36,640 nt of DNA from Rhizobium sp. Q54 (GTDB lineage: Bacteria; Pseudomonadota; Alphaproteobacteria; Micropepsales; Micropepsaceae): positions 1-36,640 of the forward strand of contig CAMAPL010000022.1 in assembly GCA_945860165.1 (NCBI GenBank), in the 5' to 3' direction. Position numbers and translations under genes: made by a program. The notes beneath the pieces were generated by a model, which saw only the letters and a list, made by a program, of their open reading frames with translations, was not told the DNA's origin and searched no databases. Shown in pieces: positions 1-36,640 of this stretch. Numbering within the stretch: the stretch's first letter is position 1; every line of letters starts with the position of its first letter.

Positions 1-9
1 GCTTTGCGC

Positions 10-26
10 CAAAAGCGGACATTGCC
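10..26. repeat. Short intergenic repeat, copy 1 (inverted)
   Basis: The sequence CAAAAGCGGACATTGCC lies just past the 3' end of the TonB receptor gene. It is the reverse complement of the core AATGTCCGCTTTGG that recurs on the other side of that gene and near 3.4 kb. The rest of 1-69 shows nothing codable. Confidence 0.6.
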
Positions 27-69
27 ATCCAATGACCTGTCGGGTCTGTTTGTACCAAGCGGCACGCTC

Positions 70-2463
70 TTAGAGCTTCAGCTTCACGCCCAGCTGGAAG
101 GTGATGGGCTGGCGCAAGGTTTGGGTGCGACGGTCGGTCAGTGCCGGGATTATCAGGCCCACCGTGTCGGACGGATCAAAATAACTGCCATAGGTTGCGT
201 CGCGGTTGTCGAAGATATTGTCCACCAGACCAAATAGCTGCCAGCGCTCATCAATCTGCCAAGCAGAGCGCAGGTTCACCACGATGGCGGCGGGCAGCCG
301 GGCGTTGAGATTGGAAGGATCGCCCTCAAAGACGCGGCTGCCGGTAAAGGCCAGCTCGCCGCCCAGGGAAAGGTCGTCCAGCACTTCCGCGTCGCCGCCT
401 GCGCGCACGCTGTCGGCGGGATTGAGGGGAATCTGTTTTCCGGGTGTCACCGTCACGGTGCCGGCGGCGCTGGCGCCGGGATTGTTGGGTGACGCCAGCG
501 CCCCGGTGAACTGGTAGGTGGCATCGAGATACGAATAGCTGGCATAGGCTGACCAGCCGCGCGCTTCATAACGCGCCGTCAGGTCCACCCCTTCGCGCCG
601 GGTGGACTGCACATTGGTGAAATAGCCGCGGCCCTGAATCGTGCTGGCAAGCGCCACGATGTCATCGTCGCTGTCGGTGCGAAAGAAGGCAGCGCTCCAG
701 TGCAACGTGCCGTCGCCCAGCAGCGTGTCGCCGCGGACCCCGACCTCAAAACTCTGCGACACCACCTGCGCCAGCGGCGGATCCGCCACCAGCGCGCCTT
801 CCAGCAGACAGGGGCGGTTGGGATCGGCGCAGTTCAGTTCCAAAGGCGTCGGAGCGCGATTGGCTTGCGAGTATCCGCCGAACAGCGTGATCCAATCGGC
901 GGCTTTCCAGGCCAGGCCGGCCAGCGGATTGACGTGGCCATAGCCGTGGCTGCCATTCAGTTCGGCTGCGGTGCCGCTGCGGTCACGGGTGACGATGTCG
1001 GCTTGGTTGACGCGGAAGCCTGCCGTCAAAGTCAGCGTCTCGGTCAGGTCCAGTGCGTCGACGGCATAGAAGCCGTAATAGCTGGTGGTGGCGGCCAGGG
1101 TCACCGGCGCGTAACCCAGATTGCCGTTGCTGCGGATGATGCTTCCCGCGCCCGCCAGAACCGGGTCCGCCGCGACTTCCAGACTGGGAAAGATGCGCCC
1201 CAGGGTGCTGGTGGAGCGAAAGCCGATGGCACTGCTGTCGATGCTGAAGCCGGCGGTGAAATAATTGGGAAGGCCGAACAGCGGCGCATCACCCGTCACC
1301 TGCAGCGTGCCGCCATGGGTGCTGCTGTCGGTGAAGGTGCGGTCCACCGTGCCGTAGATCGTGCCGGCGGTGAAGGGAATGGGCGCACCCGCCTGATTGA
1401 GGATGGCAAACTGGTTGCGGAAATTCAGCGCCGCGGCGCCGGTGAAAGGCGTGGGACGGGCGAAGGCGTCATCTTCCAGGCAAATCTGGTTCACGAAAGA
1501 CGAGGAATTGGAGCAGCGCTCGAAATTGCCGTCATTGCCGTCGACATGACGCTGTTTGAAAGCGCGTATATAGAGCGCGCCTTCGAGTTGCCAGTTTTCA
1601 TTCAGCCGGGTTTTGCCGTTCAGCGCCAAGCTGGCGATGCTGTTCCGCGTGGTCTGGGGATAGGTGTAGACCGACTTGGGATTGCGCAGGGTCATGTCGA
1701 AGGGCGTGGGACCGACCACGCCCAGCCCGGAGGCCGAACCCGATGCGATGAGATGAAGCTCGCTGTTGCCGAAGCGCCAGCCGGCATCGGCATAAAGCCG
1801 CCCCAGATTGGATTGGGAATGCAGGCGCCAGCCGGCATCGGTGATGCCGTCCGCCGCGCCATAGAAGCTGAAAGCGCCGTCTTCCATGCCGAACTGCGCC
1901 GTCGCCATGCCGTGGCCGTACGAACCGCTCTGCAGCGAGGCTTCGTTTCCTTGCCAGCTGAAACCGTTCTTCATCACCAGATTGACCGCGCCGCCCAGGG
2001 CATTGAGGCCGAACACCGGATTGCTGCTCCACAGATCCATGCGGGCGATGGCGATTTGCGGAATGGTGTCCCAGTTGACGGTGTCGCCAAAGGCTTCATT
2101 CAGGCGCATGCCATTCTGATAGACCGCCAGGCCTTGCGGCGTGCCCTGCAGGGGTGAGGCATCGAAGCCGCGATAGCGCAGATTCTGGAACATGGTGTTG
2201 CCCTGCACGTCGCTGAGCGACACGCCTGCGGCCTGGCTGCCCACCGCGTTCAGCAGTGTGGCGCCATGCCGGGCGGTGAGTTGTTGTGAGCCCAGGCTTT
2301 GCAGCGAGCCCGGCAATTTGTCGGCGGATAGCCCGATGTCAGAACCGGGCAGGATGCCATAGACCACGACATTTTCGGTGGAATCGCTTGCCGCCATCTG
2401 CTGCGCCATGGCGGGCGTGGCGAAGCAGGTTGCAGCCGCCATCAGAAGGATGCGCGGTTTCAT
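70..2463 (-). CDS. TonB-dependent outer-membrane receptor
   Basis: A 797-residue protein of usual length for a TonB-dependent receptor, which imports a bound ligand through a 22-strand outer-membrane barrel using energy from TonB-ExbBD. Residues 1-20 are a clean signal peptide ending AMA before QQ. A plug domain follows at about 30-165, with the typical RYRGFDASP and GLNALGGAVNLVMKNG segments, then a long barrel rich in alternating aromatic strands, ending GVKLKL. The start is supported by GGGGA five bases upstream of the ATG. There is no N-terminal signalling (STN) domain, so no FecR-type regulation is implied. No transport or uptake gene sits beside it, so the ligand (siderophore, cobalamin, oligosaccharide) cannot be named. 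The gene stands alone and is flanked on both sides by copies of a short repeat. Confidence 0.93.
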   Translation of the reverse strand: MKPRILLMAAATCFATPAMAQQMAASDSTENVVVYGILPGSDIGLSADKLPGSLQSLGSQQLTARHGATLLNAVGSQAAGVSLSDVQGNTMFQNLRYRGFDASPLQGTPQGLAVYQNGMRLNEAFGDTVNWDTIPQIAIARMDLWSSNPVFGLNALGGAVNLVMKNGFSWQGNEASLQSGSYGHGMATAQFGMEDGAFSFYGAADGITDAGWRLHSQSNLGRLYADAGWRFGNSELHLIASGSASGLGVVGPTPFDMTLRNPKSVYTYPQTTRNSIASLALNGKTRLNENWQLEGALYIRAFKQRHVDGNDGNFERCSNSSSFVNQICLEDDAFARPTPFTGAAALNFRNQFAILNQAGAPIPFTAGTIYGTVDRTFTDSSTHGGTLQVTGDAPLFGLPNYFTAGFSIDSSAIGFRSTSTLGRIFPSLEVAADPVLAGAGSIIRSNGNLGYAPVTLAATTSYYGFYAVDALDLTETLTLTAGFRVNQADIVTRDRSGTAAELNGSHGYGHVNPLAGLAWKAADWITLFGGYSQANRAPTPLELNCADPNRPCLLEGALVADPPLAQVVSQSFEVGVRGDTLLGDGTLHWSAAFFRTDSDDDIVALASTIQGRGYFTNVQSTRREGVDLTARYEARGWSAYASYSYLDATYQFTGALASPNNPGASAAGTVTVTPGKQIPLNPADSVRAGGDAEVLDDLSLGGELAFTGSRVFEGDPSNLNARLPAAIVVNLRSAWQIDERWQLFGLVDNIFDNRDATYGSYFDPSDTVGLIIPALTDRRTQTLRQPITFQLGVKLKL

Positions 2464-2526
2464 TTTTCCCCGTTTTTAGAAGGATTAAAGAAGGGGTAGA
2501 GATGGCGCAAGCGTCCCGTTCTATGA

Positions 2527-2546
2527 ATGTCCGCTTTGGGTCAGAA
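2527..2546. repeat. Short intergenic repeat, copy 2
   Basis: AATGTCCGCTTTGGGTCAGA, 60 bases upstream of the TonB receptor start. Eighteen bases (2529-2546) return in perfect inverted form at 3401-3418. Confidence 0.75.
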
Positions 2547-2571
2547 CCGGCCCTTGGGCTGACCAGGGACG

Positions 2572-2601
2572 AATGTCCGCTTTGGAGAAAAAACGGACAT
2601 T
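2572..2601. repeat. Short intergenic repeat, copy 3, folding back on itself
   Basis: AATGTCCGCTTTGG is followed after a short A-rich loop by CGGACATT. The 8-base arms 2572-2579 and 2594-2601 are perfect inverted repeats around a 14-base loop. There is no T-tract, so it does not look like a terminator. Confidence 0.65.
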
Positions 2602-3079
2602 GCCTTGGGCATCTTGGACTGCCAGCTATTTGGCATAATTCCCCAGGCAAGCTGAATTAGGGCTCCACTGCCTACACAGCCACCCAGTTTGCTCTCCAAG
2701 TGGCATTCTCCAGATCTCCAAAATAGCCGCGTAGTTTCAAACCCTTGTCTGCGGACAAAGGCGTTCTGCGCCACTGTTTTGGCCGACGAGAGACCACTTT
2801 GGGGCGAGCACCCCGGTTTTTCTCCGGAGGCACTTTTTCCAGTGGCAGAGTCAGATCGCGCGATCGGAAAATCATGATCGAAAGTGGTCGAATTTAGCTC
2901 AAGTGAACGATCACTTTGAATTCCACGGAGACAAGTTTTTGAGGTGTAATAAACCGGACACCTTCGGCTAACCATACTCCCGAGCTAGCCGCTGTGATGG
3001 TGTGATGGCGGCAGGGATACAAAACATGACGACGCGCTGTGAAGGCGATATAGTTTTTTCAAATCATAAGGAACTTAAA

Positions 3080-3271
3080 ATGGCTGATAAAAGTTCGGAA
3101 GAGATCGAATTGGAGAAGCGCGCAGTTGAACGTGCCCTAGCCCACAAGGAAATGAAGCTTGCCGTAGGTACATCCGCACACCATGCAGCGGTGAAGAAGC
3201 ATACCTTGGCTAGCGAGGCGCATGCAAAGGCTGTTAGAATTGCTCAAAAAGCTGCGACCCGCTCACGCTGA
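3080..3271 (+). CDS. Small charged hypothetical protein
   Basis: A 63-residue protein starting MADKSSEEIELEKRAVERAL, rich in Ala, Lys, Glu and His, with predicted helical character throughout and no cysteine or membrane segment. The frame is open from an ATG at 3002, but the ATG at 3080 is preferred because AAGGA lies eight bases before it and the upstream residues look non-coding. I recognise no family. It sits alone in a repeat-rich, lower-GC stretch. A cytosolic helical protein is as much as can be said. Confidence 0.5.
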   Translation: MADKSSEEIELEKRAVERALAHKEMKLAVGTSAHHAAVKKHTLASEAHAKAVRIAQKAATRSR

Positions 3272-3357
3272 TAGATTTCGAAATTAACCTCGCCCGCGAA
3301 AAAAGTGCGGACGAAAGAGCCTATGAAGCTGCCGTTTGATCTTGCAGCGCTTAACTA

Positions 3358-3407
3358 GGTCAGACGCGGATAGTGGACTCATTAGGTATGAATGACCGCG
3401 TCTGACC
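3358..3407. repeat. Long inverted repeat (hairpin) beside repeat copy 4
   Basis: GGTCAGACGCGG at 3358-3369 is perfectly repeated in inverted form as CCGCGTCTGACC at 3396-3407 around a 26-base spacer. The right arm runs into repeat copy 4. No T-tract follows, so this is more likely part of a repetitive or mobile element than a terminator. Confidence 0.7.
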
Positions 3408-3418
3408 CAAAGCGGACA
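3401..3418. repeat. Short intergenic repeat, copy 4 (inverted)
   Basis: TCTGACCCAAAGCGGACA is the exact reverse complement of 2529-2546. Between 3272 and 3458 there is otherwise only this repeat and the hairpin; a short open run after the small gene (about 3265-3340) has no start or ribosome binding site. Confidence 0.75.
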
Positions 3419-3458
3419 ATCGGACCGGAAAGCCCTGCGCCGCTATTGGCTGCTGTGA

Positions 3459-3707
3459 TCAGCGCTTGCCGGCGTCCGCCACCTGTGTCGGAGCGGCTTC
3501 GCTGCGCACCTGCTTGTCGGATGCAGGACTTGGCTGAGGCTTCGGCTTGGGCTGATCCAGGGGATCGTCGAAAATGGCCAGACCGCGGTTGAGGAGCGCA
3601 GCCTCATAATCCTTGTCATAGTGCGGCCGCTCTAGGGTCGTCAGGAAGAAGTCCTTGCTCGGCAAGTTCCCGATATTGCGTTCCAGGCCCGGGACCCGGC
3701 ATAACAT
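3459..3707 (-). CDS. Small hypothetical protein or gene remnant
   Basis: An 82-residue open frame. Its middle (RPHYDKDYEAALLNRGLAIF) looks like real protein, and its tail is a Pro/Lys/Gln-rich low-complexity segment. No good ribosome binding site precedes the ATG, and the frame stays open further upstream into the leader of the transketolase-like gene on the other strand. It could be the 3' end of a larger gene cut by rearrangement. I recognise no family. Confidence 0.3.
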   Translation of the reverse strand: MLCRVPGLERNIGNLPSKDFFLTTLERPHYDKDYEAALLNRGLAIFDDPLDQPKPKPQPSPASDKQVRSEAAPTQVADAGKR

Positions 3708-3790
3708 CAGCCGCCAAAAATGCCGGGCGAAACTGGCTTTTCTCGGGGAATGGGCCCAAACGTGCTTCCAACAACAGACGAGTTTCTTCC

Positions 3791-6304
3791 ATGAACATAG
3801 ATATCAAGTACACCGCCACGCTCAGCGCCGAAGAGCGCGCCCGTTTCGAAGATGTCGGGTTCATGACCTGCATGACCCTGGTGCTGCTGGGCAACTATGC
3901 CCAGACCGGTCATTTCGGCGGCCCGCTGGCCTATACGCCCTTTAATGTCACCGCCCATCTCCTGGGCCCGGAGCGCGGCGGGCTGCGCTACGACATCCGC
4001 CGTCCCAAGCATCCCTTTGGCGACAAGTTCATGATGGCCGCCGGCCATAGCGTGCCGACCTGCTATGCGCTCTACATGATCCTGGGCCAGGCGATGGAGC
4101 GCCGTTTCAAGGCAACCGGCGACAAGAAATACCAGGTTGATCCGGACGTCGCGATCCTGCCGATTGATGCGCTGGGCTTCAGGCGCGGCGCCGGTGCACT
4201 GGAGACTTTGCTGTCCGACCATGGCCTGGATAATGACGCCCTGTTCGCCCAAGCCAAGGCGCGCGGTATCAAGGCGCTCTCGGGTCATGCAGAAAGCATC
4301 GATGTCACCAATGACGTGAACGGTGGGCCGTCGGGCGTGGGTGTCGCAACCGCCGCCGGCAAGGCCGCCTTCTGGGACATGGCCGGCGCCACCGACAGCC
4401 CCAAGATCATCGCCCTTGAAGGCGAGTTCGCCATGACCGAGGGCCATGCGCAGGAACTCAAGACCCAGGCCCTGTCGCTGCAGGTGGGCAAGCGCCTGCG
4501 CGTCATTCTGTCGGACAACAATGCCGGCATCGACGATGTGCTGCTGGGCGGCGTGGTGCCTGCCAAATACGCCGACTCGTACAAGCTACCCGATCAGTGG
4601 TCGTCCTATGGCTGGAACGTGCTGAGCGTCGAGAATGGCGCCGACTATGGCCAGATCGCCGCCAACTTCGCCGCCATGGAAAACTGGGACGCCAGCGACC
4701 GGCGGCCGATGATCAGCATCGCCAAGACCACCAAGGGCTATTGGCCGAGCGCCGCCAACGGCAAGCTGGGCAGCGTCAAGCAGATCGTCAGCTATGCCAG
4801 CCATCCCTATGGCTACAAGATGAACTCGGAATATTTCGTGGCGCTGGCCGAAAGCTTCGAACAGCGTTACGGCATCAGCTTTGACGGCATCCGCGACGGC
4901 GCGGTGACCGATCCCCGGCAGCGGCTGGTCCAGTTCAAGACTAATATCGACAAGGTGATGTCGGTGATGGACAAGAACGGATTGGGCGACTGGCTGGCCG
5001 ACCGGCTGGTGGAGATCGGCGATGGCGTCAAGGACGACCGCAAGCTCGGCATCGACAACAAGACCGATCCCTTCCAGGACGAGCGCCTGCGGGTTGCCAA
5101 GCTACCCACCGATACCCAAAAATTGAAAGTGAAGAACCGCATCTCGGGCGCGGAAAAAGAAATCTCCGTCAGCCTGTTCAAGAAGCCGGGCGAAGCGGCG
5201 GGTGCGCGCCGCGCCATTTCCGAAGTCATCAAGTGGATGAACTATGTCACCGACAACCGCTTCGTCACTTTGGCGGCGGACCTGTCGGAATCCATCAATG
5301 TCGAGCATGGCAGCCTGTGGGGCCATTACGACCCCGAGACCAATCCGCTGGGCACCCGCATCAAAGCCGCGATCCAGGAAGCCGGCAATGTCTGCTCCGC
5401 CATCGGCATGGTCAGCCAGAGCGCCAGTGTCGATCCGGACAAGTTCGCCGGCGTCTGGGCGCTGTCGGGCACCTATGGTGCCTTCACGCCGCTGATGTAC
5501 ACGCCGGCGCGCGTCTGGAGCCAGCAGAACCAGGACAGCCGCTTCCGCATGGGCGTGCTGCACATCCTGGCCGGTCACTCGGGGCCGGAAACCGCCGCTG
5601 ACGGGCGCACCCATTTTGGCATCTTCGCTACCCAGGTATGGCGCCTGTTTCCACGCGGCCAGGTCATTCACCTGAATTTCTGGGACTATAACGACGTGGC
5701 CTCGGGCTATTTCGCCGCCGCCGAAATCGCGGCGCGCGATCCCAAGGTTGGCGTCATCATCATCGAGGTCGCCCGTCCCGACAACGCCGTGACGGATCGC
5801 AGCAAATTCGCCAACACCGACATCAAGGCGGCCGCCAAGGGCTTTTATGTCATCCGCGACTTCACGCCGGGCAAGCCGCGCCACGGCACCGTCATTTCGC
5901 AGGGCGCGTCCTCGACCGTCAATCTGGTGAAAATCCTGCCGCGGCTGGAAGAAGCCGGCATCAATGTGAAGATCATCTCGGCGATCAGCGAAGAACTGTT
6001 CGACCGCCAGCCGGAGGCCTATCGCGATGCCGTGCTGCCGGCCGCAGCGCTGCTGGATGCCATGGTGGTTTCCACCGGCACCCGCCGGATGATGCCGGTA
6101 AAGAATCTGGGTCCGCTGGCCGACGAATATTCCCTGACCTCGGACTGGGACAATCAGTGGCTGACGGGCGGGCTGGAAGGCGAAGTGATCGAAGAAGCCC
6201 ATCTCGATCCGGAATCAATCTTCAATGGCATTTCGCGCTTCGCCAAGGATCGCGACAAGCGGCTGTCTGGGCAGGCCGCCCAGCTCAAGGCGCTGGAAAG
6301 CTAA
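3791..6304 (+). CDS. Transketolase-like thiamine-diphosphate enzyme (divergent)
   Basis: An 837-residue protein, longer than a classical transketolase (about 660). Transketolases move two-carbon ketol units between sugar phosphates. The N-terminal half shows the thiamine-enzyme layout: His41 in TGHFGG, His86 in AAGHS, His166 followed by GGPSGVG at 178-184, then the metal/ThDP loop. Here the usual GDG is replaced by Glu210-Gly-Glu with TEG at 216-218, and Asn243/244 follows at the expected place. The second half holds the pyrimidine-domain segment (IQEAGN in place of GIREH) and a RTHFG stretch matching the substrate His of transketolase. A C-terminal domain closes it. No clear Shine-Dalgarno precedes the ATG. 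The substrate may differ from classical transketolase because catalytic positions are changed. It converges with the hydratase gene with no gap. Family assignment is firm; substrate is not. Confidence 0.8.
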   Translation: MNIDIKYTATLSAEERARFEDVGFMTCMTLVLLGNYAQTGHFGGPLAYTPFNVTAHLLGPERGGLRYDIRRPKHPFGDKFMMAAGHSVPTCYALYMILGQAMERRFKATGDKKYQVDPDVAILPIDALGFRRGAGALETLLSDHGLDNDALFAQAKARGIKALSGHAESIDVTNDVNGGPSGVGVATAAGKAAFWDMAGATDSPKIIALEGEFAMTEGHAQELKTQALSLQVGKRLRVILSDNNAGIDDVLLGGVVPAKYADSYKLPDQWSSYGWNVLSVENGADYGQIAANFAAMENWDASDRRPMISIAKTTKGYWPSAANGKLGSVKQIVSYASHPYGYKMNSEYFVALAESFEQRYGISFDGIRDGAVTDPRQRLVQFKTNIDKVMSVMDKNGLGDWLADRLVEIGDGVKDDRKLGIDNKTDPFQDERLRVAKLPTDTQKLKVKNRISGAEKEISVSLFKKPGEAAGARRAISEVIKWMNYVTDNRFVTLAADLSESINVEHGSLWGHYDPETNPLGTRIKAAIQEAGNVCSAIGMVSQSASVDPDKFAGVWALSGTYGAFTPLMYTPARVWSQQNQDSRFRMGVLHILAGHSGPETAADGRTHFGIFATQVWRLFPRGQVIHLNFWDYNDVASGYFAAAEIAARDPKVGVIIIEVARPDNAVTDRSKFANTDIKAAAKGFYVIRDFTPGKPRHGTVISQGASSTVNLVKILPRLEEAGINVKIISAISEELFDRQPEAYRDAVLPAAALLDAMVVSTGTRRMMPVKNLGPLADEYSLTSDWDNQWLTGGLEGEVIEEAHLDPESIFNGISRFAKDRDKRLSGQAAQLKALES

Positions 6305-7087
6305 TCAGGCAATCGTCACCGCGACGCGGCCGAGGGCGCCAAAATCGCCTTCGACCCGTTCGCCTGCGGCTATCGGCACCGGCTTGACGCAGGTGCCGGT
6401 AGTGACCACCTGGCCTGCTTTCAACGTCATGCCGTGGCGCGACAATTCATTGGCCAGCCAGGTCAGGGCGATGCGGGGATCGCCCAGCACATTGCGGCCC
6501 TCGCCTTCTTCCGCCACGGTGCCATTGCGCAGGCCCCGCACCTTATGCGCGGCGAGGTCCAGTCCACGCCAGTCCCGCGCCGCAGGCCCCAGCACAAAGC
6601 GGTGGGCGCAGGCATTGTCGGCAATCAGGCTGGCCAGGCCGACGCGCTCGAAATTCTCAAAGCGTGAATCTGGAATCTCGATGGCGGGATGCAGGCTTGC
6701 GACGGCGGCCATCACTTCGTCCTGTGAAGTGGGTGCGCCGCGCGGCGGCAGGTCGCCTCCCATGCGGAAGGCGAATTCCATCTCCGCAACTTTCATCAGA
6801 TTGTTGCCCAGCGGGCAAACACCGCCATCCTCTATGACGCGCTCGGCCAGCAGCCGTCCGGCTAGTGGACCACCTACGCCGATATGCCTCTGCCCCGCGA
6901 TGCTGGTGGCCGCGATCTTCCAGCCATAGAGCGGCTGACGGCTATGGGCTTCGATACAAGCCTGGACGCGATAAGCCTCGGCCCGGTCAGGCGGCAGGAA
7001 TTCCGGCGGCAGCGTGTCCAGCCGTGCGCCGTGCAGCCAATGCTGGTACAGAAATTCGCAGGCTGCCTGTTGCTGCTCTGGTGTCAC
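6305..7087 (-). CDS. 2-keto-4-pentenoate hydratase family protein (FAH fold)
   Basis: A 260-residue enzyme of the MhpD-type fumarylacetoacetate-hydrolase superfamily, which hydrates 2-oxopent-4-enoate-type acids or decarboxylates related oxo-acids with a divalent metal. The metal-binding set E-x-E...E is seen at Glu102, Glu104 (AEMEFAF) and Glu137 (HPAIEIPDSRF). The conserved GWKIAAT at 55-61 and a TTGT segment near the C-terminus fit the family, as does the length. The gene starts ten bases after the stop of the MFS transporter on the same strand, so the two likely form one operon. No aromatic-ring cleavage genes are nearby. In this sugar-acid setting it may act on a 2-keto-3-deoxy sugar acid, which is inference from context. 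Confidence 0.85.
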   Translation of the reverse strand: MTPEQQQAACEFLYQHWLHGARLDTLPPEFLPPDRAEAYRVQACIEAHSRQPLYGWKIAATSIAGQRHIGVGGPLAGRLLAERVIEDGGVCPLGNNLMKVAEMEFAFRMGGDLPPRGAPTSQDEVMAAVASLHPAIEIPDSRFENFERVGLASLIADNACAHRFVLGPAARDWRGLDLAAHKVRGLRNGTVAEEGEGRNVLGDPRIALTWLANELSRHGMTLKAGQVVTTGTCVKPVPIAAGERVEGDFGALGRVAVTIA

Positions 7088-7096
7088 GCGCCCTCC

Positions 7097-8395
7097 CTAA
7101 GACTGCTTGCGCATCCGGTCCGCAATCTTGATTGCGGTGAAGATAAAGATGAGCGCCAGCGGGATCAGGGCAATCGAGCGGAATGACGCCTCGGCGGCAG
7201 CAGCCAGTATCTGCTGCAACTGATCGCCCTGCGCCGTGGCGACCAGACTGGCGTCGCCGCCCGCCGCCGCCAGCTTGGCGGAATCGGAAATCTGGCCCAG
7301 CGTGGGCAGCACCACCCAGGTGCAGGCCGCGCCTGCGGCGCCCATCAGGCCAAACACCATGGTGCCGCTGCGCGGATAGCGTTCCGCCACCGTCGCCAGC
7401 ATGGTCGGCCAGAAGAAGCAGACGCCAAAGCCCCAGGCGGTAGACGCCAGAATCGCCCCAATCGGGCCATCCACGAAACTCAGCGCAAAAAGCCCGATGG
7501 TGGTGAAGATCGCCGAAACGATCAGCAGGCCGACATTTCCCAGCAGCCGCACCATTGGCCCCGCGAAATGGCGCATCACGAACATCAGCGCGCTGACATA
7601 GACCAGCAGCCAGATGCCGCGCATGCCCACGATCTGGGACAGCGCTACGTCCACCCACTGGCCGGGCGCGAATTCGGCCGCCGCGGTGAACATCATCAGG
7701 ATCACCCACAGAAAGATGGTGGGGCTCCGGATCGTGGCCTTGATCATTTCGCCGGGTGTTACCGGCGCATCGGTCGAAGCGCTGAAGGACGGGAATTGCT
7801 CGGCCCAGGCCAGAACGGCAAAGGCGACACAGAGCACCGCCAGCACCACAAGCTCAAGACGCCAGGCCATGCCCGCGCCATCGACCGCCAGCCCCATCAG
7901 CGCACCGCCCACCACGCCCGCCGGATACCAGGCGTGCAGGATCGAAAGACGCGAGACGCGGTCCTCGGCATAGATCGCGCTGGTCAGGGGATTGATCACG
8001 GTTTCGATCAGACCCCAGCCCAGACCCTGCACCACCATGCCGACCAGAAGTCCGCTATAGGGCGACATGCCGAGCGAGCTCGCATACCCCACCAATGCGA
8101 AACCCGCGATCATCAGGACGGCGGCGGCGATCAACGCGTTGCGGAAACCAATCTTCGCCAGGACAGCGCTGGCCAGAAGCAGCGTGATTGCGAAACCGGC
8201 AAAGGCCGCGCCCAGCGCGGTGCCCAGCATCGCACCGGCATTGGCTGCGTCGATGGGATCAAGATATTCGGTGCGCATATGCACGGCCGTGGCGGCGCGC
8301 ATGGAAACCGCGGCCCCGCCCGTGAACAGCGCCATCAGCGCGACGATGAACAGGCGTCCGCGGCGCAGCGGCGTGTCGGTATTGGCGGTCTGCAT
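7097..8395 (-). CDS. MFS sugar transporter (FucP-like)
   Basis: A 432-residue inner-membrane protein with about 12 hydrophobic helices. It is related to the fucose/glucose-type branch of the major facilitator superfamily, with a GLGWGLIETVINP segment after helix 4 and a WYPAGVVGG segment, both typical of sugar:proton symporters. The frame is open from 8455, but the ATG at 8395 (MQTANTDTPL) is preferred: GGCAGGA sits just before it and the extra 20 residues are not membrane-protein-like. It is followed after nine bases by the hydratase gene, so transport and catabolism are probably co-transcribed. It is divergent from a broken MFS gene starting at 8593. Substrate is not determinable; a hexose or sugar acid is likely. 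Confidence 0.85.
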   Translation of the reverse strand: MQTANTDTPLRRGRLFIVALMALFTGGAAVSMRAATAVHMRTEYLDPIDAANAGAMLGTALGAAFAGFAITLLLASAVLAKIGFRNALIAAAVLMIAGFALVGYASSLGMSPYSGLLVGMVVQGLGWGLIETVINPLTSAIYAEDRVSRLSILHAWYPAGVVGGALMGLAVDGAGMAWRLELVVLAVLCVAFAVLAWAEQFPSFSASTDAPVTPGEMIKATIRSPTIFLWVILMMFTAAAEFAPGQWVDVALSQIVGMRGIWLLVYVSALMFVMRHFAGPMVRLLGNVGLLIVSAIFTTIGLFALSFVDGPIGAILASTAWGFGVCFFWPTMLATVAERYPRSGTMVFGLMGAAGAACTWVVLPTLGQISDSAKLAAAGGDASLVATAQGDQLQQILAAAAEASFRSIALIPLALIFIFTAIKIADRMRKQS

Positions 8396-8592
8396 GGTCC
8401 TGCCCCGGTTGCTTTTATATGAGTAGGCCACAGGACCGGCGTGTGCGCAAAGCATCCGATGGCGTCCCTGCCCGGCTCTTTCAGTCTTTGCGACCGTTGG
8501 GCGTTACCGTTACCATTTTCTGGGGCCTGGCTCAATGCGCCAAGACCAGGCACAAAAGAACAGGTCCGCGAAAAGACGTGCCACCGGAGGAA
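8396..8592. promoter_or_regulatory. Divergent intergenic region with tandem GTTACC
   Basis: About 200 bases between the two divergent MFS genes. It contains GTTACCGTTACC (8503-8514), a tandem of a half-site resembling those of LacI-family sugar repressors (TTACC), although here the halves are direct and not inverted. No regulator gene is in the window. Promoters for both directions should lie here but no convincing -35/-10 pair was found. Confidence 0.3.
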
Positions 8593-8988
8593 ATGATGCG
8601 CCGCTACATGGGCATCCGCTGGTTCACCATCGCCCTGATCATGATGGGCGCGATGGTGAATTTCCTGTCGCGCGCCACCTTGTCAGTAGCGGCGCCGACC
8701 GTGATGGAAACGCTGGGCATCACCACGCAGCAATATGGCTACATCACCGCCGCCTTCCAGTTCTGCATCATGCTGCTACCGCTGGTGGGCTATATCATCG
8801 ACATTCTGGGCGCGAAGATCGGCTTTGCAATCTTCGCCTTCGCCTAGTCGGTGATCTGCATTGCGCACGTCTTCGCCACCAGCTGGCAGATGCTGGCTTT
8901 TTCCCGCGGGTTGTTGGGTTTCGCCGAAGGCGCCTTCTCGCCCGGCGGGCTGAAGGTGGTGTCGGAATGGTTTCCGGCCAGGGCCTGA
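8593..8988 (+). pseudogene. MFS hexuronate-type transporter, N-terminal remnant
   Basis: Starts at 8593 (or ATG 8596) behind a perfect GGAGG and encodes the first four membrane helices of an anion:cation symporter (ExuT/GudP-like) MFS protein, beginning MRRYMGIRWFTIALIMMGAM. An in-frame TAG at 8845-8847 falls exactly where the family has Trp (FAFA-stop-SVICIAHVF). The frame then continues with good similarity through GLLGFAEGAFSPGG and SEWFPARA, and stops at 8986-8988, the loop after helix 4-5. The remaining two thirds of the transporter are missing: the next base run is GH43 sequence. So this is a deleted and point-mutated gene. The original transporter probably imported a hexuronate or related acid. 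Confidence 0.88.
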
Positions 8989-9529
8989 CCGCGCGGCCCG
9001 GTTATCTGCGCCTCTGTGGCCGCGAAAGCATCGGCAGCCTGTTCACCCAGGCGTTGGTGGCGCGCAACCAGGAGTCCCATTGCTACAGCGCCGAAACCGA
9101 AATGGAGTTCGAGCCGGCGCACTTCCAGTAGGCCGCGGGACTAGTCTGTTATTACGGCCAGAACAAATTCCATTACCTGCACGTCAGCCATGACGAAACG
9201 GTCGGCAAGCATATCCGCATCATGACGATGATCCCCGACCCGCTCAGCGATGCCTTCACCGCACCGATTGCCCTACCGGCGGGCCAGCCCATCGGACTGC
9301 GGGTCGAGGTGGGTGGCGCGCGGCTGTATTTCGCCTGGCGGCTGGGCGAGGGCGCCTGGCAGCGCCTGGCCGAGAATTTCGACGCCTCGATCCTGTCGGA
9401 CGAGGCCAATCTGCCGGGATCGCCCAACTTCCCCGGCGCCTTTCTCGGCATGGCCTGCCAGGACATGCCGACACCGCCGCGCCTGCCGATTTCGACTATT
9501 TCACCTATGTCGAGCGCGACTTCCGGTAA
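8985..9529 (+). pseudogene. GH43 beta-xylosidase, C-terminal domain remnant
   Basis: In frame from about 8985, the translation LTARPGYLRLCGRESIGSLF matches the start of the C-terminal concanavalin-like domain (GH43_C2) of family-43 beta-xylosidases/arabinofuranosidases. An in-frame TAG at 9129-9131 replaces a Gln codon (HFQ-stop-AAGLVCYYGQNKFHYLHVSHD). Similarity then continues through [10 protein letters not shown] and [10 protein letters not shown]. Near 9465-9480 the frame shifts, and the natural end [14 protein letters not shown] with its TAA (9527-9529) is read in another frame. The catalytic five-bladed propeller is absent. The remnant begins where the MFS remnant ends, so one deletion joined two formerly neighbouring genes. 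It is direct evidence that this locus once degraded xylo- or arabino-oligosaccharides. Confidence 0.88.
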
Positions 9530-9576
9530 GACCCTTTCACCAGCTAGAGTGCGGTCCGGCTTTGAAGGGATGCGCT

Positions 9577-10788
9577 GTGCTGAAAATCGTCTCCGCCCGG
9601 GTGATCGTGACCTGTCCCGGGCGCAATTTTGTCACCCTGAAGATCGAAACCTCCGATGGCCTGACGGGCGTGGGCGACGCCACCCTTAATGGCCGCGAGC
9701 TTTCGGTGGCCAGCTATCTGACCGATCATGTCATCCCCTGCCTGATCGGGCGGGACGCGCATGCCATCGAAGAAACCTGGCAATATCTCTATCGCGGCGC
9801 CTATTGGCGGCGCGGGCCGGTCACCATGTCGGCCATTGCCGCGGTGGACATGGCGCTGTGGGACATCAAGGCCAAGGCGGCGGGACTGCCGCTGTACCAG
9901 CTTCTGGGCGGGCGATGCCGCGACGGAGCAATGGTGTACGCCCATGCCAATGGCGCCACCATCGAGGAGACCATCGAACAGGCGCAGTCCTATCTGGCAC
10001 TGGGGTACAAGGCGATCCGCCTTCAGTCCGGCGTGCCGGGCCTGAAATCCACTTATGGGGTTTCCAAGACACGGCTGTTCTATGAACCCGCCGATGCTGT
10101 TCTTCCCACCGAGAATGTCTGGTCGAGCGAAAAATACCTGCGCAGCGTCCCCGATCTGTTCAAAGCCGCGCGCAACGCGCTGGGCTGGGACATTCACCTT
10201 CTGCACGACATTCATCATCGCCTGACACCAATCGAAGCGGGACGGCTGGGCAAGGACCTAGAGCCCTACCGGCCCTTCTGGCTGGAAGACGCAGTGCCGG
10301 CGGAAAATCAGGCCAACTTTCGCCTGATCCGCCAGCACACCACCACGCCCCTGGCGGTGGGGGAAATCTTCAACAGCATCTGGGATTGCAAGCAACTGAT
10401 CGAAGAACAGCTGATCGATTACATCCGCGCCACCGTGGTCCATGCCGGCGGCATCACGCACTTGCGCCGTATCGCCGCCCTGGCCGATCTCTACAATGTG
10501 CGCACCGGCTGCCATGGCGCCACCGACCTGTCGCCGGTGTGCATGTCGGCGGCGCTGCATTTCGACGTCTCGATCCCCAATTTCGGCATCCAGGAATATA
10601 TGCACCATACGAAAGAGACCGACGCGGTATTCCCGCACGCCTACACCTATCGCGGTGGCGCGCTGCATCCGGGCGAGGCGCCGGGGCTGGGCGTGGAGAT
10701 CGATGAGAAACTGGCGGCGCAGTATCCCTACAAGCGCGCCTTCCTGCCGGTGAACCGGCTGGAAGACGGCTCGATGTTCAACTGGTAG
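9577..10788 (+). CDS. manD: D-mannonate dehydratase, enolase superfamily
   Basis: A 403-residue enzyme that dehydrates D-mannonate to 2-keto-3-deoxy-D-gluconate (KDG). The frame is open from 9250, but the GTG at 9577 is chosen: GAAGGGA precedes it and the protein then has the normal family length. Metal ligands are visible at Asp211 (with His213 in HDIHH), Glu237 (WLEDAV) and Glu263 (VGEIFNS). Tyr160 and Arg149 fit the general-base pair of the ManD group, and the C-terminus ([13 protein letters not shown]) is characteristic. Some ManD-group members have low activity or act on D-gluconate, so the substrate is probable but not certain. It is intact between two sets of broken sugar genes. Its product would be used by KdgK and Eda encoded at 27.6-29.1 kb. 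Confidence 0.92.
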
Positions 10789-11328
10789 CTACGCGATGGC
10801 GTTTTGCAGCAGGCCGGGCACATCCGCCGTGAAGCGGAACAGGCCGCCCGCCAGCAGATGGGCGGCAAGGTCGTTCGGCGAAAGGCCTTTGGTTGCGGTG
10901 GTCGCATAGACGGTGGTGAGATCCGGGCCGCCATCTGGGCTGAAGGCGGGACCGTTGGTAATGACGTAACCCGAATCCATCGCCGCCAGCCCGCCTGCAT
11001 CCAAACGGTAGAGCTTGCCGCAGGCGGCGCCTTCCGCATCGTCTATGGAACCGAACCACAAGCGGCCCTTCGCATCCACCGCGCCGTCATTGAGGCGGTC
11101 GTCCGGCAGCTGCGGTTCCACGTCACGGATCAGCGCGAAAGCGCCGCTGACCAGATCGAAATCATAAAGACCGCTCTTGGCGTCGGCGAGAAAGTGGCCG
11201 CTTTGGCGTAGTACCAAGAAACCCACCGGCGATGGCGTGGTCCATCTGCGCTTTTGTTACGCCGGCTCGAAGCAATGAATTTTTCTGCTTGATGTCGGTG
11301 AACCAGAGCGCCCGGTGCGCTGGAATGG
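10789..11328 (-). pseudogene. SMP-30/gluconolactonase family remnant
   Basis: Read from about 11328 leftwards, RALWFTDIKQK is the N-terminal blade of a sugar-lactone hydrolase. An extra A in the A-run complementary to 11280-11284 shifts the frame (the restored reading is KIHCFEPA), followed by an in-frame TAA at 11257-11259. From 11244 the frame is good: WTTPSPVGFLVLRQSGHF, then RLNDGAVDAKGRLWFGSIDD and NGPAFSPDGG. At that point the sequence jumps directly to the family C-terminus GPDLTTVYATTATKGLSP, so roughly 90 residues of the propeller, including a metal-ligand region, are deleted. The true N-terminus is also lost near 11320. The enzyme would have opened sugar lactones to aldonic acids. 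Confidence 0.87.
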
Positions 11329-11583
11329 GCGGCGCGGATGGAAAACTCACAAACTGGCCATGTGCTGGAATTGCTGACCACCGAGCCGGGCATGCAGGTC
11401 TATTCGGCCAACAATATAACTGGCAGCCAGGTGAATGCGGCGGGGGCCGTGATAAAGCCACGCGAGGCACCGGCGCTGGAGACCCATAATTTCCCCGACA
11501 GCCCTAACAAAGCCGCTTTTCCCGACACTATCCTGCGGCCGGACGCGACATTTCGCTCGACCACCCTGCTGCGCTTCTCTTAG
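11320..11583 (+). pseudogene. Aldose 1-epimerase (GalM), C-terminal remnant
   Basis: The plus-strand frame encodes AARMENSQTGHVLELLTTEPG, then QVYSANNI, ETHNFPDSPNKAAFP and ILRPDATFRSTTLLRFS ending in TAG. These are the conserved last 85 residues of GalM, including the TTEPG motif that carries the catalytic Glu and the ETQHFPDSPNQ-type segment. The N-terminal three quarters, with the catalytic His, are missing. The left end abuts or slightly overlaps the broken start of the SMP-30 remnant on the other strand, marking a deletion junction near 11320. GalM interconverts alpha and beta anomers of aldoses. Confidence 0.88.
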
Positions 11584-11592
11584 GCTGTCCCC

Positions 11593-12510
11593 ATGCCAGT
11601 CCATCCCCAAGTTGCCATCGCCATCCAGCGCGCCGGAGATCTGCCGACCGATCTCAGCCCCGCCGACATGCGCATCGCCTATGAGCGCCAGCGCCTGACC
11701 CTGCTGCCGGAAAAGCCGCAGGTCGCCGTCACCTATCAACTGTCCATCCCGTCCGACTACGGCCCCATACCGGCGCGCTTCTACCGCGCCAGTCGCAGCG
11801 CGGCGCCCGCCACGCTACTGATCTTTTTCCATGGCGGCGGCTTCATGCTGGGAACATTGGCGTTGTACGACACCGCCTGCCGCCGCCTCGCCGTGGCGGG
11901 CGGGTGCGCCGTACTGTCGGTGGACTACCGCCTGGCACCGGAAACGATTTTCCCCGGCGCGGTGCTGGACGCCTATGCCGCGACGCGCTGGGCCAGCGAC
12001 AATGCCGATCTGCTGGGCATCGACCCGTTGAAAATCGCGGTCGGCGGTGACAGCGCCGGCGGCAATCTGGCGGCGGTGGTGGCGCAAATGTCGCAGGACA
12101 GCGGCGAATTTTCGGTGGCCTTCCAGGCGCTGATCTATCCCATCACCGATCACAGCCGCGAATATCCGTCCTATGAACGCAATGCCAGCGGTTACATGCT
12201 GACGCGCAAGGCGCTGCACTGGTTCGCAGACAATTACATTCCAGACTCCGAAGACCGCCTAGATCCACGCGCCTCCCCCATGCTGCGCGAAAGCCTGAAA
12301 GGCCAACCGCCCGCACTGATCATAGGCGCGGAGTTCGATCCGCTGGTGGACGACAATGAAGCCTATGCCGAACGGCTGAAGGATGCCGGCGTACCCACCG
12401 AGTTTGTCGTTTTCTCCGGCATGGTCCACCCCTTCTTCACCCTCGGCGGTGTGGTGGACGATGCCGCCAGAGTAGAAGCCCTGATCGGAACGGCGCTGCG
12501 CAAGCTATGA
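11593..12510 (+). CDS. HSL-type alpha/beta hydrolase (esterase/lipase)
   Basis: A 305-residue cytosolic carboxylesterase of the hormone-sensitive-lipase (family IV) type, which hydrolyses short acyl esters. The oxyanion-hole motif HGGG is at 80-83, the nucleophile Ser154 in GDSAG, the acid Asp249 in EFDPLVDD and the base His279 in GMVHPF, giving a full catalytic triad. Length is typical. It starts ten bases after the GalM remnant with only a weak ribosome binding site. Its stop overlaps the start of the DUF4833-like gene by four bases (ATGA), so the two are translationally coupled. In this carbohydrate setting it might remove acetyl groups from sugars, but that is inference; the natural ester is unknown. 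Confidence 0.9.
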   Translation: MPVHPQVAIAIQRAGDLPTDLSPADMRIAYERQRLTLLPEKPQVAVTYQLSIPSDYGPIPARFYRASRSAAPATLLIFFHGGGFMLGTLALYDTACRRLAVAGGCAVLSVDYRLAPETIFPGAVLDAYAATRWASDNADLLGIDPLKIAVGGDSAGGNLAAVVAQMSQDSGEFSVAFQALIYPITDHSREYPSYERNASGYMLTRKALHWFADNYIPDSEDRLDPRASPMLRESLKGQPPALIIGAEFDPLVDDNEAYAERLKDAGVPTEFVVFSGMVHPFFTLGGVVDDAARVEALIGTALRKL

Positions 12511-13088
12511 GCATCCGGCAAGGCGTTTTGAGCATCGGGGTCCTGCTGGCGCTGTGCACCACAGTGGACGCGCGGGAATTCACCAGTACCGTCAGCGAAA
12601 GCGGCGCGATCACGCGGTTGCGCCCCGAGTTCAAAATCCCGGACGAGCCAAACCAGCTTTTTTATGTCCAGCGCTCGCCTAATTCCAACACCGTGATTTA
12701 TACCGCCCGCCTCGATGCCGGCGGCGCGCTCGACCGCCGCGAACCGGTCGAGGGCTTCTGGCGCAAATTCAATATCGATGGCACCAAACAGCCGCTCAAC
12801 ATTATAGAGCGTATGATGGCCTATGGTGTGCGGACGGACCGGATGGGTACGAACGGTCCCGTCACCTTCACCATCGCCGCCCTGCCGGAGCGCAAGATTT
12901 CCGTTAGTCTGGACGGCAACAAGCGCCCCCAGGCCCTGCTACAGGTCGGCGCCCGCACGATCAGGCTGGCCTATGTCTACCTGCATGTGGTGGAAGGCGG
13001 CTTTATGCCTGATGTTCCAGAACTGGACATTTTCGGCACCGACATCGCCAGCGGAAAGGCGGTTCACGAAAACCTTGTCCAGAAATGA
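12507..13088 (+). CDS. Secreted DUF4833-like protein
   Basis: A 193-residue protein with a signal peptide (1-22, ending VDA before REF), so probably periplasmic. The mature part carries NQLFYVQRSPNSNTVIYTA near 50-68, a PVEGFWRKFNIDG segment and an ER-MAYGV segment, which match the pattern of the DUF4833 family as I remember it. That family has no known function. The start ATG overlaps the esterase stop (ATGA). It converges with lptG, with one base between the stops. No catalytic residues can be proposed. Confidence 0.7.
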   Translation: MSIRQGVLSIGVLLALCTTVDAREFTSTVSESGAITRLRPEFKIPDEPNQLFYVQRSPNSNTVIYTARLDAGGALDRREPVEGFWRKFNIDGTKQPLNIIERMMAYGVRTDRMGTNGPVTFTIAALPERKISVSLDGNKRPQALLQVGARTIRLAYVYLHVVEGGFMPDVPELDIFGTDIASGKAVHENLVQK

Positions 13089-13089
13089 A

Positions 13090-14322
13090 CTAGACTTCGT
13101 CTGCGAATTTCGGCGTTTCGCGCAGGCGCAGGCCCAGCCCGCGCTGTCTCTGTATCACCAGTAGCACCCCGGCCACCGCCAGCATCAGCAATAGTGGCGC
13201 CAGCCATCCCGCCACGACCGGAGGGATGTAACCGAACTCGCCCACCAGATAGAGCGCCTTGAACGCGAAATGGGCCAGGTATCCGGCCAGCAGCACCACC
13301 ACCAAAGCGCGCCATCGTGTCTGGTAGGCGAATGACAGCATGGCCAGCGTTGCGCCGAGTACCGCCATGGCACAGGTGAAAAACGGGCCGCTGTAAAGCG
13401 CCTGCAACCGGGTGCGATAACCACTGGAATCCTGCGACACGATCTCGGCGTCCGCCAGGCTTCGCAGCTCGCCAAGGCGCAGATATTGCGGCGACAGCCC
13501 CTTATTGTGCAGCCAGAGCGGGTCGAGGTTCAACGGCACGATGCGCTGCCGGAACGTAATCTCCGCTTCCTCATTCGTCTTGCCCGTGGTGAGCACGTCG
13601 CCGCGATTTTCAAAATCGGCGCGCCAATAGCGGCCATTTTCCAGCTTCCAGCGCCGGCCCGGCAGCGGACGGGCGGCCCTGGCGGTATTCACCTCGGCGA
13701 GATGACCGTTCGTATCCAACCGATAGATGGTGACATTGCGCAGCATCACCGGCGGGCCATATTCGATCTGCGCCCGCATCACCCCATCCGGCAACGCGAT
13801 CCAGTGACTGCCGCCGCTCTGGGTGCGGTCCAGGCGGATGCCTTCGCGGCCCAGCACCTCGGCCATCTGGACATGGATGGCGGCGGGACGCAGCAGGCCG
13901 TCCAGTACGAAGAGCGATGCGCCCATCAGCAGACCCGCCATTACTGCGGGCGTCAGGCACAGCAGCGGCGAGCGCCCGCTGTTCCAGATCAGCAGCCGTT
14001 CGCGCGACTCAGTAAAGGCGCTCTCGCTCCACACCACGCCCAGGAAGGTGGCGAAAGGCAACAGCGGCGGCAGCAGGTCGGGCAGGCGCAGCATCGCTAG
14101 CCGCGCGATATGCCAGACCAGGAATGGCCCACCCAGATCGGGATCGGCGCTCAGCAGCGGCACCTGCGGCCACAGGTCGATGGTGAGCGCGATGGTCATC
14201 AGGGCCGCCGCCACCATCATGGTGTGCCGCAGATAGGCGGACAGCATGTAGCGCGAATGCACCCCCAGCGGCGTCAGGTAGATAGGACGGCCGCCGCGCC
14301 GCCTGAGCAGGGGGCGGGTCAT
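13090..14322 (-). CDS. lptG: LptG-type permease of an LPS-export-like ABC transporter
   Basis: A 410-residue LptF/LptG-family inner-membrane protein. LptF and LptG form the membrane part of the LptB2FG transporter that extracts lipopolysaccharide from the inner membrane and passes it along the LptC-LptA bridge to the outer membrane. Three helices near the N-terminus (about 27-125), a large periplasmic beta-jellyroll region (about 150-300) and three C-terminal helices are visible; the segment LQALYSGPFFTCAMAVLGATLAML is the usual coupling-side helix. The ATG overlaps the lptF stop (ATGA). F versus G is assigned by order and by the C-terminal pattern. It is more divergent than housekeeping LptG proteins. 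Confidence 0.82.
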   Translation of the reverse strand: MTRPLLRRRGGRPIYLTPLGVHSRYMLSAYLRHTMMVAAALMTIALTIDLWPQVPLLSADPDLGGPFLVWHIARLAMLRLPDLLPPLLPFATFLGVVWSESAFTESRERLLIWNSGRSPLLCLTPAVMAGLLMGASLFVLDGLLRPAAIHVQMAEVLGREGIRLDRTQSGGSHWIALPDGVMRAQIEYGPPVMLRNVTIYRLDTNGHLAEVNTARAARPLPGRRWKLENGRYWRADFENRGDVLTTGKTNEEAEITFRQRIVPLNLDPLWLHNKGLSPQYLRLGELRSLADAEIVSQDSSGYRTRLQALYSGPFFTCAMAVLGATLAMLSFAYQTRWRALVVVLLAGYLAHFAFKALYLVGEFGYIPPVVAGWLAPLLLMLAVAGVLLVIQRQRGLGLRLRETPKFADEV

Positions 14323-15650
14323 GAGCGCCCCAACTTCGGCCGGACGAAACCGTTATGTCCCCATGCGGTCAGGGTCAGAACCAGCCAGGCAACCGCCGCA
14401 TAGAGCAGCAAAACCGGAAGCATCGCCCCGGCTACACTCTGCGGCACGATATTGGTAATCAGCCACTGACCGGTCAGGTTCACCGACATCAGCGCCAGGC
14501 AGGACAGCGGCAGAGCGAACCAGTTGGTAAGGCGGGTGGTGAGCGCAACGCCCAGCAGCGCCACCAGCGGCGCCAGAAACGCCAGCAGGCTGCGCGAAAA
14601 ACGCTCGGCCAGCAGGCGCATCTGCACCGCGCGCGCCTGCGCTGTACTGTGGCCTGGCACGAACAATTGCTCGAACAGGGTCTGCTCGACTGCAACGCTG
14701 CCGCGCGACCCGAACGGCAGCAGCTGGTCCACCATCATCATCTGGCTCATATCGCGCACCTTCATGTTGATGCGCGGCACGTTCTTGAGTTCGTCGAGAC
14801 AGTTGGGACATTTCAGCAGATCTGTACGCGGCGCGGCGCCATTCGCCGTTGTCATCGGATTGTCGTCGGCAAAGGTATGCGAGGTGAAATCGTTGAGATT
14901 GAGCACAATACGCCCTGACCGGTCGGGGCCATCCAGCCGCGCCTGGCCAGCAGTGACCACGCGCGAGGTTTGCGGCGCGATCCGCTGATAGACGAACACG
15001 CTGCGATCGGGAAGCTGCCCCGAAGCATCGATCACCGGCACGGTGCCGGGGGCGCTGGGCGGCGGCGCGCCATCTTTCACGTGATCCATGGCATAGGCGA
15101 CATAGGAGGGAAAATAATAGAACTCGCCCGTCGCCACGCCCTTTTTCAGCGAGCGCAATTCCGAACTGAACAGGATGGAGCGTTGCGTATATCGCGCCAA
15201 AGGATCAACGAGTCCGGAGCCCAATATGCTCACCATCTGCCCGGCCAATGCCACCACCAGGATCAGGGCGCTTAGCTGATAGGGGCCCAGCCCCGAGGCG
15301 AACAGCACCAGCATCTCGCGGTTTTCCCGCATCCGCAGCAAGGTGGCATAGACCGCCATCAGAATGGCAATCGCAAGTGCCAGGTCGAAAATCTCTGTGC
15401 TGCTGAACATCAGGATCAGGGAGATGCCAAACAGGTCGGCCTCATGGCGCACCGCGTCCTTGAACACCCAGGTGAAATGCTCGGCCAGGAAGATGGCTTC
15501 GATCAGCACGATCACCGCCAGCGCCTGTCCCGCGACGCTGCGGAAAAAGCCGCGCGCATAATCGCCGCGCACGAAAGATTTCAGCATCGTCTTCAGCCCC
15601 GTCGCCGGGGCCGGACCGCCGATGTCAGGCAAGTCTGAGGGTGACGCCAT
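14319..15650 (-). CDS. lptF: LptF-type permease of an LPS-export-like ABC transporter
   Basis: A 443-residue partner permease. Helices lie at about 43-65, 75-100 and 120-145, with the NREMLVLFASGLGPYQL coupling-helix segment between the second and third. A periplasmic domain runs from about 150 to 330 and three more helices follow. Two features are odd: a soluble N-terminal extension of about 30-40 residues before helix 1, and a CPNC motif (KCPNCLDEL) in the periplasmic domain that could form a disulfide or bind metal. The start overlaps the lptB stop by one base (TGATG), so lptB-F-G is one coupled operon. No lptD, surA, pdxA or ksgA follows, unlike the common lptFG neighbourhood. Confidence 0.85.
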   Translation of the reverse strand: MASPSDLPDIGGPAPATGLKTMLKSFVRGDYARGFFRSVAGQALAVIVLIEAIFLAEHFTWVFKDAVRHEADLFGISLILMFSSTEIFDLALAIAILMAVYATLLRMRENREMLVLFASGLGPYQLSALILVVALAGQMVSILGSGLVDPLARYTQRSILFSSELRSLKKGVATGEFYYFPSYVAYAMDHVKDGAPPPSAPGTVPVIDASGQLPDRSVFVYQRIAPQTSRVVTAGQARLDGPDRSGRIVLNLNDFTSHTFADDNPMTTANGAAPRTDLLKCPNCLDELKNVPRINMKVRDMSQMMMVDQLLPFGSRGSVAVEQTLFEQLFVPGHSTAQARAVQMRLLAERFSRSLLAFLAPLVALLGVALTTRLTNWFALPLSCLALMSVNLTGQWLITNIVPQSVAGAMLPVLLLYAAVAWLVLTLTAWGHNGFVRPKLGRS

Positions 15651-16366
15651 CAGAGCCGGAACGCCTCGCCCAGGTAGACCCGGCGTACCGCCTCATTGGA
15701 GACGATACTGGCTGTTTCGCCTTCCGCCAGCACGCGCCCGTTATCAATCACATAGGCGCGGTCGACGATGCTCAGAAGTTCGCGCGCCTTGTGGTCGGTG
15801 ATCAGGACACCGATGTCGCGATCCGAAAGATGCCGGATCATGGCGATGATTTCCTCGGTGGCATGTGGATCGACACCGGAAAAAGGCTCGTCGAGCATGG
15901 CGAAGCTGGGTTCGCAGGCCAGCGTTATGGCGATCTCGCAGCGGCGGCGCTGGCCGCCCGACAATTCGCCTACGCGCTTCGCGCGTTCTGCGTCCAGCCG
16001 GAATTCCGCGATCAGTTCGTCAAGCCGCACCTTGCGCGACGCGGCGTCCGGCAAACGCGCCTCCAGCACCAGCAGGATGTTCTGCTCCACCGTCAGCCCA
16101 CGCGGCACGAAGGGCGCCTGCGGCAGATAGGCGACGCCGAAACGGGCGCGGTCATAGAAGGGCATGGTGGTGATGTCGTGATCGTCGAGCAGGATCGTGC
16201 CGGCATCCGGCGTCACCATTCCGGTCAGCATATTGAAAGTCGTGGTCTTGCCCGCACCGTTGGGACCGAGCAGGCCCACGACTTCGCCGCGCTCAAGCCG
16301 CAGGGTCACATCTTCTATGACCCGGCGTCCGGCAAAAGCCTTCACCAGATGCTGCGCAGAAAGCAT
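15650..16366 (-). CDS. lptB: LptB-type ABC transporter ATPase
   Basis: A 238-residue cytoplasmic ATPase that would power lipid extraction by the LptF/LptG pair. Walker A is GPNGAGKT at 34-41, the Q-loop Gln83 is in YLPQ, the signature LSGGQ is at 135-139, Walker B with Glu160 is in FAMLDEPFSGVDP, and the switch His192 is in LITDH. The C-terminal VRRVYLGEAFRL is the LptB hallmark. The frame is open to 16546, but the ATG at 16366 is preferred: MLSAQHLVKAF is where the family starts, and a GAAGAGA lies upstream. The usual lptC-lptA-lptB-rpoN context is absent here, so this may be a second, specialised copy. Confidence 0.9.
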   Translation of the reverse strand: MLSAQHLVKAFAGRRVIEDVTLRLERGEVVGLLGPNGAGKTTTFNMLTGMVTPDAGTILLDDHDITTMPFYDRARFGVAYLPQAPFVPRGLTVEQNILLVLEARLPDAASRKVRLDELIAEFRLDAERAKRVGELSGGQRRRCEIAITLACEPSFAMLDEPFSGVDPHATEEIIAMIRHLSDRDIGVLITDHKARELLSIVDRAYVIDNGRVLAEGETASIVSNEAVRRVYLGEAFRL

Positions 16367-16764
16367 GAATTTCTCTTCGAATCTGTGGGGTGTCGCGGCC
16401 GGAGGAACCATGGCGCCTAGGGCCAAGAATCCGACTTTTCGCCCTTTTGGGGATACTATGACGCAGGTATTTTCCTGTACAGGCGCGGGCCTGCACGACA
16501 GCAAGCATCTGATATACAGGCGAATACTACAGAATATTACATGCACTGCGGCGCGAAACCGGCAAATACAAGGTTTTTGAAAAAGCGCTGTTACCGAACA
16601 GCCACCAAAGAGCCCTTAAGCCAAGTCAAAAAGCCATTTTTTTGTCCAGATACTTAGACTTACCGTAAAGGCGAAGGTTGTGGCATATAGATTTCTGGTT
16701 ATGCTCTGTTCGCGCCGGCCGGTTTGGTCGTGAGGGGCAGTTTTAGAAATTAGTCTGAGGGGCA
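16367..16764. promoter_or_regulatory. Divergent lptB / SPT-like intergenic region
   Basis: About 400 bases, AT-richer than its surroundings, between lptB (left) and the SPT-like gene (right). A possible sigma-70 promoter for the rightward gene is TTGTGG (16678-16683), a 16-base spacer, then TATGCT (16700-16705). A 9-base direct repeat TGAGGGGCA occurs at 16731-16739 and 16756-16764, the second copy being the Shine-Dalgarno of the SPT-like gene. Because the two operons share this region they may be co-regulated. Confidence 0.35.
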
Positions 16765-18039
16765 ATGACGACGCATTTCGCGGCCGCCGAACACCCGGTC
16801 ACCCCGGCCGAAAACGAACCTGAGCGCAAAAGCGTCGTTGACGATTTTGCCGGCTATCGAGCGCTGCGCCGCCGCATCAACGACCTGCATGTCAGCGGCC
16901 TAGACCTGCCCTTCTTCCATCCGCGCGACGGCGTCAGCCACAGCGTGATCCGCCGCGACGGCGTGAGCCTGATCAGTTTCTCGGGCTACAACTACCTGGG
17001 CCTGAACGGCCATCCTGCCGTCACCGCCGCCGCCAAGAACGCGATCGACAAGTACGGCACTAGCGCCTCGGCCAGCCGCATCGTCGCCGGCCAGATCGAG
17101 CTGCATGGCGAGCTGGAACAGAAGCTGGCCAAGTTTCTCGGCACGGACGACGCGCTGATCTTCATCAGCGGCTACCTAACCAATGTGAGCGTTATCGCGC
17201 ACCTGCTCGCCCGTCCCGACGCGGTGATCTACGATTCCGGCGCCCATAACAGCATCATTACCGGCGCGCGCCTGTCGGGCGCCAAGACTTTCATCTATGA
17301 GAATGGCAATTGGGACGAGCTCGACGCGCTGCTGACGCGCGAACGCGGCAATTTCCGCCGCGGGCTGATCGTGGCCGAAGGCGTCTACAGCATGGACGGC
17401 CAAATCCTGGACCTCGCCAAGCTATCCACGATCAAGAAGAAGCACGATGTACTGGTGATGGTGGACGAATGCCATTCCTTCGGCGTTGTCGGCCAGACCG
17501 GCCGCGGCGTCTGCGAAGCCGCCGGCCTGCCGGTGGACAGCATCGACGTTTACATGGGCACATTGAGCAAGACCCTGGCCTCGAGCGGTGGCTATATCGC
17601 TGGGGACGCAGGCCTGATCGAGTATATGCGATTCCTCTGCCCCGGCCTGATCTTCAGCGTCGGCCTTTCGCCCGCCGACACCGCCGCAGCCATAGCTGCG
17701 TTGGACATCCTGGAACGCGAACCGCACCGCCCCAAGCGCCTGCGCGAACGCGCCAGGTTTTTCCGCAAGGTCGCGCGCGAATACGGACTGTCCATTGGCG
17801 GAGATGAGGAATCTCCTGTCGCCTCTCTGATCGTGGGCGACGACAGGATGGCAATGATGCTGTCCCGCAACCTGCTGGCATACGGCATCGAGGTTCAGCC
17901 CATCGTGCGCCCGGCCGTGTCGGCCACCACGGCGCGGCTGCGCTTCTTCCTCACTGCCAACCATACCGAGGAACAGATACTCGAAACGGTGCCGTTGGTG
18001 GCCCGTGAGCTGGAAAAGCTGCGCCGCAGCGCCGATTGA
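16765..18039 (+). CDS. Alpha-oxoamine synthase, serine-palmitoyltransferase-like
   Basis: A 424-residue PLP enzyme of the alpha-oxoamine synthase family (serine palmitoyltransferase, KBL, BioF, ALA synthase), which condenses an amino acid with an acyl thioester and releases CO2. The catalytic lysine is Lys269 in GTLSKTLASSGG. Asp234 and His237 lie in VDECHSFG, and His161 is in DSGAHNSI, all at expected spacing. Further hallmarks are FSGYNYLGLNGHP (72-84) and YGTSASASR (97-105). GAGGGG precedes the ATG. It heads a coupled operon with two glycosyltransferases, and an SDR reductase and a GNAT-type acyltransferase lie in the same block, which favours a sphingolipid role. Alternatives are an acyl-carrier-protein-dependent synthase of another lipid or a BioF/KBL paralogue; no biotin or threonine genes are near. 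Confidence 0.8.
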   Translation: MTTHFAAAEHPVTPAENEPERKSVVDDFAGYRALRRRINDLHVSGLDLPFFHPRDGVSHSVIRRDGVSLISFSGYNYLGLNGHPAVTAAAKNAIDKYGTSASASRIVAGQIELHGELEQKLAKFLGTDDALIFISGYLTNVSVIAHLLARPDAVIYDSGAHNSIITGARLSGAKTFIYENGNWDELDALLTRERGNFRRGLIVAEGVYSMDGQILDLAKLSTIKKKHDVLVMVDECHSFGVVGQTGRGVCEAAGLPVDSIDVYMGTLSKTLASSGGYIAGDAGLIEYMRFLCPGLIFSVGLSPADTAAAIAALDILEREPHRPKRLRERARFFRKVAREYGLSIGGDEESPVASLIVGDDRMAMMLSRNLLAYGIEVQPIVRPAVSATTARLRFFLTANHTEEQILETVPLVARELEKLRRSAD

Positions 18040-19190
18040 GCTTCGTGCCTTCCGACCGGCCGATCCGGGTGGCGCTGGTCACCAGTTCCTACAACTTCAT
18101 CCCGGACGGCGTTGCCCTTACCCTCAACCGCCTGGTGGCGTATCTGGAATCACGCGGCGTCGAGGTTCTGGTTTTCACGCCCACCGCGGCCACGCCGGCC
18201 TTCGCGCATGAAGGTGCCATCGTGTCGGTGCCCTCCCTCCCCCTGCCCGCGCGCCCCGAGTATCGCCTGGCGCTGGGCCTACCCGGCACTGTGAAACGCC
18301 AGCTGCTGGATTTTGCGCCGGACATCATCCACATCGCCGTACCCGACATGCTCGGCCATGCCGCGCTCAGGCTGGCGAAGAAGCACGGGATTCCCGCCGT
18401 GGCGTCCTATCACACACGCTACGAGACCTATCTGAAGCACTATTGGTACCTGTCGCCGCTGGAAGGCCTGCTGAAGCGCATCCTGCGCCGCTTCTACGGC
18501 GCCTGCCGCGAGGTCTATCTGCCATCGGACTCCACGCGCGCCGCGCTGCTGGCCAATGGATTGAGAGACAATTTCAAGCCCTGGCCGCGCGGCATCGACA
18601 TGGCGCGCTTTGCGCCCGACAAGCGCAGCGCGCAATGGCGCGCGCAGCATGGCATCGGCGCGGACGAGCTGGTGATCCTGCATGTCTCGCGGCTGGTGCG
18701 GGAGAAGCGGCTGGACACGCTGACGAAGGCCCTGGGCCAGATCACCGTGCCGCACCGGGCCGTCATTGTCGGTGATGGCCCGGACCGCGACTTTGCGCGG
18801 GAAGCGCTGCCCCATGCGATTTTTGTCGGCTTCTTGGGCGGCGAAGAACTGGCCAGGGCCTATGCCTCGTCCGACATCTTTGTTTTCCCGAGCGACAGCG
18901 AAAGCTTTGGCAATGTCACGCTGGAAGCCATGGCCTCGGGTCTTCCTTGCGTCTGCGCCGACGCCACCGGCAGCCGTTCGCTGGTGGCCCCCGGCGAAAC
19001 CGGGTTCCTGGTGGATGCTGACGATCCCGTCGGCTTTGCTGACAAAATCTCGGCGCTGGCAACAGACGCCGCTCTGCGCCACCGCATGGGCCAGGCGGCC
19101 CATGCCCGCGCCCTCAGTTTCAGCTGGGACGAGACGATGGCCCGGATGCTGGGCTATTATAGGACGCTGCTGTCCAGGACCGTGCCGTGA
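18036..19190 (+). CDS. GT4 glycosyltransferase (lipid-sugar type)
   Basis: A 384-residue GT-B-fold retaining glycosyltransferase of family 4. The N-terminal domain carries NFIPDGVALTLNRL and the SYHTRYETYLKHY segment (124-136), like that of SQD2/MgtA-type enzymes that add sugars to lipids. The nucleotide-sugar site shows Arg219 and Lys224 (SRLVREKR), GDGPD at 246-250 and the E-x7-E pair Glu289/Glu297 (ESFGNVTLEA). No membrane helix is present, so it acts at the cytosolic face. The start is a TTG at 18036, overlapping the upstream stop by a few bases; a GTG at 18045 is an equally possible start. The overlap with the SPT-like gene suggests it may glycosylate that pathway's lipid. Confidence 0.88.
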   Translation: MSFVPSDRPIRVALVTSSYNFIPDGVALTLNRLVAYLESRGVEVLVFTPTAATPAFAHEGAIVSVPSLPLPARPEYRLALGLPGTVKRQLLDFAPDIIHIAVPDMLGHAALRLAKKHGIPAVASYHTRYETYLKHYWYLSPLEGLLKRILRRFYGACREVYLPSDSTRAALLANGLRDNFKPWPRGIDMARFAPDKRSAQWRAQHGIGADELVILHVSRLVREKRLDTLTKALGQITVPHRAVIVGDGPDRDFAREALPHAIFVGFLGGEELARAYASSDIFVFPSDSESFGNVTLEAMASGLPCVCADATGSRSLVAPGETGFLVDADDPVGFADKISALATDAALRHRMGQAAHARALSFSWDETMARMLGYYRTLLSRTVP

Positions 19191-20359
19191 AGATTGTTGA
19201 CGTCTGTGAGTTCTATTCGCCGACCGGTGGCGGCGTGCGGCGCTACATCAACCAGAAACTGGCGCTGGCGCATCGCTTCGGCCATGAGCTGACGGTGATC
19301 GCGCCCGGCGCGGAAACCCGCATGGAAAAAGCGCATGGCGGCACCATCGCCTGGGTCAAGAGCCCGCACCTTCCCTTCGACCGCAATTACCGGATGTTCT
19401 GGCGCGCGAAAGATGTGTGGCGAGTGCTGGATGCACTGCAGCCAGACCTGGTGGAAGGCTCGTCACCCTGGCGCGGCGGCTGGCTGGCGGCGCGCTGGAA
19501 AGGCTCCGCCACCAAGGTCTTCTTTATGCATGCCGATCCGGTGGCAGTCTATCCCCAAACCTTCCTGGGCGGATTGCTGGGGCCAGAGCGGGTGGACCGA
19601 TTGTTCGGCTTTTTTTGGAATTATCTTAATCAGCTCAACAGCAAGTACGACGCCGCCATCGTCACCAATCCGGCGCTGGCCGAACGCTTCGCCGGGTTCG
19701 GACTGGAGAATATCCAGGTGGCGCCCTTCGGCGTCGAGCGCAGCAAATTCTCGCCCGACTTCTATGACGTCACGGCGCGGCGCGAGATGCTGGCGACCTG
19801 CGGGCTGGACGAAGATGCTTCGCTGCTGATCGCGGTGGGCCGCCACCATCCCGAAAAGCGCTTGCGCACCATCATCCAGGCGGTCACCCGCGCCCAGAAA
19901 AGTCGCAAGATCGGGCTCTATATCGTTGGTGACGGATTCTTGCGCGCCTCGGTGGAACGCTGGGCGCAAGGTGCGCAGCATGTCTATGTCGCGGGCCAGA
20001 TCAACGATCCCGAACAGCTGGCCACCGTGATGGCCAGCGCCAACGCGCTGATCCATGGCTCGGCGGCGGAAACCTTTGGGCTGGTGCTGGCGGAAGCCTT
20101 GTGTTCCGGCACGCCGCTAATCGTGCCTGATGCCGGCGCGTCGGCCACCTTTGCCGGCCCCGGCTATGCGCAAACCTATCGCACAGGCGATGCGGTGGAC
20201 GCGGCGGGCGCCATCCTGCGACTTCTGGCGGGGGACCGCGCTACCCAGTCACGCGCGGCCACTACCGCGGCGGACGCCCAAGTGTTCAATGTCGAACAGC
20301 ATTTCGAAAAGCTGTTCGAGATCTATGAGCGGATCGTCGCCGAACGTTCCACGCGGTAA
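19187..20359 (+). CDS. GT4 glycosyltransferase
   Basis: A 390-residue GT-B glycosyltransferase of family 4. The acceptor-side loop is SPTGGGVRRYIN (11-22). The donor site shows Lys224 in RHHPEKR, GDG at 248-250 and Glu295/Glu303 in ETFGLVLAEA. It starts at a GTG overlapping the previous stop (GTGA), so it is the third gene of the SPT-like operon. The 3' end overlaps by 37 bases, tail to tail, with the GT22 gene on the other strand (20323-20359). Its sugar and acceptor are unknown; it probably extends the glycan started by the preceding enzyme. Confidence 0.88.
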   Translation: MKIVDVCEFYSPTGGGVRRYINQKLALAHRFGHELTVIAPGAETRMEKAHGGTIAWVKSPHLPFDRNYRMFWRAKDVWRVLDALQPDLVEGSSPWRGGWLAARWKGSATKVFFMHADPVAVYPQTFLGGLLGPERVDRLFGFFWNYLNQLNSKYDAAIVTNPALAERFAGFGLENIQVAPFGVERSKFSPDFYDVTARREMLATCGLDEDASLLIAVGRHHPEKRLRTIIQAVTRAQKSRKIGLYIVGDGFLRASVERWAQGAQHVYVAGQINDPEQLATVMASANALIHGSAAETFGLVLAEALCSGTPLIVPDAGASATFAGPGYAQTYRTGDAVDAAGAILRLLAGDRATQSRAATTAADAQVFNVEQHFEKLFEIYERIVAERSTR

Positions 20360-21843
20360 AGCGTGTACCAAGTGAGCGGCAGCAGCTTTAGCCAGCCGTG
20401 ACGGGCGGCGAACGCGGTATAACCCTGAATGTAACGCGTCCCTGCCGCGCCAAAACCAAAACGCGCCAGCGGAAATTCCGAATAGAGCAGCGTGACTACT
20501 GCATCGGCTGGCGTGGCGGGCGGCGGGACCGGACTGTTCGACAGAAGATAGATCGGACCCTGATCCAGCAACCCCTCCAAATGCATCGGGCTTCGCAGCT
20601 TCTCCGAACGGAAACCGGCCCGCCGATACATGGGATAGGACTGGAAAGGCGCGGCGAAACTGTAGATGGGGCCGGTGACATGGCGATAGAGATACTGCGC
20701 CATCGGAATGTGCGGACGAACCCCGAAGGGATACAGCGCGAAATAAATCATGCCCGCCAACGACAGGACGGCCATGGCTTTGGCAGCAATGGAATTGCGC
20801 CAGTTCCAGACGCGCATGAAAATACCCTGCCAGCGCAGCAGGCGCGGTGAAAAACCCAGCACCGGAAACGCCGTCGCTAGGATGGCGAGCGGGAACAGGA
20901 AGCGGGCTTCCTTGTGCGCCACCACCATATGCAGCAGCACAAAGGGGATGGTCGCCCAAGTCAGGACATGGCGCGGGTTGCGCAGCCACATCGCCGTCAT
21001 GCCGGCCATCAGCACCAGGGTGATGGCGAAGAACAGCTGCGCCGGCAGCAGGTACAAATACGCAAAGACTGGTTCGCGGCCAAAGCTTTTGGCGGCGACG
21101 CCCTGCACGATATTGACTTGGAAATAATCCCAGGGCGGAAACACCCAGGCGCCGTAACCCCAGCGGTTCGCCAGTGCGCCCAGCACCAGCGCCGCCAGAC
21201 CTCCGCCCACGAACGCCGCCAGCCCGGCGGCCCGGACACGGGCAATCACGGCCAGCCAGGCGAACAGGCCCAGCCCCAGCATCGCGGTCTGATAGCGCGC
21301 CTCGAATGCCAGCCCGCATAGCAAGCCGGACAAAGCGAGAAACCGGATGGATTTTCCGCGCATCGCGAGCGCCACAGCAATGGCGAACAAGGCCGCGGAC
21401 AGGGTTTCGGAAGAGGTGCGCACAAACAGATAGGGCAGGAAGCCGAAGAACGGCAGATACAGCGCAAAGGCGCGCTTTTCAGCTTCGTCCTTCAGGGTTT
21501 CCAGCACGGCGCGCGCAAAGATCGCCAGCGCAACCGCGCAGAACAGCCCCGTCACCAGCCGCAGCACGATGACGATCGCGGACATATCCTGCAGGCCCAA
21601 CCACAAGATCGGCTTGGCAATCAGGAAATAGAGCAAAGGCTGGAGCCACGGCCGGATGCGGGCGTCAAATTCCCAGGGCAGTTCCGACGCCGGGGTGATG
21701 CCCAGCTTGTGGCTCATGAATTCGAGCACCTGATAATGCTCGTCCGGAAAATAGAAGGTCTGACTGAACCAGGCGGTAACGATAGTGACCCCGGCAAGGA
21801 TGGCGAGACTGCGCCGCAGGATGCGTGTCAGGTCAGGAGACAC
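20323..21843 (-). CDS. GT22 (PIG-B/Alg9-like) membrane mannosyltransferase
   Basis: A 506-residue polytopic membrane protein with about ten hydrophobic helices. The first loop holds FYFPDEHYQVLEF (30-42), with the Asp-Glu pair conserved in GT22 mannosyltransferases, followed by WEFDARIRPWLQP. A downstream HKEARFLFP matches the HKEERF-type motif of PIG-B and Alg9/Alg12. In eukaryotes these enzymes add mannose from dolichol-phosphate-mannose to GPI anchors or N-glycan precursors in the lumen. Bacterial members presumably use polyprenyl-phosphate sugars on the periplasmic side. The ATG overlaps the stop of the GT4 upstream by 11 bases. It is the last gene of the leftward operon. Confidence 0.83.
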   Translation of the reverse strand: MSPDLTRILRRSLAILAGVTIVTAWFSQTFYFPDEHYQVLEFMSHKLGITPASELPWEFDARIRPWLQPLLYFLIAKPILWLGLQDMSAIVIVLRLVTGLFCAVALAIFARAVLETLKDEAEKRAFALYLPFFGFLPYLFVRTSSETLSAALFAIAVALAMRGKSIRFLALSGLLCGLAFEARYQTAMLGLGLFAWLAVIARVRAAGLAAFVGGGLAALVLGALANRWGYGAWVFPPWDYFQVNIVQGVAAKSFGREPVFAYLYLLPAQLFFAITLVLMAGMTAMWLRNPRHVLTWATIPFVLLHMVVAHKEARFLFPLAILATAFPVLGFSPRLLRWQGIFMRVWNWRNSIAAKAMAVLSLAGMIYFALYPFGVRPHIPMAQYLYRHVTGPIYSFAAPFQSYPMYRRAGFRSEKLRSPMHLEGLLDQGPIYLLSNSPVPPPATPADAVVTLLYSEFPLARFGFGAAGTRYIQGYTAFAARHGWLKLLPLTWYTLYRVERSATIRS

Positions 21844-22933
21844 GCGCCCTCACAAGCTGATCGAACCAGTCCAGAAATGCGCGCGCGCTGATCTGCGGCG
21901 CGAACGGCATGGCCAGGGGGCGCAGCTTTTCCAGCGGCGGACGCGGCTTTTCGCAAAGCGCGGCCAAGGCCACGGCGAGATCGGCGGGCGCGCGCGAAGC
22001 CACCACGCTACCGGATTCGGGAATCGTTAGAACTTCATGCACCAGGTAGGAGCAGTCGGTTGTCACTACGGGCGTGCCGTGCGCCAAAGCCTCGACCGCC
22101 ACCGCCGGGCCGCCTTCATAGCGCGAAGTTACCAGTAAAGCATGGGAATGGGCGTAATATGGCGTGATGTCGTGCACATCGCTGAGCAGCGTGACTTTGT
22201 CCTGCAATTGCAGCATCGTGATTTTTTTCTCCACCTGCGGGCGCTCTGCGCCGTTGCCCAATAGGGTCAGATGCGCAGGATGAATCCGGTTCAGCGCCGA
22301 GATGGTGTCCAGCGCCAGTCCGACATCCTTCTGCGGTTCCAGCCGGCCGGCCCAGACGATGCGCCACACGCCATCATCAAGCCGATGCGGTGCCGTCGCT
22401 ACGGCGGCGATGGCATTGAAGGGTGGACGCAGCATGACCACCGCTTTTCCCGGCGCCAGCGCAGCTACCTCACGCGCCAGGCCATGGTTCATGGCCGCAA
22501 AGCCGTCCACGGATTGCGCAAAATAGCGGTAAAAGGGCTTTATCAGCAGGCCCAGGATGCCGTCCGGCAAAGGCGGGTTGGAAACTTTCTGCACGATCAC
22601 GCCCGGAAAACCGGCGCGGCGCATGCCACGTGCCAGCGGCAGATGAAAATTGCCGGGCAGGAAGACAATGTCGGGGCGCAATTCCGCCAACTTTGGCCCC
22701 ATGGCCCGCCCCAGCCCAAACCGTGACACGAGTGTGCGTGGCATCGGCGGGTCTAGCACCACCACCTCAACCCGTGGATCGACCCGCTCGAACAAGCCAC
22801 CTTCAGTCGTGCCGCACAAGATGGTGACCTCGTGGCCTGCATCGGTCCAAAGCCGGGCGAAGGTGACGGCAACACGTTCCGTCCCGCCCCGGAAGAAGTC
22901 ATGCATGGCGATAACGATTCGCTGGGCGGTCAT
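21833..22933 (-). CDS. GT4 glycosyltransferase
   Basis: A 366-residue GT-B glycosyltransferase of family 4. The N-terminal FFRGGTERVAVTFARL (13-28) is the acceptor-side glycine loop. The donor site includes Arg197 and Lys202 (AGRLEPQKD), GNG at 226-228 and the pair Glu273/Glu281 in YEGGPAVAVEAL. No signal peptide or membrane helix is seen. The start overlaps the stop of the GT39-like gene (ATGA). It is the third type-4 transferase in the block, and the only one in the leftward operon. Donor and acceptor cannot be read from sequence. Confidence 0.88.
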   Translation of the reverse strand: MTAQRIVIAMHDFFRGGTERVAVTFARLWTDAGHEVTILCGTTEGGLFERVDPRVEVVVLDPPMPRTLVSRFGLGRAMGPKLAELRPDIVFLPGNFHLPLARGMRRAGFPGVIVQKVSNPPLPDGILGLLIKPFYRYFAQSVDGFAAMNHGLAREVAALAPGKAVVMLRPPFNAIAAVATAPHRLDDGVWRIVWAGRLEPQKDVGLALDTISALNRIHPAHLTLLGNGAERPQVEKKITMLQLQDKVTLLSDVHDITPYYAHSHALLVTSRYEGGPAVAVEALAHGTPVVTTDCSYLVHEVLTIPESGSVVASRAPADLAVALAALCEKPRPPLEKLRPLAMPFAPQISARAFLDWFDQLVRARVS

Positions 22934-24612
22934 GGCAGGCGCTCGAAAATGGCGATGGGTTCGGCCAGGCTGTCATGGATGCGAACCGGCGCCCAGAAGC
23001 GGCTGTCATAGCGCGCGACATGCACCAGCCGGTATCCCAGCCTACCTTCTTCCAAGCCTGCGAAATAGCGGCGCGCATCGATATCGCGGAAAGCGTCCTG
23101 CTGCGTCCTAGGATAGATGCGGCCCGCTTTCAGCGGCACGGCTTCGCGCAGATAGCGCCGCACCCAGTTACCGTTAAGGATAATGAATTTCGGATCGCGC
23201 CACGCCGAAAATGGCTGCTTCAACTCGATGACTTCGGGTAGCGGATTGCGCAGCTTCAGTTCGCCCTGGCCGATCCGGCTCACCCGCGCCGTGACAGGAA
23301 ATCGCGGCTGGAAAATATTCTGGCCGTAGATTTCAATCGTGTCGCCGGGCCGGACATGCGCCGCCATCCAGCTTTCCGCGTCATAACGCGGGTCCAGCAG
23401 CATGGCGGCATTGACGGCGATGGCTTGATGCAGGGCGAACAATGCGGTCACCGCAAGCACAATGCGCGCGCCCACGGCCAGCCAGCGCCGGGCATGAAAC
23501 GCCAGATACGCCGCCGCAATGCCGATATAGACGGCGCTGAAGACCGCCTGCGGCAACAGAAAACGATGGTCTGTGCGCAGTGCCGAAAAATTAAAGCAGA
23601 GGATGAAAGAAATAATCGCCAGCGCCGGCAACAGGCCCGCCACCCATTTCTCGCTGCGGAAGCGCGACAGATGCAGGCCCAGTCCCAACGCGGCCAGCAG
23701 AACGGCAACGACGCCATATCCGCGCAGGAAGAAACGCGCCATGTCCCACAGCAGCGCCGCCCATCCGGCGGGTCCCTGGACATATTGGGCATAATCCTGG
23801 CTGGCAGGACCGGCAAGGAAGGTGAGGCGCTTGGCAAAACCGCCGGGATTGGTGATGGCGCCGTCCACCAGCAGCAGCGCGAACAACGACAGAGCAGAGG
23901 CCATCAGCAGGGTGGTGAGAATCGCGCGGATATGGCGCCGCGGCCAAGGTTCAGCCGCGAACCAGGCCAGCAGGAACACCGGCAGACTTACGGCGAACAG
24001 GGCATAGGCCTGATCCTTGGTCGCGACCGCGCCAGCGGCCAGCAGCGCCGCCCACCAGAACTGTTTGAGCTGCTGCGAGATCACCGCGCGCATACAAAAC
24101 ATCAGCGACAGCGACGACCAGAAAAGATAGGGCACATCCAGATTGCTGACCTGGCCGTAATAGGTCAGCACCATGCCAAGGGTGCAGGCCCCCGCCGCGA
24201 ACAGGCCCGCCCGCGCGTCTGAGACCAGCCGTGCCATTTCTCCGACGCACCAGATGATGCCCATCGACAGGATTAGGTTCAGCAGACGCGCCACCACCGC
24301 GAAAAATGTCATGGTGCCGGGTTTGGTGAATTCCGCGATCACGTCAGCTTGGGTGAAAGACGGCGCCTGCAATAGCGCGATCGCGATTCCGGGCAAGGTC
24401 AGGATCGCCAGCACAAAGGCATGCAGTGGCGGATAGGTGAAATAGGACCCTGGCGTATAGGTCAGCGCCAGTGCGGTGAGGAAATTGCGCGGCGCAAAAC
24501 CGTCATTGTCCCAGCCATCTGACGCCGGCAGGCCCCAAAACAGGCCGGTGATCCGCAGCGCCGCGGCGACGAACAGAATCCAGGCCAGCGGCGAGCGGAG
24601 CAGTGCGCGCAT
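22930..24612 (-). CDS. GT39/ArnT-like polytopic membrane glycosyltransferase
   Basis: A 560-residue protein with about eleven hydrophobic helices followed by a soluble C-terminal domain of roughly 150 residues. The first periplasmic loop contains SDGWDNDGFAPRN (31-43), with the acidic residues expected for a GT-C polyprenyl-phosphate-sugar transferase, and YPPLH follows. The general pattern resembles PMT/ArnT family 39, which move a sugar from a polyprenyl-phosphate donor to lipid or protein. The open frame extends far upstream, but the ATG at 24612 overlaps the previous stop by one base (TGATG) and MRALLRSPLAWILF is a natural membrane start. Substrate unknown; in this block a lipid acceptor is likely. 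Confidence 0.78.
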   Translation of the reverse strand: MRALLRSPLAWILFVAAALRITGLFWGLPASDGWDNDGFAPRNFLTALALTYTPGSYFTYPPLHAFVLAILTLPGIAIALLQAPSFTQADVIAEFTKPGTMTFFAVVARLLNLILSMGIIWCVGEMARLVSDARAGLFAAGACTLGMVLTYYGQVSNLDVPYLFWSSLSLMFCMRAVISQQLKQFWWAALLAAGAVATKDQAYALFAVSLPVFLLAWFAAEPWPRRHIRAILTTLLMASALSLFALLLVDGAITNPGGFAKRLTFLAGPASQDYAQYVQGPAGWAALLWDMARFFLRGYGVVAVLLAALGLGLHLSRFRSEKWVAGLLPALAIISFILCFNFSALRTDHRFLLPQAVFSAVYIGIAAAYLAFHARRWLAVGARIVLAVTALFALHQAIAVNAAMLLDPRYDAESWMAAHVRPGDTIEIYGQNIFQPRFPVTARVSRIGQGELKLRNPLPEVIELKQPFSAWRDPKFIILNGNWVRRYLREAVPLKAGRIYPRTQQDAFRDIDARRYFAGLEEGRLGYRLVHVARYDSRFWAPVRIHDSLAEPIAIFERLP

Positions 24613-25559
24613 CACGCCCTGCCCCGCTTGCGAAACTGCTCCAGCGCCCAGGGCAATCCCGCCACCACTGTCATCAGCCCCAGATCGGCGGCGGCCAGGA
24701 TCACCAGCACGGTGGCCACCGGCGTGACTGGCAGATTGGCCATGCCTGCCGCCGCGATGCCGGCGCCGACATAGATAAGGTCCTTGTTGGGCACCATGGG
24801 CAGGCGGGTGACCACCAGCCGCAGTGCCACGAATTGCAGGCAGGCGACAGCGGTGGGCAGCGCGCCCGACAGATACCACAGGCCGAATTCCACCGTCAGC
24901 ACCGACAGGCTGCGCAGGAAATGGATGCCGAAGGTGGCGGCGATCTGGGTGCGGCTCAGCACCGTCACCTTGCGATGCGCCAGCACCAGAATGGCGCACA
25001 GCCACAGCGGCACCGATCCCACCGCGATATAAAGCCAGAGATTGCCCGCCACGGCGGCAGGGATTTGCAGGCCGCCGGTCGCCATCAGCATCAACGCCAT
25101 CACCCACACCATGGCCAGGCCCGCGCCCGCCGACAGGACATTGCTGTCCTTGATGGCGTGGATCAGCATGCCCGGCGGCAGCATGAGGCGGGCCTGCGCC
25201 CAGAAATAAAAGAAGACCTCGCCCGAATAATCCAGCATCGCGCTGTTGAGAAACCGCTTGCGCAGGATCACCGCCAGCGGCGGTGCATTCTGCGCGCCCC
25301 ACAGATTGCGATAAACCATGAAGTCACCCAGCGGCTGTAGGAAGAACTGCACCACCAGCATCACATAGAAGCCGAAATTGCCGGGCCGCGCCGCCCACAT
25401 GTCGCGCCAGCCCAGCTCGCTCAGCCGGTAGCCGACATAACCAAGAAGCACCACCGGAAACAGCCAGCGCAGAATATGGATCAGGCGTACCGCCCAAGGG
25501 CGCGACGCCAGGAAGGAGGGAAGCGCCGACTGCACGACAAGGTCCGGAACGCCGCTCAT
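24612..25559 (-). CDS. Polytopic membrane protein, UPF0104/AglD-like
   Basis: A 315-residue integral membrane protein with about eight helices and no soluble domain. The arrangement, and the RFLNSAMLDYSGEVFFYFWAQ stretch between helices, recall the membrane domain of lysylphosphatidylglycerol synthases (UPF0104), which acts as a lipid flippase in MprF. The similarity is by pattern only and is not strong. The start overlaps the SDR stop (ATGA), and its own stop overlaps the next start. Sitting between a reductase that would act in the cytosol and a transferase that would act outside, it is a candidate flippase for the lipid intermediate. That role is inference. Confidence 0.6.
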   Translation of the reverse strand: MSGVPDLVVQSALPSFLASRPWAVRLIHILRWLFPVVLLGYVGYRLSELGWRDMWAARPGNFGFYVMLVVQFFLQPLGDFMVYRNLWGAQNAPPLAVILRKRFLNSAMLDYSGEVFFYFWAQARLMLPPGMLIHAIKDSNVLSAGAGLAMVWVMALMLMATGGLQIPAAVAGNLWLYIAVGSVPLWLCAILVLAHRKVTVLSRTQIAATFGIHFLRSLSVLTVEFGLWYLSGALPTAVACLQFVALRLVVTRLPMVPNKDLIYVGAGIAAAGMANLPVTPVATVLVILAAADLGLMTVVAGLPWALEQFRKRGRA

Positions 25560-26308
25560 GCGCGGCCGAGGATTGCCCGCACCAACGCGCGCGGCAAAAG
25601 ATTACTGACGGCGCGGATCACCGCGAACTGCCACGGCACCACGATGCGGCGGGCGCCTTTGGCGATCTTGCGGATAATGATCGCGGCGGCGGCATCAGCG
25701 GTCATCAGGAACGGCTTGGCCTGGGGGACCTGACGGCTCATCGCCGTGTCGATAAAACCCGGCGACACCAAGGTCACACGGACATTGTGTTTGGCCATGC
25801 GGATGCCGAGCGCCTCGGCGAACATGGCAAGCCCCGCCTTGGTGGCGGCATAGGTCGGCGCCATGGGCAGCGGGTAGGATTCGGCGATGGAGCCGACCAG
25901 CACAATATGGCCCCCACCCCGCTGGGCCATGACGTCGGCCATCAGGCTCGCCCCGACCACCGGCGAAACAAAGTTCACTTCCGCGGTGGCGCGCGAGGCC
26001 TGCGGCGCTTCGGCGCGCGCACCGTCGCGCACGATGCCGCCCAGGCCAGCATTGAAGATGGCCAGATCAATCGGCGCGCACGCATCGCTGGCGGAAAGAC
26101 GCGCGATCACCCCGTCAATGTCGCGAATGTCGAAGGCATCCACCGTGCAGGCGGCGCCCAGCGCACGGCACTCAGCCGCCGCTTGATTCAACCGCGCTTC
26201 GTCGCGGCCCCATAACAGCAGCGTCACGCCGGCGCGCGCATGGGCGCGAGCCAGTGCCGCCCCAAGGCCGCCGGATGCACCGGTAATCAGGATGGTCTTC
26301 GCAGACAT
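25556..26308 (-). CDS. Short-chain dehydrogenase/reductase, 3-ketosphinganine-reductase-like candidate
   Basis: A 250-residue classical SDR. The cofactor motif TGASGGLG is at 9-16, NAG at 86-88, and the catalytic Ser140, Tyr153 and Lys157 are present. The C-terminal 30 residues (VPWQFAVIRAVSNLLP) are hydrophobic and could tether it to the membrane, as in 3-ketodihydrosphingosine reductases (KDSR/TSC10). The frame is open to 26479, but the ATG at 26308 gives the normal N-terminus. Beside an alpha-oxoamine synthase and an N-acyltransferase it is the obvious candidate for reducing the 3-keto product. SDRs are very diverse, so the substrate remains a proposal. It heads the leftward operon. Confidence 0.85.
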   Translation of the reverse strand: MSAKTILITGASGGLGAALARAHARAGVTLLLWGRDEARLNQAAAECRALGAACTVDAFDIRDIDGVIARLSASDACAPIDLAIFNAGLGGIVRDGARAEAPQASRATAEVNFVSPVVGASLMADVMAQRGGGHIVLVGSIAESYPLPMAPTYAATKAGLAMFAEALGIRMAKHNVRVTLVSPGFIDTAMSRQVPQAKPFLMTADAAAAIIIRKIAKGARRIVVPWQFAVIRAVSNLLPRALVRAILGRA

Positions 26309-26405
26309 GAATCGCGCCGTTATGACCCGCAAATGCGGCCTATTGCTTACTATCAAATCGGGGTGTCGGAAGCTATGGTGCGCCGCTTTCACGGGAAAAC
26401 CCGCC

Positions 26406-27548
26406 TTGAACGCCGTCCTCGACATCGTGCCGGTTCGGACGAAACGCCAATGGCGCGACTTCCACCATCTTCTCTTCAAGATCTATGCGGACGACCCGCA
26501 CTGGGTGCCGCCGCTGCTGCTGGAGCGAAAATTCCATTTTCAGCCCCACCACAATCCCTATTTTCAGCACGCACGGGCCGAATTCTTCCTGGCCTATCGC
26601 GGCGGTGAGCCGGTGGGGCGCATCACCGCCCAGATCGACCAGCTGCATCTGGAGCGCTATCATGATGCCACCGGCCATTTCGGTTTCATCGAAGCCATTA
26701 ATGACGCCGCCGTGTTCGCCGCGCTGATCGCCGCCGCCGAAGACTGGCTGAAGGCGCAGGGCATGACCCGTTCCATCGGCCCGGTGAGCTTTTCCATGTG
26801 GGACCAACCGGGCCTGCTGGTGGATGGCTTCGACACGCCGCCTTACGTGATGATGGGCCATTCGCCCCGCTACTATGAAAAGCACATCGTGGCGCACGGC
26901 TATCGCAAGGCCGAAGACCTGATCGCCTATCGTTATGGTCCCGACGCACCGGCGCAGACGCTGGAAAAGTTGCTCAAGCGCTCCATGCGCGGCGGCGAGG
27001 TCACGCTGCGCAACATCCGCATGGACAAGGCGCATTTCCGCGAGGAAGTGGACATACTGCTCGACATCATCAACGACGCCTGGTCGGACAATTGGGGTTA
27101 TGTCCCCATGACGCGCGCCGAGATCAACGAACTGGCCGGCATCCTCCGCCTGCTGCTGCGTCCCGGCGATGTCGCCATCGCCGAATATCAGGGCAAGCCC
27201 GCCGCCTTCAGCGCGGCCTTTCCCAATCTCAATGAAGCGATCTGCGACATGAAGGGGCGCCTACTTCCTTTCAACTGGATCAAGCTGCTGTGGCGCATGA
27301 AGGTGCGCCGCCCGAAAACCGGCCGCATGCCGATGATGGGCGTGCGCAAGGCGCTGCAGTCTTCCTCGATGGGTGCGGCACTGGCGCTGTCGGTCATCCA
27401 GTCGGTGCGCAAGTTCAATTTCGACCGCGGCGTGGTGGAGAGCGAGCTGGGCTGGATCCTGGAACGCAATGCCCGCGTCCGCCATGTGATCGAGATGGTG
27501 GGCGGTGTGCCTTACAAGACCTACCGCGTCTACGAAAAGCCGATCTAG
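26406..27548 (+). CDS. GNAT-fold acyltransferase, bacterial-ceramide-synthase-like family
   Basis: About 380 residues when started from the TTG at 26406 (LNAVLDIVPVRT); upstream in-frame ATGs at 26307 and 26322 give poor sequence and no clear ribosome binding site, so the start is uncertain. The segment FKIYADDPHWVPPLLLERK, then NPYFQHARAEFFLAYRGGEPVGRI, identifies the large two-GNAT-fold family sometimes misnamed dATP pyrophosphohydrolase in Alphaproteobacteria. I believe the Caulobacter ceramide synthase bCerS is in this family, though I cannot align it here. Further marks are SMWDQPGLLVDGF, NDAWSDNWG and a C-terminal GGVPYKTYRVYEKP. It is divergent from the SDR gene with about 100 bases between. 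N-acylation of a long-chain amine would complete a ceramide pathway. Confidence 0.72.
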   Translation: MNAVLDIVPVRTKRQWRDFHHLLFKIYADDPHWVPPLLLERKFHFQPHHNPYFQHARAEFFLAYRGGEPVGRITAQIDQLHLERYHDATGHFGFIEAINDAAVFAALIAAAEDWLKAQGMTRSIGPVSFSMWDQPGLLVDGFDTPPYVMMGHSPRYYEKHIVAHGYRKAEDLIAYRYGPDAPAQTLEKLLKRSMRGGEVTLRNIRMDKAHFREEVDILLDIINDAWSDNWGYVPMTRAEINELAGILRLLLRPGDVAIAEYQGKPAAFSAAFPNLNEAICDMKGRLLPFNWIKLLWRMKVRRPKTGRMPMMGVRKALQSSSMGAALALSVIQSVRKFNFDRGVVESELGWILERNARVRHVIEMVGGVPYKTYRVYEKPI

Positions 27549-27630
27549 CCTTTACCCCGGCGCTGAGCTTTTGTTGGCTACCGGTCCCCCAGGCTTGCGG
27601 CTATAAGGACGCCGCAAAACGGGGTCCGCC

Positions 27631-28257
27631 ATGGCTTTCGACGACGAGTTGCGGGCCACCCGCATAGTTCCGGTGATTGTGATCAAGGACCTGGCCCATG
27701 CCGTGCCGCTAGCGCGCGCGCTGGTCGAAGGCGGCCTCAACATCCTGGAAGTGACATTGCGGACCGACGCCGCGCTGGCCGCCATTGCGGCCATCGCCGC
27801 CGAGGTAAAAGGCGCCATTGTTGGCGCGGGCACCGTCATCAATGCCGGCCAGTTTGCTGCTGCCGTGGATGCCGGCGCGAAATTCGTCGTCAGCCCCGGC
27901 ACGACGCAAGAGGTTGTGCAGGCTTCGCGCCAGCACAACACGCCGATCCTGCCCGGCGTGGCGACGGCATCGGAAATCATGCTGGGCCTTTCGCTGGGCC
28001 TTTCAACCTTCAAATTCTTTCCGGCGGAAACCAGCGGCGGCGCCCCGGCGATCAAGGCGCTGGGCGGCCCCTTCCCGCAGGTCCGCTTCTGTCCCACCGG
28101 CGGCATCGGCGCCAAGAACTTGAATGCTTACCTGTCGCTGCCCAATGTGATCGCGGCGGGCGGTTCCTGGATGGTGCCTTCGGACCTGAACGAGGCCGAC
28201 GCCTTCAGCTGTGCCGCCGTCATGGCCCGCGAGGCCCGGACCCTGGTGCAGCCATGA
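27631..28257 (+). CDS. eda: KDPG aldolase
   Basis: A 208-residue class I aldolase that splits 2-keto-3-deoxy-6-phosphogluconate into pyruvate and glyceraldehyde-3-phosphate. The Schiff-base lysine is Lys128 in FKFFPAE, and Glu40 in EVTLRT is the acid/base. GAGTV at 65-69 and PTGGI near 164 form the phosphate site. GGGGT lies just before the ATG. Its stop overlaps the kdgK start (ATGA). It serves the last step of the KDG branch, fed by mannonate dehydratase, and would also serve an Entner-Doudoroff pathway. Confidence 0.95.
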
Positions 28258-29141
28258 CCCTGGCCATCAGCATCGGCGAATGCATGGTCGAACTGCGCCC
28301 CGTCGAAGACGGCCACCTGCGGCGCAGTTTTGCCGGCGACGCCTATAACACCGCCGTCTATCTCAAGCGCAGCGCGCCCGACATCGATGTCGCATTCCTC
28401 ACCGCCACCGGCGACGAAAGCCTGAGCAATGCCATGGTGGAAACCTGGCGCGGCGAAGGCATCAGCGACAGACTGGTGTACCGTATCCCGGGCGAACGCC
28501 CCGCTCTGTACCTGATCGAGACCAACGCCAAGGGCGACCGCAAATTCCATTACTGGCGCAGCGACACGCCTGCAAGGGAATGGCTGCGGCTGTTGCTGGC
28601 GGCGGGCGGCGCCGATGTGCTGAACAAGGCGGATCTCGTCTATGTCTCCGGCATTTCGCTGGCCATCCTGGGCCATGATGATCGCCAGGCGGCCATCAAG
28701 CTGCTTGGCACGCTGAAGACTAAAGTGGCGTTTGATCCCAACATCCGCCCGGCGCTGTGGAAATCGATGGACGAAGCCCGCCACACATTCGAGGCAATGG
28801 TGAAGCTGGCCTCCATCGTGCTGCCCAGCCGCCAGGATTATCAGCTGATGTACGGCATGCACGATCCGCGAAACCAGATCGAATTCACCGCCACCCTGAC
28901 CGATGCCGAGATCGCCCTGACCTGCGACGAGGATGGCTGCCTGCTGCGCGCCGGCGACGAGATCACTGCTCTGCCCACCCAGGCGGTGGGGGTGGTGGAC
29001 ACGTCGGGCGCCGGCGATTCCTTCAACGGCGCCTATCTGGCGGCGCGGCTGAAAGGCAAACCCCCGCAAGAAGCGGTGAAGGATGGCTTGGCGCTGGCCG
29101 CCAGGGTGGTGGCCCTGCCTGGCGCGCTTATTCCGCGCTGA
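28254..29141 (+). CDS. kdgK: 2-keto-3-deoxygluconate kinase (PfkB family)
   Basis: A 295-residue ribokinase-family sugar kinase. The N-terminal SFAGDAYNTAVYLKR (25-39) is the substrate-binding region typical of KDG kinases. The C-terminal DTSGAGDSFNGAY carries the anion hole and catalytic Asp255. It phosphorylates KDG with ATP to KDPG, the substrate of Eda, whose gene it overlaps by four bases. The pairing eda-kdgK strongly supports the assignment. It converges with the beta-propeller gene, three bases between stops. Confidence 0.93.
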   Translation: MTLAISIGECMVELRPVEDGHLRRSFAGDAYNTAVYLKRSAPDIDVAFLTATGDESLSNAMVETWRGEGISDRLVYRIPGERPALYLIETNAKGDRKFHYWRSDTPAREWLRLLLAAGGADVLNKADLVYVSGISLAILGHDDRQAAIKLLGTLKTKVAFDPNIRPALWKSMDEARHTFEAMVKLASIVLPSRQDYQLMYGMHDPRNQIEFTATLTDAEIALTCDEDGCLLRAGDEITALPTQAVGVVDTSGAGDSFNGAYLAARLKGKPPQEAVKDGLALAARVVALPGALIPR

Positions 29142-29144
29142 TCC

Positions 29145-30197
29145 CTATTTTCTGAAAAATTTGACCACGTCCTGTTGCCCAACCCGGGCGCTGTAGACCG
29201 CGCCTTTGCCATCGGCCCAGACGCCTTCGCCGCCGCTGGTACTGGAGCCTTCCGCGTCCACAAAACTGTCGGGAATGAAATCGGTGACGATGCCGTCCTT
29301 CAGGCTGCCGATGCGGATGCCGCGCTTCCAGCCGGGATTGTGGCCATACTCGTTCTTGTCCTTAGATTCAGAATCCGTGACATAGATCATGTCGTTCTGA
29401 TCGATGGCGATGCCGCTGGGCCGCCCGAACTGTGTCATCTGTCCCAGCAGCTTGCCGTCCTGGGTAAAAATCTGGATGCGGTTGTTGTCGCGGTCGCCGA
29501 CATAGAGCCGGCCCTTGGAATCCACCGCCAAGGTATGCGGCATGCCGAGCTGGCCCGGTCCGGTGCCCGGCGTACCCCATTGCTTGAGGAATTTCCCGCT
29601 GGCGTCAAACTTGATGATGTGGGGCTTGTTGTTGGCGCCGCGGGCATGCCCCTCGGCCACGAAGATGGTGCCGTCGCGCGTCACCAGAACGGCATTGGGT
29701 TCGGCGAAGAGATTGGGCGCGCCGCCACGAACGCCGGGCTTGCCCATGGTCCGCAGCAGCTTGCCGCTAGGATCGAACTCCAGAACCGCATGGCCCTTGG
29801 TGCCTTTTCCGTCAGGCGGGACGCCGTCAGTGATCCAGAGATGGTCCTTGCTGTCGATGGTGAAGCCGTGGGGGAACTGCATCAGGCCGGCTCCGAACGA
29901 CTTGATGAAATTGCCTTTGCCGTCGAACTGCATAATCGGGGCCAGCTTGCTGCCGGTGCAGCTGTTGGCGGCACAGCGGTCCACCACCCAGATATTGCCT
30001 TTGCTGTCGCCGCGCACGGCGCTGGAGGCGCCCATGGCGCGGCCCTCCGGCATCTTGAAGAAGTCCGGCAGTGGCGCGTAGCGGTTGGCCGCTGGGTTGG
30101 GCGGGGATTTGGGGCGGTCAGGCGGCGTTCCCTGGGCGCTGGCGCCCAACGGCATCGCCAGCAGCGCGGCGGACAACCAAATGGCGTGTAGTTTCAT
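29145..30197 (-). CDS. Secreted NHL-repeat six-bladed beta-propeller protein
   Basis: A 350-residue exported protein. Residues 1-22 form a signal peptide (ending ASA before QG). About six NHL/propeller blades follow, each with a D-G-x-F core then HGF-ID-x-x-LWITD-type turns (for example PHGFTIDSKDHLWITDG and PHTLAVDSKGRLYVGDRDNNRI). Two Cys in DRCAANSCTG could form a disulfide. The frame runs on to 30815, but the ATG at 30197 has GGGGAGA upstream and begins the signal peptide. Family members include peptidyl-glycine-lyase-like and Vgb-like proteins; neither function can be assigned. It is divergent from the Fe-S operon and may share control with it. Confidence 0.85.
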   Translation of the reverse strand: MKLHAIWLSAALLAMPLGASAQGTPPDRPKSPPNPAANRYAPLPDFFKMPEGRAMGASSAVRGDSKGNIWVVDRCAANSCTGSKLAPIMQFDGKGNFIKSFGAGLMQFPHGFTIDSKDHLWITDGVPPDGKGTKGHAVLEFDPSGKLLRTMGKPGVRGGAPNLFAEPNAVLVTRDGTIFVAEGHARGANNKPHIIKFDASGKFLKQWGTPGTGPGQLGMPHTLAVDSKGRLYVGDRDNNRIQIFTQDGKLLGQMTQFGRPSGIAIDQNDMIYVTDSESKDKNEYGHNPGWKRGIRIGSLKDGIVTDFIPDSFVDAEGSSTSGGEGVWADGKGAVYSARVGQQDVVKFFRK

Positions 30198-30494
30198 TTT
30201 TCCGTCTCCCCAAAAGCTCAGGCCTTCGCCCGGCAGCGCAACGATAGCAGTCCTTGTAGCGTTTACTGGATCACTGATTTTTGGTCGGCGCCCGGTCGCT
30301 TTGGGTATTATAAATATTAAAAATACAGAAAATTGGCCTAATTTCCAGGCAGCCTTGCGAACCATTCTCAGAAAAATAGATTGTTTAAAGATAAAATACA
30401 GAAACAGCTTGCGCCCGGAAAGTCGACACATTCTAATCCACGCAAAGTCGGAAAGCCTTGCTAGGCTTATGTTTTTTCCGGAAAGGAAGTACAA
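30198..30494. promoter_or_regulatory. AT-rich divergent promoter region
   Basis: About 300 bases between the propeller gene (left) and the Fe-S operon (right), with a marked AT-rich core at 30300-30400. A weak rightward promoter candidate is TTGGTC (30281-30286), a 19-base spacer, then TATTAT (30306-30311). AAAGGAAG at 30483-30490 is the ribosome binding site of the Fe-S gene. No operator palindrome was recognised. Confidence 0.35.
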
Positions 30495-31343
30495 ATGAAG
30501 ATCAATCCCAAGAAGTGCGTCGCCTGCGGCAACTGCACGTACATCTGCCCGATGGGCGCGATCTACATCGATCCGCTGCTGCAGCGCGCCACCATCAACC
30601 GCGACGAATGCGTCGAATGCTATGCCTGCTACAACGGGCTGAGCAAGGAAGTGCTGCCGCCGTCCACGGTCCGCTTCGTCCGCCGCACGCTGGCGAATTT
30701 CCGCGTCCGCTTCGAGCCCGAGCCCGATGTCTGCCCCACCACCGCCTTCGAGCCCGACCAGCTGGAATGGCCGCGCGTGGTACGCCGCGCCTTCTCCGAC
30801 CCGCGCGTGCCCCATGAATCCACCGGCATTTCTGGCCGCGGCACCGAGGAAGTGAAAACCAACGACGTCACCGACCGCGTTGGCGTTGGCGAAGTCGGCT
30901 TCACCATCGAACTGGGCCGCCCCGGCATCGGCGCCCGCTTCCGCGACTTCCAGGAAATGTCGCGCGCACTAGCCAAGGCCGGCGTGTCGTTCGAGAAGAA
31001 CAACCCCATCACAACCCTGATGACCGACGTCGCCACAGGCGACATCCGCACCGACATCCTCAATGAGAAGGTTATGAGCGCCATCATCGAGATCAAGGTG
31101 CCGGTCGAGCGCACCGAGGAAATCGTCCGCATCATCTGGGAGGTGGAAAAACGCATTCCCACCCAGGTTGTGATCGGCGTTGGCGTCCGCTGCGATGCCG
31201 AGGGCGAAGAGAACATGGTCGCGCCGATCCTGGCCAAGCTGGGCTACAACCCCCAGCGTGCCAAGACTAATATCGGCCTGGGCCGCAAGGTGATCCGCGA
31301 CCTGAGCAAGGTCGCTCCCGTCAATGAAATGGTGAACGCATGA
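30495..31343 (+). CDS. Unrecognised [4Fe-4S] ferredoxin-domain protein
   Basis: A 282-residue protein, function not recognised. Residues 1-20 hold a full CxxCxxCxxxCP motif (Cys8, 11, 14, 18). A second set Cys39, 42 and 45 (ECVECYAC) lacks the usual fourth Cys three residues on; the next Cys-Pro is Cys80, so the second cluster appears split by a 34-residue insertion rich in Arg and Pro. Residues 110-282 form a conserved-looking domain with RGTEEVKTNDVTDR, ELGRPGIGARFRD and a lone Cys233. There is no signal or membrane segment, so it is cytosolic. An electron-transfer or reductase subunit is likely. The ATG has a strong AAGGAAG, and its stop overlaps the next start (ATGA). Confidence 0.75.
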   Translation: MKINPKKCVACGNCTYICPMGAIYIDPLLQRATINRDECVECYACYNGLSKEVLPPSTVRFVRRTLANFRVRFEPEPDVCPTTAFEPDQLEWPRVVRRAFSDPRVPHESTGISGRGTEEVKTNDVTDRVGVGEVGFTIELGRPGIGARFRDFQEMSRALAKAGVSFEKNNPITTLMTDVATGDIRTDILNEKVMSAIIEIKVPVERTEEIVRIIWEVEKRIPTQVVIGVGVRCDAEGEENMVAPILAKLGYNPQRAKTNIGLGRKVIRDLSKVAPVNEMVNA

Positions 31344-32026
31344 CCAACACCCTGCACCGCTACGGCAAGGCCGAAAGCTTCGTCGACGACTACATCGTCT
31401 TTTCGCTTCCCGCCAAGAGCAAGGCCGCCGGCCAGAGCGGCGACGCGTTGGCCGCGCAGAAGCGCTTCATGCAGATCGCGGCAGAATACAAGCCCGCCAG
31501 CCTGGGTGACGCGCTGCATGGCGGCAGCCTGCGCCCGACCCGCAGCAAGAGCATCTTTGGCCACTGGGGCAAGCGCAACAAGCCGAACTTCAAGAAAGTG
31601 CTGGAAGGCATGAGCAAGGCGGGCACCATGGCCGCTGTATTCGACAGCCGCGCCAATGCTGAAGCCTTCGTCAAGCGCATCAAGGAAGAAGATCTCGGCC
31701 TGTCGGTGAACATCTCGTCCTCGATCGAAAATGCCAAGAACGCCTGCAAGGTGGCCGGCATCCCGCGCCACTCCATCGCCTATTCACTGGGCTTTGAAGA
31801 GGTGGGCGATAACACGCCGGGCAAGCAGGCGATCATGCTGTCGACCATGTGCGGCCACGGCATGTTGTCGATCAACTTCGCGCAAAAAATGATGAGCTTC
31901 GTGAAGGAAAACCGCCGCACGCCCAAGGAAGCCGCCGAGACCATGGCGCGCTTCTGCTCCTGCGGCATCTTCAATACGACACGCGCCCGCCGCATCCTGG
32001 AAGATGTCCGCGTCGGCGTGAAGTAA
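31340..32026 (+). CDS. Unrecognised Cys-motif protein, partner of the Fe-S protein
   Basis: A 228-residue cytosolic protein with no family I can name. Its striking features are Cys136 (NACKVAG), MCGHGM with Cys171 and His173, and FCSCGIFN with Cys206 and Cys208 near the C-terminus: a plausible metal- or cluster-binding set. The middle (SVNISSSIENAKNA) and the C-terminal TPKEAAETMARF look strongly structured. Translation is coupled to the Fe-S gene by an ATGA overlap, and a terminator follows directly, so the two form a dedicated operon. They probably make one complex, with the first protein feeding electrons to a site on this one. That is inference. Confidence 0.72.
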   Translation: MTNTLHRYGKAESFVDDYIVFSLPAKSKAAGQSGDALAAQKRFMQIAAEYKPASLGDALHGGSLRPTRSKSIFGHWGKRNKPNFKKVLEGMSKAGTMAAVFDSRANAEAFVKRIKEEDLGLSVNISSSIENAKNACKVAGIPRHSIAYSLGFEEVGDNTPGKQAIMLSTMCGHGMLSINFAQKMMSFVKENRRTPKEAAETMARFCSCGIFNTTRARRILEDVRVGVK

Positions 32027-32052
32027 AGCCTGAAAATACTGGATTAGATCAG

Positions 32053-32086
32053 CGCGCCGGGTTTTCGCCCGGCGCGTTTTTCTTTT
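32053..32086 (+). terminator. Rho-independent terminator of the Fe-S operon
   Basis: A perfect 9-base-pair stem CGCGCCGGG (32053-32061) / CCCGGCGCG (32068-32076) with loop TTTTCG is followed by TTTTTCTTTT. It lies 27 bases after the operon stop. The T-tract reaches the stop codon of the convergent hydrolase gene. Confidence 0.93.
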
Positions 32087-34025
32087 ACCAGCTGGCGGCC
32101 TGGGCCTGCGCTGTGATGCGCGCCGCATCCGCCGCCAGCATGGTGCGCTGCGCCACCAGGCCATCGGCGGCTGCTTTCACCCTGGCGACATAGGCGGCGT
32201 GGCTGGGATAGCGTTCCTCCAGCGAGGGGCGCGGATCGCCATTGGCCAGGCGTTCGGCTCTAGTCGCGGCGAAGGGAATATAGCCGCCGGTATTGCCGCA
32301 ATAGCGCCCGGCCTGGAAACCCGCCTTGGCGATGTTCCAGCCGACATAGGAACCGAGCGGTGCCTGCAGCAGCGGCGAGCGGATGCCGTCGAGTTCATTG
32401 CCGTCGGCATCGATGCGCGGCATCAGCTGGGGGATGGTCCGCACAATGGTGGGCGGATTGATGCTGATTGCGCCCGACATATCCGGCACATCAAATCCGG
32501 CGCCGAAATCATACTGATACAGCGGGCTATAGGCCGGACGCGGCTGACCCAGAATCGCGGGAAATACCCGGTCATACGCTTCCGGCGTGATCAGCTGGCC
32601 CGCCGCCAGGGTCGGATAGCGGCTGGGCGGCGGCGGGGTCCCGTCCATCACCCAATCCAGAAGCGCCTTGAACAGCGCCCGGTTGGCATCGGAGGTGGGA
32701 TTGGGATTGGCGGCCAGCACACAGGCATTGGTGGGGACGCCGGCGCGGTCGAAGCCGCCGCGGCCGCCATTGTGATGCGTGCCGGCATTGTAATAGCGCC
32801 GCACATTGGCGGGCAGCGCAATGTCGCTCTTGGCGTCGGTGCCCACGAAATTGACGCTGGCGCGCAAATTCCAGAACTCCGCCGAACCCAGTATTTCCGC
32901 CACTTTCGGGCAGTTGCCGGCAGCGGTGCAGCGGTCCAGCAGGCCATGCCGACCTAGCCCACGCACCTTGTCGTCATAGGCACTCCACCAGTTGGTGCCG
33001 TCATTGCCCACCTCATAAAGACCGACCAGTCCGCCCGGCGACGCGAAGCGGTAGCTCATGGAATTCATCCGCATCGCCACGATGGGATTGATGCCGTTGA
33101 ACACCGCCAAACCATCCTCGCCGGTATTGAAGCCCATATTGACGAAGGCGCGCAGGAAATTTCCCGATTGCGACACGCCGCGCCCTACCGCCCAGCGCAT
33201 CTTGCCCGCCAGGGGATTGGGATTGCCGGCCTCGTCGCGCTGGCCATAGCGCAGGAAGGTGACAAGATCGCGGGTGGCGGCGAAGCCGATGCCCAGCACC
33301 TTGGGATTCTTGGCGGTGAAGGCCAGCGTATAAGCCAGCTTGGGATCGAAGCCCTCCTTGACGCACAGCTTGGTCAGATCCAGCGCGCCGGGGAACGGCG
33401 CCTTGCTGCAATCGGCGAAGGCCCAGTTGCGCCCCTGTATTTCGTTCTGGATGCCGGCCTGGCTGTCCGACGCGCCGGTAAACAGCTTCGCATTTTCCTC
33501 GGCCGCCACTTCAAAGACGCGCCCGCCCTGTTTGCCCGGGACGCCGCCCTTGACCGGCAGGGTTGTGGTGCCGGCAGGAATGTCGAGAAAGCGCAAATAA
33601 GCCGGGCCATTTACCGGTGCGGCTGGGACGCGCAAGGATTGAACGCCCGAACCCTCCTCCAGATCGCCCTGCCATCCGCTGACCACACTGACATGGCCGT
33701 CGCCCAGGACCGTGGCCGTGCCGCCGCCCCGGTTGGGCACGTCATAGACCAGCATGCCGGACGAGCGACTGACATCGACCGGCTTGGCAATGGCGAAGGT
33801 GGCGGAATACTCAACCTTGCCGCCCGCATTGCGCGGCGCCAGCTTGATGTCGTTGATCAGCGCGTTGCGCGGGCTGTCCGGGTCGAGCTGACCGCTGTAA
33901 CGCCCCTCCAGCAGTTCATAGCCGTTCGTCATCGGGGTGGTCTTTTCCACCGTGAAGCGGGTGACCGCGGCAGAAGCCGGCATCGCCGCCAGCAGGCCGG
34001 CCAGCACAAGCAGATTGGTCTTCAT
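32085..34025 (-). CDS. Secreted alpha/beta hydrolase (Abhydrolase_10-like)
   Basis: A 646-residue exported protein. Residues 1-19 form a signal peptide (ending ASA before AV). The body matches the large alpha/beta-hydrolase-domain family found in Sphingomonadales and relatives: VYDVPNRGGG near 100, then GRGVSQSGNFLRAF, a GxSxSG nucleophile elbow, at about 275-288. Its esterase substrate is not known for the family. A long C-terminal region with ETRA-like repeats (RAERLANGDPRPSLEERYPSHAAY) is typical. The frame runs on to 34634, but the ATG at 34025, preceded by GGGGAT, is correct. It follows the aldo/keto reductase by 50 bases and is the last gene of that operon. Confidence 0.83.
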   Translation of the reverse strand: MKTNLLVLAGLLAAMPASAAVTRFTVEKTTPMTNGYELLEGRYSGQLDPDSPRNALINDIKLAPRNAGGKVEYSATFAIAKPVDVSRSSGMLVYDVPNRGGGTATVLGDGHVSVVSGWQGDLEEGSGVQSLRVPAAPVNGPAYLRFLDIPAGTTTLPVKGGVPGKQGGRVFEVAAEENAKLFTGASDSQAGIQNEIQGRNWAFADCSKAPFPGALDLTKLCVKEGFDPKLAYTLAFTAKNPKVLGIGFAATRDLVTFLRYGQRDEAGNPNPLAGKMRWAVGRGVSQSGNFLRAFVNMGFNTGEDGLAVFNGINPIVAMRMNSMSYRFASPGGLVGLYEVGNDGTNWWSAYDDKVRGLGRHGLLDRCTAAGNCPKVAEILGSAEFWNLRASVNFVGTDAKSDIALPANVRRYYNAGTHHNGGRGGFDRAGVPTNACVLAANPNPTSDANRALFKALLDWVMDGTPPPPSRYPTLAAGQLITPEAYDRVFPAILGQPRPAYSPLYQYDFGAGFDVPDMSGAISINPPTIVRTIPQLMPRIDADGNELDGIRSPLLQAPLGSYVGWNIAKAGFQAGRYCGNTGGYIPFAATRAERLANGDPRPSLEERYPSHAAYVARVKAAADGLVAQRTMLAADAARITAQAQAASW

Positions 34026-34075
34026 GATCCCCACCCCATATTTTGCGGACAGTTTAGCCCTTTTGGGCCGGGGCG

Positions 34076-34912
34076 TCAGCGGCGATCCAGGCTGGCGAAC
34101 TCTTCGTCGCTCAGGGTGATCGCGGCTGCCGCGGCATTCTGTTCCAGATGCGCCACCCTGGAAGTGCCCGGGATCGGCAACATGACTGGCGAACGTTTCA
34201 ACAGCCAGGCCAGCGCGACCTGGCCGCTGGTTGCCCCCTTGGCCTTGGCCAGCATGGCCAGCCGGCCCCCTGCCCGCGCCAGCTCGCCGCCGCCGCCCAG
34301 CGGATAATAGGGAATGAAGCCGATGCCGTTGGCCTGGCAGTAATCCACCACATCGTCGCTTTCGCGATCGGCCAGGTTGTAGGCGTTCTGCACCGTGGCG
34401 ACGGGAAAGACCTCGGACGCCGCCTTGATGTCGGCCACCGAGACTTCCGACAGGCCGGCATGCGCGATCAGCCCATCGTCCAGCAGCTGCCGGACCGCGC
34501 CGAACTGCTCGGCGCGCGGCACGCAGCCATCGATGTGGTGCAGCTGCCACAGACCGATCTGCTCCACACCCAGCTGTCGAAGGCTTTTGTGGGCGCTGGC
34601 GATCAGGTGTTCGGGGCGGCAGTTGACGTGCCACATATTCGGGCCGCTGCGGGTGAAGCCCGCCTTGGTGGCGATCAGCAATCCGTCATAGGGATGCAGC
34701 GCCTCGCGGATCAGTTGCTCCGACACGTCGGGACCATAGGAATCGGCGGTGTCGATGAAGTTCACACCCAGTTCCGGCAACCTCCTCAGAACGCGAATGG
34801 CTTCGCCGCGATCGCGCGGCGGACCCCAGACGCCGGGACCGGTGATCTGCATGGCCCCGAAGCCCAGGCGGTTCACCGATATGGCGCCGCCGATGGCGAA
34901 ACTGTTTGTCAT
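34076..34912 (-). CDS. Aldo/keto reductase
   Basis: A 278-residue NADPH-dependent oxidoreductase with a (beta/alpha)8 barrel. The catalytic tetrad is complete: Asp54 and Tyr59 (DTADSYG), Lys83 (ATKAG) and His125 (LWQLHHID). The phosphate-binding PIPGT is present near residue 245. It is most like the bacterial branch with YdbC/PdxI, which reduce aldehydes such as pyridoxal, but the substrate is undetermined. The ATG overlaps the stop of the DHA2 transporter (ATGA), so it is translated with it. Confidence 0.92.
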
Positions 34913-36363
34913 GACCCCAATCCGCGCGGCTCCTTGATCACCTGGCGGGCTGGCCAGGTGCGGGGCGTGTGACCGCTGATCTCGGTCCCCGCTTCGTGGG
35001 AGAAGCGCCGGTTCCAGATGGTGGCGCTGAGGGAAACGATCGCCACGGCCCAGAGGGCGACACTGAAATCCAGCAATTGCGGCGTGCCATGGCCGCGCAC
35101 GGCCATGGCACCTTGCAGGGCCGCCGCGCCGGCACAAATGCCTATCGACAGCATCAATTGCTGGAAGGTGGTGTAGAAGCTGGTGGCGTTGCCCATGCGT
35201 TCGGGCGGTATCTCGTCATAGGCGATAGTGTTATAGCCGGTGAATTGCACCGACATGAAGAAGCCTGCGATCACCATGATCCCGAACATCACCGGCAGCG
35301 GCCAGCCGGGACGAAACAATCCGCACACCGCATACCCGGCGCTGCAAAACAGACCGTTGATCAGCAATGTGTCACGGAAGCCGTAACGGCGCAGCAAAAA
35401 GGGCGCGACCGGTTTAGCGACGATGGCGCCAAACGCCGTCGCCAGGGTCATCAGTCCAGATTGCATGGCGGTCATCCCAAAGCCCAGCTGCATCATCAGC
35501 GGCAGCAGAAAGGGATGCGCACCCTGGGTGATGCGGGTGATCGCGCCGGCGATGACTGAGGTGCCGAACGTCGGCAACCGCATCAGGGAAATATCCAGGA
35601 TCGGGTCCGCCGTGCGGCGGGCATGCAGGATATAGAGCGCTCCCAGGATCGCGCCCACCGCCAGCAACGCCAGAGCCAGCAGCAATTTTCCACGATGGCT
35701 GATCAGCTCCAGGCCGAACAGCAACAGGCCCAGGGACAGGCTCGAGAGGATGATGCCACGGAAATCCGTTTTTTCGGGAACATTGCCGCGCGTATCGGCG
35801 ATGTAGAGGCTGACCAGCGTTATGCCCACAATGCCGATCGGAACATTGATGTAGAATATCCAGCGCCAGTGCAGATAGGTAACAATCAAGCCACCCAGCG
35901 CCGGCCCCAGAATTGGACCGACAATGGCGGGAATCAGGACCCAGGACGTCGCCTGGATCAGGTCGCGCTTTTCCACGCTGCGCATCAGCACCAGCCGCCC
36001 CACCGGAATCATCAGCGCCCCCCCGATGCCCTGGAAAAACCGCGCCGCCACTAGGAAACCGACATTGGGCGCCAGCGCACAGGCGATGGAGCCCAGGAGG
36101 AAAACGATGATGGCGCTGCGAAAAACGGTGCGCGCGCCAAACCGGTCGGCGATGCGACCTGATACCGGAATGAAGATCGCCAGGCTGATCAGATAGGAGG
36201 TCAGGGCGATGGACAGGCTGGGCGCCGAAACGCCCAACTCACGGGCCATGGTCGGCAGGGCGGTGGCCAGCACCGTGCTGTCCAGCCCTTCCATGAACAT
36301 GGCGGCGCCAACAATCAGGGCGATGGTGCGAAAGTGCGGGCGCGGGTCGTCAAGCTCGGACAT
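34909..36363 (-). CDS. DHA2-type MFS drug/metabolite exporter (EmrB/QacA-like)
   Basis: A 484-residue inner-membrane protein with about 14 helices, as in the DHA2 family of proton-driven exporters. [19 protein letters not shown] (23-41) is the family signature in helix 1, [13 protein letters not shown] is motif A, and [25 protein letters not shown] is the helix-5 motif C plus WRW(I)FxINVP element. The frame is open to 36480, but the ATG at 36363 (MSELDDPRP) is the family start. EmrA-type periplasmic adaptor or TolC genes are not nearby. It leads an operon with an aldo/keto reductase and a secreted hydrolase, which suggests handling of a toxic aldehyde or ester. Confidence 0.92.
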
Positions 36364-36484
36364 GGGCGCTGTATCAAAAGGTGGGGAGTCCCGTTTAGGG
36401 CCGGCCCAAGAGATGCGCAAGGGCAATATCCTGGTGCAATTCCAGGCCCGCTTTGCGTCAGCAGGTGCGCTACGGCCCACTCAC

Positions 36485-36514
36485 AAAAAGGGCCCCGGCA
36501 TTTCCGGAGCCCTT
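36485..36514 (-). terminator. Rho-independent terminator of the right-edge gene
   Basis: On the minus strand AAGGGCTCCGG and CCGGGGCCCTT pair with one mismatch around a five-base loop and are followed by five Ts. It lies about 25 bases after the stop of the partial gene. Between it and 36363 is the leader of the exporter gene, with no promoter recognised. Confidence 0.8.
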
Positions 36515-36536
36515 GGTTGTTTCACGACCGCTGCGA

Positions 36537-36640
36537 TCAGTAGCGATAGCCGTAGCCGTCATACCCGTAACGCTGACGATAGCGCGGCGGAGGTGGTGGC
36601 GGCGGGCCGTAGTCGTAGCTGTCAAAGTTTCGGTCGTAGT
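36537..36640 (-). CDS. Tyr/Pro-rich protein, 3' end only
   Basis: The C-terminal 33 or so residues of a protein cut by the window edge. The tail reads SYDYG, seven prolines, then RYRQRYGYDGYGYRY and a TGA stop at 36537-36539. Such Tyr/Gly/Pro-rich tails occur in envelope or secreted proteins and in RcnB/DUF1236-like small proteins. A perfect terminator follows, which confirms that this is a real gene. No function can be assigned from the tail. Confidence 0.7.
   Translation of the reverse strand, partial: YDRNFDSYDYGPPPPPPPRYRQRYGYDGYGYRY

Follow-up and report, generated by a model that had tools for sequence, protein, structure and literature searches.

The window (the whole stretch of 36,640 nucleotides that was analysed) carries a compact gene block between positions 16765 and 27548, where all nine reading frames proposed by the first-pass annotation were recovered, with no internal stops. 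The gene set reaches leftward beyond 16765, into a divergent LptB-LptF-LptG operon (13090-16366) and the gene of a DUF4833 protein (12507-13088). The starts of GT39 (24612), SDR (26308) and LptB2 (16366) were set in this analysis. In the list below, occurrences refer to the 22 loci, among the best 80 of 202 CerS-family loci, in which the synthase (AOS) or its AOS2 form lies beside CerS.

12507-13088, + strand: DUF4833 protein, beta-rich, with a signal-peptide-like N-terminus (PF16117, 106 bits)
13090-14322, - strand: LptG2, LptF/LptG-family permease (PF03739, 129 bits, cut-off 27.9)
14319-15650, - strand: LptF2, LptF/LptG-family permease (PF03739, 69.7 bits)
15650-16366, - strand: LptB2, ATPase of the second Lpt set (TIGR04406, 306.7 bits, cut-off 240)
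16765-18039, + strand: AOS, RkpG-type alpha-oxoamine synthase (Aminotran_1_2, 159.5 bits, and tree), candidate C-acyltransferase of serine or another amino acid
18036-19190, + strand: GT4a, cytosolic GT4 glycosyltransferase (PF00534, 120 bits; 18 of 22 loci)
19187-20359, + strand: GT4b, cytosolic GT4 glycosyltransferase (PF00534, 65.9 bits; 18 of 22 loci)
20323-21843, - strand: GT22 (Alg9-like) membrane glycosyltransferase (PF03901, 113 bits; 8 of 22 loci, window subtype only)
21833-22933, - strand: GT4c glycosyltransferase, a variable gene (PF13692, 86.6 bits)
22930-24612, - strand: GT39-like membrane glycosyltransferase (PF13231, PMT_2/GT39-like, 27.2 bits; 19 of 22 loci)
24612-25559, - strand: TM, membrane protein with an MprF-type lipid flippase fold (AF2 model and fold match; 18 of 22 loci)
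25556-26308, - strand: classical SDR (PF00106, 135.6 bits; 20 of 22 loci), candidate 3-ketosphinganine/3-ketoceramide reductase
26406-27548, + strand: CerS/YghO-family N-acyltransferase (42% identity to E. coli YghO over 379 residues, and tree)

AOS, GT4a and GT4b form an operon on the + strand, which converges with a second operon, on the - strand, composed of SDR, TM, GT39, GT4c and GT22. The block had been described as nine overlapping genes. This is nearly right: overlaps of 1-11 bases occur inside both operons, but the acyltransferase gene is divergent from SDR and separated from it by about 100 bases. The count of three GT4, one GT22 and one GT39-like enzyme was borne out by Pfam, with a GT39-like score barely above the cut-off of 26.1 bits. 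The GT4c position is taken by another GT4 in loci L042/L064 and L071. Neither the membrane protein at 24612-25559 nor the Lpt operon directly upstream had been mentioned by the first-pass annotation.

The proposal that the locus directs synthesis of a ceramide-type lipid is supported at the level of sequence, mainly through the acyltransferase, and also through the pairing of AOS with SDR and the Delta4-desaturase found in some relatives. The homology of the acyltransferase to YghO is full-length (E 3e-103), and a passage of PMC9386255 gives YghO as the E. coli counterpart of CC_1154. In the family tree, a branch with a support of 100/99 separates the window group from the canonical one, each lying wholly on its own side. 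The protein can thus be assigned, as anticipated, to the bacterial ceramide synthase (CerS/YghO/CC_1154) family, and its predicted activity is N-acylation. Pfam alone is weak here, since the GNAT score is marginal (22.8 bits, cut-off 20.7, with no single stretch passing) and two close homologues gave no match and 16.9 bits, respectively.

The synthase carries the catalytic residues His161, Asp234 and His237 and the PLP lysine Lys269; the three that had been named (Lys269, His161 and Asp234) are correct. Its description as SPT-like holds for the superfamily and the catalytic residues, but not for the family. Indeed, AOS scored below the cut-offs of all SPT models (NF047599, 270.5 of 500 bits; NF047600, 318.3 of 640; NF047603, 227 of 670), the first of which was passed at 599 bits by E. 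coli SPT, used as a control. The cut-offs for BioF (348.7 of 426.45 bits), KBL (314.8 of 460) and ALAS (232.2 of 338.55) were not reached either. In the tree, AOS formed a clade with the RkpG-position protein of Sinorhizobium meliloti (support 100/99), and did not group with the SPTs of E. coli, Sphingomonas and Sphingobacterium, with ALAS or, in keeping with a ceramide product, with BioF or KBL. Sequence identity was 43% to the S. meliloti protein, 38% to E. coli KBL, 34% to S. multivorum SPT and 31% to E. coli SPT. Because AOS lies outside the SPT clade and below the SPT equivalog cut-offs, serine can only be proposed as its substrate. AOS has retained the 'SR' and 'HSxG' positions that SPTs show, which we take to be meaningful for these enzymes.

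AOS might instead use alanine or glycine, giving a 1-deoxyceramide-like N-acyl amino alcohol without a 1-hydroxyl, with the sugars on another position or lipid. Its place outside the SPT clade, the spread of scores over BioF, SPT and KBL models and an identity to KBL higher than to either SPT would all fit, but a 1-hydroxyl would be of use to a block with five glycosyltransferases. Moreover, at the position that we take to limit amino acid size, AOS has Ser, as do SPT and BioF, and not Thr (ALAS) or Val (KBL). The CerS and Delta4-desaturase partners are compatible with either a 1-hydroxy or a 1-deoxy product, and we consider use of alanine or glycine unlikely, though worth keeping in mind.

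The top NCBIfam model for AOS was bioF which, with the many glycosyltransferases, could point to an LPS/O-antigen or exopolysaccharide locus with a BioF/KBL-like bystander enzyme. However, all seven AOS-family members scanned scored 311-439 with bioF, among them the genome's ALAS at 332 and E. coli SPT at 333. The genome has 13 Aminotran_1_2 places; the other 12 are one ALAS, one BioF-like gene and ten without AOS/SPT similarity (E 1e-5), which leaves AOS as the one candidate SPT found. With ALAS and a BioF-like gene of the genome's own, and with AOS, SDR and CerS travelling together, a bystander enzyme is scarcely credible.

By sequence, the reductase is a classical SDR, unlike CerR of Caulobacter and E. 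coli, which is of epimerase type. Its motifs GASGGLG and YAATK fit the patterns GxxxGxG and YxxxK, features of KDSR in a passage of PMC9278070. The KDSR-like hydrophobic tail previously attributed to it was not recovered, as no 19-residue segment exceeded 1.6 on the Kyte-Doolittle scale. No solved structure was matched at E 1e-22 or better, and identity to the RkpH-position SDR is only 31%. An acyl carrier protein and acyl-ACP synthetase had been reported missing from the window, and the gap reaches beyond it. The genome yielded no AasR orthologue (the best matches reach 25-37% identity and cover parts of the query) and just two ACP matches (PF00550), whose open frames span 107 and 128 codons and do not lie beside a synthase. 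The window contains no ORF of a size expected for an iterative type I PKS partner. An RkpA-like PKS scores 47.7 bits with PF00550, whose only matches in the genome are these two short frames.

The gene neighbourhood was also analyzed in relatives, much of the evidence coming from MAG data. Much of the set recurs in L039, L040, L042 and L047-L050; with the 22 of the best 80 loci, this indicates that the grouping is not due to chance. At the thresholds applied, AcpR, AasR and epimerase-type CerR are absent from all 22. Among the same best 80 of 202 loci, 26 hold a true SPT, accompanied by AcpR (26), AasR (21) and CerR (19) and never by the classical SDR of AOS loci; none of the 80 holds both an AOS-type synthase and SPT.

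These counts bear on the first-pass view of a plain Caulobacter/Sphingomonas-type sphingolipid cluster. The cluster of E. coli BL21(DE3) and Caulobacter crescentus (cerS, aasR, cerR, acpR, spt and a second lptF/lptG) shares with the window a CerS-family acyltransferase, a synthase and reductase in the region and a second LptF/LptG close by. Unlike it, the window has a synthase of the RkpG clade, a classical SDR in place of CerR, no detected AcpR or AasR, its own LptB, many glycosyltransferases, and LptF2/LptG2 in separate clades. The plasmid locus of Sphingomonas parapaucimobilis (epi-acpR-spt, lptF-lptG, desaturase, CerS) likewise has a CerS-family protein (41%) and LptF/LptG near the synthase, but that synthase, which comes with AcpR, is a true SPT (47% identical to the E. 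coli enzyme), and the desaturase of the locus has no Lipid_DES match. A plain cluster of this type is therefore very unlikely.

The AOS-SDR-CerS trio also occurs outside this group, on an Acidisoma plasmid and in genomes G357 (L205) and G183 (L196). In several relatives, Delta4-desaturase genes sit between AOS and GT4a, and both copies scanned exceeded the Lipid_DES cut-off; in G364 such a gene lies beside a CerS-family gene. The window genome gave no match. The AOS2 form of the locus is present in the named strain Rhizomicrobium electricum DSM 21034. More partial loci were also found: L073 has AOS with GT4a, GT4b, SDR and CerS, and no GT39, TM or Lpt2 in 18 kb; L088 has only SDR and CerS with AOS; L193 has AOS (60%) and SDR (31%), and no CerS-family match in 20 kb; L043, on a 3.8 kb contig, has AOS (64%), SDR (30%) and a CTP-transferase gene, not the full block.

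By sequence comparison, AOS is RkpG-type, and RkpG is part of a proposed capsule lipid-anchor pathway. The gene order of L207, whose genes we take to be rkpA, G, H and J, fits rkpA-G-H-J. This naming is backed by a passage of PMC3557214. RkpG, the nearest named relative of AOS, serves a capsule lipid for which no structure was found. The Sinorhizobium rkp-1 region (RkpA PKS, RkpG, RkpH and capsule genes) shares with the window an SDR (31%) lying close to an RkpG-clade synthase (43%); the window lacks the PKS, and has CerS, a candidate flippase, GT4, GT39 and GT22 enzymes and Lpt export in place of capsule genes. The plasmid of Acidisoma sp. PAMC 29798 is also close, with CerS (36%), SDR (44%) and AOS side by side and no PKS in 25 kb. 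Its AOS is 54% identical to the AOS2 form and 40% to the window form. Unlike in the window, the genes that follow encode a protein of the sterol-desaturase family, capsule and LTA-synthase-family proteins and an ABC transporter.

As proposed for rkp-1, the lipid could anchor a capsule or long polysaccharide, with Lpt and the glycosyltransferases serving polysaccharide assembly. RkpG-type synthases do occur in capsule loci, in S. meliloti, on a Pseudomonas plasmid and on the Acidisoma plasmid, where CerS is present as well, and L194 and L196 combine them with PF05159 capsule proteins. However, the 20 window genes scanned (up to 29141) include neither PF05159 nor a capsule-type ABC exporter, the exporter belongs to the Lpt type, and a set of five glycosyltransferases suits an oligosaccharide. 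A capsule anchor is thus rather improbable.

The TM protein was modelled with a pLDDT of 82.6 (AF2). A fold search with this model retrieved six MprF chains (Z 13.8-15.3 over 242-271 residues), the next row being at Z 6.2; the tool cautions that helical models commonly give Z values below about 13. Foldseek alone gave no significant match, no Pfam family matched, and hhalign against YbhN reached 8% probability over 39 columns. According to the model, TM folds like the MprF flippase domain, and a flippase role is proposed on that ground. The GT39-like enzyme is of the kind using polyprenyl-phosphate sugars. GT4a and GT4b are a possible functional parallel, by analogy, of Caulobacter Sgt1 and Sgt2, described in a passage of PMC6445935 as two ceramide glycosyltransferases acting sequentially.

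LptB, LptF and LptG of the window all pass their family cut-offs. The genome holds another LptF/LptG pair on contig C10 (PF03739, 214 and 207 bits), another LptB on C26 (53% identical to LptB2, between an lptA-like gene and rpoN) and LpxC. Given lptA-lptB-rpoN, LptF/LptG elsewhere and LpxC, the window genes constitute a second exporter. LptF2, on a long branch, and LptG2 each form their own clade, and do not group with the LptF2/LptG2 of E. coli BL21 type, the branches being long. In pieces centred on CerS, LptG2 was found in 9 of 22 loci, LptF2 in 5 and LptB2 in none; these counts are low because Lpt lies about 10 kb from CerS in the window form, at the piece edge. Pieces centred on AOS, from nine relatives with the block, contain at least two of LptB2, LptF2 and LptG2. 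LptF/LptG adjoin spt in E. coli BL21, where they are likewise a second pair, and lie near spt in the S. parapaucimobilis record. Caulobacter has LptC2/F2/G2, according to a passage of PMC11324152.

Altogether, we propose, with a probability of about 0.7, that the locus makes a glycosylated (dihydro)ceramide-type lipid and exports it to the outer membrane; the lipid, its sugars and serine as substrate are deduced from the gene set. The RkpG-type AOS would carry out the condensation of a fatty acyl thioester with an amino acid, most likely serine. As neither a PKS nor AcpR or AasR was found, the thioester would presumably be supplied by ordinary metabolism. The classical SDR would reduce the 3-keto group, and the CerS-family enzyme would N-acylate the base to a (dihydro)ceramide, on which the Delta4-desaturase may act next in some relatives. 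GT4a and GT4b would add sugars on the cytosolic side, and the MprF-like protein could flip either the glycolipid or a sugar carried on a lipid to the other face of the inner membrane. GT39, with GT22 in the window subtype, would then add periplasmic sugars from polyprenyl-phosphate donors, and the paralogous LptB2F2G2 may extract the product for outer-membrane transport alongside LPS.

This suggests that bacteria assembled ceramide synthesis and export on two or more occasions, using different parts, with only the ceramide synthase in common. Screens requiring SPT, AcpR and CerR together would miss producers whose route is built from other parts. The locus also offers a handle on the lipid made by rhizobial rkp-1 genes, and an RkpG-type synthase beside a ceramide synthase (L196, Acidisoma) predicts a sphingoid base. 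More tentatively, and with somewhat less than even confidence, RkpG/RkpH-type enzymes may all make sphingoid bases, the K-antigen lipid being a sphingolipid-like, polyketide-built anchor. The branch in the window's group of alphaproteobacteria, freed from the PKS and joined to CerS and a separately recruited LptB2F2G2, would then give bacteria a second route to glycosphingolipids of the outer membrane, assembled independently of the first, with Delta4-unsaturation as in animals in some members.

Finally, the DUF4833 protein was modelled with a pLDDT of 69.9 (AF2), and a fold search of this model gave no match. It is probably periplasmic, and accompanies the system in 9 of 22 loci, where the pieces extend far enough.

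The window spans all of contig C22, part of a genome (G000) of 2.48 Mb in 42 contigs, with completeness estimated at 100%. The nine open reading frames grouped by the first-pass annotation into a ceramide-based glycolipid block are all present, with open frames and tight packing, and domain searches bore out the families claimed for them. His161, Asp234 and Lys269 had been correctly named as catalytic residues of the alpha-oxoamine synthase (AOS, 16765-18039, forward strand); a hydropathy scan did not confirm the hydrophobic tail attributed to the SDR (25556-26308, reverse strand). The block does exist, and it extends further than first described. DUF4833 (12507-13088) is also part of the conserved block and is tied to the locus in several relatives. 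A ceramide-type lipid is the best reading for the product of the block, and the locus is a new form among bacterial sphingolipid loci. Neither the locus nor its pairing of a synthase with a CerS-family acyltransferase is described among the matches listed in the open-access literature, a coverage that mostly excludes subscription papers.

The synthase had been likened to serine palmitoyltransferase (SPT). AOS does match the profile models for SPT, BioF, KBL and ALAS, but it falls below every curated cut-off. BioF was the top NCBIfam model, yet BioF identity was rejected, as this match is also sub-cut-off and E. coli SPT and the ALAS of G000 score similarly high. A cysteate-C-fatty acyltransferase (sulfonolipid synthase) was rejected on its weaker PDB match (164.9 bits, against 249.5 bits for S. 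multivorum SPT). Pairwise identity to AOS was 43% for RkpG, 38% for KBL, 34% for S. multivorum SPT, 32% for BioF and 31% for E. coli SPT. In a first tree (51 rows, some end branches long), AOS and AOS2, a second form of the synthase found in relatives, formed one clade (100/99), from which 14 Rhodobacterial SPTs were separate (100/100). In a second tree (42 rows), AOS, AOS2, the S. meliloti protein at the RkpG position and synthases linked to polyketide synthases (PKS) formed one clade (100/99), apart from SPT, KBL, BioF and ALAS. By these sequence tests, AOS does not belong to the SPT family; its sub-cut-off scores and separate clade speak against the SPT lineage proposed for it. For the AOS residue aligned with ALAS Thr83, the meaning of the position is presumed. 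The other 12 Aminotran_1_2 places of G000 include one ALAS and one BioF-like protein; none of the remaining ten resembled AOS or SPT at E 1e-5.

The proposed kinship of the acyltransferase (26406-27548, forward strand) with bacterial ceramide synthase was upheld. It is 42% identical to E. coli YghO over 379 residues (E 3e-103), and in a tree of 79 rows a branch supported at 100/99 sets off the 26 rows of the window group, and likewise the 31 of the canonical group; the other 22 rows had no assigned group. Passages of PMC9386255 present yghO as the counterpart of CC_1154, one of five Caulobacter genes required for ceramide, and this gene is called cerS in passages of PMC11324152. Comparison with the PDB gave only weak DARPin matches, judged to be due to chance.

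The neighborhoods of CerS-family genes were compared in the best 80 of 202 confirmed loci, with partners scored by fixed thresholds in pieces of at most 10 kb on each side, often cut by contig ends, so that absence from a single locus means little. AOS or AOS2 was found in 22 of these 80 loci, accompanied by a classical SDR in 20, GT39 in 19, GT4a, GT4b and the membrane protein TM in 18 each, DUF4833 and LptG2 in 9 each, GT22 in 8, LptF2 in 5, a Delta4-desaturase-like gene (DES) in 3 and LptB2 in none. AcpR, AasR and the epimerase-type CerR, the partners of Rhodobacterial SPT, were each absent from all 22. Conversely, Rhodobacterial SPT was present in 26 of the 80, with AcpR in 26, AasR in 21, CerR in 19 and the window-type SDR in none. 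The two kinds of synthase never occurred together (0/80), and 32 of the 80 had neither in the piece examined. The low Lpt counts can be attributed to the shortness of the pieces, since LptB2 in the window starts 10 kb from the CerS-family gene. In pieces centered on AOS, nine relatives with the block each carry at least two of LptB2, LptF2 and LptG2.

In the gene-neighborhood check, the block recurs in relatives, with either synthase form, and some synthase homologues lie outside it. The window form is found at 77-88% identity in L039-L042 and L044 (pieces of DNA fetched, like the others labeled L, from relatives or public records). AOS2, about 40% identical to the window AOS, is found in L047-L050; these loci lack GT22 and GT4c and keep LptB2F2G2 (LptB2 of L048 being beyond the end of the piece examined), DUF4833, GT4a, GT4b, GT39, TM, SDR and the acyltransferase. 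L043 and L193 (64% and 60% synthase identity) have no block within the pieces examined, and L073 and L088 combine a synthase homologue with only part of it. Matching public contigs are mostly titled 'Alphaproteobacteria bacterium' and include one of Rhizobiales bacterium dw_265, whose locus L067 has the window form together with DES; AOS2 carriers include Rhizomicrobium electricum DSM 21034, with locus L085. A KDPG aldolase and a PfkB-type kinase adjoin the block (window 27631-29141), and also do so in L061, L062, L067, L068 and L070. This pair was not seen in AOS2-form loci, and probably serves unrelated sugar-acid metabolism.

A desaturase gene lies between AOS and GT4a in L040, L041, L063, L067, L072 and L076 (L040 and L067 probably represent one genome). 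The two copies scanned both matched Lipid_DES, the Pfam domain of sphingolipid Delta4-desaturase:

L041:594-1550, reverse strand, DES, Lipid_DES 41.5 bits (Pfam cut-off 23)
L144:1501-2436, reverse strand, DES, Lipid_DES 36.4 bits (Pfam cut-off 23)

Comparison of DES with the PDB gave nothing at the limits used. No DES was found in G000 in two genome searches, the second being the better test as the control of the first was silent. In the class sample, DES was detected at E 1e-50 in one of 385 genomes (G364), in two copies. One copy stands beside a CerS-family gene, in a stretch (L178:4125-11033) with LptF, LptG, a GT2/GT21-like transferase and a fatty-acid hydroxylase-family protein; the 20 kb piece gave no oxoamine synthase match. 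With Lipid_DES copies in the clusters of relatives and DES next to a CerS-family gene in G364, we count these genes as a separate line of evidence for ceramide as the product of such loci. Their presence predicts sphingosine-type bases in bacteria. In genome G003, an AOS2-like synthase, a DES-like gene and a transferase (PF13506, 138.5 bits) of GT21, the ceramide glucosyltransferase family, are all on one contig (L165:1378-8879 and L046:7507-8571); this desaturase matches FA_desaturase without a Lipid_DES match. A single stretch of a Sphingomonas parapaucimobilis plasmid (L214:1425-11149) combines epi-acpR-spt with genes for an ATP-binding protein and a fatty acid desaturase, which again does not match Lipid_DES, and with lptF-lptG and CerS.

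LptB, LptF and LptG are encoded directly upstream of the block, divergently (13090-16366; LptB TIGR04406 306.7 bits, cut-off 240). Another LptF/LptG pair, scoring above that of the window, is on contig C10 of G000, a second LptB (53% identical) lies on C26 between an lptA-like gene and rpoN, and LpxC is on C12. This makes the window set a paralogue, carried by an organism whose LPS genes are retained. LptC2/F2/G2 are proposed to transport sphingolipid in Caulobacter, in passages of PMC11324152, and spt and the CerS-family gene of S. parapaucimobilis likewise lie on either side of LptF/LptG. Among 40 LptF/LptG rows, in a tree with long branches, window-type F2 and G2 each formed their own clade (100/100), not joined by F2/G2 of E. 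coli BL21 type; the BL21-type F2 group was placed beside the canonical LptF of E. coli, and two LptG2 rows from alphaproteobacteria stood apart. Since the window-type clades are apart from the BL21 type, we read the second Lpt sets as probably recruited separately. DUF4833, considered as an additional LptA/LptC, gave no fold match with its beta-rich, low-confidence AF2 model (best VIA row Z 3.7).

TM (24612-25559, reverse strand) was modeled with AF2 from 25 aligned sequences (pLDDT 82.6). Foldseek alone gave nothing significant; VIA comparison retrieved six MprF chains at Z 13.8-15.3 (rmsd 3.5-5.1 over 242-271 residues), the next row being at 6.2. The modeled fold thus points to a flippase of MprF type. 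Pfam and YbhN sequence tests show no MprF kinship, and YbhN homology by sequence was not supported, MprF having come from the fold comparison only.

Rhodobacterial SPTs favor acyl-AcpR, according to the abstract of PMC9386255. G000 has no AasR orthologue, no PKS-type ACP and only two ACP matches. The ACP on contig C19 neighbors a mannonate-dehydratase domain, a ThuA domain and one ORF without a match, none of which links it to the synthase. AOS would draw its acyl group from CoA or a housekeeping ACP. Three matches in G000 to the epimerase-type CerR (29-33% only) were taken as general epimerases, and the window SDR matched nothing in the PDB at the limits used. Caulobacter CerR is periplasmic and works after CerS (passages of PMC11087976), whereas the window reductase is a different SDR that looks cytosolic; the order of steps may therefore differ from that in Caulobacter.

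A class-wide synthase search at E 1e-80 or better gave matches in 16 of 385 genomes, at 17 places, from which 14 pieces were taken (leaving out the window and two others). A large PKS stands beside the synthase in 11 of the 14 (L194-L203, L206), with KS-AT-DH-ER-KR-ACP domains in the one scanned, and PF05159 capsule proteins lie near by in L194 and L196. The same PKS-synthase layout is observed in the Sinorhizobium rkp-1 region (L207), whose genes we take to be RkpA/G/H/J, names that passages of PMC3557214 support. According to that paper, rkpA and rkpGHIJ appear to act in the synthesis, modification and transport of a lipophilic molecule, which may serve as a K-antigen carrier or anchor. Outside the window's group, too, RkpG-type synthases were found with CerS-family genes. 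L196 (G183; 1439-13890) is rkp-like, with the order PKS, AOS, CerS family (36% to YghO), SDR (36%) and capsule gene; it holds the sole CerS-family match among the eleven PKS-linked pieces. In L205 (G357), which has no PKS match, the order is AOS2 (53%), SDR (47%) and CerS family (35%). An Acidisoma sp. PAMC 29798 plasmid (L211:9786-23938) carries CerS family (36%), SDR (44%) and AOS (54% to AOS2), followed by a sterol-desaturase family gene, two glycosyltransferases, capsule genes, and LTA-synthase-family and ABC transporter genes. By contrast, the synthase that accompanies the CerS-family gene in Streptomyces NBC_01001 and Aureispira is closer to E. coli SPT, and the reductase there is of epimerase type. 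On the boldest reading, which is testable, sphingoid-base synthesis would be the function of RkpG-type enzymes in general. L204:10023-18108 (G046) holds AOS2, DUF4833, an inositol-1-phosphate synthase domain, a weak SDR, LptF, an LptG-like gene and a GT4, possibly an inositol-bearing variant. Finally, on Planktothrix agardhii plasmid p3 (L208:3515-11113) a PKS is fused to an RkpG-type oxoamine synthase domain, near two genes annotated as glycosyltransferase family 39.
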